Numbered from the stretch's first letter, positions 1 to 64,000 are shown. The stretch is 64,000 nt of DNA from Planctomycetota bacterium (GCA_024280855.1 JAJRPG010000001.1:1-64000), one strand, 5' to 3'. The notes: generated from the letters alone by a model not told the origin. Made by a program: numbers and translations.

Positions 1-298
1 CTGTCATGCTTGCCAGTTGCGACGAGCTTGTAAATGGCCTCGCTACGGCTAAGCCGAGTAAGACAATCATCGCGATACGCATCAACAACAATAGCCATTG
101 TTCAAACCAGACCGTGCGCGCTGCACGACGTTTAGCTTTAATCAAGAACGACATCGCTGCCCAGGGTACACGGCGATATTTCCGCCGGTTAATCAAGTGG
201 ATAATGACAGGTATAGCCCCGACGGCCAAGCCTGCGCCGGCTAGGGCGGGGTGAACAAAAGGCCAAAATTGAGCAAGCGTAAACATGTTCATTGCCAT
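1..298 (-). CDS. BatA-like aerotolerance protein, N-terminal part (cut by window edge)
   Basis: Partial gene running off the left edge; only about 99 N-terminal residues are visible. The translation begins MAMNMFTLAQFWPFVHP and has two hydrophobic segments (about residues 11-31 and 67-86) around the motif IPVIIHLINRRKYRRVPWAA. That is the classic BatA/aerotolerance N-terminal double-membrane domain, in which the HLINRR motif follows the first helix. The gene starts 7 bases after the stop of the DUF58 gene and lies in the same direction, so it is the third gene of a moxR-DUF58-batA operon. ATG codons at 298, 292 and 286 are all possible starts. Family members usually continue into a von Willebrand or large periplasmic region, which is outside this window. 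Confidence 0.8.
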   Translation of the reverse strand, partial: MAMNMFTLAQFWPFVHPALAGAGLAVGAIPVIIHLINRRKYRRVPWAAMSFLIKAKRRAARTVWFEQWLLLLMRIAMIVLLGLAVARPFTSSSQLASMT

Positions 299-305
299 TG
301 TAGAT

Positions 306-1256
306 TTATCGCATCACACGCGATGAGCGTTGTCGAAGTCGATTGCTACGAGCCGCGAGATAACTTGTCAGGGTAATGTTTAACGGTTGTGACGTATCGA
401 AAACTGAATAACTAATGTGCTGTCGGCCACACATGGTGCGCATGTCGTTTTGAAAACGATTCACTTCCTCCAGGTACTGACGACGAATGGCGTCTGGCTC
501 AGCTACTAACTCGCCACTTTGTTCCAGGCCCTCAAACAAAACCGTGCCATCAAAAGGGAACGTCAACTCAGCTTTATCCCAGAGGTTCCAAACGATAGGT
601 TCATGACGGCGATATCGTAATTGTGTCAACCCCTTGACAATGGTTTCGGGATCGTCGAATAAGTCGCTAATAACAATCACCAATGTCCGCTGACTCAATC
701 GTTCGCCCAGCTCTGCGAGCGTTGTGCCTAAAGAAGTGCGCCTAGTGCGGTCGTGGGTAGACATTGTACGAACCATTGTATGCCAATGATGCTGGCGCAC
801 GCTGGGCTTTATATATTCTGTAATATGCTCGTCGAATAACGCCAGCCCTACAAAGTCTCTTTGCCTCAGGGCTAAGTGAGCAATCGCACCCGTAACGACG
901 GTAGCGTATTCATACTTCGACAGGTATTCATCACTAGAGCGGTAGTTCATCGACTCACTGCAATCGACGACCAGCAGTACATGCATGTTCGTTTCCTGCT
1001 CATACTCTTTGATGTAATACTTGTCGGTCTTGGCAAATACTTTCCAGTCGATGTGCTTGAGGTCGTCGCCTTGCGTGTAAGCCCGGTGGTCAGCAAATTC
1101 GATAGACAAACCGTGATGCGGGCTATGATGCATGCCAGCGTAAAAGCCTTCCACAACCATACGCGCCCGTAGTTCCAAGCCGTGCAGCTTAGCAAGTACG
1201 CGCGGATCGAAATATGACGGCAGCGTCGAGATAGCTGGCGATGTGTCATGGTTCAT
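306..1256 (-). CDS. DUF58 domain protein (vWA-like, MoxR partner)
   Basis: A 316-residue soluble protein with the DUF58 signature around residues 57-90: R.Y..GDDLKHIDWKVFAKTD followed by YIKEYEQETN. A von Willebrand-type metal site is seen as DCSESM (about 98-103), the DxSxS pattern. The family is coupled to MoxR AAA ATPases and is thought to help assemble or activate client complexes at the membrane; the exact client is unknown. It lies between moxR and batA, all leftward, with 60 bases to moxR and 7 to batA. Length and motif order are normal for the family. The start ATG at 1256 has no strong Shine-Dalgarno sequence. Confidence 0.93.
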   Translation of the reverse strand: MNHDTSPAISTLPSYFDPRVLAKLHGLELRARMVVEGFYAGMHHSPHHGLSIEFADHRAYTQGDDLKHIDWKVFAKTDKYYIKEYEQETNMHVLLVVDCSESMNYRSSDEYLSKYEYATVVTGAIAHLALRQRDFVGLALFDEHITEYIKPSVRQHHWHTMVRTMSTHDRTRRTSLGTTLAELGERLSQRTLVIVISDLFDDPETIVKGLTQLRYRRHEPIVWNLWDKAELTFPFDGTVLFEGLEQSGELVAEPDAIRRQYLEEVNRFQNDMRTMCGRQHISYSVFDTSQPLNITLTSYLAARSNRLRQRSSRVMR

Positions 1257-1316
1257 GGGTAAGGCCGCCGCATGGTTATCTATTCGCTCACCAGTATGGT
1301 GCGATGACGTTTCGTA

Positions 1317-2417
1317 TTATTCGTTCGTATCGCTATTATCAGAAAAAACGCGACTGGCCATCGCTTCGCTCAAACCTGTGGAAGACTCCGCTGGTAGCCG
1401 ATCGATCAAGCGATCGACAATATCGTCTGTTGATAGACCTTCCGCTTCGGCATTAAAATTTGTAAGAATGCGATGGCGTAATACCGGCCTCGCTATGTCG
1501 CGTATGTCGTCGATGGATACATAAAATCGCCCCTGCAGTAGCGCGCGAGCTTTACCCGCTAGCACCAGATTTTGCGAAGCACGCGGGCCAGCGCCCCAAG
1601 ACACATATTCGCGTATAAAATCAGGCACTTCGCCTTTGTCGATGCGTGTAGAACGTGTCAGGGACATGGCATATTTAATCACATGGTCAGCGCAAGGCAC
1701 GCGACGCACGATGCTCTGTAATTCCATGATGTCACGGGCTGATAGGGTACGTTCCAACTCAACTACGTTTGTCGCGGTGGTCATCTTGACGATTTCAAAT
1801 TCTTCCTGCTCAGAGGGATAATCAACCAGCACCTTAAACATGAATCGGTCTAGTTGCGCTTCGGGTAGCGGATACGTTCCTTCTTGCTCGATGGGGTTTT
1901 GCGTGGCTAAAACGAAAAACGGCTTAGGCAGTTTGTGCGAAAACCCGGCTGCGGTCACTTGGTATTCTTGCATCGCTTCCAAAAGCGCCGCTTGAGTTTT
2001 AGGCGGAGTTCTGTTGATCTCGTCAGCCAGTACGATATTGGCAAAAATTGGGCCTTGTACAAATCGCAGCGAGCGAGCGCCCGTGCCCCGGTCCTCTTCA
2101 ATCACTTCTGTGCCCGTTATGTCTGAGGGCATAAGGTCCGGGGTGAACTGGATTCTGGAAAAACTCAGTGACAGCAGTTTCGATAGTGTGCTGATGATGA
2201 GCGTTTTTGCAAGACCAGGTACGCCTTCAAGAATACAATGACCGCCGCAAAACATGGCTATCAATATCTCATCGACCACGCGCTCTTGCCCGACGATTAC
2301 CTGGCGAAGCTGCTTACGAATTTGAGCGTGTGCTTCGACAAGTTTTTTCGCCAGCGCAATCTCGTCAGGATTGGCAACGTCGTCATTATTCGTTTCGTTG
2401 TTGGGGTCCGATGTCAT
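1317..2417 (-). CDS. MoxR family AAA+ ATPase
   Basis: A 366-residue AAA ATPase of the MoxR group. Walker A is GVPGLAKT (about residues 65-72), Walker B is IVLADEINR (128-136), followed by [11 protein letters not shown] and the sensor motif [25 protein letters not shown] in pieces; all are textbook MoxR. These ATPases act as chaperones for vWA-domain partners, here presumably the DUF58 and BatA-like proteins encoded just downstream in the same operon. The start ATG at 2417 has AAAGGG about 9 bases upstream. Nothing is odd in length or motifs. The physiological role in planctomycetes is not settled. Confidence 0.95.
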
Positions 2418-2459
2418 GTCATATACCCTTTAGTATATCGATCTAGCTTAAGACTACTA

Positions 2460-3491
2460 TCACGATGCATCATCATTGATAAGATTAATGAGCATCCGCA
2501 AACGTCCGGCATTACGTCGATCAAAGGCAAAAGCCAGCCGAGATTTATCGGGATACTCATCCTCTTCACCTTCCAACGGCTTATCAAATTGTTCAATGCG
2601 TCCTTCCGTGAGAATGTCGCCGAACGATTCATTTAGCTCTTTCAACAACTCGTCAGAGACCGGGCTGTTTAATCGCATCACTAATGTGTCAAACACATAT
2701 CTCGAGGAATGATAACGGCGATAGAAGCGAAGTATTTCATCCACCGCTTCCTGAGCATTATCCGTCACCAAAAACAGATTCAAATCCGCTTTGTCGATCA
2801 TGCCCTTACCCAGCAATTCGCGCTTCACATATTCTTCCCATGTGCGCCAATACGACCCACCAGGCTCGTCGCACATTACAACAGGCGTAGGTAGGGACTT
2901 GCCTGTTTGTATTAACGTCAAAGATTCAAACCCTTCGTCTTGCGTACCAAACCCACCGGGGAATAAAACGATAGCCTTGGCTTCTTTGACGAATATCACT
3001 TTGCGTGTGAAAAAGTATTTGAACATAATCAACTTAGGATCATCCGCGATGATCGTGTTGGTCTTCTGTTCAAAAGGTAGACTGATAGCTACGCCAAAGC
3101 TAGCTTCGGGCGTCGCGCCATGATGGCCCGCCCGCATAATGCCGTCCCCCGCGCCGGTAATGACCATCCACCCTTGCTTTTGAATAAGTTCAGCAAAAAG
3201 CTTAGCCTGAATATATTGAGGATGTTGTTCCGGCGTTCGGGCAGAGCCAAAAACAGACGCCTTGGGAATGTGGCTATACGGCGCAAAAACTTTGAATGCG
3301 TATCGCAATTCTTTCAGCGAAGTATTGAGAATTTTAACATCGCCGCGTTCGGCTTCATCCGCCGCCGAGCGACATAAGGTCACGAGCATTTGTTCGTACA
3401 AATCTTCGTGGTCCGACGGCGCGAACTCCGCCAGAAATCTTTCTATCGCCTCAGCTCGGTCGTTGCGAAATTCTTTTTTCGATTGACTAAT
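2460..3491 (-). CDS. LOG family protein (Rossmann-fold nucleotide hydrolase)
   Basis: Resembles the TIGR00730/LOG group: VITGAGDGIMRAG at the Rossmann loop and the hallmark PGGFGTQDEGFE (PGGxGTxxE) active-site motif. LOG proteins release the base from cytokinin-type or purine nucleotide monophosphates; in bacteria the true substrate is often unknown. The only usual start codon is TTG at 3401 (313 residues). However the frame stays open and protein-like for 30 more codons (SKKEFRNDRAEAIERFLAEF...), and the only ribosome-binding-like AAGGA is at 3500-3504, 8 bases before an in-frame ATT (3491) and 5 before ACG (3494). I therefore extend it to 3491 with a non-standard start; 3401 is the conservative choice. 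The member is longer than short LOGs because of its C-terminal region. Confidence 0.85.
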   Translation of the reverse strand: MSQSKKEFRNDRAEAIERFLAEFAPSDHEDLYEQMLVTLCRSAADEAERGDVKILNTSLKELRYAFKVFAPYSHIPKASVFGSARTPEQHPQYIQAKLFAELIQKQGWMVITGAGDGIMRAGHHGATPEASFGVAISLPFEQKTNTIIADDPKLIMFKYFFTRKVIFVKEAKAIVLFPGGFGTQDEGFESLTLIQTGKSLPTPVVMCDEPGGSYWRTWEEYVKRELLGKGMIDKADLNLFLVTDNAQEAVDEILRFYRRYHSSRYVFDTLVMRLNSPVSDELLKELNESFGDILTEGRIEQFDKPLEGEEDEYPDKSRLAFAFDRRNAGRLRMLINLINDDAS

Positions 3492-3504
3492 CGTATTGTT
3501 CCTT

Positions 3505-4014
3505 TTCGTTACTATATATATCTAACTACCTTGGCTAACTAATAGTAGTTCGGCCAAAGTATCCAGATGTAGAATCCATTTTCATTTTAGTCGTAACATC
3601 CGCGAATGTTACCGGCTAATACCCGGTGATTCGCAACTTCACAACAACTGACAACCCACTGATCGAGCCACCGCCATGATCGGATGGCCGGCATCGCATT
3701 ATCTACTATCCCAATAGGGGACTGCCTGTACCATCTTTATCGACCTTTGGCCTGCTTATGCCGAGTTGCCAGAGTCTCATTTAACCTGACCCCATCATTG
3801 GCCGGTGTGGCGTAACCTTATGCAGGACAGGAGATTACGGGTGTTTTCTCGTGTGCATGTTACAGTTTGCGAGTCAATCAGATGAAATATCGTTTTAAGA
3901 CACCTCCGCATTGATTCTATCGGTCTTAGAGCCGATGAATCTATGAGGCATAGTCTCGCGCCGACGGATCGTCTGTCGAGTTCGGGGCAATGGGTTTAGC
4001 GTGATCTCAGTCGT
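3505..4014. other. Intergenic stretch, no gene seen
   Basis: About 510 bases between the divergently placed LOG gene and the deacetylase gene. Short reading frames here lack ribosome-binding sites and do not look protein-like. An imperfect inverted repeat, ATCGG...CCGAT, lies near 3920-3938. It presumably holds the two divergent promoters, but I cannot point to a convincing -10/-35 pair. Confidence 0.5.
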
Positions 4015-4947
4015 ATGACAATAAAGATACAACCACAGCACGCATTTACCGTCGATTTGGAAGCCTGGTTCCACGCGCACAACCTCAACATCGCCAGGTC
4101 TCAGTGGGATGAGCTTCCGCTTCGCCTGGACGAGCCGGTACAGCAATTGTTGATGTTGTTGGAAAAGCATCACACCCGTGCGACATTTTTTGTGCTGGGA
4201 TATGTCGCTCGGCGTCAGCCATCTTTAGTCACGGCGATTCACCAAGCCGGGCATGAGATTGCCAGCCACGGTATGAACCATCAGCGCGTAGACAAACTGA
4301 GCGAGTCGCAATTCCGCGATGATGTTTCACGCGCAAAACAAACGTTGGAATCACTCATCGGTGAACCAGTCATTGGCTATCGCGCCCCAGCTTATTCGAT
4401 AGGCTCAGAAAATCACTGGTCGCTCGACGTCTTGCGCGAGCTTGGCATGTGTTACGACTCGAGCATATACCCCGTTCGCTCGCCTCATAGCCGATACGGC
4501 GTGCCCGGCGCGTCGTTATCACCAACCACGCTCGACTGCGGTTTATACGAATTTCCTCTACCAACCTGGAAGCTATTTCACCACCGTTTGCCCGCTGCCA
4601 CTGGAGGCTATCTCCGTCTTTGGCCCATGTTGATTACTCGGCAAACTTTTTCGCAATACGACAAGGCTAATCGACCAGTGGTGGTCAACGTGCATCCGTG
4701 GGAGTTAGACCCCGGACAACCCAGGCAGGCAGTGCCATTCATGCGGCGCTTAACGCATTATACCAATTTATCAAAAACGCTATCACGACTCGACCGTGTT
4801 TTGTCCCGGCACGAATTTCTTACACTACGAGATATGTATCAACAGTATATACAAACGATGCAGCCTAAACAAAAAGTATTAAAGCAGGCGTCAACGCAGA
4901 ATAGAACCAGGCCAACGTTACACAAGGTTTCAGAGGCTAACGCATGA
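4015..4947 (+). CDS. Polysaccharide deacetylase, DUF3473 / exosortase-locus type
   Basis: A 310-residue NodB-type deacetylase of the subgroup found in PEP-CTERM/exosortase exopolysaccharide loci. The first catalytic motif is FTVDLEAWFH (about residues 11-20), with the metal/base aspartate in VDLE. The zinc ligands are in HEIASHGMNHQ (80-90), and the third motif is GYRAPAYSIG. The C-terminal VNVHPWELDP stretch is typical of the DUF3473 extension. The reaction is expected to be removal of N-acetyl groups from a cell-surface glycan. There is no signal peptide, which is usual for this subgroup. It is followed closely by two secreted lipoproteins. An exosortase gene is not in the window, but a sortable IPTL-CTERM-like protein is at 60.75-63.66 kb. 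Confidence 0.92.
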   Translation: MTIKIQPQHAFTVDLEAWFHAHNLNIARSQWDELPLRLDEPVQQLLMLLEKHHTRATFFVLGYVARRQPSLVTAIHQAGHEIASHGMNHQRVDKLSESQFRDDVSRAKQTLESLIGEPVIGYRAPAYSIGSENHWSLDVLRELGMCYDSSIYPVRSPHSRYGVPGASLSPTTLDCGLYEFPLPTWKLFHHRLPAATGGYLRLWPMLITRQTFSQYDKANRPVVVNVHPWELDPGQPRQAVPFMRRLTHYTNLSKTLSRLDRVLSRHEFLTLRDMYQQYIQTMQPKQKVLKQASTQNRTRPTLHKVSEANA

Positions 4948-4970
4948 TATTCATCTAATAGGTACACGGC

Positions 4971-6020
4971 ATGAACCACACATATTTCAACTCGCAGGCA
5001 AGGCATCGTTATAAGGTGTCGAGCATAGCCTTGTTTTTCTTGATGGTCTGCTCATTGGCCAGTTGCCGGTTGAGTATTAGTGAATCGGAAACAGAAGGCT
5101 CAACGATTCAAGGCCCAGGTTGCGCCGATGTCATTTGTACTGCGCCCATGGTATGTGTTGAACCAAGCGGGGAATGTAAAAGCGTATGCGATAACGACAT
5201 TTCTTGTGTCAACAATGATCCCTGCCAAACTATTGTTAGCCAACAGTCATCAGATAGCGAGCAGGCGGATACCGCGCCTTCTATTTGCGAATCATTCACT
5301 TGTAACGCGGGTGGATTTCTTTCTTGTCAATTGTTCGACCCGTGTATGATTGATTCGTGCGACGCTGCGCTTGGATGTAGTCACGAATCCGTGACGGAAG
5401 TCGAGTGCGCCGCTGATGAGGTTTGCGTAAGTGAAATTCCCTTAGGCTCAACATATCCAGGTCGGCTGGGAGACTGTGCGAAGCGATGCACACAAGAGAG
5501 CGATTGTGACGATAGCGACGATTGCACCAACGACGTGTGTGAGACGAACTTGTTATCAACATCGGCTACTGAAGGGTTGTGTGCCAATGCGACGATCGAT
5601 TCGTGTATGTTGTTAGGCGCATGTTGCACTAAAGAGGGCTGCTTTGAACTCAGCGAGCCAGACTGCGTCTCTCAATTTCTTGGAGAAGTTTATCAGGGCG
5701 ACGGGACGACGTGTAGCCCAAGCCCTTGCTTTGGTGATTTCATGCCAGGCAGCTACGCTCTCTCTGGCGATTGCCCCGGTGATGGGACGACTGTCACATT
5801 AGCCGCTGAAGCCAACACTCTTTTCCTTCGTGGCCTATCCGAAAATGATGACATTCCATTGGCACTAAACGGGTCAACCGCTACGGCGACTGACCTAGTG
5901 GTGTCAGGTGTTGGCGATCAAAATGCCACGCTATCTGTACTCGTCGATGGCAGCATATTACTAGACATCTCATCGGCTTTCGCGGAGACGAGTTGCCGAT
6001 CTACTATGCTCATGCAATAA
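4971..6020 (+). CDS. Cysteine-rich secreted lipoprotein
   Basis: A 349-residue exported protein of unknown function. The N-terminus has basic residues, a hydrophobic stretch and the lipobox LASC (about residues 29-32), so it should be lipid-anchored. The mature part is rich in paired cysteines with spacing such as CTAPMVC, CNNDPC-like and CTNDVC, resembling the disulphide-rich VCDxxxxC repeats common in secreted planctomycete and myxobacterial proteins. The last third (about 255-349) has few cysteines and reads like a beta-sandwich. It lies 23 bases after the deacetylase gene, so cotranscription is likely. No enzyme motif is visible. Confidence 0.8.
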   Translation: MNHTYFNSQARHRYKVSSIALFFLMVCSLASCRLSISESETEGSTIQGPGCADVICTAPMVCVEPSGECKSVCDNDISCVNNDPCQTIVSQQSSDSEQADTAPSICESFTCNAGGFLSCQLFDPCMIDSCDAALGCSHESVTEVECAADEVCVSEIPLGSTYPGRLGDCAKRCTQESDCDDSDDCTNDVCETNLLSTSATEGLCANATIDSCMLLGACCTKEGCFELSEPDCVSQFLGEVYQGDGTTCSPSPCFGDFMPGSYALSGDCPGDGTTVTLAAEANTLFLRGLSENDDIPLALNGSTATATDLVVSGVGDQNATLSVLVDGSILLDISSAFAETSCRSTMLMQ

Positions 6021-6080
6021 TAGCTGCTACTGCCATACAAGGGAGAAGGACTTTTCGGGTTTACGACAGGGGCTGACTAA

Positions 6081-6269
6081 GTGAATTTGCCAAAAGTAAC
6101 TAAGACGCTCGTATTCAACCGGCCCGTGATTTTTGCAATCATATTAGTATGTATGACGTCAGGTTGTAATCACGATAGTAATGGCGGAGGTAGTGGTTGT
6201 GGCTCGTTTGGTATCGCTTGTTTCGTTGATTCGTTCGTGCAATCTTTCACCGGAATTTTTCAGGTGTAA
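6081..6269 (+). CDS. Small glycine/cysteine-rich lipoprotein
   Basis: A 62-residue protein starting at GTG 6081. A hydrophobic segment FAIILVCMTSGC ends in a good lipobox (TSGC, cysteine about residue 29). The mature part is only about 33 residues and is rich in Gly, Cys and Phe (GGGSGCGSFGIACF). It follows the cysteine-rich lipoprotein in the same direction. The function is unknown; its size and position suggest a small envelope partner of that protein. Confidence 0.6.
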   Translation: MNLPKVTKTLVFNRPVIFAIILVCMTSGCNHDSNGGGSGCGSFGIACFVDSFVQSFTGIFQV

Positions 6270-6396
6270 GGCCGCAATGATTGCTTCGCTAGACCCTTCA
6301 AACCGAGACGCAGATCAGAACGACAGAACACAATAACCTAAAAATTAGCTAGATAAGGTCGCAAGCCCGCTCGACGTAGTCGAAGGCAGAAGTCAA

Positions 6397-6624
6397 CTAC
6401 TTAGCTGCGGCATTATCGTCGTCATCGGTCTTTTCTTCACCCTTCTTCTTGGTCTTTTTGCCGAGTGAGACTTTGCGATGTCCGTACTTGGGCATGCCGA
6501 TGGCACTAGACTCTTCCGACCAAAGCCCGGTTTCTTTCATGGCTTCGACGCGTTCTGCTCGGGTGAGAACATTTCTGTGACGTGCCAGAGTGTTTTTTGA
6601 TTTGAGTGATTTATCTAGTGACAT
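6397..6624 (-). CDS. Small basic protein (TIGR04137-type)
   Basis: A 75-residue Lys/Arg-rich protein beginning MSLDKSLKSKNTLARHRNVL and containing TRAERVEAMKETGLW...MPKYGHRKVSLGKK with a lysine/aspartate tail. This matches the short basic protein family conserved in the Planctomycetes-Verrucomicrobia-Chlamydiae group, probably ribosome- or nucleic-acid-associated, though no role is proven. I start it at ATG 6624, where GGGAG lies about 10 bases upstream and the conserved MSLDKSLKSK begins; a longer frame to 6648 is unlikely. It starts 6 bases after the stop of the upstream membrane protein gene, so the two form an operon. It is a good lineage marker. Confidence 0.88.
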   Translation of the reverse strand: MSLDKSLKSKNTLARHRNVLTRAERVEAMKETGLWSEESSAIGMPKYGHRKVSLGKKTKKKGEEKTDDDDNAAAK

Positions 6625-6629
6625 TTCAA

Positions 6630-7451
6630 CTATGCTCCCGCTAACCAAGAATCCCGCGTAAGGGTTCGATAGTAACCATTCAGTTTATACCCGCCGCCGA
6701 CGGTGAAATACTCTCCACCCGCAGCCCTAACTTTTTCTAATAACGCATCCGCCATCTGCTTTTGCACCCGGTCTTTGTGGTTATATCCACGCGTGGTGAT
6801 TAGCTGCGTTGCGCCGCTCTTTGTCAGTACCAATTCAGTCTCAATACCTCGTTTGCCCAAAAACTGTCTGGCTAACAAGGCGTCTTCATTTCGCCCAGAC
6901 GAAAACTCCTGGGCAACGATATACGTCAATCCCTTAACCCACTGCGCCTGAGAAACGATAGCTTCGTTTTCCGCCGCAGCCATAGGGTCGGAGACTAAGG
7001 AGCCGAGTAACGAAGTCGCCGCAGGTCCAGCCTTAGCCAATTCAATTTCACTCGTCGCCTCAGCCGCGAAGGAACTTCTGCCTAGCTCATATCCTTCGCG
7101 AAGCCCTTGGGCTTTGCCGCTGCGCGTGCCAAGTACATGGCTAAACACGAGCGTCATCATCATCACAAAAACTACCACGGCGCCCGTCGTACTGGTCAGC
7201 GTAAACCGAACACATTGGCCTTCTATTTCGACCAGCCCATGCTTTTTGCCCGGCTCTGATGTTGCCGCTACCGGAACAGCCACCGTCGGCGCTATTTCAA
7301 GCTCAGCAGGCTCCATTTCGCCATCTTGAAAATCGGCGGCTTTAGAACCCGCGTGGTTCCACCAACTGGGAACTTTGAGTGCATCCGGTTCATTTTTTCG
7401 TTGCCGTTCGATAAGCTCAAACAGCGCAGGCCCGTCCTTAGCTTTGGGCAT
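6630..7451 (-). CDS. Single-pass membrane protein with SPOR-like C-terminus
   Basis: A 273-residue protein. The N-terminus MPKAKDGPALFELIERQRKN followed by a WW motif is a pattern I associate with planctomycete proteins of this type. One membrane helix (AVVVFVMMMTLVFSHVLG) sits near residues 85-102. The C-terminal ~100 residues alternate beta and alpha (WVKGLTYIVAQEFSS...AGGEYFTVGGGYKLNGYYRTL) and resemble a degenerate SPOR peptidoglycan-binding fold. The start at 7451 is chosen because GGAGG stands 6 bases upstream; an in-frame extension to 7616 has no such site. It precedes the small basic protein gene by 6 bases. The function is unknown; a link to envelope or ribosome-associated membrane work is only a guess. 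Confidence 0.75.
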   Translation of the reverse strand: MPKAKDGPALFELIERQRKNEPDALKVPSWWNHAGSKAADFQDGEMEPAELEIAPTVAVPVAATSEPGKKHGLVEIEGQCVRFTLTSTTGAVVVFVMMMTLVFSHVLGTRSGKAQGLREGYELGRSSFAAEATSEIELAKAGPAATSLLGSLVSDPMAAAENEAIVSQAQWVKGLTYIVAQEFSSGRNEDALLARQFLGKRGIETELVLTKSGATQLITTRGYNHKDRVQKQMADALLEKVRAAGGEYFTVGGGYKLNGYYRTLTRDSWLAGA

Positions 7452-7614
7452 GTTAAGCCTCCATGCAAGCCCGATTCCCGATACCACCGGGAGGCCGGAT
7501 TCTAGCCTGTATGCCCAATTTTGCAAGGTAGCACCAGCCGCTCCCTCCCAATTTTTTCCAACAGCCGAATTCTCGAATAGCGCGCAGATTGAAGTTTTCC
7601 AGAATCGCTTGTTC

Positions 7615-7647
7615 ATGATGTAGTTCCCACAGTGGGAACTACATCAT
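7615..7647. repeat. Perfect 33-bp palindrome
   Basis: Two perfectly complementary 16-base arms (7615-7630 and 7632-7647, left arm ending TGATGTAGTTCCCAC) around one central A. It would fold into a very stable hairpin or bind a dimeric protein symmetrically. No run of T follows on either strand, so a standard intrinsic terminator is not supported. It lies 168 bases upstream of the membrane-protein start and about 150 bases upstream of tRNA-Val. Confidence 0.8.
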
Positions 7648-7740
7648 CACCAGCGAGCATTTCCAGCCAATAGGCCAACAGTCCAGTTAATTCGTAGGCC
7701 GGAGTAAAGTGTGGCTTATCTATTGTAATTGTCAGCTACA

Positions 7741-7768
7741 TTGCCCAAGCCTTATTCCGTGATATGAT
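7741..7768 (+). promoter_or_regulatory. Probable promoter of tRNA-Val
   Basis: TTGCCC (7741-7746) and TATGAT (7763-7768) are separated by 16 bases, a fair sigma-70-type pair. The likely start of transcription is about 20 bases before the tRNA. The call is by consensus only. Confidence 0.45.
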
Positions 7769-7793
7769 ATCGTTCACTTGGTGCTAAGGCAGG

Positions 7794-7866
7794 GGGCGAT
7801 TAGCTCAGTTGGCAGAGCGTTCGGATCACACCCGAAAGGTCACAGGTTCAAGTCCTGTATCGCCCA
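7794..7866 (+). tRNA. tRNA-Val (anticodon CAC)
   Basis: A full cloverleaf is visible: acceptor GGGCGAT pairing with ATCGCCC, D-arm GCTC/GAGC, anticodon stem TTCGG/CCGAA with loop ATCACAC (anticodon CAC at 7827-7829), T-arm ACAGG/CCTGT, and discriminator A at 7866. The CCA end is not encoded. The last 28 bases are the left attachment site of the 45-kb island, and the 3' end of the gene is preserved by the inserted element. Confidence 0.97.
7839..7866 (+). repeat. attL: tRNA-Val 3' end
   Basis: Left copy of the 28-base direct repeat. It covers the T-arm and the acceptor 3' strand of the tRNA, the usual crossover segment for tRNA-specific tyrosine integrases. The base after the repeat differs from the right copy (G versus A), then TAA matches again. 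Confidence 0.88.
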
Positions 7867-7913
7867 GTAAGAAAAAGGCTTGTATAGTAGTATATTCTAG
7901 TCTTTCCGCTTGC

Positions 7914-7933
7914 CTTTAGGTCAAGGCTGACCT
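7914..7933. promoter_or_regulatory. Candidate integrase arm-type site near attL
   Basis: CTTTAGGTCA (7914-7923), the complement of TGACCTAAAG, overlaps an inverted repeat AGGTC-aaggct-GACCT (7918-7933). The same 10-mer occurs twice close to attR (52746-52755 and 52759-52768). Sharing at both ends of the island fits arm-type integrase or excisionase binding sites. The site also lies in the leader of the integrase gene, so it could be an autoregulatory operator. Confidence 0.5.
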
Positions 7934-7959
7934 ATAAGCCTATTGAGGACTCGATCGCC

Positions 7960-9398
7960 ATGACCAAGACGCAACGCCCCAAGGGTAGTAAGAAACGCAC
8001 AGGAGGTCGGCAGCCCGTCGCTTTTGTGACTCATCCTGATACGGGATTACCCGTCAAAGACCTCAGAATGCATAAGTCGTCGGCGAGCTACTATCGTATC
8101 GCCGACGATAAGATCAGCCGTCACCGTTACCACAAGAATGGACGAGTAGGATTGGCGTATCTGCGTCGAGCCATTTTCGAGCATGAATGCTGGCAAAACG
8201 GTCTAGCCCCCACCGACAGTATCCAAGTTGTCATCACCGATCCAGCCCACGATGATTTCGGTACTGAGCTACCAGCGACAGCCACCTTCGATGCTGACGG
8301 AAACCCTGTCAACGTCAGATATATGGGTATAACTGATATGTATGCTTGGGCACGCGAGCAGCTGAGTAATCCAACAACTCGCAACGAATTTGCTGACGGT
8401 ACTGGGTACCCCGAATTACGAAATTTGCACAGTCTACCCGCTGTCGTGGAGCCGTTGACACTGCAAGAAATGATTGACCGCTACGCGAAGGACAAAAAGT
8501 TCAAACGTTCGAGCCAAACCAAAGATGCCAAGACGATTTGGGCGTTCTTTATGGATAGCGTTAGCGTAGACTTGGCAGAAGAGATCACACCAGCATTGCT
8601 GCAAAACTACAAGCGGTGCGTCGAAGAATCCAAATCCCTAAGAACGAAAGAAAAAATCCCCTTAGAACGCAAGTGAATCACTATACACTTGTTCAAGGCG
8701 TCCTAAATCACGCTCGCAAGTTGTTTGAAATACATACGCCAGCAATCGAACGATTGAAGCGAAGGATACGAGATAATTGTCAAGACTGGTCACAAGACAA
8801 GAAAACTAAAGCCAAGATACCTTCGATCAAGCCAGTCAAACCTGAGCAATTTAGAATGCTGTTGACTGCCGCTAAGAAGCACTCAAAGTTTGCCTACGCA
8901 ATGTATATGTCCGCTGCAAACTTTGCATTTCATCCTCTGGAAGTAGCGGAATTGAAACACGACGGCTTGGATTTGAAAGATCGGATTCTCGATAGCTATC
9001 GTGAGAAAGACGGTATTCAGCATGTCGCCCACGTTTGGACGGAAACTATCAAGGCGATCAAGGACTTCAAAACCAGCGACGAATTCGGCAACCACTCGCA
9101 ATATCTGTTTGTCGTACCAAAGGACTCCAAACGGAAAGGATCGGGCGAGCCGTGGGATACTCACCGAGTTGATCGGTTGCATCGCAAGTTGAGGTCTGCC
9201 GCTGGTCTGCCTGTTGCGGTAAAGTTTGACGGCATCAGGAAAATGACCAGTACCGCAATGGGAGCGGAACACCAGATAGCTCAAGATTGGGTCATGGGAC
9301 ATTCTGGTGGGATGAAAGACAGATATACTACTCAGCGGATAGCATCGGAAACAAAGAAGGCATTGATGAAAGCTCGCAAGGCGATACTCGGCAAATAA
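7960..9398 (+). pseudogene. Tyrosine recombinase (island integrase), split by a -1 frameshift
   Basis: Two frames together give one phage-type integrase of about 479 residues. The first (7960-8676) carries an N-terminal region and a SAM-like core-binding domain (LTLQEMIDRYAKDKKF). The second (to 9398) continues NPLRTQVNHYTLVQGVLNHARKLF into the catalytic domain. The frames join at a run of six A (about 8649-8655): slipping back one base after GAA AAA gives a seamless protein, so this is a frameshift mutation, a sequencing error or a poly-A programmed slip. Of the catalytic set, the second Arg (GIRK), late His (MGHSG) and Tyr (RYTTQ) are present. The first Arg position reads FAFHPLEVAEL and the HxxR histidine is Asp (DGIR), so the enzyme may be inactive. 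It sits next to attL. Confidence 0.85.
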
Positions 9399-10102
9399 AT
9401 GTCTAAGGTCTTAACTCTATCCTCGAATTTTCGCGGGAAATGTGAATCCGTTTCGCGCCTTCATGGCCCGCCATACGGCTTCTAAGCCGTTCAACCTCGC
9501 GTTACCAGCCGCCGAAACCAGTGCCGATGCTGTACAATCATTTCGATAATCACTGGATTGTTTTCAAGTGGTCGGGACGAGGGCGTTTGCGGGACTTTCG
9601 CAAAGCAATCCGAATTGCTTACGGGATCGAATAGCAATGAGATGCAAAGCTAACTGACTTCAGATGAGGTACTCCCCGTGAAGCCAGAAGTAGGACCCAA
9701 TCTGAATCCCACCCGTGGGGGCCCTCCCCATATATTTATTGGCGATTATTGAATTTCTTACGGGAAGTGCCAATGTTGTTCAACGGCTGCCACATGGGCA
9801 AAACATCTTGATGATCGGTCCAAGTGGCGGGGGGGGGGCCAGTTTGCTTGTCAACTAACGATCGAATCGCACCACTTTATTTTGAACAATGCTCGCCTCC
9901 TGCTTTAACACTCACGTGTCGGTCAATGTTGGCGTAATCTAGCAGGAATTTCGGTCAAATCATAAATCCTTTATCGATAAGCAGTACGAAACGAACGGAA
10001 TAGACAACGTCATATAATGCTTTATTTGCAAAGTTGATGCGTTTTTTCAGTGTTTCCGATATCATTTTTTGGACAACAGTTTTTCAAATAAGAGCAAGAC
10101 AA
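9399..10102. other. Non-coding stretch with one recognised repeat
   Basis: About 700 bases with no credible gene. It contains the 52-bp repeat plus hairpin at 9648-9719 and a run of ten G near 9829-9838. A short near-palindrome, AGCAATCCGAATTGCT, occurs near 9604-9619. Confidence 0.6.
9648..9719 (+). repeat. Dispersed 52-bp repeat with hairpin, copy 1
   Basis: Bases 9648-9699 match 17076-17127 at 49 of 52 positions (core GATGAGGTACTCCCCGTGAA). Eight bases further on is a small hairpin CCCAC-cc-GTGGG (9708-9719). The second copy has a hairpin at the same distance but with different bases (ACCCAC-agg-GTGGGT). Kept spacing and kept pairing suggest a structured element rather than chance. It lies 250 bases after the island integrase. 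Confidence 0.75.
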
Positions 10103-10303
10103 TCATCCATGATAAATGTCAATACTGACCTGCCCGGCAAGCGTTACAATAGCTGTATATAAATCATCGCTGATAACGATATACCTATCACCTGAAGTTA
10201 GACATGTAGCCTCAATGCACCAACGACGTGCGGGCATACTGATCACTACCCTGTAGCCTGCGTCCCCGACTTGTTCTATCGCAGCTATTGTGTTGGTGTC
10301 CAC
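10103..10303 (-). CDS. Small protein of unknown function
   Basis: A 66-residue reading frame starting at GTG 10303, just after an in-frame stop. The sequence (GYRVVISMPARRWCIEATC...GDRYIVISDDLYTAIVTLAG) has the alternating pattern of a small alpha/beta protein and looks more protein-like than other frames around it. The ribosome-binding site is weak (GGA 7 bases upstream). There is no neighbour in operon. It could be a chance frame. Confidence 0.4.
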   Translation of the reverse strand: MDTNTIAAIEQVGDAGYRVVISMPARRWCIEATCLTSGDRYIVISDDLYTAIVTLAGQVSIDIYHG

Positions 10304-10718
10304 GTTTCATCCGTTCTTGGACCTAAGGTCGAGAAAAACAATTATTCGATTCCTATTCGCCAAGCATGTAAATCTGATCCCGAAGTATCCGCTCAACCAT
10401 AGTACTCCGCCGTGATTAGGATAGCCAAATGCGTAATCGAGGATCGAATGTCGATAGCTCGGCCCCAGGTATATATTGAGGATGCCGAGCAACTAAAACC
10501 ACCCATATTAGCAATTGTGGCCGTTTTATTCACTCTGCATGCAGTAAGAGACGGTAAACTGTACCAGAATTTAGAAATTGTCTTTCCTCGTGATATTTCA
10601 GTTGGTACGATTAGTTAGCGTGTTTGCTGCTAGGTATATCGGGCTAGGTGGTTGTTGAATTCGAGAGAAGTCAACTCAACGACACGAGGTGGCTAGCAGA
10701 TGATAACACCATAATATA

Positions 10719-11363
10719 ATGGAGCCGAGCATTTCAGAAACTAGAGCAAACGACAACGAGATCAATCCTCAGCGGATACTCTTTGAACATGCAGATCGCT
10801 TGCATCGATATGTGTCCAAGCGCATTCCTGCTCGTTATCAAAGCATCATCAGCGCCGATGATATATTGCAAGATGTGTGGCTAGCCGCATTTCAAGAGAT
10901 AAAATCGTTTCAACCAGACGGGCGACATGCGATGGAGCGATGGCTAACGCGCATAGCTCAAAGGAAGCTCATCAATGCCTTGCGATTTGCTAGGGCAAAA
11001 AAACGTGACGGTACGCTACGAGTATTAGACGCTCATCGCCAAACTTCATATTTAGACCTTTTCGCAACTATCGCGACAGCCCAGCGAACACCTAGTAGTG
11101 AAGACGCAGCACGCGAAGCGATTCACGCCGTTAAGTCAGGTCTGAGTTCATTGCCCGAAACGTATCGTACTGCCGTTAAGTTGTATTATCTTGACCATCG
11201 CACACGGGCTGAAATCGCGTCATCCATGGGTATTAGTAGTCCGGCGGTGAATAGCCTTTTGTATCGCGGGTTGCGAAAACTTCGTGGCGAGTTGGGCCAC
11301 GCGGGCAATTATTTTAGTAGTGTCGATCTCCCTGAACCATCACCAATTCACGAACAAAGTTAA
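10719..11363 (+). CDS. ECF-type RNA polymerase sigma factor
   Basis: A 214-residue sigma-70-family protein. Region 2 is at about residues 25-95 (DRLHRYVSKRIPARY...ADDILQDVWLAAFQEI, then WLTRIAQRKLINALRFARAKKRD). Region 4 is at about 140-195 (LPETYRTAVKLYYLDHRTRAEIASSMGISSPAVNSLLYRGLRKLR, a clear helix-turn-helix). It directs RNA polymerase to a special promoter set. It ends 21 bases before a TPR serine/threonine kinase gene, an arrangement typical of planctomycete sigma factors controlled by a partner kinase. Here the pair is carried on the island. No anti-sigma gene is next to it. Confidence 0.9.
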   Translation: MEPSISETRANDNEINPQRILFEHADRLHRYVSKRIPARYQSIISADDILQDVWLAAFQEIKSFQPDGRHAMERWLTRIAQRKLINALRFARAKKRDGTLRVLDAHRQTSYLDLFATIATAQRTPSSEDAAREAIHAVKSGLSSLPETYRTAVKLYYLDHRTRAEIASSMGISSPAVNSLLYRGLRKLRGELGHAGNYFSSVDLPEPSPIHEQS

Positions 11364-11384
11364 TAAAGCTATAGAACTTCGGCT

Positions 11385-13493
11385 ATGAGCATTGAACATA
11401 ATACAACAATAGATACAACAGAGAGTGAAAGTGCATTAAATGAAATTCTCGCACAGGTAGCCGCTCGGTGTAGTGAAGGGCAAAAAATTGACTACGAAAC
11501 CCTGACAAATGATCATAAAGAACTAATGCCGGAGCTTGGCCAGCGATTGCGTAATTTGCAGAATTTAGAGACAGTCATTCTACAATTTGAAGAGTACCCT
11601 CAATCAGTATTAGACTCAGATCGTAAGGAAAACAGCGATGATGGCCTTCGAATGCTCCAGCAGAACCTTGACGGTTATGATGTACTCGAACGCATATTTT
11701 ATGGCGGCCAAGGGGTTGTTTATAAGGCGCGACAACGATCCACAAATCGCATCGTGGCTATAAAAATATTGGTAGACGGCCCGCTAGCATCGGAGCGGCA
11801 GCGATGGCGATTTTCCCGCGAAATAAAGCTAGGTGCTCGATTCCAGCATCCCCATATAGTTACCGTTTACGAGAGCGGTGAAGTAAACGGTCGTGAATTT
11901 CTTGCGATGGAGTACATCGATGGATTGCCCATCGATGATTACGTTCTTGTGCATGGTTTGAATACCCACCAAACGGTACGCCTTTTTCAGAAAGTATGTG
12001 GAGCCGTCAGCCACGCTCACCAGAACGGTGTGATGCACCGCGACCTCAAACCGGCGAATATTTTGGTTGACGATGATTCTCAGCCACATGTATTAGACTT
12101 TGGGCTAGCGAAAGAACTCGACTGTGAGGATGGCAGCAGCGAACTTATTTCCATTGCTGGGCATGTGGTTGGTACGCTACCTTATTTGAGTCCAGAACAG
12201 GCACGAGGCGATCAAGATCAAGTCGATGTCCTCTCTGATGTTTATGCGCTAGGTATTGTCTTGTTCCATATTCTCACAGGAGAATATCCTTACGAGATAG
12301 GCGGAAGTCGTCGCCACATCTTGGACAACATCATCAAGCAGCCTCCTAAAAAACTGCGAGAGATTTTGATTGAAGTGGAACCATCGTATGAGTATGCCAT
12401 CGCAGTCATCAACGATGATCTTGAACACATAGTTTGTAAAGCATTGGAAAAAGACAAGGCACTACGATATCAATCTGCTGCGGCTTTCGCCAAAGATTTA
12501 GATCGATACCTAAACGGAGAAGCCGTCGATGCACGCGCTACGCACCAGGTCTATCTCTTGAAAAAAACTATGCGGAGATACCGCACTCACGTCATCATCA
12601 TCGCTATTTTCATAACCCTTCTAGTCTCGAGTTTAGTAGGCATGACTGTACTTTGGCGGCGGGCTGAACATGTAGCTAAAATTGCACAAACAGGCCTTCA
12701 GATGGCTTCCTTCCTTCGACTTGGAACTGCGCATCGTGATGAAGGGCGCACTGAACAAGGCATGGCTCTATTCGATAAGGTGATAGAAATTGGAGAATTT
12801 GCCGACACAACAGACCCCTCGGTACTCCGGCATCTTTATGATGCCCACTATCGTCTCGCGAAACTTGATATACGACGGCTCAATTTTAATGATGCAGATG
12901 CACATTGCGTTACTGCCATTAACCTTGCCGAAAATTTAATCTTACAGGATTCAAAAAACCTACAATGGCAAAGATTTGTCGGACTATCTTACCAACTTCG
13001 TGGACGCATTGGTTTTTCAAAAAAGAATTGGGCTAAAGCCCTCGCATCGCTAAGTGAGGCGAAAGCTATTTATGCAAAGTTGCAGATAGCTGAACCCTTG
13101 AACGATTCTCTTCGTTCAGAAATGGCGATACTACTTAGACTAATAGCCGATTGCCATCGAAAATTGAAACACATGGACATCGCATTCGAGCATTATACCA
13201 AGGCCAGGGATACTTACCTCAACCTAACCAAGCTTCACCCAGACGTGATTGAGTATAAAATCGAGTATCATCGCTCCAAGGCTATGATAGCTATATGGTA
13301 CATCGCTCAACGAACCCCCGAAGATGATGCCAAGGCCGTACAATTATTTACGGATGTCAAGCGTCACCTTCGGGAGCTTGCTAGTTCTACTCAAAGACGT
13401 AACTATCTCATTAGCATAGAAGCCATTCTTGAAAATATCGATAGTAACATGAATATACCGTCTAAACGCAAAGACAAGCGAACTACAAGTTAA
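11385..13493 (+). CDS. Membrane serine/threonine protein kinase with TPR-like C-terminus
   Basis: A 702-residue Pkn-type kinase. An N-terminal ~95 residues of unknown fold precede the kinase domain (about 95-380), with glycine loop YGGQGVVYKA, lysine in VAIKIL (about 125), catalytic loop HRDLKPANILVDD (about 217) and DFGLAK (about 237). The activation segment has GTLPYLSPEQARGD. One membrane helix follows (about 402-424), then helical repeats reading like TPRs (QGMALFDKVIEIG, WAKALASLSEAKAIYAKL, AFEHYTKARDTYLNL). All catalytic residues are present. It is paired with the ECF sigma factor upstream and probably phosphorylates it or a shared regulator in response to an envelope or protein signal; that link is inferred from gene order. 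Confidence 0.93.
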   Translation: MSIEHNTTIDTTESESALNEILAQVAARCSEGQKIDYETLTNDHKELMPELGQRLRNLQNLETVILQFEEYPQSVLDSDRKENSDDGLRMLQQNLDGYDVLERIFYGGQGVVYKARQRSTNRIVAIKILVDGPLASERQRWRFSREIKLGARFQHPHIVTVYESGEVNGREFLAMEYIDGLPIDDYVLVHGLNTHQTVRLFQKVCGAVSHAHQNGVMHRDLKPANILVDDDSQPHVLDFGLAKELDCEDGSSELISIAGHVVGTLPYLSPEQARGDQDQVDVLSDVYALGIVLFHILTGEYPYEIGGSRRHILDNIIKQPPKKLREILIEVEPSYEYAIAVINDDLEHIVCKALEKDKALRYQSAAAFAKDLDRYLNGEAVDARATHQVYLLKKTMRRYRTHVIIIAIFITLLVSSLVGMTVLWRRAEHVAKIAQTGLQMASFLRLGTAHRDEGRTEQGMALFDKVIEIGEFADTTDPSVLRHLYDAHYRLAKLDIRRLNFNDADAHCVTAINLAENLILQDSKNLQWQRFVGLSYQLRGRIGFSKKNWAKALASLSEAKAIYAKLQIAEPLNDSLRSEMAILLRLIADCHRKLKHMDIAFEHYTKARDTYLNLTKLHPDVIEYKIEYHRSKAMIAIWYIAQRTPEDDAKAVQLFTDVKRHLRELASSTQRRNYLISIEAILENIDSNMNIPSKRKDKRTTS

Positions 13494-13494
13494 A

Positions 13495-14070
13495 CTATTG
13501 TGGGTCAGGCAGGTCGATTGGCATTTCGACAGGTTCGTCCGTCGCTTCTTCTTCGGCTACCGAAGATGACACCAGCATCATTTGGTAATCTAAAGAGGCT
13601 GTAACTGGATAGGGCGCCCCCTGCGATGGCGGTTGATACGTCCATCCTTCTAGATAATAATTCAAATCATCAACTGTAGAATCAGTACACGTTGCAGTCC
13701 CTGATAGATATGGGGGCAAACTGAATTCAGAGTTTTCCGGCAACAGTGGATCAATATGCGTGACCCACCATAGGCCATCCGTAGTGGTAACAACTGGAAG
13801 CGATTCCGTCCACACAGTGTCTGGACTTCCATTGACACCAGCTTGCGTTAAGGAAATAGACGTAACGCGCCATGACACATCATTTCCAACGTTTTCTACC
13901 GCTGAGAGGTTAAGATCAACAGTAAAGGTCACGGGACTCAATGGGTCGCTCGGCGTTTCGTGTATTTGAAATGTTGTTAACTGGTTACTAGGCAAAGTGG
14001 CCGAAGCGATACTTACTGGAACAGTACATGCTGCAATCATACCCAATAACAATCGATTGCGTGTGTTCAT
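13495..14070 (-). CDS. Secreted protein of unknown function
   Basis: A 191-residue protein with a clear signal peptide (RNRLLLGMIAACTVPVSIASA, cleavage near residue 24). The mature part is rich in Ser, Thr, Val and Pro with alternating hydrophobic residues, like a beta-sandwich (FTVDLNLSAVENVGNDVSWRV). The tail is acidic (EEEATDEPVEMPIDLPDPQ). No sorting signal or enzyme motif is seen. It is convergent with the kinase gene, with only one base between the stops. The start ATG at 14070 has an AGGAGA about 6 bases upstream. Confidence 0.75.
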   Translation of the reverse strand: MNTRNRLLLGMIAACTVPVSIASATLPSNQLTTFQIHETPSDPLSPVTFTVDLNLSAVENVGNDVSWRVTSISLTQAGVNGSPDTVWTESLPVVTTTDGLWWVTHIDPLLPENSEFSLPPYLSGTATCTDSTVDDLNYYLEGWTYQPPSQGAPYPVTASLDYQMMLVSSSVAEEEATDEPVEMPIDLPDPQ

Positions 14071-14534
14071 AATTCATTCTCCTGTTGCAAACAAAAGGTG
14101 CGTTTCTGCTGGGCGCACCGCGTGCGCAGACCGAGGGCCAATTTCAAACGGCGGGCCCACAACTCTTGTTTTTGACCGTTGTTATGATTGATTGACGATT
14201 ACAAATACTAACACGTGAGAATTCTCAGCATCTTAGCGTCAACCAGGTGACACCGGCGTCACCATAGTTATATAAACACGAAGCACCGTTATTGCGCTCA
14301 GAGATTATTGAAATAGTTCTACTTATGTAAAAACGGAAGCGTACAAATCATGGCCGATAGTTAAATCAGCATGGCTTGAGTACTTTTAACGTAAACCGAG
14401 AGAGAGATGACGACGTATCTGATGAGTCGAATTCGACAACGGAAATGTTTATATTACGAACTTCCAGGGAACCGGTGGGGGATACTTTCATGCGGGTTTT
14501 TTATTATCGCGTAAAAAATATGAATCTGCTTTAT
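14071..14534. other. Intergenic stretch, no gene seen
   Basis: Contains the promoter side of the secreted-protein gene and the 3' side of the HTH gene. Small inverted repeats are visible (GGTGCG...CGCACC near 14098-14120; GTGACACCGGCGTCAC near 14248-14263). No RNA gene or protein frame can be supported. Confidence 0.5.
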
Positions 14535-14972
14535 CTAGCTTTCTAGCAGCGACTCCAACTCTCGTATCTTTACTGATTGAACTAGACTGGGGTGGCATAG
14601 ACGAAGTAAATTGAAACTATGTTTCCGATGGAGAGGCGGCATCGCACCGATCACTTTAGAAATTGCCTGGGGGAGATGCGCTTGCGATTTGACAAATGGA
14701 CGTGTATCTAAATTGCAAAATAGTATCAATAAAGATAAGCATTCTGATCCATTGAATGGTACAATCCCGTCAGAGATTCGATCAGATATGTATCTTCCGA
14801 GGGTTCGGTCGAACGTGCATTTTATACCAGCCTCCGCGAGTGCTTGCAGATCACGAAAAATAGTACGCCGGCTAGCACCCAGCTTGCAAACTAAGTAATC
14901 CACCGATGTCACTCTGCCGCTTTCTACCTCGATCAATATATGCAAGATACGTTTAAGTCGAGAACCTCTCAT
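14535..14972 (-). CDS. HTH regulator, truncated WYL/DeoR type
   Basis: A 145-residue protein. The N-terminal ~60 residues are a winged-helix domain of the HTH_11 type: RLKRILHILIEVESGR...DYLVCKLGASRRTIFRDLQALAEAGI. This is the start expected of WYL-domain or DeoR-like regulators. Those families normally have 230-330 residues, and here the ligand-binding WYL part is short or missing; the remainder (IVPFNGSECLSLLILFCNL...) resembles only the linker helices. It may be a truncated regulator or a DNA-binding-only variant. It is a single gene with long non-coding flanks. Confidence 0.65.
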   Translation of the reverse strand: MRGSRLKRILHILIEVESGRVTSVDYLVCKLGASRRTIFRDLQALAEAGIKCTFDRTLGRYISDRISDGIVPFNGSECLSLLILFCNLDTRPFVKSQAHLPQAISKVIGAMPPLHRKHSFNLLRLCHPSLVQSVKIRELESLLES

Positions 14973-15835
14973 GCAGAGCCACCATGGCGTACTAGGGAGA
15001 TTGCCCCATCGCTATTAGGCAATCGTAACCTCAATAGCTGTTTTTAAGCCTGCTCAGGGCATTGTGGCGTACCAGCAAACAATTTCATATTCCAGCGTCT
15101 TTCCATGGCAGCTGAGGCGTTCACCCTATACAGCCCTCGCCATGGCACACAGCCACATATGTCCTAAACACCAAGTATTGGCCTCGCGCTCAGCAAATTC
15201 TCGATTTATTTTTCGCTTGACAAGTTTTGGCCTAGTGGAAGCATCTGCGTCCGCAAACATGTCTTCAGATAAGGGGGGGGAACGGTGATGGAATCCAGGT
15301 CAGGAGAAAAACTGCACCTTGACGTTGGCACACGCCACGCCCGCATTGTCAAATTTGTAAACATGGCCGTTATAAAATTACATAATCTACGTTACCGATG
15401 GCAGTGTAAGCTTACCTGGACAGTTGGCATAACGTGCTGATAATTGGTCTAAATGACGTGTTCATCCATGTCGTAATTTCAAAGTAGTCAGCCAGTAACG
15501 CAGTTTTCCATTCAGTTGTAGATTCTCTATGGCCAAGCTCTTATCCTACGAGGGAAATTTAGCCTGCTGAACTATAGAAAACTTATCCAAGTGTTGGCTA
15601 TCAATAAAAATTTACAGGTTAATACCTGCACGAGGAACATCTGAAAGGATGTGCGAAATTCTAGATCGCGGATCATAACATTACAGCCTGGTTGGTGAGT
15701 ACGTTCTCTGATATCGACGCAAATTTACTTTTGACAGTCGCAAGTGCAGAAGCATTCCACTTCTGGCATCTACTTGAATTCGCCATTTCTATGAAACATG
15801 GTGCAGAGTCCTTTGCAAGCTTGAATTGGCTCAGG
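14973..15835. other. Long intergenic stretch, no gene seen
   Basis: About 860 bases. Frames present are short, start poorly and have no family resemblance. A run of eight G is found near 15272-15279. Base composition is AT-richer than the neighbouring genes. It may be eroded cargo DNA. Confidence 0.5.
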
Positions 15836-16969
15836 TTATGAAAGATGAATTGGGTCAAGCGTTTCTGCCCTGCGTTTAGCCCATGTCAGCCATACACCCA
15901 ATTCGCTTCCCTGCTCAATAACTATATCTTGGCCAGTTGCTCGGATTTCTATAGCCTTGCAGTACTCACGAATCTCTTGGGATTTGTTCCAATTCGTAAG
16001 CTCTTCGTCCAGTTCATTTATTCGAACCTGCTCTTCACGTCGCCGACGTTCTTCTTCCGCTCGACGTTCTTGTCGTTCATTCCATTCTCGATGCCATCGC
16101 TCTCGTTCCTCCTCCTCGGCCCGATTTACTTCTGCCACGCGATGAATACCTGCTATGAATGCGTTAAGATAGTCTTCAATATGGTGGCGTTCAGTGTCCC
16201 GCCAAATTCGCCGACAGTGTTTTCCGTTGCCTCCTTCGATGTGCAAAGCAAGTCTGCCTGAAGGAAGATAGTCGTACTTGGGCTGACGACTTATCCACGA
16301 CCACATTTCCATTTCACGGAGTTCACTCGCTGTGAATGGACGTTCGTGTCGATCAAGTTCTTCTCTTATGGCGATGTGAACTGATCCGCCATCTAAGTCG
16401 ATCCTAGCAAAAACTTTCTTGTCAGACTCTTCTAAGACATTGATGTTTCTCTGGCATAATGCCTTCATCAGGGTGTCCGCGATTAGTATCGCACGCTCCA
16501 ACTGGTCACGACTGACCGTAATATCCAAGCATTGTTGCGCCTTTGGCTTCGCCAGGCCGTTCTCATCAGGCTTGGATGAGTGGAGACTTTGTCGGGTTCG
16601 TTCGATAGCCGGTAACGGATCAACCAGATTTCCTGGCACTTGAATTCTATTCTCAGGCTGCCTCTCGCGTGTCGCTACTGCGTCAGCGCTGCTTTCGATT
16701 TCTTCACTTTGAGGTTCTTGGTAAACCAGCAAAAGCTCATCCCCTTCATGGTTTTTGAATGGTGGAAGTTTCGGTTGACTGACTTTTTTTCCGTGCATTA
16801 GTTTTGCCCAATGGCCCAGTTTCGGCGTCGGGATATCAAACCGCTTGCATGTTTTTCGCAGGCCGTTATCCGATAGGCCATACTGCTGGCACAGCTTATA
16901 CATTGGCGTTGACCAAACTTGATCGTACAGTTCCTTGCGAGTGATTGACTGCTCCTGTTCATCATGCAT
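15836..16969 (-). CDS. Mobile-element protein with N-terminal HTH-like domain and coiled coil
   Basis: A 377-residue protein. The first ~60 residues (ITRKELYDQVWSTPMYKLCQQYGLSDNGLRKTCKRFDIPTPKLGHWAK) form a helix-turn-helix-like module that I recognise from unnamed proteins scattered on bacterial genomic islands. A middle region (about 150-260) has mixed alpha/beta content. A very charged coiled coil (EEEERERWHREWNERQERRAEEERRR, in pieces, about 280-330) is followed by a short C-terminal domain. The function is unknown; DNA binding is inferred from the N-terminus. The start ATG at 16969 has GGAG 8 bases upstream. It lies just left of the second repeat copy and the short integrase. Confidence 0.7.
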   Translation of the reverse strand: MHDEQEQSITRKELYDQVWSTPMYKLCQQYGLSDNGLRKTCKRFDIPTPKLGHWAKLMHGKKVSQPKLPPFKNHEGDELLLVYQEPQSEEIESSADAVATRERQPENRIQVPGNLVDPLPAIERTRQSLHSSKPDENGLAKPKAQQCLDITVSRDQLERAILIADTLMKALCQRNINVLEESDKKVFARIDLDGGSVHIAIREELDRHERPFTASELREMEMWSWISRQPKYDYLPSGRLALHIEGGNGKHCRRIWRDTERHHIEDYLNAFIAGIHRVAEVNRAEEEERERWHREWNERQERRAEEERRRREEQVRINELDEELTNWNKSQEIREYCKAIEIRATGQDIVIEQGSELGVWLTWAKRRAETLDPIHLS

Positions 16970-17075
16970 TTCAGCGTCTCCATTACCTTTACAGGTTCTT
17001 AGATCTTAGGGCTCAGGAATCCATAATAATTGCCTGCTTCAGAAATGTTAGTCAAGGGTAGATTTTCAGATGAGA

Positions 17076-17149
17076 AGCTAGCTGAATTCAGATGAGGTAC
17101 TCCCCGTGAAACCAGAAGTAGGACCCAAAATTAGACCCACAGGGTGGGT
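17076..17149 (+). repeat. Dispersed 52-bp repeat with hairpin, copy 2
   Basis: Bases 17076-17127 match copy 1 (9648-9699) with three differences. The following hairpin ACCCAC-agg-GTGGGT (17135-17149) takes the place of CCCAC-cc-GTGGG in copy 1. Both copies read in the same direction on the plus strand, so they form direct repeats 7.4 kb apart. This copy is 250 bases beyond the stop of the catalytic-domain integrase. Confidence 0.75.
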
Positions 17150-17170
17150 AATGTCTGATTGCACAGTTAA

Positions 17171-17377
17171 TCAGATTTTGAATTTCATTGAACGAAGAGC
17201 GACGACGATTCCGATTGCCATGCCGATGAGAATACAGCTTGTCGAATCAATCAACCCAAGCCGAATTAGTGGAGGTATTACGCAAGCCACATGGCGACAT
17301 GTCGTAATAAGATTGCTGAATAATGTTTCCAACGGTTTATCTATTTTCAATTGCACGAAACATTCGTCTTTACGCAT
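17171..17377 (-). CDS. Possible small membrane protein
   Basis: A 68-residue frame with one strongly hydrophobic segment (LIDSTSCILIGMAIGIVVAL, about residues 42-61) and a basic end. It starts 24 bases after the stop of the short integrase, in the same direction. The ribosome-binding site is poor. A plus-strand frame covers the same bases but reads less like a protein. I keep it as a possible gene only. Confidence 0.3.
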   Translation of the reverse strand: MRKDECFVQLKIDKPLETLFSNLITTCRHVACVIPPLIRLGLIDSTSCILIGMAIGIVVALRSMKFKI

Positions 17378-17401
17378 TCATTCATAACCAGACAAATGGA
17401 A

Positions 17402-18004
17402 TCAACTAATTCTCCTATTGACTGTCGCTCGAAGCTCACTCACCGTCACATGCGAATAGATCATCGTACTTCTTACGTCACGATGATGCATGAGTGATTT
17501 CACATGAGGAAGGCTCGCTCCATTTCGGAACAAGTCCGTACAGAAGAAATGCCGCAAGCTATGAGCCGTCTTAGTCGGGAAGCCGTAACGACTGAGCATC
17601 ATCGATAGCTTTTTACTCATCTTGTTTGGGGTATAGACTGAGCCCGTTTTCGTAATGAACAATCGATCTAGAATTTCCGAGTTGCGAATCAATGGGCGAA
17701 TCTCTCGTACATACCAACGGAGAATTCTCAAGCTTCTTGTATCCAGCGGGCAATGATGACTTGTCGTACTCCACTTAGCCTCCGAAATCGAAACAATTCC
17801 AGATTCGAGATCGATGTGATTAGGTTGGTTTCGGTCGATGCTCATGGACGCAATCTCGGAGGCTCTACAGCCCGTCGCCCATGAAAAGGTAATTAGAGCA
17901 TGATCAATCCTATCAAGCATTGTACCACGTCGAGATCGCTCTCTTATGGCTCTGAGCAATTGTTTCATTTCTACTTCGGTGAAAATGCGATTGGGATTTT
18001 TCAT
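17402..18004 (-). CDS. Tyrosine recombinase, catalytic domain only
   Basis: A 200-residue integrase consisting of little more than the catalytic domain. The active-site set is complete: Arg in TGCRASEIASM (residue 47), Lys in EAKWSTTS (77), HSLRH (His148, Arg151), His173 in LMHHRDVRST, and the nucleophile Tyr in MIYSHV (183). There is no SAM-like core-binding domain in front, so DNA contact would rely on a partner or it is a shortened family. Unlike the attL integrase it looks intact. The start ATG at 18004 has GAGAG upstream. It is followed upstream in the same direction by an HTH gene and a RuvB-like gene, suggesting one recombination module. Confidence 0.88.
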   Translation of the reverse strand: MKNPNRIFTEVEMKQLLRAIRERSRRGTMLDRIDHALITFSWATGCRASEIASMSIDRNQPNHIDLESGIVSISEAKWSTTSHHCPLDTRSLRILRWYVREIRPLIRNSEILDRLFITKTGSVYTPNKMSKKLSMMLSRYGFPTKTAHSLRHFFCTDLFRNGASLPHVKSLMHHRDVRSTMIYSHVTVSELRATVNRRIS

Positions 18005-18126
18005 AGTCTTCTCTCAACTGGAACAAAACACTCAAATTCGGTGTACTCTCGACCAACGTTTAATGATGCCTGAGGCAAGATTTCGAATGATGAACTGGAA
18101 CACAATTGCTAAAGGAGGCAAGTTCA

Positions 18127-18591
18127 TTAACCCGCCAGCAATCGTCTTGCTACAACCGGAATCGCCTTCTCCATCGATGGTCGGTCATTTTCAAACTCTT
18201 CCAGGACGATGGCGGTCACGTCAGCAACACCAACCAGTTCCTCTCCGACGCCAAGCTGGCGGCATCCTTGAATAATTGAATCGACGAAAGTATCAGCCGT
18301 TGCGGATTTTGAGGTAGTGAGCTTCCTCTTCCTTTGGGCTCGGCTGTTCTTCGGTTTACGACGATAGAACGCTACCTCTTCGCCCGAAATGCCAACACCA
18401 CTTTTCAGGACGCCTCCGATCAGGGAAAGAAGCTCGAAATCGAAATACGGCAGCCCTTTGCTTGTGCGTTTTGGTTTCGGAAATATTCCTCGACGGACGA
18501 GTCGCCTGAGATGCGCGTCATTCATGACAAGTAACTCAGCTGTTCGCCGCATGTTGAGCCGCGCCCCTTCGTATTCTTTCGAGATTCTCAT
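18127..18591 (-). CDS. HTH (MerR/excisionase-like) DNA-binding protein
   Basis: A 154-residue protein. Residues about 14-58 (RRTAELLVMNDAHLRRLVRRGIFPKPKRT...YFDFELLSLI) read as a winged-helix of the excisionase/MerR kind: helix, turn, recognition helix, then a beta wing. A lysine/arginine-rich linker (about 78-95) and a C-terminal helical part follow. The gene is between a RuvB-like gene and a tyrosine recombinase, all leftward, so a recombination directionality factor or regulator of the module is a reasonable guess. The start at 18591 has GAGGCG 6-11 bases upstream. Confidence 0.6.
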   Translation of the reverse strand: MRISKEYEGARLNMRRTAELLVMNDAHLRRLVRRGIFPKPKRTSKGLPYFDFELLSLIGGVLKSGVGISGEEVAFYRRKPKNSRAQRKRKLTTSKSATADTFVDSIIQGCRQLGVGEELVGVADVTAIVLEEFENDRPSMEKAIPVVARRLLAG

Positions 18592-18637
18592 TTCATTCGC
18601 CTCACCAATGTCTGTTGAATGTCCGTGTTTTGATTCA

Positions 18638-18796
18638 TCAATGTTCGTGAATAGTTCTTGAATTACCCGCTCGTCCAGGTCCGTTCGGACAACAAAAGCC
18701 CGACAAATGTCCGGTCGTCACGAATCTCCGGATCGACTCAAGACCACAATGCACCCGTTCAATGCTCGGACAACGTCTACGAAATGCCCGTATCAT
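18638..18796 (-). CDS. 52-residue microprotein overlapping the RuvB-like gene
   Basis: A short gene whose ATG (18796) shares the TGA stop of the RuvB-like gene in an ATGA overlap. GGAGG stands 6 bases upstream, inside the end of that gene. The product begins MIRAFRRRCPSIERVHCGLE and contains GFCCPNGPGR; it is basic and has four cysteines. No family is recognised. Overlap plus a strong ribosome-binding site argue for translational coupling. The cysteines could bind metal. Confidence 0.5.
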   Translation of the reverse strand: MIRAFRRRCPSIERVHCGLESIRRFVTTGHLSGFCCPNGPGRAGNSRTIHEH

Positions 18797-19749
18797 TGCG
18801 TGCCTCCTGGATTACTGACAGACTCGATGTGCTCTCGTCCCTTGGCTGTCAATCGTCTACCGCCTGCTCCAATTGTGACGAAGCCCATTCGCACAAGCGA
18901 TGGCTCCAGCACATCTGTCACCGTCTCAGTTGCCTCGCCGAGAACCAGAGCGAGGCTTCGCACAGAGACGGGACGGGGCTCGCCTTCGAGCAGCGTTCGC
19001 AGGATCGTCCTGTCGCCTTGATGTAGACCTTCTCCGTCTATTTCTTCCAGGTTCATTGCGTCCATTAGGTCCGCCGCTGTAGCTCGACTCCGTCGCTTCG
19101 CTTGAGTGATGTCTCGTACTCGTTCCATCAAATGCAGCGCGATGCGTGGCACGCCTCTCGCCCGTCGAGCCAATTCTATACATACGTCTTCATCGAATTC
19201 GACACCCATGCGTTCGGTCGCTTTCGATATAATCGTTTGCAATTCATTAGCCGAGTAGAATCCAAATCGAAAGTGCAAGCCAAATCTTTGGATCAATGGT
19301 CCAGACAAAGCGGATGGCAGTGTTGTTGCGGCGATCAAGGTGAAGGGTGGTACAGGAATGCGAACGGGCGCACCGTTCCTGCTTAGATTGACGTTGAGCA
19401 CGCCGTCCTCCAAGACCAGTAGCAACTCCTCGGCAGCCATCCTGCCGATACAATGCATCTCATCAATTAGCAGCATGCTTCCTTTCTTATTCAAACGGAT
19501 GAGGATGTTTCTGAGGTCCGCTGCTGTGTTGATGCATTGTCCACTGGTCACAACTAGTGTTTGATACATTTCATTGGCTAGGCAGATAGCCATGGTCGAT
19601 TTGCCAAGTCCGCCACCTGCACTTGTTAACAAGCAGTGACCAAGTGGCTCGCCCCGGTGCATAGCGGAAGCGATTGCAATTCGAGCCTTCTGTCGGATGT
19701 TCTCTTGACCTATCATCTCGTCTAAGAATTTTGGTCTGGCAGTCAACAT
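18793..19749 (-). CDS. RuvB-like AAA+ ATPase (accessory paralogue)
   Basis: A 318-residue protein that follows RuvB from end to end: RPKFLDEMIGQENI at the start, Walker A region TSAGGGLGKST (about 42-52; normal RuvB has GPPGLGKT), Walker B LLIDEMHCI (about 93-101; normally DEIH), LIAATTLPSALSGPLIQRFG (sensor 1/arginine region), RGVPRIALHLMERVRD (sensor 2, normally RGTPRIAN), then a winged-helix C-terminus. RuvB drives Holliday-junction migration with RuvA; no ruvA or ruvC is nearby, and the altered P-loop marks a specialised copy. Neighbouring recombinase and HTH genes suggest a role in element excision, integration or replication. Confidence 0.85.
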   Translation of the reverse strand: MLTARPKFLDEMIGQENIRQKARIAIASAMHRGEPLGHCLLTSAGGGLGKSTMAICLANEMYQTLVVTSGQCINTAADLRNILIRLNKKGSMLLIDEMHCIGRMAAEELLLVLEDGVLNVNLSRNGAPVRIPVPPFTLIAATTLPSALSGPLIQRFGLHFRFGFYSANELQTIISKATERMGVEFDEDVCIELARRARGVPRIALHLMERVRDITQAKRRSRATAADLMDAMNLEEIDGEGLHQGDRTILRTLLEGEPRPVSVRSLALVLGEATETVTDVLEPSLVRMGFVTIGAGGRRLTAKGREHIESVSNPGGTQ

Positions 19750-20062
19750 TCGTCATCTCCGTGAATAGATATCTCCCGTGTGTTAGCGCAATCGTTTCGA
19801 CTTAGCAAGTTCTTTCTGCCAACTTTTTGTATAAGATCTGTCCAGTTTTTTACTGCGACAATCCTTGTGACACACACGCGCAAACGAAGCATGCTGTCAA
19901 GAGTGATCAAGCAAGAACTTGGAAGAAATCTGAAGTTTGTATATATTTCGCGGAAAATTTATCGATCTGCGAATTATCGAAAGATACTATCTCAGCGAGC
20001 AGAGAGTGATGTAATATGCGCAAGCGTCTTGTAGTCTTAATGTAGCTTCAACATGTGCTACA
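19750..20062. other. Intergenic stretch, no gene seen
   Basis: About 310 AT-rich bases upstream of the RuvB-like gene and downstream of the dockerin gene. It probably carries the leftward promoter for the recombination module. A frame on the plus strand has no ribosome-binding site or resemblance to known proteins. Confidence 0.45.
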
Positions 20063-20731
20063 TCAAGGTGCTACTGTTATAACCCGTTGCATTCCCGCAA
20101 AATCTACAAGGTCTACGTCGTTGTCATCATCAACATCAAACGCACTGCAAGATGTGGTTGCGTCAGGGCCGCTGAGCGACGAAGTGAAACCTGCGAAATC
20201 GTCCAAAGTAACTTCGCCACTACAGTCGAGATCGCCAGCATCACATGGACCAATAGCAACGAAGTGAATCGAATCATTTAAGTTGATCCATCCAATGTTT
20301 TCACCCCAAGCGTAGCCTACCAAACGATGGTCACATTCATCGAAGTGAACTCGATCATCACCCACGATGGCTGTATCAAACTTGATCCAGCCTACGTTCT
20401 CTCCCCAGGCTAAACCAAATAGATCGCCTGTTACTGGGTTAATGTTGACCCCAAAGTCCGCGCCGTTGATGTTGGCATAGTGGACTCCATCTGTCGGAAT
20501 ACCATTACCAAAGCTGATCCAACCAATATTTTCTGCCCAGACAAATCCGTTAAGGAATGTAGTGCCCACTGTTAGACCATCGTTAGGATTCGGCGTGTCA
20601 TGTTGCCAATTTAGCCAGCCGACGTTTTCGCTCCATGTAAAACGGTGATCTGGATCAATGTTTGATGCTGCCGTAGTAACAGCTGCGCCTATAAGAATCA
20701 ATCCAAATGCCATTGATCTTGCCAGTCCCAT
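20063..20731 (-). CDS. Secreted repeat protein with C-terminal dockerin-like domain
   Basis: A 222-residue exported protein. A signal peptide (about 1-22) is followed by four copies of a W-(S/A/G)-E-N-(V/I)-G-W motif (WSENVGWLNW, WAENIGWISF, WGENVGWIKF, WGENIGWINL), spaced 30-40 residues apart. The C-terminal ~60 residues (GDLDCSGEVTLDDFAGF...DVDDDNDVDLVDFAGMQ) contain the duplicated calcium-loop pattern of type I dockerin, common in Phycisphaerae. The start at 20731 is chosen for GGAG 9 bases upstream. Its ATG is 2 bases after the upstream gene's stop, so the two are cotranscribed. The ligand of the repeats is unknown. Confidence 0.82.
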   Translation of the reverse strand: MGLARSMAFGLILIGAAVTTAASNIDPDHRFTWSENVGWLNWQHDTPNPNDGLTVGTTFLNGFVWAENIGWISFGNGIPTDGVHYANINGADFGVNINPVTGDLFGLAWGENVGWIKFDTAIVGDDRVHFDECDHRLVGYAWGENIGWINLNDSIHFVAIGPCDAGDLDCSGEVTLDDFAGFTSSLSGPDATTSCSAFDVDDDNDVDLVDFAGMQRVITVAP

Positions 20732-20733
20732 GA

Positions 20734-21726
20734 TCAATTCTCCAAGTTTGCCCAAGGGCCAGCTGTGGCTGGATTGTTTGAGATAACGCCGCCTACGATT
20801 ATGTAGTTCGTTCCATTGCTATATGCCATGTTGCGAAGGACGCCACTGGACGACCCGGTTGCTTTGATTCCAATATCATTTCCAGCACAATAATTGTCAT
20901 CAATGCGAGAGCCACTTCCATCTGCAAATATACCGTGACCAACAAGTCCCTGTCCGTTGTCGATGCAGGAGTTGCCGATGATAACTACATTGTCACCTGA
21001 GACGCGAATCCCATCTCGACGATTGTTACTCAACGAACAATCTCGAATGACACATTTGGAGCCTGCACGAATACCATCGTTACCACACGCATTGATCAAG
21101 CAGTTAAGTATGCGAACATTTTGTCCTGCATTAATACCGACACTGCCTTCGCTAGCAATTGTACAATGCTCCACGATACTCCCATCGCCGACAACAAGAC
21201 CACCCCCGATAGTGTCGATGCTACATTTTGTTATGAGGGACTTTGTGCCAACGGTTATACCTCCGCTTAATGACTTGACAATCAGATTGGACATAAGAGA
21301 CGCATCGGCAGTTCCAATGCCGCCGATAGCCCAGACCGGCCAGTCAATGATCGATCCATTGTTCACCGTCAAACTATGATGCAATTCGAGAACCGCAACA
21401 GCAGATAGTGCATCAGCCGATCCTATTAGAGAGAACCCATTCAAGTCGATGCTAATACTGTCGGAAGCAACTTCGATTCCATGCTTTCCTGATACTCCGA
21501 TGATGTTCCCTGTCAGATAATACGAACCTGGTTCACTGATGACGTGAAGCGCTATTTCGGAACTTGGTAACGACTGTACGGCAACTCGCGGTTCTATCTC
21601 GACGAGCGTCTTCATCGTTGGACCAACTGGTCCAGGTGGCGGGTTGATGTCACCGGCTAGGGATAAGGCACTAAAGCCAAACATTACGGCCAGGCAACCA
21701 ATAAAACTTCTTCGTTTCTTCATCAT
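20734..21726 (-). CDS. Secreted right-handed beta-helix protein
   Basis: A 330-residue exported protein starting MMKKRRSFIGCLAVMFGFSA with a signal peptide ending near residue 25. The start is placed at 21726 because GGAGGAGAG lies directly upstream. The body shows the parallel beta-helix pattern: short units such as GIEVASDSISIDLNGFSL, ILNCLINACGNDGIRAGSKCVIRDCSLSNNRRDGIRVSGDNV. Such folds usually bind or cleave polysaccharides, but no lyase or hydrolase residues are evident. It is cotranscribed with the dockerin protein. Both are unusual cargo on an island. Confidence 0.82.
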   Translation of the reverse strand: MMKKRRSFIGCLAVMFGFSALSLAGDINPPPGPVGPTMKTLVEIEPRVAVQSLPSSEIALHVISEPGSYYLTGNIIGVSGKHGIEVASDSISIDLNGFSLIGSADALSAVAVLELHHSLTVNNGSIIDWPVWAIGGIGTADASLMSNLIVKSLSGGITVGTKSLITKCSIDTIGGGLVVGDGSIVEHCTIASEGSVGINAGQNVRILNCLINACGNDGIRAGSKCVIRDCSLSNNRRDGIRVSGDNVVIIGNSCIDNGQGLVGHGIFADGSGSRIDDNYCAGNDIGIKATGSSSGVLRNMAYSNGTNYIIVGGVISNNPATAGPWANLEN

Positions 21727-21865
21727 TCTCTCCTCCAAGACGGGCATTTCTCTCTCAAAGACAACTGGTACATATGATGTGATTGCGCGTCACTAGCCAG
21801 TCGAAAGACCTGCCAGAACGTGTGATCAGCCACGCAATACACGTCCAGCAGTGTACTGGGGCCCG

Positions 21866-21889
21866 AAACACACTACAAGGCGTGTGTTT
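21866..21889. promoter_or_regulatory. Inverted repeat, candidate operator for the XRE regulator
   Basis: Arms AAACACAC (21866-21873) and GTGTGTTT (21882-21889) with an 8-base spacer lie in the divergent region between the beta-helix gene and the XRE gene, 54 bases before the latter's start. The geometry suits a helix-turn-helix dimer. Autoregulation is inferred from position. Confidence 0.4.
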
Positions 21890-21942
21890 GGATGAAATAA
21901 CACTTTTTATGATGCTTTTGTAATACACGGAGGCATCAAGAC

Positions 21943-22272
21943 ATGGACATTTTGCAACTATTTGGAGCCAGGGTCCGAGAATTACGGGCACGTGCGGGTT
22001 TCACGCAGGCTGAACTAGCTGAGCGATGTGGAGACGGTGTCGAAATGCAGCGTGTCGGGGAATTGGAAAGGGGCGAGCAGAACTGCACGCTGAAAACTGT
22101 TCAGCGACTTGCGAAAGGATTGAACTGCGAACCGGCTGAGTTGTTCTTGTTTTCGCCGCAGGAAGTTGACCAATCCATGTCACTACTCGATGCTCGAATT
22201 GTCGATCTCTGGAAAGCGGCTGATGATCCCACCAAACAAAAAGCTATCCGCATTCTTTCTGAACTTCTCTAG
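21943..22272 (+). CDS. XRE-family helix-turn-helix regulator
   Basis: A 109-residue protein with a Cro/CI helix-turn-helix at about residues 8-66: VRELRARAGFTQAELAERCGDGVEMQRVGELERGEQNCTLKTVQRLAKGL, ending in LNCEPAELF. The C-terminal 40 residues are helical and may dimerise. GGAGG stands 9 bases upstream of the ATG. It is transcribed towards the amidoligase operon on the other strand, with 6 bases between the ends. It probably regulates itself and nearby island genes. Confidence 0.88.
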   Translation: MDILQLFGARVRELRARAGFTQAELAERCGDGVEMQRVGELERGEQNCTLKTVQRLAKGLNCEPAELFLFSPQEVDQSMSLLDARIVDLWKAADDPTKQKAIRILSELL

Positions 22273-22278
22273 TTTCAT

Positions 22279-23262
22279 CTACTCCACATCGAGGTCACGG
22301 AATTCTTCCGGTATCATCGCATCTGGTTCATTGTCGTAATCGATCATGGCTACGCTAACATGTCCGTCAGTCACATAATCAGCAGCACCACCGCGTATCG
22401 TAATAAGCACACGGGCAGGCTGGTTGAAGACAATTTGTCCGATTACTTTCTCGCAGCGCTTGCCGTCGAAGTACCATCGCCAAATGGTTCCGTCTTCACC
22501 GGACATTTCGATAAATGAACCTGCTTGAACAAAAGGAGCGATAGCGTCGAAGAGTAGCCGGTCGTCACCAAGTTTATTTCCCATGTATTCGAGCCAGGAT
22601 TCGCCGTTGGTATCTTCAACCAGTTGCCATCCCCATGCCTTCAAAGCTTCTTCCAGAGATACGAGTTGCGGTATGGTATCGGCAAAGCAGCGATGCTCGT
22701 GTGTGGCATCGGCGCTGTTGGCTCGATTTGTAACCATAGCTTTGATCGCCGCTAATGCGTGGGCCTTGAGATTCGCGTTGATCTGAAAATCTTGGCTGCG
22801 TTGCATCATACAATAGCTCATAACATTTTTCGCTTTCTTTTTGGGGTTCATTTTTTGACACAGCCATGCGTACAATGGCTTGCAATTCAACTCGCCAATA
22901 ATCAAACGTGGATGATTGGCTAAGCTTTCAGGCTTAGCGTACAGATACGTCCAAGCGGTTATCAGATGATTATCACCTGTTCGTACTGTAATTTCCTCAC
23001 GGAGGTAAAGGCTACGTTTCCGATCAGACATGCAGCCTTCGATTTGGTCAGTGATGGCAATCGCTTCATGAGATACTTTCAGTAGAATTCCTTTGACAAT
23101 GCCTTCACCTGGAATGAGAGCAGGGTACGCGCCGCAATCAACAAGTACGCCATCAATGGTTCCTGAAGTTTTGCTAATGACTAAGTCTTCGATCTGACTA
23201 AAGTTAGTTTCACCGGGCATGAGTGTGCCATAGACAAAAAGATTGATCGCTATATCAGACAT
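22279..23262 (-). CDS. Two-domain protein: GGCT-fold domain plus unknown C-terminal domain
   Basis: A 327-residue protein. The first ~120 residues are a gamma-glutamylcyclotransferase (AIG2-like) domain: LFVYGTLMPGETNF (residues 8-21), then GVLVDCGAYPALIPGEGIVKGILLKV and an acidic active-site region near TDQIEGC. The C-terminal ~190 residues are not recognised; they include a predicted helical stretch and a beta-rich end (GTIWRWYFDGKRCEKVIGQIVF). GGCT-fold enzymes cyclise or release gamma-glutamyl groups. It is the last gene of an operon with an amidoligase, so it may reverse or process glutamyl-type amide bonds. A start at MSDIAIN (23262) fits the domain better than a longer frame. Confidence 0.75.
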   Translation of the reverse strand: MSDIAINLFVYGTLMPGETNFSQIEDLVISKTSGTIDGVLVDCGAYPALIPGEGIVKGILLKVSHEAIAITDQIEGCMSDRKRSLYLREEITVRTGDNHLITAWTYLYAKPESLANHPRLIIGELNCKPLYAWLCQKMNPKKKAKNVMSYCMMQRSQDFQINANLKAHALAAIKAMVTNRANSADATHEHRCFADTIPQLVSLEEALKAWGWQLVEDTNGESWLEYMGNKLGDDRLLFDAIAPFVQAGSFIEMSGEDGTIWRWYFDGKRCEKVIGQIVFNQPARVLITIRGGAADYVTDGHVSVAMIDYDNEPDAMIPEEFRDLDVE

Positions 23263-23305
23263 GGTTGATTGTGTTCCCTGTATTCGTCGTTTTTCCAAAA
23301 TGCTT

Positions 23306-23461
23306 TCAATTTCGATCTTGAACGGAAGTATTTTGTTTTCCCTTCAGCTCCAATGAGCTCATCGCACCCGTTAAAACATGTTCGATGATATGTGCCGATG
23401 AACGGTTCACTATCTCTGCAAAACCCGCTTTTTCGAGCGTGTTCACGGGTTCGTATCGCAT
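23306..23461 (-). CDS. 51-residue microprotein in the amidoligase operon
   Basis: A short gene whose ATG (23461) overlaps the stop of the preceding 34-codon gene in TAATG. The product begins MRYEPVNTLEKAGFAEIVNR and continues SSAHIIEHVLTGAMSS, an amphipathic helical protein. No family is recognised. The case rests on coupling and composition. An overlapping frame in the same stretch (23250-23546) is less convincing. Confidence 0.4.
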   Translation of the reverse strand: MRYEPVNTLEKAGFAEIVNRSSAHIIEHVLTGAMSSLELKGKQNTSVQDRN

Positions 23462-23565
23462 TACTTTTCCGTCGCTTTAGTGCACTGGAATAAAAGGCTT
23501 CCATTCGTTGGACACTTCGGAAGTAAATGCAACATCGCACGGTCAATGAACACTTTACGTGCCAT
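23461..23565 (-). CDS. 34-residue microprotein in the amidoligase operon
   Basis: Starts one base after the stop of the 114-residue gene (TAATATG) and ends in TAATG overlap with the next small gene. The product begins MARKVFIDRAMLHLLPKCPT and has two cysteines. Its size makes a chance frame possible. The tight chaining on both sides is the only support. Confidence 0.35.
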   Translation of the reverse strand: MARKVFIDRAMLHLLPKCPTNGSLLFQCTKATEK

Positions 23566-23566
23566 A

Positions 23567-23911
23567 TTATGAAGTTCCGGGTTTATCATCAGAGGTTTTT
23601 AGCCACTGCTCGTACTCATCCTTACTGTCAAAGACATATTCTTCTGATGGCAGTTCCTCAAGATAGATCATGTTGACAGCCACCTCGCAGAAGCCTTGGT
23701 TGGCAGCCCAAACCCGCTGGGCTAAAAGGCGAGCGAATTCATCTTCTGTCATGCCAGCACAAAGACAATTATCCGTGCTCGATTCCAGTCCATCTGGAGT
23801 CGATACCACATCATCAAATCCCCAAAAATCCAACAGGGCCTGTGCAATTTCCTTTTCACGTTTAGGCACTGAGTTCTCTATGTTTACGTTTGCTCGATAC
23901 ATGCGACTCAT
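23567..23911 (-). CDS. Unknown acidic protein, 114 residues
   Basis: An acidic protein beginning MSRMYRANVNIENSVPKREK with a C-terminal YVFDSKDEYEQWLKT. The middle part (DNCLCAGMTEDEFARLLAQRVWAANQGFCEVAVNMIYLEELP) looks like two helices and a strand pair, reminiscent of small phage or plasmid proteins with no assigned role. AGGAGA stands 8 bases before the ATG. It lies 42 bases after the neighbouring gene and in the same operon. Confidence 0.65.
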   Translation of the reverse strand: MSRMYRANVNIENSVPKREKEIAQALLDFWGFDDVVSTPDGLESSTDNCLCAGMTEDEFARLLAQRVWAANQGFCEVAVNMIYLEELPSEEYVFDSKDEYEQWLKTSDDKPGTS

Positions 23912-23953
23912 CGTTACATTCTCCTTTTGCTTAGCAATTTCTCTACAATAATT

Positions 23954-24484
23954 TCAGTTCTCAAACTCTAGCGGAGGTAACACGGGAACTTCCGTGATAA
24001 TAGAAGCCAGTTGTTGCATGGCGTCGTTGCTCATTTCGGGATCGCCACTGCCAGGACATTCTGAAAAGTAATGACGTAGCAATGCGTAGGCTTTCTTAAC
24101 AGGTTCAACAGCCACCAATTCGTTGCCATCGTTGTCACAATTAAAACCGTCTGGAGCGTCCATGCCTGGCTGCCACCAGACAATCTCAGCGCCGTATTCG
24201 CAATAACTGCCACTCCATCGTGACCAGGCAACACCAAGGGCTGTTAGTGAATCTTCAAGATCATCAAACATTCCATTGCGAGATTGGTCGTCGCAGAGGA
24301 CTAAATGACCTGACTCATCGAGTGCATTTATGAGGTCTTGTTTTTTCTTGGGGGAAAAGATTTTATCCGACCATTCAGGATAAAGATTGATCCCTTCTGT
24401 GTATATGGCCTTAATCAACGCTTTAACATTGCCATTTGAAACATGCCCGCCAATGCTTATCTTGCCTGCGAAACGATCAGCCAT
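23954..24484 (-). CDS. Unknown protein, 176 residues
   Basis: Begins MADRFAGKISIGGHVSNGNVKALIKAIYTEG and contains WSGSYCEYGAEIVWWQPGMD and a helical C-terminus (AYALLRHYFSECPGSGD). The start at 24484 is preferred because GGGAG lies 8-12 bases upstream and it overlaps the preceding gene by 8 bases. No domain is recognised. Its order in the operon is fixed between the HExxH protein and the 114-residue protein, so it is a probable component of the same system. Confidence 0.65.
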   Translation of the reverse strand: MADRFAGKISIGGHVSNGNVKALIKAIYTEGINLYPEWSDKIFSPKKKQDLINALDESGHLVLCDDQSRNGMFDDLEDSLTALGVAWSRWSGSYCEYGAEIVWWQPGMDAPDGFNCDNDGNELVAVEPVKKAYALLRHYFSECPGSGDPEMSNDAMQQLASIITEVPVLPPLEFEN

Positions 24485-24947
24485 TGTTTCTTCTCCCTGT
24501 TTGTTGAATAAACGTTTCTGGTCTAACCAGCGTGTGTCCAATGTGAATCAGTCGTGAATACTGACGTGGGAAGCATTTGCGGAATAGATTGATTGACCAA
24601 CGACATGCCTCTCGTTCTCCGTGCCCCAGGGCATGAGCGAATTCATGCAGGAACGTGACCACGGACAGCTTGCCGACAATGATGATCCGGTGACTTTGCG
24701 GTCGGTAATGACTATCTCCGGTACTTCCGCCGTCAAGCTCACCAAAGATGAGCTTTGGTAGCTTAATTCTGCACGCCGCTGCCATCGAACGGTTGAGTTG
24801 ACGGAATTTCTCCTTCCGCGAATCTGTTGATCCTTTCCAAGGCTTCCATTCCGCGAATTTTTGAACCGCTTGGAGAAGATCATTGGAAAATGTCATTTGG
24901 TCATCCAGAATCTCGATAACCGTTGCTGGATATTGGCGGTCTCTCAT
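24477..24947 (-). CDS. HExxH putative zinc metallopeptidase-fold protein
   Basis: A 156-residue protein with the metal-binding motif TFLHEFAHALGHGE (His101, Glu102, His105, possible third ligand at His109 or Glu111) after a beta segment HRIIIVGKLSVV. That is the pattern of minimal zincins such as SprT or ImmA-type peptidases. A helix-rich N-terminus (about 20-60) precedes it. AGGAGA is 9 bases upstream of the ATG. It sits directly after the amidoligase gene and overlaps the next gene by 8 bases. It may cut a peptide made or modified by the operon; the substrate is unknown. Confidence 0.7.
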   Translation of the reverse strand: MRDRQYPATVIEILDDQMTFSNDLLQAVQKFAEWKPWKGSTDSRKEKFRQLNRSMAAACRIKLPKLIFGELDGGSTGDSHYRPQSHRIIIVGKLSVVTFLHEFAHALGHGEREACRWSINLFRKCFPRQYSRLIHIGHTLVRPETFIQQTGRRNNG

Positions 24948-24969
24948 GGCTACGTTCTCCTGTAATGAT

Positions 24970-25890
24970 TTAAGCGGCTCGAACAGCTGCCTTGCTATCC
25001 TGCCCTTGATTGAATTGCTTCCATCGTTTCAGTAAATATTTAGCGATTTCTCGCAAATCTTTGGACACTTTGCGATAGATACGGCTATTGCTCTTGAGTC
25101 CTGTTGTCACCAGTAGTGCGTTTAATCCTGTTTGCGTATTATCAATTGGCTCCGCTTTGAAATGACAAGAGCGTTTCACCGCGTGCTCAACCCAACGTTG
25201 CGTAGCCATTACCCATGCACGAATCTTTGACCAGTCAGTCGTGCCGCCGTGGATACGCCATTCAACTGTCATTCGGTCTGGATTAGCCAGATTGACAAGA
25301 TTGAGTCCATTATAGCGTTCCCAACCACGAAGTTTTTCACGAAGCGAAGCGTATGAAGTGCAGTTGTCGAAGATGGTGGCTTCATTACGTTGTGGTGGAC
25401 GGCAGTACATATGCGATTGACGACTTGAAGCTACCAGGCCGTACATGATACGATGGAATCGCCACCAGAGATGTTGCAAATTCCGTACTACCTGCGGCTT
25501 ATGTTCGGCTTCTGGGAAGTGATGATGGACATGCAACCCACAGCTAGCATTTACTCTCGCACCTACATAGCGGATTACGTCGAGAGCTTCTGGAAGGACG
25601 CGTTCAACTTCCTCCCACAGCATGGGTGACGTTTTCACTTCAAGCTTAGACCAACTAAGTCCGCGATACCGTGATTCATCGAGCAGTGAAGCGTCGTGTT
25701 CAACAGCAAGCTGACAACCGCGAGGTAACGGAAGATGCGTATAACCTCGTGAGCAGGATTGAATGCCATGATTGGTTAGGACTTGAGAGAGCAGTTCTTG
25801 GACATCGCGATTGGTTCCGCGTCCTATGATGGGAGCCACGAATTCGATTTCGATGCCGATTTTACGATTGAAATTGATTTGGCTTTCCAT
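24970..25890 (-). CDS. Putative amidoligase (COOH-NH2 ligase, Amidoligase_2 type)
   Basis: A 306-residue enzyme of the glutamine-synthetase-like amidoligase family. Signature parts are GIEIEFVAP (residues 12-20, metal-binding glutamates), EVKTSPM (84-90), CGLHVHHHF (117-125) and MTVEWRIHGGTTDW (about 213-226). Such enzymes join carboxyl and amino groups with ATP, often in mobile-element operons with GGCT-fold proteins, as here on both sides. Product and acceptor are unknown. I start it at 25890 (MESQINFNRKIG) because the family fold begins there; a frame to 25935 adds a hydrophobic leader without support. No strong ribosome-binding site is seen at either start. Confidence 0.85.
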   Translation of the reverse strand: MESQINFNRKIGIEIEFVAPIIGRGTNRDVQELLSQVLTNHGIQSCSRGYTHLPLPRGCQLAVEHDASLLDESRYRGLSWSKLEVKTSPMLWEEVERVLPEALDVIRYVGARVNASCGLHVHHHFPEAEHKPQVVRNLQHLWWRFHRIMYGLVASSRQSHMYCRPPQRNEATIFDNCTSYASLREKLRGWERYNGLNLVNLANPDRMTVEWRIHGGTTDWSKIRAWVMATQRWVEHAVKRSCHFKAEPIDNTQTGLNALLVTTGLKSNSRIYRKVSKDLREIAKYLLKRWKQFNQGQDSKAAVRAA

Positions 25891-25991
25891 GTGTTTACTA
25901 TAGCGCAACGTGCCTAATGCGCAAGCAAAAAACATGATTTGTTTGCGGTAAAATTAGTCAACTATCTCAGCTACTACGATGTTATATGACT

Positions 25992-26486
25992 TCATGTTGG
26001 CAGCAATGAAGCGGATGTTTGCAGCTTGATATTTAACGATTGTTGATAGTCTTCACTGAATTTGAAATGTTTTGCACCGTTAAGAATCAAAGCCCTGTAT
26101 TTAGCTGTAACAGGAAGGTCAACGTTGAGTCGATGCGTCGGTGTTACGACATACGTGATTGCTTGCACAGGCTCTTGTGTGCCCGCTGTGTGGACGATCA
26201 CTTCAGTCTCTTCATAACGATGAGGGTAGCCTTCTTTAATGCGGAGAGCGTCTTGTATCGATGGAGTGATTGTGATGATCACGCCTTCGACGCATTCGTT
26301 CTTAGAAGATTCAATGTTGCATGCGCCTGCACCATGTGTACTGGCGTAGTAATTGGTTCGTAAACGAAAGTGGTGCAACAGAGCATGTTGTCCATGTAAA
26401 TCGGTGTCCAGAGTTACGCCATGTGTGTCCAAGTAATCGGTGAAGTGGTTTAAGTTGATGTTGCTGCCGTAGGCGAAGTAGAGCAT
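25992..26486 (-). CDS. Gamma-glutamylcyclotransferase-fold protein
   Basis: A 164-residue GGCT/AIG2-like protein: MLYFAYGSNINLNHF at the start is the diagnostic YGSN loop, followed by LHHFRLRTNYYASTHGAGACNIESSKNECVEGVIITI, where the GGCT core normally reads F...G..A.I....v.G.ly.l. Family enzymes act on gamma-glutamyl amines or peptides and release 5-oxoproline. It is the first gene of the leftward amidoligase operon. The start is set at the domain boundary; the frame is open 34 codons further up, without a good ribosome-binding site. Confidence 0.82.
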   Translation of the reverse strand: MLYFAYGSNINLNHFTDYLDTHGVTLDTDLHGQHALLHHFRLRTNYYASTHGAGACNIESSKNECVEGVIITITPSIQDALRIKEGYPHRYEETEVIVHTAGTQEPVQAITYVVTPTHRLNVDLPVTAKYRALILNGAKHFKFSEDYQQSLNIKLQTSASLLPT

Positions 26487-26928
26487 GACCTTGGTAGTAT
26501 AGCTCGGTAAACGCCATGGCGCAAGAATCTGTGGGGAGTTCGCTAGTTCAGTACCGATTGTTGTGGTTTCAAAAGCAGCCTTGGCCAATAATCGAAATTA
26601 TTAATTCCGCAGAATTTCTATGGCGTATCGAAGGATAATTACATTCGAGGGGGTGGACACACAAGCCTGTGCCTGCACACATTTAGTTCGGTGTCTTGCT
26701 GATTAGCCAAGGCGTAGCAACGATTCTGCCTCCAGGACCTCACAAGCGTGATTGGCTTGAATTTTGGTTGACGACGGCGGCGCTGTTGGTTGTGTCGCCT
26801 CAATTGTGTCTAGCGATGTGGACACCGAATTGTCTTTCCTGTCCGTATCATGATCAGCAGGAGCGTGCGTGCCATCATGTGGCCCTCTGATCCATATCAG
26901 CGAATACTGTCGCATTAGTGTCACGTAT

Positions 26929-27200
26929 TCTTGTGACAGTAATAACTGGTCAGAATTGCCCCTGAGAGCATCAAAAACGCTGGTTTTGGCGTGCAAAAGT
27001 ATTTCTGTCATTTGTGTCACACTGTCACAGGGGTAGCTTGGAAAAACGGGGCGTGTCACTCTTCTTATGGATATATACTCCATTGTAAATCTAGAGCCTT
27101 GTGACAGTGTGACACAAATGACAGTATTCGATATTTCTTTCGAAAATGTCCGTTTCGACATCAAGAAGACGGTTTTTGGGAGTTTATTACTGTCACAAGA
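26929..27200. repeat. Outer inverted repeat (17-base arms)
   Basis: The arm at 26929-26945 (TCTTGTGACAGTAATAA) is exactly complementary to 27184-27200. The midpoint is between 27064 and 27065, identical to that of the inner repeat, so the whole 272 bases form a large partly eroded palindrome. Confidence 0.85.
27005..27124. repeat. Inner inverted repeat (25-base perfect arms)
   Basis: Arms at 27005-27029 and 27100-27124 are perfectly complementary and contain the unit TGTGACAGTGTGACACAAAT. Three more pairs, one a G-T wobble, extend the stem inward. The loop is about 64-70 bases. A cruciform or hairpin would be very stable. Confidence 0.9.
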
Positions 27201-27247
27201 TCCGGTGACAGAAATGTGACAGTAAACATCTTGGACACCCAAAGCCA

Positions 27248-29644
27248 TCATGTTGCGTTGTATCTTCGTGCTCGTCTTCCTCTCCCTTCTTGCTTCATTG
27301 CAAGCTCCTTCAACAGCCCATTCTTTACGAGCCTCTCGACAATTCCTTCAACATGGTCGGACGATTTTCCGCGAAGAAGATTTCTCTGAAGATCACGCAC
27401 CGATACATCCTCATGACTGGCAACATATTCGTGTACCGCTTCCTCTTCGTCTGACTGTCGAGCCTGATTTGAAATCAAATAGACCCGCTTGGATTCACGC
27501 CGAAACCACCGGGTTAATTCTATAGCCATACGCATACTGTCTGAGTCGATTTCCGTATTGGACAGAGATTGATCCTCCGTCCATCGCAACATCTGAATGA
27601 CGAGAGAAAGCTTCGCTGCTTGGCCTTCAAGTTTGGAATAGACCGATTCGAGGTATCCATCGATCTCACGCTCTTGCAACGTCACATTCTCATCGAAGAA
27701 TGCTCCCCATAAGATCGCCGCCTCAGCTGTCCATCCAACCACAACGGGGTCGTCATTCGCATCCGGTGTGAGGCTGAGAAGTTTCCCAACCATGGCATCG
27801 TACTCCGCTACGACAGATTGATCGATTCCGACTGGCGTCCATCGTTGGTATTTCTTGGGTGGCATAGCGATCAAAAAGCGTGGAGCTAATCCGTTGCTTG
27901 CGTTGTTACCTGACATCGACTGCTGCCACTGCGTCCGAGTGATCGTACCCGTGACGTTGACTGATGTCCTTGGGATTCGCATTGGTTCCTTCGCAGCTCG
28001 ATCAACCGTAGTGCCATGACCATTGAACAACTCAAGCCAGTTGGACAAATCTGCTCCCTTGGCGGTGGTGAATTGGTCCATCGCGTTGATCCACCCGGAG
28101 AGTTCGTCGTTTGCGACACAGATGCCCCTGGGGTTCTCACTCAGGATCTTGTGGACAGCCTGCAAGGTGGCGACGGACGTATGATGTCGCTCACAAACAG
28201 GCTTGTCCGGCTTCTTGGGATTGATTGCCTTCGACGCCTTTGCCTGCTGCTGATACTCGATCAACTCGTGTTCATACTGTTTCATGGCTGTGGCATGTGA
28301 CTCACAGGTCGCATCATCACGAGTTCGTAGCACGTTGATCGCAGCATGAAATGGCGGACTTTTCTTCCCGCCAGAATAAGAAATGATTACCGTCCAGAGG
28401 ATTGGAACCATCTCCCCCCCAGGCTTGGGTTGAACCGCTCGACTCGCTCCGATGGCGGTGGCTGCGACCGATAGGGCTGGTAGTATGAATCCCGCTGGAT
28501 CAACGCCCATGCTGTCTGCGACAACGTCAGCCATCTTCCGTAAGCAGGAGGGCAGAGCCGTAGCGGGAATCGACTTCCAGGTGAGGTCGTCCACCTCTTC
28601 GTTGTCTACCTTGGCCCAGTGGATCAGCGAACCGATGCCAAGACGCCCGGTTCCGTTTCCATTCGCGGAAAAAGTATCCCAATGCATCCGACAATCCTGC
28701 TCACTCGCGAACTTAGAACTCTGTTTGCTCCAATCGTTCCAAATTTGAAAGATCCGCTCGCCGGTATAGATTGTATGAAGAGCCATGCCCACGTCAATCC
28801 ACGAGCCATATTCATCACAACGCACAGAAGTCAATCGATCCAAACATTCTCGTGCTTTGATGATGTCCGTCTCGCTACCGCTGATTACATCAATGATCGA
28901 AGTATTGGATTCGTCATTCGACCGTTTCCCCTTGAACATGTCGATAGAATTTTCTGGAGGTGTTGGGAATTCGATGAGCGGATAAGTCGCTTCCTTCGTC
29001 ACACTGTGAAGCTTCGCAGGCTTATTGCGCCTGTGGTTGATAAACCCAGGGACACGCATCACTCGCGGCGGATCATGGATCTTGAGGTCAACTTCCAGAT
29101 CGACCGTGACAACTTCCTGGATGATTGCTTTCTGGTACTGGGACCACTGCCCCGGTTGTAGCGCTTCGTCGAGCCGCCAATAGCAGTGAATGCCTGCTCC
29201 TGAGGTCAACGTAATCGTTGGAGCGGGTAATTCGCATTCTTTGAACTTGAAGTAGAACTCGTTTAGCTCCGTATTTTCGATGTCAATGCACAGACTTCTA
29301 CAGATGGAAACGCATCTAGTACAGCGTCCGCAACCCGTACAGTTTGCTGCCCTGGAGCCGTCACCTTCGCAGGAGCGAGGGTTGCAGCCGACGTAAATGC
29401 TCTGACCGTCATCGTTCATGTCGATGAGCCACGGTAACACATCATTGACCGTGGATGCGAGCGTCCATCTGCTCTGTTTGGAGGGCAAAATGCGAAACTC
29501 CAGGATGTCAGATGGCTCGTAGAGGGCATCGACAAACTGGAGGACTTGAAAGTACGTTCCTTCTGATGCATCTTCGTGGGGGACTGTCATGGTAGCCGAG
29601 TGTAGTGGTGCCTCGGCTATGTCGGTTTGGATATTCTCGTTCAT
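27248..29644 (-). CDS. RepB-type primase / PriCT / DUF3987 replication protein
   Basis: A 798-residue mobile-element replication protein. An N-terminal primase-polymerase region (to about 215) has LTSGAGIHCYWRLDEA (146-161) and PPRVMRVPGFINHRR (192-206), the usual RepB-primase pair; unusually a cysteine-rich insert (CNPRSCEGD...CTGCGRCTRCVSICRSLC, about 87-119) could bind metal. A PriCT-2 domain follows (about 262-340; FQIWNDWSKQSSKF...RLGIGSLIHWAK). Then a DUF3987 helicase-like domain (about 360-750) has IISYSGGKKSPPF in place of a normal P-loop. It should prime and unwind replication of the excised island. Two leader hairpins and a 3' palindrome flank it. Confidence 0.85.
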   Translation of the reverse strand: MNENIQTDIAEAPLHSATMTVPHEDASEGTYFQVLQFVDALYEPSDILEFRILPSKQSRWTLASTVNDVLPWLIDMNDDGQSIYVGCNPRSCEGDGSRAANCTGCGRCTRCVSICRSLCIDIENTELNEFYFKFKECELPAPTITLTSGAGIHCYWRLDEALQPGQWSQYQKAIIQEVVTVDLEVDLKIHDPPRVMRVPGFINHRRNKPAKLHSVTKEATYPLIEFPTPPENSIDMFKGKRSNDESNTSIIDVISGSETDIIKARECLDRLTSVRCDEYGSWIDVGMALHTIYTGERIFQIWNDWSKQSSKFASEQDCRMHWDTFSANGNGTGRLGIGSLIHWAKVDNEEVDDLTWKSIPATALPSCLRKMADVVADSMGVDPAGFILPALSVAATAIGASRAVQPKPGGEMVPILWTVIISYSGGKKSPPFHAAINVLRTRDDATCESHATAMKQYEHELIEYQQQAKASKAINPKKPDKPVCERHHTSVATLQAVHKILSENPRGICVANDELSGWINAMDQFTTAKGADLSNWLELFNGHGTTVDRAAKEPMRIPRTSVNVTGTITRTQWQQSMSGNNASNGLAPRFLIAMPPKKYQRWTPVGIDQSVVAEYDAMVGKLLSLTPDANDDPVVVGWTAEAAILWGAFFDENVTLQEREIDGYLESVYSKLEGQAAKLSLVIQMLRWTEDQSLSNTEIDSDSMRMAIELTRWFRRESKRVYLISNQARQSDEEEAVHEYVASHEDVSVRDLQRNLLRGKSSDHVEGIVERLVKNGLLKELAMKQEGRGRRARRYNAT

Positions 29645-29652
29645 ACGTCTCT

Positions 29653-29669
29653 CCTCTTTGTAAAAGAGG
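29653..29669 (-). promoter_or_regulatory. Leader hairpin covering the primase ribosome-binding site
   Basis: On the transcript, CCTCTTT-TAC-AAAGAGG forms a 7-bp stem whose 3' arm runs directly into the Shine-Dalgarno AGAGGAGAG, 4 bases before the ATG at 29644. Folding would hide part of the site and reduce translation. Regulation is inferred from the pairing only. Confidence 0.5.
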
Positions 29670-29671
29670 AA

Positions 29672-29705
29672 CCCCCGGCAGTGCTGGGAAAACCACTACC
29701 GGGGG
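29672..29705 (-). promoter_or_regulatory. Strong GC-rich leader hairpin of the primase gene
   Basis: On the transcript, CCCCCGGTAGTG and CACTGCCGGGGG pair over 12 positions with one G-U, around a 10-base loop. No U-run follows, so it is not a simple terminator. Just 2 bases separate it from the second hairpin, which suggests a two-hairpin control element. Confidence 0.6.
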
Positions 29706-30685
29706 CGACGTATTGATCTGTGTTCTGCTATCGCACTCTGCCGTGTGAAAGCAGCTTATGTCTGTTGTACATCGGATTTCCCAGTCCTTCTGTACCAATA
29801 CGTTGTTCCTCTATTATAGTGTTACAACGTTTCTTGTCGGATTCCTGAATTATTCCGAAAAATAATGCCAAGGTTCTGGCAGTCATGGATTTTGCTAGCG
29901 AATATGCCGCTGACGAGTTCATTGAGAAAACAGAAAAGTTCCGTTCACGGCTGGCTGTGTTGATAGAATGCCGCTATCCGAACGACCAAATCTAAGCAGC
30001 TAGCACGAGGGCTCCACATGAAGTCGTTTATGGAACCACCTTTCTTGACGGGGCAGGCCCGTGGTCGCTCTGAATCGTATCGTCATCTGTAACGGGAGCT
30101 GCTTCTCGGGTAACGTCGCTGGTTTAACGGAAACGACGGAGATATGATCGACTGTTATGAACGAGAATTCGAAATCAGTAGAAGAAGTCTATTGCTCCAG
30201 CCGTAAGAACTGTTTGCATCGCGTCTTGGTACTCGAAGCCGCAGACCCCTAAGCCTGCGATTACACCGAGCTAAATTGGTGTCCAGGCAGATGAACACAG
30301 AATTATCTACGGAAGAGTCGCGATAACAAACGTCCCGTGGCTCGACCTACAAGACGACGACCGATGCGTTTTCCAACTCGTCCTCGTTTGACTGCGTTAA
30401 CATCACCAAGCATTCTGGCGATCCAATACAACAGGCTTCGAATCTTTCCTATGGACACAGAATTCATCTCCAAACATTGTTACACAGAACTCACTGATCC
30501 CTCAACAATGATTCTATCCAAGCGAAACGTTCTTATCTCAGCACTTTTTTCACAGAATGCACGAATGTAAGTGAATCGTCCTGAAGCGAAACTGGTTTCT
30601 GGGCGAATTACACGAGTTGAGGGTTAGTTTAGCGGATAATCAATCTGTGCTCATTCACGACGATAAGCTCAAAATTAATGACAGG
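29706..30685. other. Long stretch without a convincing gene
   Basis: Nearly 1 kb upstream of the primase gene. A 64-codon frame (29728-29922, minus) and a 77-codon frame (30337-30570, plus) exist but have poor starts and no recognisable features. It probably contains the primase promoter and eroded DNA. Confidence 0.45.
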
Positions 30686-31198
30686 TTAAGTATTGTCAAC
30701 GCCGTGATTAGGGTCTTGCCATATATATGTTAATGATCTATCCATTAAATCGTGATCCTCTGATTCGCTCAATCCCGCAAATTCCGATACCTGATACAGC
30801 GCTGGCAACCACCTTTTCGTTAGTAAATCCTGTATCTGCTTCGGGTGCATTTCTGCAATCGCCTCGTCAGTAAGATATGGAAGCAAGGAACATCGCAAGA
30901 TGATATGTAAACCCGATAGATTTTTCGATAAGAAAAAGAGCCAGTAAGGAAACTTATCATCTAGATCGAACACATAATTTCTAACCTCTTCTATTTCGTC
31001 TAGCTCACGATTGTCATAATTGTAGCCATCAAACGCAATGTCTACTTTCTCCATGTTTGCTCTCGCGATCTGTGGTGACTTTATGAGCGATTTGAGAGCT
31101 TCAAGTACGGGTTCTATGTTTGCACTTTCAACATTTTCACGAGATACAACGATACATAGAGGATCGCCGAAAGGTTGAAAGTCTGTGCTTGTTGACAT
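30686..31198 (-). CDS. Protein resembling the chlororespiratory-reduction-6 (Crr6) family
   Basis: A 170-residue acidic protein. The stretch DIAFDGYNYDNRELDEIEEVRNYV followed by LDDKFPYWLFFLSKNLSGLHIILRC resembles bacterial proteins annotated with the Crr6 domain (FDGYddDPREL...PYWLFFL). That resemblance is from memory and unproven. Bacterial members have no known role. The start at 31198 (MSTSTDFQ) has GAGG 10 bases upstream; a longer frame to 31285 is less likely. It stands immediately left of the DISARM operon and points away from it, so it may share the control region. Confidence 0.55.
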   Translation of the reverse strand: MSTSTDFQPFGDPLCIVVSRENVESANIEPVLEALKSLIKSPQIARANMEKVDIAFDGYNYDNRELDEIEEVRNYVFDLDDKFPYWLFFLSKNLSGLHIILRCSLLPYLTDEAIAEMHPKQIQDLLTKRWLPALYQVSEFAGLSESEDHDLMDRSLTYIWQDPNHGVDNT

Positions 31199-31285
31199 AT
31201 TACGGAATCCTCTACTACACACAACAATGAAGTAATTCATGCCAACCAAGTTAAAGCACACATCACGCATAAGGCATCCGATCAA

Positions 31286-31557
31286 ATTATATGCGAAAGA
31301 GGAGTATTATGGGAAACAGGAATTTCTGCCATTTATGGCTACAACCGATATGCCAAGTTAAGCAATCGCCGTTCAGGGTGAGTCACAAGGAAGACAATGA
31401 TTAATTGCGTCATGATTAAGTCTTCCATGTGCAATCCTTCTGGCAACCATCCAATGAGATTGCAAATCTAACATTGTTGGACATGCTAAGTATAAGCAGG
31501 CATAATCGGTAAACCATAGGCGGTTACTAACAACATTCGTAATGCTTCGAGTGGGGA
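31286..31557. other. Divergent control region before the DISARM operon
   Basis: About 270 bases. A 31-codon frame at 31309-31404 (MGNRNFCHLWLQPICQVKQS...) has GAGGAG 4-5 bases upstream of its ATG and could be a leader peptide, but nothing else supports it. Promoters for drmD and the Crr6-like gene should lie here. Confidence 0.35.
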
Positions 31558-34500
31558 ATGGAATTCACGATGGTATCGATGCAAAATGCAGCACCTGAAC
31601 AGGGACAGCTAGTACGTGTCCGATCTCGAAACTGGATCGTGAACGACATTGCACCTAGTACGCTCCCCACGCACGGACTGTCTGGACTTGGCAACGGCCA
31701 GACGCTGCTGACACTTTCATCCATCGAGGACGACGGGCTTGGTGAAGAACTACAAGTAGTATGGGAACTAGAGCCGGGATATCGCATCATTGAGAAAGTA
31801 GCGCTGCCCGATCCAACAGGCTTCGATTCGCCAGATGAGTTGAACGCCTTTTTGGATGCCGTTCGCTGGGGTGCATCTTCGTCTGCCGACGTTCGCAACA
31901 TTCAGTCGCCGTTTAGATCCGGCATCGACATCGAGGACTACCAACTCGACCCTGTCGTTCGTGCGATTCAGATGCCTCGCGTCAACTTGCTCATCGCTGA
32001 TGATGTCGGTTTGGGAAAAACCATCGAGGCAGGATTGGTGGCGTTGGAACTCATCATCCGCCACCGCGCCAGAAAGATTCTAATCGTGTGTCCGTCGTCG
32101 CTGCAAATCCAGTGGCAGGAGCAGATGCGAGACAAATTTGGCTTGGACTTCCGCATTGTGAACAGCCAACTCATGAAGGAACTGAGACGGCAGCGTGGAA
32201 TTCACGTGAATCCATGGAACCACTTCCCACGGCTCATCACATCCATCGATTTTCTGAAGCGAGAACGACCTCTACGGATGTATCGAGAGATTCTGCCCGG
32301 CCCTAACGATCCGATTTATCCCCGTAAATTCGACCTGATGATCGTTGATGAGGCCCACAACTGCGCCCCATCGGGGCGAGGGAAATACGCCACGGACTCA
32401 CTGAGAACGAAAGCCCTCCAACTTCTGGTCCCGCACTTCGAGCACAAACTGTTCCTGACTGCCACACCGCACAACGGATATTCGGAGAGTTTCTCGGCTC
32501 TGCTGGAACTTTTGGACAACCAACGATTCGCTCGCAGCACTAAGCCAGACCGAAAGCAACTCGAAACAGTGATGGTCAGACGGCTGAAATCCGAACTGCC
32601 ACCGAAGTGGGATGGATCACCTCGGTTTCCAAAACGGATACTTGACCCGCTGGAGGTCCCCTACACGGATGAGGAACGTGAGATTCATTCAGCATTGAAG
32701 ACTTACGCGCAGCTGCGGGCCAAGCGGTCCCGTGACAACAGCGAATCAATGGCAACTGATTTCGTGATGATGATTCTCAAGAAGCGAATGTTTTCAAGCC
32801 CCGCTGCGTTCATCACTACGCTGGACAAACACAAGGCATCACTACAAGCAGCAAAGAAACGAAAAGGTTCTGAGAAACCGTCTATCGGAATCTTAAAGCG
32901 AGAGATCGACCGTATCGAAGAGGACTACGCTGATGACAACGACTACGACGTAGCCACTGTTGATGCCGTTGATACCGCCAGTCGTTTGTTTTCAGAGCCA
33001 AGCGGTGAGGAACTCAAACTTCTCAAAAAGATGGGAGATTGGGCCCAACGAGCCTGCGCACAGAATGACTCGAAATGTAAAAAGTTGATCGCCTGGCTAA
33101 AGGAAAACATTCGGCCCAACGGCAAGTGGTCCGATCAGCGGGTCATCATCTTCACCGAATACCGTACTACACAGAAATGGCTATCCGAGGTGTTTGCCAC
33201 GGAGGGGTTCAGTGGGCAAGACCGGCTGATGACGATGTACGGCGGCATGGACCCCAAGCAGCGGGAAGCGATAAAGGCTGCATTCCAATCTGCTCCCGAC
33301 CAGAGTCCGGTTCGGATTCTGCTCGCCACCGACGCTGCCTCGGAAGGAATCGATCTCCAAAACTTCTGCTCGAATCTAATTCACTACGAAATACCGTGGA
33401 ATCCCAACCGCCTTGAGCAGCGAAATGGACGAATTGATCGTCACGGACAGAAGGCCGACGAGGTGCTCGTCTACCACTTCGTAGCCGAGGGATATAAGCA
33501 ACGTCAGTCTACCAGCACGTCCGTAGCGGCAAGTGATTTGGATGCCGACTTGGAATTCCTGATGCGGGTAGCGCAAAAAGTGGAAGCGATTCGAGAAGAC
33601 CTCGGGAACGTGGGGCCGGTTCTCGCCGACGACGTTGCAGCTGCCATGCTCGGTCACGGTTACACGCTGACGAGCACGACTACCGCCGAGCAGAAGAGCG
33701 GCCCAGTTCGCAAGATGCTTAAGTTTGAACGAGACTTGGCTAAACAGATCCAATCACTGATGGATCAATACAAAGCAACTCGGAAAGAACTTCGCCTCTC
33801 ACCAACCAACGTTCAAAAGGTTGTAGAAGTCGGACTCAGACTCGCAGACCAACCGGCGTTAATTCCAGTTAAAAACAGCGACGGCAAGCAGATTTTCCAA
33901 CTGCCCGCTTTGCAACACAGCTGGGCTGCTTGCAGGGAGGGCTTGGAGCACCCACATACGAAAGAGACTCGGCCAATAACATTTGACGAAACGGTAGCAC
34001 ATGGTCGGGACGATATAGTGTTGGTTCACTTGAACCACCGTCTTGTACAAATGTGCCTTCGTCTCTTGCGTGCTGAGGTTTGGTCGATCGAAGGTCGCAA
34101 AAAAATGCATCGGATCGAGGCTCGTATCGTTCCCGACGCCGCCCTGAGCGATCCTGCAATGATTGCCCATGCTCGTCTGGTTGTAATCGGCGGTGATACG
34201 CATAGGCTTCATGAAGAAATCATCACCGCAGGTGGATCGATAAAAGAAGGTCGTTTAAGTCGGATGAACGTCGGCCAGCTATCCGACGCGCTGGCTGCTA
34301 CGACCGACGACGAACCGTCCAAGAGTGTGAAGCAACGGTTTCTCGACATCTGGGATACGCTTGTCCCGTCACTCCAACAGGCATTGACGGCCCGCACCAA
34401 GGAGCGGACAAAGGGATTGGAAAAACGTCTGCAAGAACGGGCCGAGAAGGAAGCCGCAGACATAGAATCGATCCTGTCGGAGTTGAAGCGAGCCATTGAA

Positions 34501-34722
34501 AGTGAACTGAACGATCCCGAGTACAAGCAATTGGAATTGTTCAGCGATCCGGAGAAGGAGCAGTTCGAACGGAACAAGGATTTTCTGCGAAACCGTGTGA
34601 CGCAAATTCCTGATGAGATCAAACGAGAGACTGAAGCTATCCGAGCCAGGTACGCAGACCCTCAGGCAAGGATGTTCCCAGTCGCAGTAACGTTCTTGGT
34701 CCCGAAAAGATTAGCAAAATAG
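31558..34722 (+). CDS. drmD: DrmD-like SNF2/SF2 helicase (DISARM class 1)
   Basis: A 1054-residue SNF2-family helicase. Motif I is IADDVGLGKTIEAGL (about residues 140-154), motif II MIVDEAHNC (about 261-269), motif III FLTATPHNGYSESF, then motifs V-VI LATDAASEGIDLQNF and IPWNPNRLEQRNGRIDRHGQ (about 588-627). A charged helical tail (about 930-1050) follows. In DISARM class 1, DrmD is the large helicase encoded with DrmMI and the DrmA/DrmB core, and the system blocks incoming phage DNA. It is first in a five-gene rightward operon, 44 bases before drmMI. An alternative start is the ATG at 31570. Family assignment rests on order and motifs together. Confidence 0.85.
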   Translation: MEFTMVSMQNAAPEQGQLVRVRSRNWIVNDIAPSTLPTHGLSGLGNGQTLLTLSSIEDDGLGEELQVVWELEPGYRIIEKVALPDPTGFDSPDELNAFLDAVRWGASSSADVRNIQSPFRSGIDIEDYQLDPVVRAIQMPRVNLLIADDVGLGKTIEAGLVALELIIRHRARKILIVCPSSLQIQWQEQMRDKFGLDFRIVNSQLMKELRRQRGIHVNPWNHFPRLITSIDFLKRERPLRMYREILPGPNDPIYPRKFDLMIVDEAHNCAPSGRGKYATDSLRTKALQLLVPHFEHKLFLTATPHNGYSESFSALLELLDNQRFARSTKPDRKQLETVMVRRLKSELPPKWDGSPRFPKRILDPLEVPYTDEEREIHSALKTYAQLRAKRSRDNSESMATDFVMMILKKRMFSSPAAFITTLDKHKASLQAAKKRKGSEKPSIGILKREIDRIEEDYADDNDYDVATVDAVDTASRLFSEPSGEELKLLKKMGDWAQRACAQNDSKCKKLIAWLKENIRPNGKWSDQRVIIFTEYRTTQKWLSEVFATEGFSGQDRLMTMYGGMDPKQREAIKAAFQSAPDQSPVRILLATDAASEGIDLQNFCSNLIHYEIPWNPNRLEQRNGRIDRHGQKADEVLVYHFVAEGYKQRQSTSTSVAASDLDADLEFLMRVAQKVEAIREDLGNVGPVLADDVAAAMLGHGYTLTSTTTAEQKSGPVRKMLKFERDLAKQIQSLMDQYKATRKELRLSPTNVQKVVEVGLRLADQPALIPVKNSDGKQIFQLPALQHSWAACREGLEHPHTKETRPITFDETVAHGRDDIVLVHLNHRLVQMCLRLLRAEVWSIEGRKKMHRIEARIVPDAALSDPAMIAHARLVVIGGDTHRLHEEIITAGGSIKEGRLSRMNVGQLSDALAATTDDEPSKSVKQRFLDIWDTLVPSLQQALTARTKERTKGLEKRLQERAEKEAADIESILSELKRAIESELNDPEYKQLELFSDPEKEQFERNKDFLRNRVTQIPDEIKRETEAIRARYADPQARMFPVAVTFLVPKRLAK

Positions 34723-34766
34723 GGAAACGGTTAATATTCAAAACGAAGTTACGGATTCGTCCTAAT

Positions 34767-37700
34767 ATGTCCATCGCAAGACATCACGCTGAATGGCTTT
34801 CACTCATCGAAGTCTCAGGTCCCTTCCTGAGCCTGCCGGTGTTGGTGCAGAAATTTCCGCAAGGATTGGAAAATCACGATCCCGATCATTTTCGTTTGCT
34901 GCGCCAGGTCCACGAGGAATGGGAAGACAATCAGCGAGGCGATGCGCCGGATCGAGCGATTCACAATCAGTGGATCAAGTGGAATCTTTGCAACACACTC
35001 GATCTAGAAGAGTCGCTGGTCGAAGGACAGAACATTCCGCAAACACTCAAAGCGGAACTGCCCGAACACGGCGAGATTTTGCGGCCCGACATGATCGTGC
35101 TGAGACCCGACAGTGAGAAGCCGAGGCTGCTGATCCAAACGTATCCACTTAGCCAAAAGCTAAGTCGGGTCGTCGAGGGTAAACCATGGAAGGCTTCACC
35201 GGATACTCGCATGATGCAACTGCTGCACGATACCGACGTGCAGTTGGGGCTGGTGACCAACGGAGATCAGTGGATGCTGGTCTATGCGCCCAAGGGAGAA
35301 ACATCCGGTTACACATCCTGGTATTCAACAATCTGGTTGGAAGAATCGCAAACGCTTCAAGCATTCCGCACCTTCCTCGGCAGTTATCGATTCTTCGGCG
35401 TCCCTGAAGATGAAACTCTCGAACACCTTCTTGCTCAATCTGCCGAGGATCAGCAGGAAGTTACCGACCAGCTTGGTTATCAGGTTCGCAGAGCGGTCGA
35501 GGTGCTGGTCCAATCTTTGGACAAGGCTGACCGTGCCCACGGCGGAACACTCTTGGCTGATGTGCCCGAAGAACGACTCTACGAGTCGGCGTTGACTATC
35601 ATGATGCGGCTGGTGTTTCTTTTCTGCGCTGAAGAGCGTGAGTTACTCTTGCTTGGCGATGAACTATACGACAAGAACTTTGCCGTCTCAACATTACGGG
35701 AACAGTTGCGCGAGACCGCCGACAACCACGGCGAAGAGATTCTCGAACGTCGTCACGATGCGTGGAGCCGACTGCTGACAACGTTCCGCGTCGTGTACGG
35801 CGGCGTCCAACATGACCGCCTGAAACTTCCTGCCTACGGTGGCAGCCTGTTCGACCCGGATCGGTTCCCGTATTTGGAAGGACGACATCGGGATACCAGT
35901 TGGAAAGATACGCCCAGCGAGCCGCTTCCGATTAACAACCGCACCGTGCTTCATTTACTGGAAGCTCTTCAGGTACTTCAGATCAAGTTACCCGGTGGCG
36001 GTCCTGCCGAACCTCGCAAACTTAGCTTCCGTGCGCTGGACATCGAACAGATTGGCCATGTATACGAAGGTCTGCTTGACCACACAGCCAAGCGAGCAAC
36101 TGAACCCGTGTTGGGATTGAGCGGCACGCGCAACAAGGAACCAGAGATCCCACTCAGCGAGTTGGAAGCACTTGCAGCTAAGGATGAAGGCGAACTCCAC
36201 AAAATTCTTCAGAAAGAAACCGGCAGGTCTTCTGTCAATCCGATCAAGAAGATGCTCTCCGCCGAACTCGACGACCAGACCGTCAGCCGCTTTCGTACTG
36301 CCTGCCAAGGTGATAAGAAGCTTTGGCAGAGGATCAAGCCGTTTGCTGGTTTGGTGCGGATGGACACGTTTGGTTACCCCGTTGTGATTTCTAAAGACAG
36401 CGTCTACGTCACATCCGGAACCGACCGCCGCTCCAGCGGAACGCACTACACGCCCAAAAGCCTGACCGAGCCGATTGTTCGCTACACGCTGGAACCACTC
36501 GTTTACGTAGGACCAGCTGAAGGAAAACCCAAGGCAGAGTGGAACCTGAAGTCTGCGGCGGAATTGCTGAAACTCAAGATCTGCGACATGGCCTGCGGGT
36601 CGGGAGCGTTTCTGGTTCAGGCTGCTCGATACATGGCTGCGCGACTGATGGAAGCGTGGGATGCAGTGGAGAAACAGGTCGATGGACAATCTCGGATCAC
36701 ACCATTGGGTGAAGTCTCTAAGGGGGGAGCAAGTGAACAATTAGTGCCGCTCGATCCTGGCGAGCGTGAAGTTTATGCAACGCGGATCGTCGCGCAGCGT
36801 TGTCTTTACGGCGTGGATGTGAATCCTCTCGCAGTGGAGATGGCCAAGCTTTCGTTGTGGTTACTTACGCTTGCCAAGGACAAAGCTTTTGGGTTTCTGG
36901 ACCATGCGATTCGTTGCGGTGATTCACTGGTGGGCCTTCATGATCTGGAACAGCTACGTCATTTTAGTTTGAAACCTGATGAAGAAGATGCGGTGCTTTT
37001 CAAGGGGCCGCTTGATGATGCTGTGGATGAAGCACTCAGGCTTCGATTGAAACTCGAGGACATGCCCGCCAATACCGTCGCTGATATCGAAGCTCAGGAG
37101 AAGTTACTGAGTGAGGCTGATGATAAGATCGCCCGTCTGCGGTGTGCTGCTGACCTATTGGTAGCCGCTGAGTATTGGAGTAAGAACGCCAAAGACAAGG
37201 CCGACAAGATTCAACATGCTGCTATTGCCTCGGGCTACTACGTTGAGAAGGGGCCGACCGACGAATTCGAAAAGAAGGCCGCCAAGGAACGCCGTGGGCA
37301 GAAGATGTTTCACTGGCCGTTGGAGTTCCCAGAAGTGATCGTAAAGCGGGGCGGATTTGACGCATTCGTTGGGAATCCGCCGTTCGTTGGAGGAAAGAAG
37401 ATCACCGGCGCACTTGGAACTCCGTACCGGGAGTTTCTCATTTACGTTCTAGCGGGAAGTACGAAGGGACATGCAGACCTATGTGCGTACTTCTTTCTCC
37501 GTGCGTCGATTCTAGTGCGTCAGAACGGACAATTCGGCCTCCTTGCCACGAACACTATTGCCCAGGGGGACACGCGTGAAGTCGGTCTGGATCAGCTGGT
37601 ACGAGATGAGTTTGAAATCACAAGGGCAACTCGAAGTCAAAAGTGGCCAGGGATTGCGAACCTTGAAGTGTCCCAAGTTTGGCTCCGATGCGGTGTATGG

Positions 37701-38804
37701 AAAGGTTCTCGCGTCCTCGACGACAGTCCTGTGGTAGGCATCACACCGTATCTCTCCGAACTGGGCGAAATATCGGGAAACCCTGAGCGACTTGTAGCCA
37801 GCATGGGATTGGCGTTTATCGGCGTAGTCGTTTATGGGGAAGGGTTCGTTCTCTCAACTGTGCAGGCTCAGAGTCTCATGACTGCCCACCCCCACCTCGA
37901 AGAGGTCATTTTTCCCTACATGAACGGGGAAAACCTAAACTCGAATCCGACGCAAACACCTGAACGATACGTCATAGACTTTGGAGGTCGTTCGATTAAG
38001 GAAGCAAGAGCCTTCCAGCAATGCTTTGAAGTTCTGGAACGGCTGGTCAAGCCTTACCGCAAAGATGTGGGCGAAAAACGCATGCGGGAGAAATGGTGGC
38101 TGCATCAACGTCCTCGCCCTGCTCTTCGCAAAGCCGTTGAGGGGCTTGATCGCATGCTGGCTCGGTCTCGTGTGAGCAACATCAATTCAATTGAATTCGT
38201 GCCAACGTCTGTCATATGTTCAGATGCGATGGTCGTATTTGCGTCTGACGATTATGCGGATTTTGCCATACTTCAGGCCGCACCTCACACTGAATGGCTG
38301 ACTCGATATGCCTCTAGCATGAGGACTGATGTCCGGTACAACCCAAGCGATTGTTTCGAAACGTACTCTCTCCCAGCCGCCAAAGTAGGTCTGCGAGGTT
38401 TCGGTAAGACATACCATCGTTTTCGTGCTGAAGTCATGGAGGAGCGACAGGAAGGGCTAACTAAAACTTACAACCGCTTCCACGATACCAACGATACCTC
38501 GTCAGACATCCAATCGCTTAGAAACCTGCACGTCGAGATGGATCAGGCGGTCACCGCAGCTTATGACTGGGACGGACTTGACCTCGGCCACGGCTTTTAC
38601 GAAACCAAACAAGGCCACCGCTTCACCATTAGCGAGTCAGCCGGCTACGAAGTCCTTCAACGTCTGCTCAAACTGAACCACGAACGCTATGAAGAAGAAG
38701 TCAAACAGGGTCTGCACGACAATAAGAAAAAGAAAACCACTAGGCGTAAGACAAAGAAGAAGAAAACAGATGTCAAAGGGCAGCTCGGCTTGGGAATGAC
38801 GTAG
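34767..38804 (+). CDS. drmMI: DrmMI-like N6-adenine DNA methyltransferase (DISARM class 1)
   Basis: A 1345-residue methyltransferase of the Eco57I/PglX-like size class. S-adenosylmethionine motif I is DMACGSGAFLVQAARY (about residue 606-621). Catalytic motif IV is FVGNPPFVGGKK (about 866-877), N-P-P-F being typical for N6-adenine. Also typical are YGVDVNPLAVEMAKLSLWL and GDSLVG. The N-terminal ~550 residues carry a restriction-enzyme-like region with many charged helices; the end is Lys-rich. In DISARM it marks host DNA as self. One base separates its stop from the drmA start, so the genes are translated as one unit. Confidence 0.88.
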   Translation: MSIARHHAEWLSLIEVSGPFLSLPVLVQKFPQGLENHDPDHFRLLRQVHEEWEDNQRGDAPDRAIHNQWIKWNLCNTLDLEESLVEGQNIPQTLKAELPEHGEILRPDMIVLRPDSEKPRLLIQTYPLSQKLSRVVEGKPWKASPDTRMMQLLHDTDVQLGLVTNGDQWMLVYAPKGETSGYTSWYSTIWLEESQTLQAFRTFLGSYRFFGVPEDETLEHLLAQSAEDQQEVTDQLGYQVRRAVEVLVQSLDKADRAHGGTLLADVPEERLYESALTIMMRLVFLFCAEERELLLLGDELYDKNFAVSTLREQLRETADNHGEEILERRHDAWSRLLTTFRVVYGGVQHDRLKLPAYGGSLFDPDRFPYLEGRHRDTSWKDTPSEPLPINNRTVLHLLEALQVLQIKLPGGGPAEPRKLSFRALDIEQIGHVYEGLLDHTAKRATEPVLGLSGTRNKEPEIPLSELEALAAKDEGELHKILQKETGRSSVNPIKKMLSAELDDQTVSRFRTACQGDKKLWQRIKPFAGLVRMDTFGYPVVISKDSVYVTSGTDRRSSGTHYTPKSLTEPIVRYTLEPLVYVGPAEGKPKAEWNLKSAAELLKLKICDMACGSGAFLVQAARYMAARLMEAWDAVEKQVDGQSRITPLGEVSKGGASEQLVPLDPGEREVYATRIVAQRCLYGVDVNPLAVEMAKLSLWLLTLAKDKAFGFLDHAIRCGDSLVGLHDLEQLRHFSLKPDEEDAVLFKGPLDDAVDEALRLRLKLEDMPANTVADIEAQEKLLSEADDKIARLRCAADLLVAAEYWSKNAKDKADKIQHAAIASGYYVEKGPTDEFEKKAAKERRGQKMFHWPLEFPEVIVKRGGFDAFVGNPPFVGGKKITGALGTPYREFLIYVLAGSTKGHADLCAYFFLRASILVRQNGQFGLLATNTIAQGDTREVGLDQLVRDEFEITRATRSQKWPGIANLEVSQVWLRCGVWKGSRVLDDSPVVGITPYLSELGEISGNPERLVASMGLAFIGVVVYGEGFVLSTVQAQSLMTAHPHLEEVIFPYMNGENLNSNPTQTPERYVIDFGGRSIKEARAFQQCFEVLERLVKPYRKDVGEKRMREKWWLHQRPRPALRKAVEGLDRMLARSRVSNINSIEFVPTSVICSDAMVVFASDDYADFAILQAAPHTEWLTRYASSMRTDVRYNPSDCFETYSLPAAKVGLRGFGKTYHRFRAEVMEERQEGLTKTYNRFHDTNDTSSDIQSLRNLHVEMDQAVTAAYDWDGLDLGHGFYETKQGHRFTISESAGYEVLQRLLKLNHERYEEEVKQGLHDNKKKKTTRRKTKKKKTDVKGQLGLGMT

Positions 38805-38805
38805 A

Positions 38806-41800
38806 ATGACAAACGAATCAACCGAACAACTTAAAGAATCGATTCCGTCTCCGCTGAAACTGCGTGAGATGCTGGAGGACATGGCCGTCAAGGAGCTCCT
38901 TGGCCCGGTCGGAGGCGCAGAGGAGGAAGTATCCGAACGCATTCGTGACCGCTACCTCCTCGGAATGCTTTCGCCGCGCAAACGAGCCGAAGTGACGGAG
39001 AACGCACAAGCAACGCCGACACCCCAGCAAGAGGAAGACGACGATTACGCCGAAGGCGACTTTCCGCCAGGGGATGAACTCGCCATCGAAGGCGTCGGTC
39101 GAGGGAGTCAGAGTGGCGACGACGGTCCAACCGAATCGTCAGCCCCGCAATCCAAGGCGATGTTCCCGTCATCTATAGGCATGTCATTCTCCGTCGAACT
39201 CGATGCCAAGGCGCTGAAGGTCACACCCCGTTGGGGAATCTACGACAAAGAGCCGAGTGAGTTCCTCACTACTGACGCGGGCACACCAAAGAAAATATGG
39301 AAGCGCCGGCCATGCGGTGATCAGCCACATGATATCCCACTCGTCGCAGGAAGAATCGATTCGATTGTAGCCGATGAAACTTTCCCGGATGCCAAGATCA
39401 AAGGGCTGATCCGTCGTCGAGCCAACCACTGGAGCGTCACGCTGTTTCTGATCAACGACGGATGCGAGCCTAGTCCACCAAACCGAGAACGGGCATGGAT
39501 GTTTCAATGCGAGTTGGAAGTCGAGGCTCCCGATGGTTCGGCCATCTTCCATAAGCGACTTAATCGGATTGATCTGCCCGGAACAGATGAATCCTTCAAA
39601 CAGGAAAACGATATGCTGGCGATGCTCTATCGTCGGCATTTGGAGTTTGTGGTGGGCCATGGCGTGGCTGTCCATGTGGACGTTGATCCGACCGATTCCA
39701 ACCGCGCCGTCAAGCTCTCGACTCGTTCAATCCCCAACTACGAAGTACCGAAGACGACACCTCCCACGATTGACGACGCAGAGCAGAACCCGGCGTTCGC
39801 CAAGCTCGATGGCTTGGTCCTCGACATGAAGGATTTGAGCGTAACGAAACAATCCGAGTTTCGAAAGAAGCTAGAACCCCTGACTGTCGCCTATCGTGAA
39901 TGGATCGATTTAGAAAAACTAAAGATCAATGATCCCGCTGAGGGGCTTGACCCGTATCGAGAGATCGCTACCGAGACAATCTCACACTGTGAACGCACGC
40001 TGAAGCGAATTGATGAGGGCATCGGACTCTTGGAGTCAGACCAACAGGTCTGCGAAGCCTTCCAATTCATGAACCAAGCTATGTGGTGGCAGCGGACCCG
40101 CTCGATCTTTTCCGAACAGGTGCGCCGCCGTCCCGATGAAGATGTGGACTATAACGAAATCGACATCTCGGTGAATCGCTCGTGGTATCCATTCCAGTTG
40201 GCGTTCATTTTGTTAAACCTCCCGGGCGTTGCCCAGTTGGATCATCCCGAACGAAGCGAAAGCCCCGATGCTGTCGCGGACTTGCTCTGGTTCCCGACTG
40301 GCGGTGGTAAGACCGAAGCATACTTGGGACTGACCGCCTTCACGCTTGGCATTCGGCGCTTGCAGGGGACGGTGGAGGGACGATCCGGCGACGAGGGTGT
40401 CGCTGTTCTTATGCGTTACACGCTTCGCCTGTTAACCCTGCAACAATTCCAGCGGGCCACTACGTTGATCTGTGCATGCGAAGTAATTCGCAAGAAAGCA
40501 GTAGGCAACGATGATCATCGCTGGGGTAAGACGCCGTTTCGAATCGGGCTGTGGGTTGGAGCATCATCAACGCCGAACCGAACCATCCACAGCGAAGAAG
40601 CACTAAAGACGGCAGCAGGTAGCAGTAACAAAAAACAGTTCGGCGCTATTGGCGGTAGTGGTTCTCCGCATCAACTGACGAACTGCCCATGGTGCGGGTC
40701 CAAGATTAACTTCTCGACACGCTCTTATTTCGTGGAGACGCCCAAGAAGGGTCGAGGTCGAACCTTCGTCTACTGTGGTGACAAGTTTGGGCTGTGTGCG
40801 TTCAGTCGAAGCCAATCGAAAGATGAGGGCATCCCAGTTCTGGTTGTCGATGAGGAAATCTACCGCCGTCTTCCGTCGCTCTTGATCGCCACGGTGGATA
40901 AGTTCGCCCAGATGCCATGGAGGGGCGAGACCCAGATGCTCTTTGGTCAGGTGGATGGCTACTGTGAACGTCATGGTTTCCGCTCCCCCGAAATTGAAGA
41001 TGCGCATAGGCATCCCAAGACCAGAGACGGCAAGTTTCCCGCCGCTAAGACGATTCCAGCAAAACCTCTGCGGCCACCGGATCTCATTATCCAGGACGAG
41101 CTTCATCTCATTAGTGGTCCATTGGGAACTTTGGTTGGGTTGTATGAAACAGCTATCGACCGACTAAGCTCTTGGCGAGTAGACGGCAAAGTCGTTCGCC
41201 CCAAGTTGATCGCATCGACAGCAACGATTCGCCAAGCAAAGAATCAAGTCCATGCCTTATTCATGAGAGATACGAATGTCTTTCCGCCAAACGGGTTGGA
41301 CGTGCGGGATAACTTCTTTTCATTGCAACGCCCATCAAACAAAGACACGCCGGGTCGAAAGTACATCGGCATTTGTGCTCCAGGGCGTAGACTCAAGCTG
41401 GCTTTGATCCGGGTGTACGTAGCGTTTCTATCAGCCGGACAAGTTCTCTTCGAGAAATATGGCGGTGCCGCTGATCCGTGGATGACGCTTGTCGGCTACT
41501 TTAGCAGCCTTCGTGAACTCGGTGGTACGAGGCGATTGGTCGATGACGACGTGCGAACTCGATTGGGTAAGATGGCTGACCGTGGGTTGGCGAAGCGAAT
41601 CATCTACTCGCCAGATTCTGTGAAGGAGTTGACTTCACGATTGGGATCGACAGACATTCCGGAAACGCTGGATCGACTGGAGAACATCTTCGATCCCATT
41701 CAGGAACAGAAACGCAAGGAAGCCGGAAAGACTGGCAAACGCCCCATAGATCTCAAGCCGCGACCATTGGACGTACTGCTGGCAACGAACATGATTTCAG

Positions 41801-42480
41801 TTGGTGTTGATGTTCCGAGACTAGGCTTAATGGTTTGCAGCGGTCAGCCGAAGACAACTTCGGAATACATTCAGGCAACCAGCCGTGTTGGTCGTAAGCA
41901 TCCGGGGTTGGTCGTCACCGTCTTCAATTGGGCCAGGCCACGTGACCTGAGCCATTACGAAACGTTCGAACACTATCACAGCACCTTTTACCAGCATGTT
42001 GAAGCATTGTCGGTGACGCCTTTCTCGGAAGGAGCTACCTATCGTGGACTTGGCGCGTTGCTGGTTTCTCTTATTCGCCTGCGTAGCGACGAATTCAACT
42101 CCAACGACAAAGCGATGCGACTGGCGACGGAGTCTACGCACCCATATGTACAAGAAGCGGTCGAATGGATCGTGAAGCGGGCCAAGTTGATCGGTGGCGA
42201 TGAAACTGCCAAGCGAGTCGAGAAAGATCTGAAGGAGAAGGTTAGCCATTGGCGCAACCGGGCGTTGCGATTGTCGGGCGGAAGCACGCTCGGCTATAAG
42301 AGTAAAAAAGACAGCGAGACCGTCGCGCTGTTGCAAAAAACCGGAATTGAAAACTGGGACGAATTCACATGCCTCAACTCATTGCGTGATGTGGAACCGA
42401 CATCAATGCTCATCTTGGACGACCACAACCTCGACGATGAGGGCGACTTTGTGATCGCCGAAGGAGGTGGGAACGGATGA
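38806..42480 (+). CDS. drmA: DrmA-like helicase (DISARM core)
   Basis: A 1224-residue helicase. Motif I is LWFPTGGGKTEAYLGL (about 493-508), motif II LIIQDELHLISGPLG (about 760-774; DELH), then LIASTATIRQA (motif III) and MISVGVDVPRLGLMV ... TSEYIQATSRVGRKHPG (motifs V-VI, about 1000-1030). A cysteine pair at NCPWCGS (about 626) and later cysteines (CGDKFGLC) may hold zinc. This matches DrmA, which with DrmB forms the DNA-sensing complex of DISARM. It overlaps drmB by 4 bases (ATGA). Length is close to characterised DrmA proteins. Confidence 0.9.
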   Translation: MTNESTEQLKESIPSPLKLREMLEDMAVKELLGPVGGAEEEVSERIRDRYLLGMLSPRKRAEVTENAQATPTPQQEEDDDYAEGDFPPGDELAIEGVGRGSQSGDDGPTESSAPQSKAMFPSSIGMSFSVELDAKALKVTPRWGIYDKEPSEFLTTDAGTPKKIWKRRPCGDQPHDIPLVAGRIDSIVADETFPDAKIKGLIRRRANHWSVTLFLINDGCEPSPPNRERAWMFQCELEVEAPDGSAIFHKRLNRIDLPGTDESFKQENDMLAMLYRRHLEFVVGHGVAVHVDVDPTDSNRAVKLSTRSIPNYEVPKTTPPTIDDAEQNPAFAKLDGLVLDMKDLSVTKQSEFRKKLEPLTVAYREWIDLEKLKINDPAEGLDPYREIATETISHCERTLKRIDEGIGLLESDQQVCEAFQFMNQAMWWQRTRSIFSEQVRRRPDEDVDYNEIDISVNRSWYPFQLAFILLNLPGVAQLDHPERSESPDAVADLLWFPTGGGKTEAYLGLTAFTLGIRRLQGTVEGRSGDEGVAVLMRYTLRLLTLQQFQRATTLICACEVIRKKAVGNDDHRWGKTPFRIGLWVGASSTPNRTIHSEEALKTAAGSSNKKQFGAIGGSGSPHQLTNCPWCGSKINFSTRSYFVETPKKGRGRTFVYCGDKFGLCAFSRSQSKDEGIPVLVVDEEIYRRLPSLLIATVDKFAQMPWRGETQMLFGQVDGYCERHGFRSPEIEDAHRHPKTRDGKFPAAKTIPAKPLRPPDLIIQDELHLISGPLGTLVGLYETAIDRLSSWRVDGKVVRPKLIASTATIRQAKNQVHALFMRDTNVFPPNGLDVRDNFFSLQRPSNKDTPGRKYIGICAPGRRLKLALIRVYVAFLSAGQVLFEKYGGAADPWMTLVGYFSSLRELGGTRRLVDDDVRTRLGKMADRGLAKRIIYSPDSVKELTSRLGSTDIPETLDRLENIFDPIQEQKRKEAGKTGKRPIDLKPRPLDVLLATNMISVGVDVPRLGLMVCSGQPKTTSEYIQATSRVGRKHPGLVVTVFNWARPRDLSHYETFEHYHSTFYQHVEALSVTPFSEGATYRGLGALLVSLIRLRSDEFNSNDKAMRLATESTHPYVQEAVEWIVKRAKLIGGDETAKRVEKDLKEKVSHWRNRALRLSGGSTLGYKSKKDSETVALLQKTGIENWDEFTCLNSLRDVEPTSMLILDDHNLDDEGDFVIAEGGGNG

Positions 42481-44786
42481 GTACCTCTCGTGAAAAACCA
42501 CGTGTCGGCGAACTCCGACCCAGCCAGATCCTTACCACGTATGGAGTTGGGGCGATTGTAGACCTTCCCCACATCTCCGTGATGGTGATGGGACTTGAAG
42601 ATTGGCCCGCAAGCGACTACCGTGAGATCACTGAAGAGCGGCTGCTGGCATCCGTTAGGAACGTCACTGGCCCGCAAGTTCGACAACTGCGATCACCACC
42701 CGTTGTGCCCGAAACGGATCGATCAAACCCATTCGAGGAACAGTCAAACATCGGCGTACCCGTTGCTCCATTCCCACGGTGGATGTTGTGCCCGCGCTGT
42801 CGGCGGCTGGCACCTTTGAGCAGCAATCAATTCGTGCTCAAGTCAGATCTCTTCCGGCCAGATCGTGTGCGTTACATCCATGAGAATTGCCGGATGCCAG
42901 GCAAGCTGCCCACGGCAATCCCCGCCCGATTCATCGTGGCGTGCAAGAACGGTCATTTGGACGACTTCCCTTGGGTTGAGTTCGTTCACAGTGGACCAAC
43001 AAAGTGCGCGTACAAATTGCAGCTACTGGAGCTAGGTCCATCCGGAGAAGCCGCCGACATTTTCGTGAAATGCGAGACTTGCGATACGTCCCGCCCCATG
43101 TCGGACGCCTTCAAACTCCAGAACAGCGATCTGCCCATGTGCCGAGGTCGTCGGCCCCACTTGCGAGACTTTGACGATGCCGGTTGTAAGGACGACGACA
43201 ACCAACAGATTCAAGTGAAGGCCATGTTGCAAGGAGCGTCAAACTCGTGGTTCCCCGTGATGCTTTCCGCGCTGTCAGTGCCCCAGAGTTCCAATTTGCT
43301 CAAACAGCTTGTGATCGACAACTGGAACGAGCTTGACGATATCGAAAGTGAGAAGGAAATTGTCAAGCTCCGTCGCCGCAACCTCTTGCGAACGTTTTCC
43401 GAGTTTAGCGAGGCTGAATTGTGGGAAGCAATCCAGCAGAAGAAAACCGATGATGAAGACGATGAAGACCATAGCTCCGACGTGGCAGATCTGAAAACGC
43501 CAGAGTGGGAGGTCTTTATCAACCCGGATCAGGCGATACGAACAAAGGACTTCCGGTTGCGAGAAGTGGCACCGCCGAATCGGTTTGCCAACTATTTCGA
43601 TAGAATTGTTTTAGTCGAGCGGCTGCGTGAAGTCCGAGCTTTGATTGGCTTCACTCGAATTGAATCGCCGGGCGACTACGACAGTCCCGCCGACTTCCCC
43701 ACCAAGCAAAGAATGCGGCTATCTCGTGGAATACCGCCGTGGGTTCCAGCGAATGAAATTCGTGGAGAGGGCATTTTCTTTCAGTTTTCAGAAATTCAAA
43801 TCGAGAATTGGCTGCTCCAAGGCAACGATCTAGATTTCCAATTCTTCCAGGCGCATAAATCCTGGAGGGCAGATCGAGGTTTGGTTCCGCCTGAGGATGG
43901 ATATCCGGGACTTCGGTTTGTGCTCTTGCACTCGTTCGCCCATGCTTTGATACGACAACTTTCATTGGAATGTGGTTATACGGCAGCTTCTCTGCGAGAA
44001 AGGATCTACTCTCGGAACTCCGGTGGTGACCGCTGTGAGATGGCCGGGGTTCTGATTTATACTGCGGCCCCAGACAGCGAGGGCACGCTCGGTGGTCTCG
44101 TATCACTCGGCGAGCCAGCAGTTCTGGAGCGGCACTTGAATCAAGCATTGGAGTCGATGCGGCTGTGCTCGAGCGACCCACTTTGCTCCGAACATCATCC
44201 TGGACAGGAGGAGACGAGCTTGCACGGTGCTTCTTGCCATGCATGCCTGTTCGCTCCGGAAACCTCTTGTGAACGTGGCAACAAATATCTGGATCGAACA
44301 GTTTTGGTCCCTACCGTCGATCAGGATAAGTTCGCTTTCTTCAAAGCGGCGATGGCTGAAGATTCGACGGGCACCGAGCCCGCACATGGGACAGAGGAAG
44401 ATGATTCGGAAACAATCGACCACATAGACCTGTATGACCTGTTAATTACGCCAATCACAGCATCAAAGGCGACCATCAAGTTGCCGAACGCTATCGCTGA
44501 TGCGCTTCGATTACCCTCCCCGCTGACCGAGTTTCAGTTTCTGGATTCTACTTCGGAGATGCCGGAAAAGCAGTCAATCGTCATCGTCCTGCATGAAGGC
44601 ATGAAAAAGGGTAACGAAACCATTCGACTTGCTTGCGGTAAGATTTTGTGGTCTCGACAGGTGGACGCCGATGGTGGGGGAACCAGCGTGCTGGTGACAA
44701 TTCGTGCTGCCGGACCATCGGTGAAACTGAGATTAACCGCTGAAGAATGGGAACGATTCAGACCACTTGCAGTCATTAACAAATGA
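42477..44786 (+). CDS. drmB: DrmB-like DUF1998 protein (DISARM core)
   Basis: A 769-residue protein. It begins with RPSQILTTYGVGAIVDLPHISVMV, the typical N-terminus of DrmB. Zinc-type cysteines occur at CPRCRRL (about 104-110) and in a cluster around CETCDTSRPM (about 199). The DUF1998 domain is in the last third: LHSFAHALIRQLSLECGY (about 482-499), LIYTAAPDSEGTLGGL, then CSSDPLCSEH and GASCHACLFAPETSCERGN (about 560-605). DrmB partners DrmA in the DISARM core. It overlaps drmA and ends 10 bases before the last operon gene. Confidence 0.9.
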   Translation: MSTSREKPRVGELRPSQILTTYGVGAIVDLPHISVMVMGLEDWPASDYREITEERLLASVRNVTGPQVRQLRSPPVVPETDRSNPFEEQSNIGVPVAPFPRWMLCPRCRRLAPLSSNQFVLKSDLFRPDRVRYIHENCRMPGKLPTAIPARFIVACKNGHLDDFPWVEFVHSGPTKCAYKLQLLELGPSGEAADIFVKCETCDTSRPMSDAFKLQNSDLPMCRGRRPHLRDFDDAGCKDDDNQQIQVKAMLQGASNSWFPVMLSALSVPQSSNLLKQLVIDNWNELDDIESEKEIVKLRRRNLLRTFSEFSEAELWEAIQQKKTDDEDDEDHSSDVADLKTPEWEVFINPDQAIRTKDFRLREVAPPNRFANYFDRIVLVERLREVRALIGFTRIESPGDYDSPADFPTKQRMRLSRGIPPWVPANEIRGEGIFFQFSEIQIENWLLQGNDLDFQFFQAHKSWRADRGLVPPEDGYPGLRFVLLHSFAHALIRQLSLECGYTAASLRERIYSRNSGGDRCEMAGVLIYTAAPDSEGTLGGLVSLGEPAVLERHLNQALESMRLCSSDPLCSEHHPGQEETSLHGASCHACLFAPETSCERGNKYLDRTVLVPTVDQDKFAFFKAAMAEDSTGTEPAHGTEEDDSETIDHIDLYDLLITPITASKATIKLPNAIADALRLPSPLTEFQFLDSTSEMPEKQSIVIVLHEGMKKGNETIRLACGKILWSRQVDADGGGTSVLVTIRAAGPSVKLRLTAEEWERFRPLAVINK

Positions 44787-44796
44787 GTACCAGAAT

Positions 44797-46488
44797 ATGG
44801 CCCGACTGATCCCAAAAATCCTGCCGCAGGACATTTCCAACGTCGGAGAGCGTGACGTTGCGACTGCGCTTGTCGAACAGCTTCCCGATAGCTGCATCGT
44901 CTACCACAGCTTTCCGTGGCTTCGTGCTGATCGAAACGACAGAAGCAAGAAGGTGACGCTTCGGGAGGGCGAGACTGATTTCGTGATCGTACATCCCAAG
45001 GCTGGAATCCTGATCCTCGAAGTTAAAGGTGGTGAAATCCATTACGACCATGAAGGTCGAGGATGGTTTCGTAAGGAGCGAAATCGAACCGTCGAGATTA
45101 AGGACCCCTTTGAACAAGCACGGCGGAATATGCATGCGTTGGAGAAAGAGATACAGAGAGAATCGTTTCGGGGGCAAGGTCGTATCCCCTGTCCCTACGG
45201 TTACGCCGTCGTCTTCCCGCACTGCGAGTATAGCGGCGGAGTCCCCCCCGGTGCTGACACGAGCATGATCTTCTCAGGTTCTGATCTTGAACATTTGGGA
45301 CAGCGAGTCACAAAGCTCCTGGGACTATGGAAACGTGGTTCCAATCCAGTGGATCTAAGCAAGAAACAGATGACAGGCATTCAACTTGCTATTTCGCCTG
45401 CCTTCCAACTCCTACCAGTTCTTTTTCGAAAAATTCAAGAGCAAGAGGAAAGACTTCATCGTCTGACTGAAGATCAGATGCGATTGTTGGACTTCATGGG
45501 ATCACATGAACGGGCAGCGATTAAAGGGGTTGCCGGATCTGGCAAGACGATTCTCGCGAGCGCTCAGGCTCAAAAGTTTGCCCGAGAAGGCAAGAAGACT
45601 CTACTCTTGTGTTTCAACAAGCCATTGGCCGAGTGGTTAGAGCAAGCACAGCCGGACGAATTCGAGAACACGATCAAAGTAAACACTTTTCATGGGCTCT
45701 GTGCCGAATGGTGTCGCAAGGCGAACATTCCGTTTGCCCCCAAATGGGACGACGGTGGCGAATTCTGGCAAACAACAGCCCCTGACCTCCTACTGCAAGC
45801 TCTCGACAGTATCCCAGATCGATTTGATGCCGTGGTCGTTGATGAAGGACAGGACTTCCACGCCGAGTGGTGGATCGCGTTGGAGATGATCAATAGCGGT
45901 GGTGACAAGGGACCGTTTTACGTGTTTTACGACCCGGCTCAAAACCTGTTCGTCAACGACGCTCTGGCAATCCCATATCTCGGCTCGCCGTTTGAATTAC
46001 CTGCGAACTGTCGCAACACACGTAAAATCGCAGCGACTTGCGCTAAGATCCGTGGAGTGGAGATTCCTGTTCGCCCAGACGCACCAGAGGGAATTGATTG
46101 CATAATCAAGACCGTACCGCAAGCGGATGAACGATTACGGATGATCGGTAAATTGGTGTCGGACTGGCTGGGCAAGGGAAGAATGCAGCCGTCTCAAGTC
46201 GCCATCTTGTCACCGTTGAGCAAAAGTAAGTCGTGCCTTTCCTCAACGAGCAAACTTGGCAAGACGACTGTCTGCACCGACTTGAACGAGTGGCGTGCAA
46301 ATACTGGTGTTTTGTTTTCCACGATCCGCAGCTTCAAGGGATTGGAGGCTGACGCAATAATCATGACTGATGTGCCGAGTCCAGAATCAACACCGCACTT
46401 CTCAATATCGGAGTTTTACGTTGGATGTTCAAGGGCGAAGCACATGCTTGTTATTTTGACGACTGAACGGGTAATGGCGGAGAGTTGA
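44797..46488 (+). CDS. NERD nuclease domain fused to UvrD-like SF1 helicase, in the drmC position
   Basis: A 563-residue fusion. The first ~130 residues are a NERD domain: TDFVIVHPKAGILILEVKGGEI with the D...E-V-K nuclease-type triad (about 57-78). From about 215 onwards there is an SF1 helicase: AIKGVAGSGKTILASAQA (Walker A, about 243-260), FDAVVVDEGQDFHAEWW (Walker B, about 342-358), LPANCRNTRKIA, TIRSFKGLEADAIIM and FYVGCSRAKHMLVIL (motifs V-VI). DISARM normally has drmC, a phospholipase-D-fold nuclease, here; no PLD HxK motif is present in this gene. The gene starts 10 bases after drmB, so it belongs to the operon and is the probable effector. Confidence 0.88.
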   Translation: MARLIPKILPQDISNVGERDVATALVEQLPDSCIVYHSFPWLRADRNDRSKKVTLREGETDFVIVHPKAGILILEVKGGEIHYDHEGRGWFRKERNRTVEIKDPFEQARRNMHALEKEIQRESFRGQGRIPCPYGYAVVFPHCEYSGGVPPGADTSMIFSGSDLEHLGQRVTKLLGLWKRGSNPVDLSKKQMTGIQLAISPAFQLLPVLFRKIQEQEERLHRLTEDQMRLLDFMGSHERAAIKGVAGSGKTILASAQAQKFAREGKKTLLLCFNKPLAEWLEQAQPDEFENTIKVNTFHGLCAEWCRKANIPFAPKWDDGGEFWQTTAPDLLLQALDSIPDRFDAVVVDEGQDFHAEWWIALEMINSGGDKGPFYVFYDPAQNLFVNDALAIPYLGSPFELPANCRNTRKIAATCAKIRGVEIPVRPDAPEGIDCIIKTVPQADERLRMIGKLVSDWLGKGRMQPSQVAILSPLSKSKSCLSSTSKLGKTTVCTDLNEWRANTGVLFSTIRSFKGLEADAIIMTDVPSPESTPHFSISEFYVGCSRAKHMLVILTTERVMAES

Positions 46489-46539
46489 CCTGGAGAATTC
46501 GATGGTGATTCGAATCGCGATGAAATTTAGACAACATGG

Positions 46540-46611
46540 ACAACAGACTTCCAGGTCGCGAAGCTTGCGAATTATCTGCTCAGGACTGTGTAGCCTACGT
46601 TTCATATCCAA
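46540..46611 (-). pseudogene. IS3-family orfA fragment (N-terminal end)
   Basis: The frame from 46605 reads MKRRLHSPEQIIRKLRDLEV, the well-known beginning of IS3-family OrfA transposases, with GGAGG 8 bases upstream. After about 20 codons the resemblance stops (CCPCCLNFIAIRI). The rest of the element is gone, so this is the scar of a deleted insertion sequence. Confidence 0.65.
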
Positions 46612-46688
46612 GTCCTCCCTGCCCGATCAACGGGCCGATAGGACTCTCATAACAACTGGATCAAGTTTTGGGTAGCAGGTCACTATCG

Positions 46689-46714
46689 CTACTTGCCTTC
46701 TCGTAGGCAAGTAG
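46689..46714. terminator. Hairpin, possible terminator
   Basis: CTACTTGCCT (46689-46698) and AGGCAAGTAG (46705-46714) pair perfectly over 10 bases around a 6-base loop, 200 bases after the end of the DISARM operon. No T-run follows, so termination is tentative. Confidence 0.4.
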
Positions 46715-46837
46715 AACAGTATGGAGTGCCAGTGTTCCAGTGCGAGCGTCGAGGGTCGTTCCCATCGTATCTGTAGTCGGTCTTCCGGCTGAAGGAAGAT
46801 GTCGTAGAGAAACTTGAGTGGAATCAGGAAGAGAGAG

Positions 46838-46861
46838 TGGGAGGCCCTTGGGCCTCCCACA
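46838..46861. terminator. GC-rich perfect hairpin, possible bidirectional terminator
   Basis: GTGGGAGGCCC (46838-46848) and GGGCCTCCCAC (46851-46861) pair over 11 bases with a 2-base gap. It lies 46 bases beyond the stop of the leftward adenine methylase gene and between converging operons, where a two-way terminator is expected. The T-tract is weak. Confidence 0.5.
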
Positions 46862-46906
46862 GCTTAGCGTCTGCATCGATGCGACTATTCGAGCACCGCT
46901 GAACAA

Positions 46907-47758
46907 TTATGTAGCAGTTCTGCCTGCTATGTACTCAACCTTGCGTTCCAATAATTTAGAGATCGATTTATGCTTAAGAGGGTAGTTTGCAATGAGCAGT
47001 TCCTGCCCATCGGTGGGGCCAGCCGTAGAGGTCATATAAGTCCACGGTATCGATACCATATTCCAACCCTCGTACAGCTTACGAACAGCTGGGACATCAT
47101 CGTATGACACAAGAACTTTTCCTTTGCATGCATGCAGATGGGCCGCAAGCGCAATATGGTCTCGCCTTGTAAGCCCATGGGCATACATATCCTCCTTGGG
47201 TTTATAGTACGGAGGATCTGCATATAAGAATGTGTTCTTATTGACGTAACGTTGAATCGCAATACGAAAATCTAGGTTGTCAATGTTGACATCTTTTAGA
47301 CGATTATGCTGGGACCGTAGTGAAATCTTGCTGTACAAGGCCATGAGTTTCTGGCGCGATATGGTCGATCCTGTCCGCCGTATATGTGATGAAACGCAAA
47401 CTTTTAATAGGAACCAGTGACGATATGCACGCTCGAAAGCATCAAGATCATGCCAGGCGGCTCTATCTACATATGAACGAAGGTATTCTTCTCCAGTTAT
47501 AGATGATCTTGGCAATTGATTAACACGACGCCGAAATAACTTATAGTTTTCAATAAATTGACTATAGATATTCGCCACGTCCGGGTCTGCATCATTTAAG
47601 ATCTCGACAACACCTTTTTTTGCCGGCATTGCGAACAATAAGCTTCCGCCTCCGCCAAAGACTTCGAGATATCGTTTGTATGATGGTAAGCAAAGCAACA
47701 AAATCTTGACCAAAAAATGCTTCCCCCCCGGGTACGGAAATAGTTTTGAGATTTTCAT
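46907..47758 (-). CDS. DNA adenine methylase, D12 (Dam-like) class
   Basis: A 283-residue N6-adenine methyltransferase. FPYPGGKHFL (residues 7-16) is the D12 AdoMet motif, YLEVFGGGGSLLFA (30-43) follows, and the catalytic motif is LYADPPYYK (178-186) with intact DPPY. A target-recognition region lies between. It resembles phage and restriction-system Dam-type enzymes. No restriction endonuclease is next to it, so it acts as an orphan methylase, perhaps protecting the island from host restriction. The ATG overlaps the stop of the preceding methyltransferase gene by 4 bases. It is the last gene of the leftward operon. Confidence 0.93.
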   Translation of the reverse strand: MKISKLFPYPGGKHFLVKILLLCLPSYKRYLEVFGGGGSLLFAMPAKKGVVEILNDADPDVANIYSQFIENYKLFRRRVNQLPRSSITGEEYLRSYVDRAAWHDLDAFERAYRHWFLLKVCVSSHIRRTGSTISRQKLMALYSKISLRSQHNRLKDVNIDNLDFRIAIQRYVNKNTFLYADPPYYKPKEDMYAHGLTRRDHIALAAHLHACKGKVLVSYDDVPAVRKLYEGWNMVSIPWTYMTSTAGPTDGQELLIANYPLKHKSISKLLERKVEYIAGRTAT

Positions 47759-48558
47759 ATTTGTTCAATTCCTTTCTCATTAACAAATGCAGCAGTCACA
47801 GGATCATCAGAAAAATCCGGTCGAAGCCGAGTAAGGCGCTCTTTGGCTTTCGCCCTGGCTTTCGAATCAAGTTCCGCACCCAAGGCATTGCGTCCGAGTC
47901 GTAACGCGGCTTCAATTGAAGTGCCTGTTCGAGCAAACGGGTCCACAATGTTCGCTCCGGCATGTGAGCATGCCTTTATTAGGCGTTCAAACAGAGCCAC
48001 AGGCTTGATGCATTGATTCAAACTTGCATCATCATGGTCATCCGCGATGAACCGTAACACATCCGGCAAAGATTGATGGGGAATGGGCTGGTTGCGCCCG
48101 CTTGGCCAGATCAAGTAGAATAATTCGTGGCACATTCGTACTTTTTTACGAACTACCGCTTGGGCAGAGCAGGACTTGATCCAGATCATCCGGCGAAATC
48201 CAATGCCTGCGGGTATTGCATTTTCCAATTGAGTAGTAGTGGCAAACGGACAATCTGGAGGGAACCAGAAGACGAAGCCGTTGTCTTCAAGTATCCGATC
48301 AACAACCGGAACAAGAAGATGTAGCGTCTCGGCACTTTGTCTGAGCAGTCCCTTGGAAGATGAGATTTGCCTAACAGTCTGATCAATCTGGTCGGGTGGG
48401 TCCAGGAAGATGATATCTGTTCGCTTGTCTTCCAATCCTTCCATAAACTCGCGACCGCCGACCGGACGAATGAGCTGCTCAAAGTCCGGCTGGTCCGTTA
48501 GCGCAGGTGTCCTTACTCGTCTCGCTTGTGATTCATGAGTTTGTTTCAACTTCAACAT
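47755..48558 (-). CDS. N4/N6 DNA methyltransferase (beta-type) with DPPD motif
   Basis: A 267-residue methyltransferase. Motif IV is DIIFLDPPDQIDQ (residues 48-60), where the usual aromatic residue after DPP is Asp. The AdoMet motif is ANIVDPFARTGTSIEAALRLGRNALGAELD (about 204-233, read in parts), typical of the family except DPFAR for DPFAG. Between them are RMIWIKS and HELFYLIWPSG, also typical. Loss of the aromatic in motif IV may reduce or change activity. The start at 48558 has AAAGGGG upstream. It is coupled by overlap to the D12 methylase and follows a 420-residue unknown protein. Confidence 0.82.
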   Translation of the reverse strand: MLKLKQTHESQARRVRTPALTDQPDFEQLIRPVGGREFMEGLEDKRTDIIFLDPPDQIDQTVRQISSSKGLLRQSAETLHLLVPVVDRILEDNGFVFWFPPDCPFATTTQLENAIPAGIGFRRMIWIKSCSAQAVVRKKVRMCHELFYLIWPSGRNQPIPHQSLPDVLRFIADDHDDASLNQCIKPVALFERLIKACSHAGANIVDPFARTGTSIEAALRLGRNALGAELDSKARAKAKERLTRLRPDFSDDPVTAAFVNEKGIEQI

Positions 48559-48587
48559 TATTTACCCCTTTCGTGGGTGGGTACCAC

Positions 48588-49850
48588 CTAAGTGGTGGTC
48601 CGGGTAGTGTGAGCATCCGTCCTACGTGGACTGACTGACTCATTAATCTTCTTTAGGATTGCATGTGCGATCATTTCGTGGCTGGGGGAACTGGATTGGA
48701 TGGTCAGAAGCGAATCTTGGTAGATAAGACGGCAGTCATCGGTGCCTTTCTGACAAATCTCCAAAATGGCGGCGGTTGCCAGCGGATCTACAACAAGGGA
48801 GACTTCGTTTTCCGCCAGTGACCAGCGGTCGCAGGTGCACAGAATTTCCAACGCAGTTTGAATGCCGCCTTCAATTTCAACCACGACGCGGTCGTGAGAG
48901 AGAATCCATGTGGTTTCCATCTGTTGGCGGTTTGCCTTGGCACTTCGCACTAGTCGCCGTAACCACTTTCCGGATTGCTTAGGAAGATCCGTTTTATGCA
49001 GATCCATTAGCAATTGGATCTCAGGGATGTTCATGTCCGTGTCCGGCATCGATGGACACTTCCAAGTATTGGGCTTGCGATCTGCGAAGAATTGCAACGT
49101 CACGGAGTCGTTCCAGGCTGTGAGCGTGGACGAAGATATCTGAACTTGGATCGTTGGGCTTTGCTTTCTCAGAGACTTGAGGACATGAGCAAGTTTTGTG
49201 ATGGAACGTGTGGAGCAAACAAATCGAGATATAGTGCCGCAATCATTCAGTATTGTTGCGGGCACGCGTTCAGATGCGACTCCAGCAATGACCGGATACT
49301 GGAAGTTGAATCCAGCTTTCGTGGGCTGTATGGCGAGGAGATGCCACCGCTCACCGAGAGGCACCCGGCACAACGCGGCGATCAGCGGGTCAATGTTCAA
49401 GCGAAAAGTCGTTGCAGCTTCGCCGAAATTCACCGAGAGCATGCGACCAGTTACACGCTTCAGCGGCAGCCAGATTATTTTCCGTGCATTGCCTGGACTA
49501 GGTAGAACTATTTCCAAGCGGCTGTCGTCAAATCGTAGCGCCAGATGCTGGTCACCGAATCGCCGCAATATGCTGTCAAAGTCTTTAGGGGTTTCAATCG
49601 CATAGAGATCGCCATTGTTATTGTCCACGTTGGCACAGAGGATGCGGGCATGGATAATCATGCGGTTCCAAGCAGCCATTGTACAGGCAACCAAGGAGTT
49701 CTCGCTGACCGTGAACAACGTGCCATCGGCACCAATGATCTGGTGGTCGGTGAGGTACGGTTTGGTGTAATACATCCCGTGTCCGCTAGCGGCGCGGTGT
49801 AGCTCATGAAGGCCCGCCAGATCTTTCGCCCTGACTGTCATCGTTAGCAT
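48588..49850 (-). CDS. Large protein of unknown function, possibly sliding-clamp-like
   Basis: A 420-residue protein beginning MLTMTVRAKDLAGLHELHRA. The start at 49850 is supported by GGGAGG 6 bases upstream and by an overlap with the preceding gene's stop. No family is recognised with confidence. It seems to contain three units of mixed strands and one helix each, for example VCSTRSITKLAHVLKSLR...TIQVQISSSTLTAW and VVDPLATAAILEICQKGTDDCRLIYQDSLLTIQSS. The last resembles the C-terminal domain pattern of DNA polymerase beta clamps, but key residues cannot be verified by eye. Gene order with methyltransferases suggests a DNA-linked role. Confidence 0.6.
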   Translation of the reverse strand: MLTMTVRAKDLAGLHELHRAASGHGMYYTKPYLTDHQIIGADGTLFTVSENSLVACTMAAWNRMIIHARILCANVDNNNGDLYAIETPKDFDSILRRFGDQHLALRFDDSRLEIVLPSPGNARKIIWLPLKRVTGRMLSVNFGEAATTFRLNIDPLIAALCRVPLGERWHLLAIQPTKAGFNFQYPVIAGVASERVPATILNDCGTISRFVCSTRSITKLAHVLKSLRKQSPTIQVQISSSTLTAWNDSVTLQFFADRKPNTWKCPSMPDTDMNIPEIQLLMDLHKTDLPKQSGKWLRRLVRSAKANRQQMETTWILSHDRVVVEIEGGIQTALEILCTCDRWSLAENEVSLVVDPLATAAILEICQKGTDDCRLIYQDSLLTIQSSSPSHEMIAHAILKKINESVSPRRTDAHTTRTTT

Positions 49851-51298
49851 CGTGAACCTCCCTTGGTTCGCGATTGCTTTGTGCCACAAACAGGGCAGGC
49901 AATTTTTGTGACTCCGGTGGCAACAATCTCGACTCCGGTGCGGTCGCAACATGTCATATCAATCCAGGGCTTTCCTGCGATAGAGGCTTGCTCACGCTGG
50001 TTTTTGGACACCATCGGCCATAAGTCTGGTGTGGTCGGTTCGCTACTGGTGTCAGTGAGAATATTTGCTTCGAAATCAGCCAGAGCCTTGGCATGCACGT
50101 CTTCGTTGGGTTCGACAGCCAGGAAATCACGACCATTGTCTCTTGCCCACTCAGCCGTTCGAATGCTGCCGGTGCCGATGTCCACGATGAGCCCAGAATC
50201 AGGAACTAGTGAATAAATCAACTCATCCGCAATAGCTTCACTCATTGGGTTGTTAACGGGATTGTGCTTCGACTTAGCGCAGCGAAATCCGTTGCCACCA
50301 ATGAGTACCGTTACGCGAAAGCCATCCATTACAGGCAGATCACGCGGTGCGGGGCGGTCGATTGCCGGTGTAAGCACAATGAGCGTGTGAAGAATTCGAA
50401 GTCGTCCCGTTTCCTTGACCGCCATATGAGCGTCGTGGTAACCAGCAAATCCGGGCAGCTCCACAATCATCAAGCCTGTGGGAGACAACACGCGACCGGC
50501 TTCAGCTATTGCAATCTTAACTGAGACCGTTGAACGACTTCGCAGAAACTCAACCTCACGATCTGGCAGCGTCCCTAACTCCGTTAGCTCGTGGTCACAG
50601 ATATAGCCACGTGCTTCTTCGACGGCAGCTTCGTCTGTCGTCGGTGCAGACTCCGGGCTATCCTCCAATACCTTCGCATTTTTGCGACGCTTAATGCGAC
50701 TGATAAGTTCCGAGACCGCCAAGTTGTCTCTCACTGCTTCATCGAGCAGGTCGTTGCGAAGATCACATTCGTTGTCACCGGGAAATGCCTGGGCAACCTT
50801 CAAGAGATGGGTACTGGACAAATGTGAAACTCGATTTTCATATTCGTCACGATCGTAAGTATCATAAACGAGCCGAGCCTGACCGAGGCGTTGACCGCTG
50901 ACGGCATTCCCATTTTTTTTCGTGATGTAAGCGGATAAGGCCATGAGCCCACGATCTCGGTCGTAGTGTCGGGAAAGTCGGCTGACAGTCTTCCCAAGGA
51001 GAAACAGGCTTCGATCCATGTTCCTCATCCGCGCCATGCACACGTGTGCCACGCGCTCCAATCGGCGCACAATGCGCGGTTCCGCTTCTTCCTCTTGCCT
51101 GCTTGGTGAAGAATTGGAAAGCAATCGGGCAGTCGCCGTTGCTGTTATGATTGGTTCTAGTTCCTCGACTTGTAATTCCATTTGGTATTCCTCCATTAAT
51201 GGGCTGCTGGTTACAGCGGACTTACACGGCACCGCGTGTGGTGCGATGGCGAAAATGTCAGGGGGATCTGCCAGTATTGTCTTGTACTTCACTATCAT
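49844..51298 (-). CDS. Degenerate DNA-methyltransferase-like protein with ParB/YhcG-like insert
   Basis: A protein of up to 484 residues. The N-terminus YKTILADPPD (residues 5-14) copies the start of MT-A70/N6 methylases but with Asp for the aromatic. A helical domain (about 75-206; SSTHLLKVAQAFPGDN...LLDEAVRDNLAVSELISRIKRRK) resembles DNA-binding YhcG/ParB-type modules. The C-terminal half has AEAGRVLSPTGLMIV and LIVDIGTGSIRTAEWARDNGRDFLAVEP, matching the AdoMet region with DPFxGSG changed to DIGTGS. CPVCGTKQ near the end may bind zinc. A second good start with GGAGG is at 51181 (MELQVEELEP), which would drop the DPPD part. It is probably catalytically weak or inactive. Confidence 0.65.
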   Translation of the reverse strand: MIVKYKTILADPPDIFAIAPHAVPCKSAVTSSPLMEEYQMELQVEELEPIITATATARLLSNSSPSRQEEEAEPRIVRRLERVAHVCMARMRNMDRSLFLLGKTVSRLSRHYDRDRGLMALSAYITKKNGNAVSGQRLGQARLVYDTYDRDEYENRVSHLSSTHLLKVAQAFPGDNECDLRNDLLDEAVRDNLAVSELISRIKRRKNAKVLEDSPESAPTTDEAAVEEARGYICDHELTELGTLPDREVEFLRSRSTVSVKIAIAEAGRVLSPTGLMIVELPGFAGYHDAHMAVKETGRLRILHTLIVLTPAIDRPAPRDLPVMDGFRVTVLIGGNGFRCAKSKHNPVNNPMSEAIADELIYSLVPDSGLIVDIGTGSIRTAEWARDNGRDFLAVEPNEDVHAKALADFEANILTDTSSEPTTPDLWPMVSKNQREQASIAGKPWIDMTCCDRTGVEIVATGVTKIACPVCGTKQSRTKGGSRC

Positions 51299-51382
51299 TC
51301 TCCTTATGCGCGGGGATTCAGCCCGTGTTTTTTATAAATTTCAAAATGACCGGGCCCGGTCTATTGGTAGCGACGCTCATGT

Positions 51383-51541
51383 TCAGCAGAGGTGATCAGC
51401 CTGAGCGTGGCGACAAACGTAGCCGTTGCAAACAATTAATTCGGTAGCCGTATTAGCAGGTATGAGATGATGATCTAGTTCACGCAACTCATCGTTAATG
51501 CTAAATGTTAGGTTTACAAACGGTGGGTAAAGCTTATCCAT
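51383..51541 (-). CDS. Small protein of unknown function (52 residues)
   Basis: Starts at ATG 51541 inside the end of the preceding zinc-ribbon gene (overlap with its TAA). The product reads MDKLYPPFVNLTFSINDELR...LDHHLIPANTATELIVCNGY and ends with CRHAQADHLC, giving a few Cys/His that could bind metal. Coupling to the upstream gene is the main support. The next gene begins 85 bases further on. Confidence 0.45.
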   Translation of the reverse strand: MDKLYPPFVNLTFSINDELRELDHHLIPANTATELIVCNGYVCRHAQADHLC

Positions 51542-51965
51542 TGGTTGCAACTTTCTGTAGTTGTGCTGGTTGTGGTTTGGGGGCGATGGATTCAATCCAA
51601 TGCGTCATTTTGCTGCGGAAGCATCTGAGACAAAGGTACTTATCTTTAGAGCCTCTATCTATTCCTAATTTATCCAAAAAGTAAGCGTTGCGTCTGTCGT
51701 CAGTGCCGCAAGAGTGGCAGACGTAGACAGTGTTGGAATCAAGAAAAACAACATGCCTGCAACCGTAGCATGGGTGGCACTGACAGAAGTCGGGTTGACG
51801 CTCATATATACGATCCCGTCGCCATTCGGTTTTTCCATTGATATCCCAACATGACTTTCCACCGTCTCGCCACCCCCACTGATCCCAGCCGCAAAACCTA
51901 CAGATTTTGTAGTGGCGAGTTTGATATTCGTTTGTTACTGTTCGGGGTTTGCATTTCTGACACAT
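51534..51965 (-). CDS. Multi-CxxC zinc-ribbon protein
   Basis: A 143-residue protein with at least six CxxC-type pairs: MCQKCKP at the start, CRFCGWDQWGW, CQCHPCYGCRH, VCHSCGTDD and CLRCFRSK. The pattern suggests three zinc ribbons, used to bind nucleic acid or protein. I start it at 51965, where AAGGAGAGGG lies just upstream and one base separates it from the stop of a tiny CxxC gene. A longer frame to 52112 overlaps that gene and is rejected. It is part of the leftward operon ending in methyltransferases. No known family is recognised. Confidence 0.7.
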   Translation of the reverse strand: MCQKCKPRTVTNEYQTRHYKICRFCGWDQWGWRDGGKSCWDINGKTEWRRDRIYERQPDFCQCHPCYGCRHVVFLDSNTVYVCHSCGTDDRRNAYFLDKLGIDRGSKDKYLCLRCFRSKMTHWIESIAPKPQPAQLQKVATNG

Positions 51966-51966
51966 C

Positions 51967-52029
51967 TTATCCCTCTCCTTGTAGTTTATCTGATAGACAT
52001 GCACTGCAAATCGGTGATCCGTTGTACAT
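51967..52029 (-). CDS. 20-residue CxxC microprotein
   Basis: A minimal gene reading MYNGSPICSACLSDKLQGEG. GGAGGGG stands 7 bases upstream of its ATG, and its TAA is one base before the ATG of the multi-CxxC gene. It carries one CxxC pair. It may be a real microprotein or simply a leader that couples translation of the next gene. Confidence 0.4.
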   Translation of the reverse strand: MYNGSPICSACLSDKLQGEG

Positions 52030-52089
52030 GCTATACCCCTCCATGCGAGCTTGTTTGGAATGTGCGCCAAGTGGTCCACCTCCCAGTTG

Positions 52090-52176
52090 CTATCCCTCAA
52101 AGCAATCGTCACAGTCTTGGCATTGCAGATATATATCCAGCATTAGATCGGCAATCGTTATAGCTCTGGTATTCAT
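52090..52176 (-). CDS. 28-residue cysteine-containing microprotein
   Basis: The product reads MNTRAITIADLMLDIYLQCQ and ends DCDDCFEG, with CQDCDDC spacing that could chelate a metal. Its ATG is 2 bases after the stop of the 57-residue zinc-ribbon gene. It is supported by chaining and cysteine pattern only. Confidence 0.4.
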   Translation of the reverse strand: MNTRAITIADLMLDIYLQCQDCDDCFEG

Positions 52177-52178
52177 TG

Positions 52179-52352
52179 TTACGCCTCATCCATGCAATCT
52201 GTTGTAGTATCGAAACATTGCTCGCAAACGAAGCCATCATCGGCTGCGAACAACTCACCTAATGATCCGTACTTTTCTCCGCATCTGACGCAAGATGGAT
52301 ACCGCTCAACCTCTGGTTGATTGACTGCTTGTTGCTCGTTTTCTAATAACAT
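52179..52352 (-). CDS. Small zinc-ribbon protein (57 residues), first gene of the leftward operon
   Basis: A small acidic protein with SCVRCGEKYGSLGEL and FVCEQCFDTTTDC, two CxxC pairs about 19 residues apart, i.e. one zinc ribbon. The start at ATG 52352 has GGAG 9 bases upstream; a TTG at 52367 overlaps that site and is less likely. It heads the chain of nine leftward genes reaching to 46907. Similar tiny ribbons are often seen on phages and islands, with no assigned function. Confidence 0.6.
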   Translation of the reverse strand: MLLENEQQAVNQPEVERYPSCVRCGEKYGSLGELFAADDGFVCEQCFDTTTDCMDEA

Positions 52353-52453
52353 CTGATTTATCTCCAAACGTACCTCTAGCCTAGTTATTTTCCATCTATC
52401 ACTTGATAGACAGAACGATTCCGCAAGCTTTTTGTGATTTTTGGCTAGCGAAG

Positions 52454-52573
52454 TATAGGTTCAACTTTGCGGGATGCGATCCCTAAGTATACTGCTGCGT
52501 AAGCTAGGCGCTAGATATAGGTTCGACTGTTACAGGATGCGATCCTTTAAGTCTACTGCCGCACTAGCATAGA
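52454..52573. promoter_or_regulatory. Tandem 62-bp repeat with palindromic core, candidate operator
   Basis: Two imperfect copies (52454-52515 and 52516-52573), each starting TATAGGTTC and each carrying a palindrome: GGGATGCGATCCC (52471-52483) and AGGATGCGATCCT (52534-52546). The outer pair changed from G-C to A-T but stays symmetrical. The array lies 100-220 bases upstream of the first gene of the leftward operon, just inside attR. A dimeric repressor site is the simplest reading. Confidence 0.6.
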
Positions 52574-52744
52574 AGGCAGTGTATCAGATCAATCAAGAAA
52601 TGTCAATTGCATGAATAGAGACCATAAAATATATTCGAACGGAATACTTATGTCAAGGAAAAACTCTTGACATTTTGTACATTTGTCAGAAAATATTAAA
52701 ACAGTGGAGGAGCTTGCTTGCAGCCGCGAGAGCCTGGAATATCA

Positions 52745-52774
52745 GTGACCTAAAGAGGTGACCTAAAGCAGGTC
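52745..52774. promoter_or_regulatory. Candidate integrase arm-type sites near attR
   Basis: TGACCTAAAG occurs twice in tandem (52746-52755 and 52759-52768); the second copy is also the left part of the palindrome GACCT-aaagc-AGGTC (52760-52774). The complement of the same 10-mer lies near attL (7914-7923). The sites are 41-63 bases from the attR repeat. Confidence 0.5.
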
Positions 52775-52808
52775 GAAAACAGCATTATCGGTATCATAAA
52801 GGCGTATA

Positions 52809-52836
52809 GTCACAGGTTCAAGTCCTGTATCGCCCA
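52809..52836 (+). repeat. attR: duplicate of the tRNA-Val 3' end
   Basis: Exact 28-base copy of 7839-7866 without the 5' part of the tRNA. It marks the right edge of the island. Chromosomal sequence resumes at 52837, with about 290 bases of non-coding DNA before the histidine kinase gene. Confidence 0.88.
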
Positions 52837-53122
52837 ATAACAAAATGAAACCGCAAATTAAGTGTAATCATTACAGACTGTTTTGCGCTTAAGTTAATTA
52901 ACTTCACAATCGCCTGCATCATTAAGCTCGTCTACTATTGGACGAAAAAGCGACGTCCCATACACGTTGGAGACTATACGGCAAATGAAGTTGATATCTG
53001 CGCAATCCGATATTGTGTTGTGAACCGGGCATACGGTTTGTGCAATATAAGCAGGCATACTGCAAGCCAACATAGATGTTAATGAGTTAAGCACCGGAAT
53101 TCGCGACAAGATGGAGTAGTAA

Positions 53123-55792
53123 GTGTTTCGATCATTAAAAATGAGTCAACAGATGGCTATTGGTCTGGCTTGCCTGACCATATTGTTCACGATATCGGCC
53201 GGTATTATCGGTGCCCAACTACACTTCTTGGGCTACAAAAATTTCAAACACATTTCTGACATTGCGGTAGCTGAGGTTAGCGCCATTCAGATACGACGAT
53301 ATGAAAAAGATTTTCTGTCTAACGATGTGACGGGCGAAGGATGCACGGAGTTTTATAACGAAGGGAAATGCCATTCGCTAACGAAGTGGAAAAAATCTTT
53401 CCGGAAAATTATAGTCGCACTCGACAATGACTTGGTCTTTGAACGGCTGTATGGCGACGACGAATCTGTTCAGAATATTCAACAAATTAAATCTCTTACA
53501 CTCCAATACAAAGCGTCATTTGATAAAATGACAGAATTACATCGAAAGATGGGTACGGCTAATTACGGATTGGTTGGCCAATTCCGCGACGCGGCTCATC
53601 AACTTGAAAAATTTGTGGCTAACGACCATGAACAGTTGAGCTTGTTGCTACAATCGCGGCGACGAGAAAAAGATTTTTTATTGCGTCACAGACAAGCCTA
53701 TGCAGATAAATTATTCGCCCATTGCGAAGCCTTGAAGGAAATTGTTGCGCCATCATTAAGACCGCTGATAGATACTTATTCCAACACCTTTCGCCAGGTT
53801 GTTGACATCCAAAAAGAGATAGGATTCACACGAGACGTTGGCCTTGCACAGGAAACGCGAGATGCCATCTTTCAGGTTGAGTCGTTGCTTGCTATTGTAA
53901 CTGAGAGTGCGGATGCGGACTTTTTTGCCAGTGCTCAGCGAATTTGGCGTTTCGGTCTTATCCTGAGTGTAGCTTCCATTGTACTATCGATAATCTTTTC
54001 CAGGTTCCTGGTGAAAAGAATTACTGATCCGTTGCGCACACTTGTCATGGCTGTACGCGACGCGCGATACGGGGATAAGTTCGCACATGCCAGCATCGGA
54101 GGGTCGAGGGAACTTGAAGAATTGGGGGACGAGTATAACGACATGGTCGAAAGCCGTTTTCTCGCCGAGGATAAGTTGTTACAAGCCTTAGCGAAAGTTG
54201 AGTGTCAGAGGTTCGCATTAAACTCTCATGCCATCGTGGCTGTAACTGACCTTCAAGGTAATATCACCGAGGTGAACGACAAATTTTGCGAAATAAGCCA
54301 ATACTCCCGTGACGAGCTTATAGGCAACGGGCATCAAATCATCAAATCCGACTATCATCCTGCGTCGTTTTTCAAAGACATGTGGTCTACGATTTCAAGC
54401 GGGAATGTCTGGCATGGTGAGATATGTAATCGTGCGAAGGATGGGTCGCTTTACTGGGTCAATTCTTCCATTATCCCCTACATCGATGCGGAAGGTCGTA
54501 TCGAGCAATATATAGCTATCAGGGAAGACATTACGAAACGTAAGCAAGTGGAGGAAGCACTGAAATGTGCCCTGGTTGCGGCGAATGCCGCCAATCAGTC
54601 CAAGAATGATTTCCTTGCAAATATGAGCCACGAAATCCGTACACCCATGACAGCTATACTGGGGTACACCGACGTACTGTTAGAGAACGGCTCGTTAGCG
54701 AATGCATCTCCAGAACGAATCGATGCGATTAACACGATACAGCGTAATGGAAGATACCTGCTGGGTATCATCAACGATATTCTTGATCTTTCAAAAATCG
54801 AAGCCGGTAAAATGACGGTCGAGAATCGTGAATACCATCCATGTCAGGTTCTCTCAGACGTGGCTTCGTTGATGAGGGTGAGAGCGGATGAGAAGAAGTT
54901 ATTGTTCGAAACCGATTTCATTGGCGACATCCCGGAAACCATTCAAACTGACATAACCCGCCTTCGCCAAATCCTAATTAATCTTGTCGGTAACGCCATT
55001 AAATTTACCACCAAAGGGTCCGTACGTCTCGTCACTCAATTTGTTGATACCGACGGTATACCGTACATGCAGTTTGACGTGATAGACACCGGACGCGGCA
55101 TCGGCGACGAACAGAAAGAAAGTATTTTTAAGCCTTTTACCCAGGCAGATAATTCCACGACCAGAGTATTCGGCGGCACAGGTTTGGGGTTAACCATATG
55201 CCAACGGTTTGCCAAGCTACTAGGCGGCGACGTCGTGGTGCAAACTTCTGAATTGGGCACGGGCACCGTCATGCGTGCGACGATTACTACGGGGCCGATG
55301 AATGGCATTAACATGCTTGATGACCCCAAAGCTGCCATGCTGAAGTTGCCCACAGCCGTCGTCGAGGTGAAGTTTTCTTCATCAAGCCTGGAAGGGTGTC
55401 GTATATTGCTCGTGGATGATGGCGAAGATAATCGTCGTTTGATTTCATTTATACTAGGTAAGACAGGCGCAGATGTTTCCGTACGAGAAAATGGCCTGGA
55501 AGCTTACAATGCCGCAACTGAGGCACTTCAAGAAGGAAATCCATTCGACGTAATTCTCATGGATATGCAGATGCCGGTGTTGGATGGATATGAAGCAACC
55601 ACTCGATTACGCCTGGACGGCTACCAAGGTCCAGTCATCGCTATTACCGCGCATGCCATGGTGGGCGATAAAGAAAAGTGCATAAACGCTGGCTGTGATG
55701 ATTATACAACCAAGCCTATTCATCGAGCGAAGCTGATTGCACTCATACAACAATACTGGGTTCAGGAAAGTGCCACGCTTGCAACTACCTGA
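53123..55792 (+). CDS. Hybrid sensor histidine kinase / response regulator
   Basis: An 889-residue membrane sensor. TM1 (about 10-32) and TM2 (about 272-293) enclose a mostly helical sensor region of about 240 residues. HAMP (about 294-347), PAS (about 360-480; HAIVAVTDLQGNITEVNDKFCEI), HisKA with FLANMSHEIRTPM (phospho-His near 503), HATPase (NLVGNAIKFT, DTGRGIGDE, GGTGLGLTIC) and a C-terminal receiver (LLVDDGEDNRRL, phospho-Asp in ILMDMQMP near 812, Lys in TTKPIH) follow in order. All key residues are present. The start is GTG 53123 with GGAG 6 bases upstream. No partner regulator lies beside it; the ligand is unknown. Confidence 0.95.
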   Translation: MFRSLKMSQQMAIGLACLTILFTISAGIIGAQLHFLGYKNFKHISDIAVAEVSAIQIRRYEKDFLSNDVTGEGCTEFYNEGKCHSLTKWKKSFRKIIVALDNDLVFERLYGDDESVQNIQQIKSLTLQYKASFDKMTELHRKMGTANYGLVGQFRDAAHQLEKFVANDHEQLSLLLQSRRREKDFLLRHRQAYADKLFAHCEALKEIVAPSLRPLIDTYSNTFRQVVDIQKEIGFTRDVGLAQETRDAIFQVESLLAIVTESADADFFASAQRIWRFGLILSVASIVLSIIFSRFLVKRITDPLRTLVMAVRDARYGDKFAHASIGGSRELEELGDEYNDMVESRFLAEDKLLQALAKVECQRFALNSHAIVAVTDLQGNITEVNDKFCEISQYSRDELIGNGHQIIKSDYHPASFFKDMWSTISSGNVWHGEICNRAKDGSLYWVNSSIIPYIDAEGRIEQYIAIREDITKRKQVEEALKCALVAANAANQSKNDFLANMSHEIRTPMTAILGYTDVLLENGSLANASPERIDAINTIQRNGRYLLGIINDILDLSKIEAGKMTVENREYHPCQVLSDVASLMRVRADEKKLLFETDFIGDIPETIQTDITRLRQILINLVGNAIKFTTKGSVRLVTQFVDTDGIPYMQFDVIDTGRGIGDEQKESIFKPFTQADNSTTRVFGGTGLGLTICQRFAKLLGGDVVVQTSELGTGTVMRATITTGPMNGINMLDDPKAAMLKLPTAVVEVKFSSSSLEGCRILLVDDGEDNRRLISFILGKTGADVSVRENGLEAYNAATEALQEGNPFDVILMDMQMPVLDGYEATTRLRLDGYQGPVIAITAHAMVGDKEKCINAGCDDYTTKPIHRAKLIALIQQYWVQESATLATT

Positions 55793-55806
55793 GAATTGGG
55801 ACATAG

Positions 55807-56733
55807 CTAAGACAGTTTTTCGGCGGACTCAATCTTCGACGGTTTCGGGCCAATATAGCCAATCGCTTCTCCCAGAGACCAGGCACAAAGCAGGCACGCA
55901 AGAAATGGCCCGCAGTAGATAAGTTGCGGAGCCATCGCCATGTCACTTTTAACGGCCCGCCGTGCGATGCGGGCTAGGAGTACAAAAAAGACCAACGGCG
56001 ACGCGAGTACCAGCGCCACACGCTTCACCATAGGTGATTGCTTACGGCGATAGAACCCGTAGTGTCTTCCGCCACCTAGCAGATGCTTCATCGCCACGCC
56101 GAAACTCATACCCAGATAACTCTGCACTTTCGCATCATTAGCCATGTACAGTGATTCGCCGCGACGGCAAAGCACTTCGTGAACTTCGTTTTCACGAAAT
56201 CTGACTGCCCATGTTTCACGGCAGGTGTTCAATAATTCATGATCGTAGGCTACGTTAATTCCGGAAACAACGGGTACAGCGCCATCGGGCTGCGGTGATG
56301 TGTAATAGCCGTACTCGACGAAGTAGAGCGCCCAAAGATAGGCCCCACGCGACGCGCCTTTGTCAACCGGGCCGCCGATGATGCGATGTCCATCTAGCCA
56401 TGCCTGAATAATCGCTGTTGACCAGTTGGGGGCAAACGTGCAATGGTCTTCGGTGAGTACAACAACTTGGCCGGTCGCTTCCTTCGCGCCAAGCGTACGC
56501 AGTGCAAACACGCTAGCCCCTGCGGTCCCGCGAATAAATGTCACCGTTGAGAATTGCTTGGCTAAACGCGCCACCGTCTTTTCGTCAGCGCTCGTAGCTG
56601 CGATGATTTGAGAAATGCCGGGCTGAGTAAGAATACTATCAAGACATTGCGAGAGCATCGATTCCCCGGAGAAGGAGGCGATGACTACAGAGACGCTCGG
56701 CGCATTATCATTTCGGTTAGGTGACGTCGTCAT
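55807..56733 (-). CDS. Family 2 glycosyltransferase, membrane-anchored
   Basis: A 308-residue GT2 enzyme: SVSVVIASFSGESMLSQCLDSIL at the start (nucleotide-sugar fold), LGAKEATGQVVVLTEDHCTF (the D-x-D-like EDH site near 92-97), then VVSGINVAYDHELL and ENEVHEVLCRRGE (acceptor-site acidic residues). Two hydrophobic segments near the C-terminus (about 230-252 and 270-290) should anchor it to the membrane. It transfers a sugar to a lipid or glycan acceptor. It is convergent with the histidine kinase gene, with 14 bases between the ends. Confidence 0.9.
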   Translation of the reverse strand: MTTSPNRNDNAPSVSVVIASFSGESMLSQCLDSILTQPGISQIIAATSADEKTVARLAKQFSTVTFIRGTAGASVFALRTLGAKEATGQVVVLTEDHCTFAPNWSTAIIQAWLDGHRIIGGPVDKGASRGAYLWALYFVEYGYYTSPQPDGAVPVVSGINVAYDHELLNTCRETWAVRFRENEVHEVLCRRGESLYMANDAKVQSYLGMSFGVAMKHLLGGGRHYGFYRRKQSPMVKRVALVLASPLVFFVLLARIARRAVKSDMAMAPQLIYCGPFLACLLCAWSLGEAIGYIGPKPSKIESAEKLS

Positions 56734-56909
56734 GCAACTACTTTATCGCGTTCCAGCTTTTTGTCATCCGCAAGTACATTTTTTAACGAGCCGCGGGTTT
56801 CAGCCCCGCCATTGGGTATCACGCATGACTCGTCAGCCATGTTAATGAGTACGCCCACGAACTTGATAGTCATTGTTTTCTTAGGTTAGTATCAGGAGAG
56901 TTGCCGAAA

Positions 56910-57494
56910 TTATGGGGCGGTATCTTTTTCGGGTGTGCGGATAGAAGATTGCAATCGTCCTGCGAGCAGTTGATAGAAATGAATCGCTACCGATTGTTCT
57001 GCCTTGATGACATCATCCGCGCCAAGCTGCTTGGCTTTCATGCCCATCGAAGAATAATTAGTACGGGCGATGATATATATTTCTGGCCGTAATCGTCGTG
57101 CGATGGTGATCGCCTGTAGGACAGCCTCTTCGTTAGGGATAGTTAGTGCCAGAACGGCGGCAGTATGTAAGCCAGCTTCGGCGAGGGTTTTGGCGTTCAC
57201 CGCGTCGCCCTGGATAATGCTACGGCCTAGGGCACGCTGCGTCTTTACGGTGGCAGGGTTTTGCTCTAACAGCGTAAATGGAATAGAGGCGTTATCGAGC
57301 AATTCCGTGACCGCGCGACCTACCAGCCCATACCCCACCACAATCACATGGCCATTCAGCGGATGGTCCTGGTTGGCTGCCGCTACCGGGAGGACGAGCA
57401 GCTTCGTCTCCGAAGGCCAATCTGGCTGACCTTGAAGCACAACTTGCCCATTTTCGTACACCGCCGTATGAGATTGTAGAGATAACGGGTCCAA
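56910..57494 (-). CDS. TrkA-N / RCK domain protein
   Basis: A 194-residue cytoplasmic protein. HVIVVGYGLVGRAVTELL (about residues 49-66) is the GxGxxG Rossmann motif of RCK_N/TrkA-N domains, followed by LLEQNPATVKTQRALGRSIIQGDAVNAKTLAEAGL and VLALTIPNEEAVLQAITIARRL, the standard RCK order. These domains bind NAD or nucleotides and gate potassium channels or transporters. No membrane channel part is encoded here, so it either acts with a separate channel or is a relic. The start is TTG 57494 with GAGAGG 6 bases upstream. Confidence 0.85.
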   Translation of the reverse strand: MDPLSLQSHTAVYENGQVVLQGQPDWPSETKLLVLPVAAANQDHPLNGHVIVVGYGLVGRAVTELLDNASIPFTLLEQNPATVKTQRALGRSIIQGDAVNAKTLAEAGLHTAAVLALTIPNEEAVLQAITIARRLRPEIYIIARTNYSSMGMKAKQLGADDVIKAEQSVAIHFYQLLAGRLQSSIRTPEKDTAP

Positions 57495-57629
57495 CGAATG
57501 CCTCTCACGAAAACAACATGCAAAAAAGCACGCCGAAAAAACGCGCTGAACCCAAATCAGTTTTCGCGCGCGTTATATCACTGAGGTGTTATCGGTCGGT
57601 CGATTCCGCGTTAATGAAACAACACCCTG

Positions 57630-59033
57630 TTAGGATTTTCGACCGAATTTGTTGATGGCTTCGGCGACAAGATAAAATGAACCCGTGATGCAGATAACAT
57701 CTTCACGAGAAATCGCCCTGGTAGCGATATCGAGGGCTTCTTCCAAGCTATCAGCAACTTGTACCATTTTACCGGACACCTCCGAATACTCGGCGGCTAA
57801 TTCGTGTGGGTCCGCCGAACGGGGCGATTTAATGGGCGTGAAAATAATTTTATCCGCCCCAAGCTGAACCTGGCGAACCATGCGCGCCACATCTTTTTCT
57901 TTGCTGCAGCCAAAAATGACCACCATAGAGTCGTAGACGATGTTCTGGCCTACAGCCCTCATGAGCGCTTCGATGCTGGCACCATTGTGCGCGCCATCGA
58001 CCACAATACGAGGGTCTTCGGAAATCAGTTGCATTCGGCCAGGAAGTTTTAGGTTAGCTACGCCGACCATCGCCTTATGGTCGTCAATCGGAAAGCCCTT
58101 GCTCTTGAGTACGTCCAATAATCCCAATGCAAGTGTGCAGTTAATTGCCTGGTGCAAGCCCGGTGCCGGAATGTGAAGATGTTCAAATTTGCAGTTCGGC
58201 GTGGTAAGGCAAATACGGGCATGTCGGCCCATCGTTCGAGAAAACTCAAAACGGTAGCTGAAATCAACATTTTCGTTGGAGTAACTAATCGGAGCATTCA
58301 AAGCCGCAGCCGCTGCTTCGAGCGTTTCCCTAACCTCAGGCTCTTGCGGGGCGCTAATGACGGGGACGCCTTCTTTCATAATGCCAGCTTTTTCGGCTGC
58401 GATAAGAGGGAGTGTTTTGCCAAGCTGAGCTAAGTGGTCGTAGCTGATATTAGTGATACCAATAGCCTCTGGCGTAATGACGTTCGTCGCGTCCAATCGG
58501 CCACCAAGCCCGGTCTCGATAATCGCAATATCAACTTCTGACTGGCTGAAGTGCAAAAACGCAGCCGAGGTGAGCATGTCAAAATAAGTTGGGCCAGCGA
58601 TTCGAGCCTTAGCCGAGGCTTCTGAAACGGCGGAAACAAGCTTGACGAAGTCAGGCTCGCTCACCATTTCGCTATCCACCACAATTCGCTCGCGGATGTT
58701 GAGGATATGCGGCGAGGAATATAGCCCAACCTTCAGGCCGCACCCGCGAAGCATCTCCATGAGCATCGCAGCTGTGCTGCCTTTGCCTTTGGTCCCCGCA
58801 ATATGAACCGTTTTGAAGTTGTGATGAGGATTCCCCATCGCACCTAAGAGCCTATTCGTGCGGGATAGGCCAAAATTGTTAGCGGTATACGGCGTTCGCG
58901 CGGATCGCTCGTAATTCGTGAGAGAATCTAAAAAATTAACTGCCGAACGAAAAGTGCGAAACTGCTTGCCAGCAGGCTGCGATTTTTTCGGACTCAGTTT
59001 ACCTTTTGGTTGTTGAAGAGCTGCCTTTACCAT
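57630..59033 (-). CDS. folC: Folylpolyglutamate synthase / dihydrofolate synthase
   Basis: A 467-residue Mur-ligase-type enzyme. The ATP loop is HIAGTKGKGSTAAML (about residues 78-92), then GLYSSPHILNIRERI (folate-binding loop), IIETGLGGRLDATNVI (about 170-185), GITNISYDHLAQLGKT with the conserved YDH, EKAGIMKEGVPVI and VVDGAHNGAS in the C-terminal domain. It adds glutamate to dihydropteroate and folates in the cytoplasm. The N-terminal ~40 residues are basic and unusual. It is divergent from aroB with about 230 bases between. Core metabolic gene, so chromosomal. Confidence 0.95.
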   Translation of the reverse strand: MVKAALQQPKGKLSPKKSQPAGKQFRTFRSAVNFLDSLTNYERSARTPYTANNFGLSRTNRLLGAMGNPHHNFKTVHIAGTKGKGSTAAMLMEMLRGCGLKVGLYSSPHILNIRERIVVDSEMVSEPDFVKLVSAVSEASAKARIAGPTYFDMLTSAAFLHFSQSEVDIAIIETGLGGRLDATNVITPEAIGITNISYDHLAQLGKTLPLIAAEKAGIMKEGVPVISAPQEPEVRETLEAAAAALNAPISYSNENVDFSYRFEFSRTMGRHARICLTTPNCKFEHLHIPAPGLHQAINCTLALGLLDVLKSKGFPIDDHKAMVGVANLKLPGRMQLISEDPRIVVDGAHNGASIEALMRAVGQNIVYDSMVVIFGCSKEKDVARMVRQVQLGADKIIFTPIKSPRSADPHELAAEYSEVSGKMVQVADSLEEALDIATRAISREDVICITGSFYLVAEAINKFGRKS

Positions 59034-59267
59034 GTGAGAAAATGATACTACGAAACCGTGTTTTCGTCAATCCTACGGGTTTACTGGTGGTTATATTATG
59101 TGACCTACAGTTTAATAAGGCTTTACTTATTGTATTAAGTTCTGTAATCCACTCGTCTTATTCGACGCCCCCAATATGGCTTGTTCGCGTTTGCACAAAA
59201 ATACACTAAGGCTTCAAAATCATGGGTGATTTCCCCCGCCCGTGCGAACATTGCCTATCTATATACA

Positions 59268-60374
59268 ATGACGCTCATGAAGGGGTTTGAGTTCAAAGTT
59301 AATAGCCAAGCTACGCGCGTCGTCATCGAGCGGGGTGTGCTAGCTGGCGTTGGCCAATTGGCGAAGGGCGAAGCAGGGTTAGCTGATGTCGGGCGGGTGG
59401 CTTTGATTAGCGATGATCGGGTCGCGCCTCTATATAGCGCTGCTGTGGTTAAGAGTTTCGAGCAGGCTGGCTTTGAAGTTGAGTTGATCGTTTTCCCGGC
59501 TGGGGAGGCTTCCAAGACGCTGGCGACAGCTGAGATGCTATTCCAAACCTTGGCGGATAAACATTTTGATCGCAGCGGGCTGATCGTTGCCCTTGGCGGT
59601 GGCGTGGTTAGCGATCTCGCGGGGTTTGTCGCAGCTACTTATAAGCGGGGCGTGCGATTTGTTATTATCCCTACCACGCTGGAGTCAGACGTGGATGCCT
59701 GTCTTGGCGGAAAGACGGCTGTCAATTTACCTGCGGGTAAGAATCTGGTCGGCGCGTTTCATCAGCCTGCGCTTATTTGCGTTGATCCGAATTGTTTAAC
59801 GACGCTTGATGCGCGAGACATCCGGGCAGGGTTAGCTGAGTCTGTGAAGCATGCGCTGATCGCTTCGCCGGAATTTTTGACTTGGCACGAGCAACACATC
59901 GACGAGCTGCTTCGCGCTGATCCGGGCCTCATGGAAACTTTGATTGAGCGCAATCTGAAAATCAAAGCTGACATTGTCTCGCGCGACCCGTTTGAGCGAG
60001 GCGATGATAGGATGCTTTTGAATCTTGGCCATACGCTGGGTCATGCGATTGAGTCGCAGTGTGGTTATGCGATGAGGCATGGCGAATGCGTTTCGCTGGG
60101 CCTGCTCGGCGCGTGCAGGCTATCACACACGCTTGGCCTGCTAGATATTCAAATTGTTGAGCGGGTAGAGACACTACTACGGCACTTGCAATTGCCTACG
60201 ACATTGCCCGAAGCGTTAGATGCCGACAAGATTGCGGCTTCGATTCTGAACGATAAAAAAGTGGTCGCCGGGAAACTGTCGTTCGTGCTTTTGCGCGATG
60301 TGGGTGATCCGGTGATTAGCCAAGATGTTACGCCGGATGATTATTTGCAGGCGTATCGTTCGCTGATTGGATAA
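59268..60374 (+). CDS. aroB: 3-dehydroquinate synthase
   Basis: A 368-residue AroB, second step of the shikimate pathway. NAD-binding and active-site parts are ALGGGVVSDLAGFVAATYKRGV, PTTLESDVDACLGGKTAVN (usual form PTTLLAQVDSSVGGKT), KNLVGAFHQPALICVD, LAESVKHALI (metal Glu), LNLGHTLGHAIE and MRHGECVSLG (metal His). All metal ligands are visible. The start is set at ATG 59268 (MTLMKGFEF) or 59277, since the enzyme fold begins there; a longer frame from 59181 is not typical. A perfect hairpin follows at 60385-60402. Confidence 0.95.
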   Translation: MTLMKGFEFKVNSQATRVVIERGVLAGVGQLAKGEAGLADVGRVALISDDRVAPLYSAAVVKSFEQAGFEVELIVFPAGEASKTLATAEMLFQTLADKHFDRSGLIVALGGGVVSDLAGFVAATYKRGVRFVIIPTTLESDVDACLGGKTAVNLPAGKNLVGAFHQPALICVDPNCLTTLDARDIRAGLAESVKHALIASPEFLTWHEQHIDELLRADPGLMETLIERNLKIKADIVSRDPFERGDDRMLLNLGHTLGHAIESQCGYAMRHGECVSLGLLGACRLSHTLGLLDIQIVERVETLLRHLQLPTTLPEALDADKIAASILNDKKVVAGKLSFVLLRDVGDPVISQDVTPDDYLQAYRSLIG

Positions 60375-60384
60375 AGTGAGGTAA

Positions 60385-60402
60385 GTCATGCTATTGCATG
60401 AC
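60385..60402 (+). terminator. Hairpin after aroB
   Basis: GTCATGC-TATT-GCATGAC, 7-bp perfect stem, 11 bases after the aroB stop. There is no T-run, so it is a weak terminator call. A close relative, GTCATGC-AATA-GGATGAC, occurs at 63897-63914 inside the second copy of the flanking repeat. Confidence 0.4.
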
Positions 60403-60426
60403 GATGACGGTGGCCGTTTACCCTCT

Positions 60427-60563
60427 CGGATGTAAAGCTAATTCGCTTGGCTCACAAGATAAACGGTATTTTTGAAAATGGAATATCTATATGTCTTCTC
60501 ATCTGAATACATTGTTTGGTAACGAATTATTGTCACGGTCGTACGCTGACCTACCCGGCTTTG
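60427..60563 (+). repeat. 120-bp dispersed repeat, copy 1
   Basis: Bases 60427-60545 match 63761-63878 at roughly four of five positions (shared cores AAACGGTATTTTTGAAA and GAATACATTGT). The match resumes in both copies at TGACCTACCCG. The copies lie in the same direction on either side of the beta-helix gene. Confidence 0.75.
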
Positions 60564-60749
60564 TAGGCTAAATCATCGACTCCCGCAGGTCCAAAAAGAG
60601 GACCCGGGCTATCCGGCCGCTCAAGAATATCCTTGTATCGAGGAGGCGGATAAGATACCATGGGTTGTCCCTTGTTTGGGTACGAATGATCAGGGGAAAT
60701 CGTTCAACTATCGCTCTTGGACCAAGAGCCGTATAAAAGGATTGATGCA

Positions 60750-63658
60750 ATGACCTCATCACGTCGGGAATTCGTTTGCGCTTTCATTGGAATGCTGAGC
60801 ATCTGCGCTTGTACATTAACGGTAGAGGCTAGCGTCATCTATGTAGATGAATCGGCTTCCTCTGCCACGCACGACGGCTCGAGTTGGTGCAGCGGATACT
60901 TATCTCTTCAAGATGCGCTGGGGGCTGCGTCGTTTGGAGATGAGGTTTTGTAGCAACAGGTGTCTACAAGCCGGACCAAGGCAGTGCGGTTGTTGCTGGA
61001 GATCGCCTTGCGTCGTTCCAGTTGGCTAGCGGTGTCACGATTCGCGGCGGTTACGCGGGTTGCGGTGCGAGTAATCCCGGTGCACGGGATACCGTGTTGT
61101 ACGAGACAATCCTCAGCGGCGATCTCTCGGGGGATGACCTAACGGTTGCTACGATAAAAATCAACCGATCCGACAATAGCTATCACGTCGTCATATACAA
61201 CGACCCCAGCGCGACAGGTTCGATGCTGGAGGGTTTCACCGTCAGCGGCGGTCATGCCGATGGCACCGGCCCCGCAGGGACCGCGACCAACCAGGGACCG
61301 GGAATCCACATCCGCCTCGATTCACAAATGTGCATTCCAGGCGGCCCAACAATTCGTGATTGCATTATCGAAGACAACTGGTCATCTCATCACGGCGCAG
61401 TCAACATCCATGCCGACCAAGCCCTCATCGAAAATTGTATCATCCGCAACAACTACAGCGACTTTCGCGGTGGAGGATTGCTCATCCAGAGCGGGAATGC
61501 GACGGTGCGCAATTGTGTCATTAGTAACAACGAATCTTTAATTGAAGGGGGCGGCGTTTGGACCGGGCACAGCAGCGATCCGACCTGCGTGCCGACCAGT
61601 GCAGCGGTGTTTGAAAACTGTACGATTCAAGACAACTATAGCGGCCGTTTAGGCGGAGGCATGTTCGATCAAGGATCTAACGTCATCATTCGCGGCAGCA
61701 ATTTCAACGGCAACTCGGCGAATAGTTCGGGTGGAGGCCTATGGTTGCAAACGGCGGGTCAGCTGCCGAGTGCTGTACAAACTACACCACTGGTGGAAGA
61801 TACTTTGTTCGAGGCCAATCAAGCACAAGGCGGTGCAGGTGTTGGTCTCACGCACCGCGAACCAACATTCAAACGCTGCATTTTTCGAGCCAATACGGCT
61901 ACAGGGGTGGGTGGCGGCATCTGGATCTTTGGTCCTACTTCAGATGTATTGTTAGAGGATTGCGTTTGGGAATTGAACACTGCCGAGAGCGGCGGAGGGC
62001 TAGGTCAAAATTCAACCGCCTCAAAGGTAAGAATTAGCAGTGGTACGTTTCGTGATAACCAAGCAACACAGGCCGGAGGTGGAATCTGGACTTATACAGG
62101 GTCGCTAAACGTCGTAGGAACGACCTTTGAACGCAATTCTGGCACCACAGTGGGTGGTGGGGCATTCGTGTTCCAGGATTTTCTTAACAACAAGTGCATT
62201 GGGGATGAATGCGTTACGGTTTTTGAAGACTGCGTCATACGCGACAATGAGGCGGGACGGGGTGCCGGTGTTTTTGCTGGGAGCCTAATTCGGCTAATCA
62301 TGCGCCGCGTGGTTATTGAGGACAACAGAGTCGTCAACGCAATTCCCAATGGCAATCTTGCGAGAGGCGGAGGAATGTCCTTTGAAGCATTTCCAGCGGT
62401 TTCGATGGAGACGGAACCTGGCTCGATGCGCCTTGAAGATTGTGTCATCCGCAACAATTACGCCCCTGACGGTGGCGGCGGATTGTTCGTTTCGGGGGAT
62501 ATTTGTGCCAACTACGCCCCGGGGCTTTCGACGGCCACACTGATCCGAACAGAGTTAGTGGGGAACACATCCGAAGTGAAGGGGGCGGGGTTGTACATTG
62601 CGGGGGCAAATGGCGCTTGCGTAAATATGTATAATAGCCGGTTCATCCAAAATCGCTTGAGTGCGTTGCCTACCTATAGCTACGGAGCCGCGCTGTACGT
62701 TTCCGGTTCTGAGATTTTAGTTGCCAACTCTCTATTCGCGGGTAATTATGCGGGTAGCTCTGGCGCTGCGATTTATACGAGGGCTGCTACTACTGGGGTG
62801 ATCGAAAACTCGACGTTTGCGCACAACACAACTGACAACAGAGCGCCAGTGTTGCATGCGGAAGCAAGCGACATTTCCGTTGTTAACTCGATTGTATGGG
62901 ATAATTCCTCATTAGGGGGCGGGCCTGTGATAGTCGATGAGTTGGGTACTTTGATGGCTGTGTCGACGAGCCTCGTGCAGGATGGGTATGTTGGCGTCGG
63001 TAACTTTGACGCCAATCCGCTATTCTTCAACGCTGCCGGTGTGGATGGCGTACTTGGAACCGAAGACGACGACCTGCGACTCTCATCGGGCTCTCCCGCG
63101 CGGGACGCAGCGAATTTGAGCTTGCTGCCGACGGACGAGTTCGATATTGACGGAGACGGGGACGTCACCGAACCTATCCCGTTCGATCTTGATGGCGCAG
63201 CCCGCATAGTCGGAATGGGACTTGATCTAGGCGCGTACGAGCAAGCGGCGGCTGGCCCCTGCCAGCCAGGGACTTTTAGCGCGACGGGCGAAGACCCCTG
63301 CGATCCATGCCCCATGGGAACTTTCCAGCCCGCCGCCGGCGCAACATCCTGCATGGATTGTGTAGTTGGTACATTTGCAGACACGATTGCATCAACGCTT
63401 TGTAGCCCTTGCGCCGCAGAAACTTTTCAACCCAATACTGGCGGAACCGTGTGCAATGCCTGCGCCTGCGATGACGGTATGGCCTGCACCACAAACGACT
63501 GCGATGCAATTTCTGGTAGCTGTCAAAACGATGCGATCGTTGGTTGCGCGATTCCCACGGCATCGACATGGAGTCTGATTTGTCTTGCATTGCTACTCAT
63601 GTCTGCGGCTACGATCCTAATGCCGCGGACATCGACCGATCCGTTTAAAAGCATGTAG
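60750..63658 (+). pseudogene. Large secreted beta-helix surface protein with IPTL-CTERM-like end, frameshifted
   Basis: Two frames form one protein of about 970 residues. The first (60750-60953) has a signal peptide and IYVDESASSATHDGSSWCSGYLSLQDALGAASFGDEVL. Adding one base near 60950 would continue into (V)ATGVYKPDQGSAVVAGDRLASFQLASGVTIRGGYAG, the standard family sequence, so a single-base loss is likely. The body is a right-handed beta-helix with many GGG units. The C-terminus has cysteine-rich CxPGTF repeats and then IPTASTWSLICLALLLMSA plus basic residues, close to the IPTL-CTERM sorting signal (IPTLSEWG). It would be exported and processed at the surface. It may be a true pseudogene or a sequencing error. 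Confidence 0.82.
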
Positions 63659-64000
63659 GGCACGGTCGTTCTTCCGCCTACTGGTGGGAGGTTGACCTGC
63701 CTGAACTATGGACGCGCACTCGAATCACTGGCCCAAAAAGAAGAACCTAGGCCACCCGGCCGGATGTAATGCTGATTCGCTTAGCTCATAAGAGAAACGG
63801 TATTTTTGAAAGTGGAATATCTTCTGTTGCCTCAACGGAATACATTGTCTGGCATCGAATCATTGGCACGGTCGCACGTTGGCTTTGGGGCGTAACGTCA
63901 TGCAATAGGATGACCTACCCGACTATTTGTTACGACATTTATAGCATTTGTCACGATTATTGGGGCACATGTATTGACATGATTCGCACGGAGTATTTCC
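63659..64000. other. Non-coding right end of the window
   Basis: About 340 bases with no gene start recognised. It includes the second copy of the 120-bp repeat. Any gene downstream begins outside the window. Confidence 0.55.
63761..63922 (+). repeat. 120-bp dispersed repeat, copy 2
   Basis: Counterpart of 60427-60563. Between the part ending GTCGCACG (63878) and the resumed match TGACCTACCCG (63911) it carries about 32 extra bases that include most of the hairpin GTCATGC-AATA-GGATGAC, which is nearly the reverse complement of the hairpin found after aroB. Confidence 0.7.

Follow-up and report, generated by a model that had tools for sequence, protein, structure and literature searches.

What does a compact group of enzyme genes on a planctomycete mobile element do, and which of the genes lying in it belong together? 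The window analysed here, a 64,000-nucleotide stretch of a Planctomycetota bacterium (GCA_024280855.1, JAJRPG010000001.1:1-64000), carries such a group on its minus strand, at positions 22279-26486. A preliminary description, made from the sequence alone, read it as one leftward operon of an amidoligase, two GGCT-fold proteins, an HExxH protein and several small proteins, which would make and trim an amide-type mark and might hold tiny genes as the substrate. The GGCT-A, amidoligase, HExxH, 176-aa, 114-aa and GGCT-B genes were all confirmed, and the features of the cassette and its immediate border are as follows.

25992-26486, minus strand: GGCT-A, an AIG2/GGACT-fold protein starting MLYFAYGSN (likely start ATG 26486; PF13772 and PF06094)
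24970-25890, minus strand: amidoligase resembling glutamine synthetase (GS) (PF12224), a core gene (likely start ATG 25890)
24477-24947, minus strand: mini-zincin (HExxHxxGxxE), a core gene (likely start ATG 24947)
23954-24484, minus strand: 176-aa accessory protein of a plasmid-type family, outside the core (likely start ATG 24484)
23567-23911, minus strand: 114-aa accessory protein, local, an ORF with a Shine-Dalgarno sequence (likely start ATG 23911)
23498-23523, minus strand: CTTCCG...GGAAG hairpin, next to the end of the 114-aa gene
22279-23262, minus strand: GGCT-B, a PF06094 domain plus a C-terminal domain (likely start ATG 23262)
21943-22272, plus strand: XRE-type helix-turn-helix (HTH) regulator facing the cassette (PF13560, 46.5 bits)

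The spacing from GGCT-A through the amidoligase, HExxH, 176-aa and 114-aa genes to GGCT-B is 101, 22, -8, 42 and 304 nt, which makes a single operon plausible, except for the long 304-nt gap ahead of GGCT-B. The hairpin occurs once each in the window and in two relatives (L056 and L081), following the HExxH gene in both relatives. The HExxH, 176-aa and 114-aa proteins matched no Pfam family. Upstream, an ORF at 26703-27251 is doubtful as a reliable gene, as it runs across TGTCAC/GTGACA palindromes, of which ~310 bp hold 10.

The closest relatives of the cassette come from metagenome-assembled genomes of Phycisphaerae or Planctomycetota. The amidoligase clade is present in 4 of the 51 genomes of the host's family, which represent four different genera. 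In two genomes of other genera (G007 and G027), GGCT-A, amidoligase, HExxH and GGCT-B are directly adjacent in this order, with no further gene recognised between HExxH and GGCT-B, and parts of the core recur in further relatives. One copy has decayed, its HExxH frame continuing into an integrase frame (G024). At the level of the class, the HExxH family was found in 13 of 397 genomes; an amidoligase adjoins it in 8 of the 13, and homologues in G510, G525 and G519 have none nearby.

Since the order in G007 and G027 lacks intervening genes, the 176-aa and 114-aa genes look inserted. Plasmids of Alphaproteobacteria and four further genomes of the class hold homologues of the 176-aa protein, which lie amid plasmid housekeeping genes. 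At nine such loci, the window not counted, no amidoligase, HExxH or GGCT gene is near the 176-aa homologue, and a viral scan with this protein gave no match; the protein is thus ruled out as a core part (0 of 9 loci with amidoligase or HExxH nearby), and the association of amidoligase and 176-residue family proposed in the preliminary description falls away. The 114-aa protein is not present in loci L003 and L004. ORFs of 34 and 51 aa have no protein-level counterpart among the relatives, nor do the relatives hold a conserved small protein in the HExxH-GGCT-B interval. These two ORFs are probably not genes of the system, and the idea that tiny genes supply the substrate finds no support. What stands of the early operon description is the set of four enzyme-type genes and a plausible operon; its small proteins are local additions.

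The amidoligase matches PF12224 (Amidoligase_2) with 82.3 bits (cut-off 22), covering profile positions 2-245 of 245. Residues G12, E14 and E16 (motif GxExE), D66, E84, H120 and H122 (HxH), and E210 and R212 (ExR) are invariant in 14 sequences, consistent with an active enzyme. The structure model (pLDDT 83.6) has the glutamine-synthetase fold, with Z up to 14.7 (241 residues aligned) against glutamine synthetases, including 1-naphthylamine GS, and Z about 13 against the carboxylate-amine ligase YbdK. It resembles these two enzymes in fold and in the expected phosphoryl-carboxylate chemistry, but shares only 11-16% sequence identity and is not a member of their families. A PADLOC search returned no defence-family match for either the amidoligase or the zincin.

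GGCT-A scores 40.6 bits against PF13772 and 33.1 bits against PF06094 (cut-off 22.8), and GGCT-B scores 76.8 bits against PF06094 (same cut-off). Residues Y6 and G7 of the YGS/YGT motif and the catalytic-type glutamate E85 (KEGYP in GGCT-A) are invariant among the relatives. GGCT-B consists of a PF06094 domain (about residues 1-130) and a ~190-residue C-terminal domain, which confirms the extra domain seen at first reading: phrog_38862 matches residues 214-292 (6.5e-9), and stand-alone homologues of the domain occur in Arthrobacter phage Rizwana and in one 548-kb IMG/VR contig. In G007 and G027, GGCT-B is only ~140 aa long and lacks the extension. By this comparison the window's GGCT-B has gained the domain, which is a local extra outside the core.

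The enzyme classically associated with gamma-glutamyl amines is GGCT, and the best structural matches of the amidoligase include the gamma-glutamylating aromatic-amine GS and YbdK. Both points would fit a small-molecule pathway in which the ligase glutamylates a free amine (a polyamine or another metabolite), GGCT reverses the reaction, and the zincin is a separate factor. We consider this unlikely; it leaves the linked zincin unexplained, and no gene for amine catabolism or uptake was seen in the cassette or from the cassette to the integrase.

By its modelled fold, the HExxH protein represents a mini-zincin family. LHEFAH, a subsequent E and WS..LF are kept among 4 to 19 homologues, and HE..H is invariant throughout the 19-member alignment. 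The model built from this alignment (pLDDT 93.7) has small zincins as its top structural matches: selecase (Z 5.9), CapP (5.5), jannalysin (5.2) and IrrE (5.2), with Wss1 and ArdC ranking next and the top zincin matches spanning Z 4-6. These scores are modest, yet the matches agree with one another, and the model places the protein in the mini-zincin fold. Most members have the motif in the form HExxHxxGxxE, which makes E111 the candidate third zinc ligand; PMC3890501 describes an HExxHxxGxxD variant for mini-zincins. Searches of Pfam, PHROG and PDB sequences gave no significant match for the zincin, and Foldseek alone gave none for the model at E ≤ 0.001. The protein thus shares the small zincin fold of minigluzincins (selecase, jannalysin) and IrrE/CapP, and differs from them in having no sequence-level match, in its third-ligand candidate E and in its genomic partner, the amidoligase. 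No member among the 19 matches the Peptidase M78 (ImmA/IrrE) profile at E 0.1; the modelled fold (Z 5.2 to IrrE) would allow for a distant relationship to M78. In a prophage copy (L086, genome G569) the HExxH motif has been lost, although the adjacent amidoligase and glutamine amidotransferase (GAT) are intact, so zincin catalysis may be dispensable.

Linkage of amidoligase and zincin extends to viruses. IMG/VR was searched with an HExxH profile built from four planctomycete members, without use of the amidoligase, which retrieved 18 contigs; a wider profile retrieved 20, and merging the duplicates L039/L040 and L042/L045 left 18 distinct contigs. A GS-like amidoligase lies close to HExxH in 13 of the 18, a count biased upward by the drawing of the HExxH seeds from amidoligase loci. 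By profile, eleven of these ligases are PF12224-type, including that of L063, a weak profile match with no Pfam match, and two (L048 and L049) belong to PF14395, the phiEco32-like COOH-NH2 ligases. Most of the amidoligase-bearing contigs also hold a class-II glutamine amidotransferase (GAT-II), and L035, L042 and L043 hold GGCT. L044 has an amidotransferase, located at a contig end, without an amidoligase, and L036, L037, L039 and L041 have neither. In the reciprocal direction, the 80 best phage-type amidoligase loci include GAT in 65 and HExxH in 18, and 38 GAT loci include amidoligase in 31 and HExxH in 19; these counts overstate independence, as every linkage query derives from loci already linked and many of the phages have a common ancestry. 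As a contrast set, nine loci retrieved with the 176-aa protein, an unrelated query (window excluded), include none with amidoligase or HExxH. Clustering of the genes around 121 amidoligase loci suffered from spurious frames in high-GC DNA. That gene orders vary and that the ligases come from two families speaks for a genuine association, and the co-occurrence of amidoligase and HExxH, with GGCT or GAT, anticipated in the preliminary description was found in planctomycete elements as well as in viral contigs. At some phage loci GAT-II occupies the place of GGCT, indicating that the GGCT step is not universal.

This recurrence bears on three further explanations. A chance assembly of unrelated cargo would account for the 176-aa and 114-aa genes and for the extra domain of GGCT-B, which are such additions, but for the core it is contradicted by recurrence in different genera and in numerous phage contigs, where the gene order is rearranged; we regard it as very improbable. 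The zincin could instead be a protease similar to ImmA/IrrE that acts on the XRE repressor of the element and merely sits beside metabolic cargo. Its fold resembles IrrE and CapP, and the XRE gene faces the cassette and is retained in the G027 element (L056, 2.8e-51); the recurrent partners of the zincin in phages, however, are amidoligase and GAT-II, and a Pfam M78 match is absent, which makes this explanation distinctly improbable. Protein tagging with erasers draws on the same linkage: the amidoligase would act like the Pup ligase PafA and join a tag, either glutamyl or peptide, to lysines in a protein of the host or of a phage, and GGCT and zincin would remove or process the tag. A peptidase is indeed the recurrent partner of the amidoligase, the amidoligase shares the GS fold of the pupylation enzymes PafA and Dop, both of which are among the Foldseek matches to its model, and GGACT-type GGCTs split epsilon-(gamma-glutamyl)-lysine. 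Plain glutamine synthetases are nevertheless better structural matches than PafA, and the cassette has neither a conserved small tag gene nor a visible gene for a Pup-like substrate, so tagging of this kind seems a doubtful account.

The carrier element of the cassette has the following features.

7839-7875, plus strand: attL, the 3′ end of tRNA-Val(CAC), the tRNA lying at 7794-7866
8616-9398, plus strand: tyrosine integrase next to the tRNA (PF00589, 30.2 bits)
17402-18004, minus strand: tyrosine recombinase of the backbone, short at 200 aa (PF00589, 75 bits), with homologues in L081 and L083
18127-18591, minus strand: HTH (excisionase-like) protein of the backbone, in the same position in L056, L059, L060, L083 and L115
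18793-19749, minus strand: RuvB-like AAA+ protein of the backbone (PF05496, 121 bits), downstream of the cassette in L056, L059, L081 and L083
27248-29644, minus strand: primase/helicase-like protein (DUF3987, 183.8 bits; PriCT_2, 69 bits)
52809-52845, plus strand: attR, a direct repeat (37 bp, 94.6% identical) of the tRNA-Val 3′ end

The att repeats mark a ~45-kb element, from 7839 to 52845, integrated in tRNA-Val. The same element carries class 1 DISARM genes (drmD, drmMI, drmA and drmB) at 31558-44786. A congener (G001) has matching left flank, tRNA and right flank, a copy of the tRNA 3′ end, and an integrase region that is 80% identical; its element at tRNA-Val has no cassette, but has the run of RuvB-like, HTH and integrase genes, and holds a set of genes resembling, by sequence, a type I restriction system. 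The same run follows the cassette in G027 and also in G051 and G049, where the copies are partial or decayed, and parts of it occur in G640 and G726. G002, checked as an empty site, matches in left flank and tRNA and not on the right side. From the att repeats and the congener's related element without the cassette, it follows that the cassette is mobile cargo; restriction and DISARM-type genes are among the co-cargo, and elements of this kind tend to hold defence genes.

Our preferred reading, which we hold tentatively and rate a little short of an even chance, is that the cassette, carried as cargo by an integrative element in tRNA-Val, uses amidoligase, mini-zincin and two GGCTs to modify a host component through amide chemistry. 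GS-like ligases form amides via an acyl phosphate, and GGCT/GGACT enzymes free gamma-glutamyl amines as 5-oxoproline. Gene content, linkage, folds, conserved residues and mobility come from the analysis itself; the reactions, target and purpose that we infer for the cassette are these. The amidoligase would spend ATP to activate a carboxylate, in GS logic as a gamma-glutamyl phosphate, and would couple it to an amine on a peptide, a protein or a small amine. GGCT-A and GGCT-B would strip off gamma-glutamyl amines, with 5-oxoproline as the product, whether to edit, turn over or deprotect, and the zincin would cleave the substrate, or a protein partner, at a peptide bond. All this would probably serve to modify some component of the host, for example a peptide or protein of its envelope, to the benefit of the resident element. 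The GS fold and the gamma-glutamyl-amine-releasing GGCT families fit the early suggestion that an amide mark is made and trimmed, the activity itself being a prediction. Across phage modules the ligase would be the constant, with GAT-II, GGCT and zincin used in varying combinations, and phages with GAT-II in place of GGCT may draw on glutamine-derived ammonia. A bolder version, which we think has only a slim chance of being right, is a conjugation/deconjugation system common to phages and integrative elements, in which the ligase would attach a mark, through an amide link, to a protein of the host or a peptide of the envelope. GGCT or GAT-II would tune this mark, the mini-zincin would be its dedicated peptidase, and the system would serve superinfection control or counter-defence.

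The closest known systems are the phage modules of amidoligase, GAT-II, ATP-grasp and GGCT of the phiEco32 type, of which Phage-ZRK32 is a case in the accessible text of PMC10945688. Iyer et al. 2009 (doi 10.1039/b917682a), as cited in PMC10580990, PMC11253131 and PMC11318856, predicted that such modules change the cell wall and prevent superinfection, and the literature searched yielded no test of this prediction. Like these modules, the window has a GS-like PF12224-family amidoligase and GGCT on a mobile element; unlike them, it has two GGCTs and a zincin, the latter absent from their descriptions in the accessible parts of the citing papers. A profile built from two phage GATs found no GAT-II in the window, and no cassette gene has a Pfam match to ATP-grasp. 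The open-access literature searched makes no mention of an amidoligase-HExxH partnership. The cassette is best read as a variant of the phage amidoligase modules that lacks GAT and has two GGCTs, with the zincin as a newly recognised recurrent partner.

In the accessible literature searched, the target of the phage amidoligases still rests on the 2009 prediction. The zincin, a recurrent partner that the searched family libraries do not contain, is a second enzyme whose substrate should reveal the target of the amidoligase, and the compact four-gene planctomycete cassette offers a tractable set.

A single hairpin, TTTACTTCCGA...GGAAGC, is conserved in the cassette and in two loci of its relatives, L056 (from the G027 element) and L081, with one copy per locus. 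The hairpin lies directly past the gene for HExxH, the mini-zincin family protein, while in the window it lies instead past the inserted 114-aa gene.

Window 23498-23523: hairpin
L056 5595-5620: hairpin
L081 2967-2993: hairpin

The HExxH homologue of the G569 prophage locus (L086 7977-8411) has lost the motif, reading MLHLFAK, and adjoins an intact amidoligase and a class-II glutamine amidotransferase (GAT-II). In viral contigs, a putative ASCH-like ORF, called from sequence, repeatedly lies downstream of amidoligase/GAT (at L139 4636-5451, and in ~30 amidoligase loci).

Upstream of the cassette, ten TGTCAC/GTGACA words are clustered within ~310 bp (window 26919-27221), adjoining the DUF3987 primase-helicase gene. 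The cluster has the look of an origin or operator region, not of a genuine ORF (26703-27251). The cassette shares one element with class 1 DISARM genes, the transcription of which points away from the cassette.

30686-31285, minus strand: Crr6-matching protein (PF08847, 29.3 bits)
31558-46488, plus strand: class 1 DISARM drmD, drmMI, drmA and drmB, then NERD-helicase
46907-48558, minus strand: two type II methyltransferase-like genes, side by side

The Crr6 family takes its name from chloroplast biology; the match here sits in a planctomycete element.

Each of the two copies of a 61-bp direct repeat (92% identical; window 9640-9700 and 17068-17128) lies downstream of a tyrosine recombinase gene, a few hundred bases from its 3′ end. 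The repeat could represent either a nested segment or a second site of recombination.
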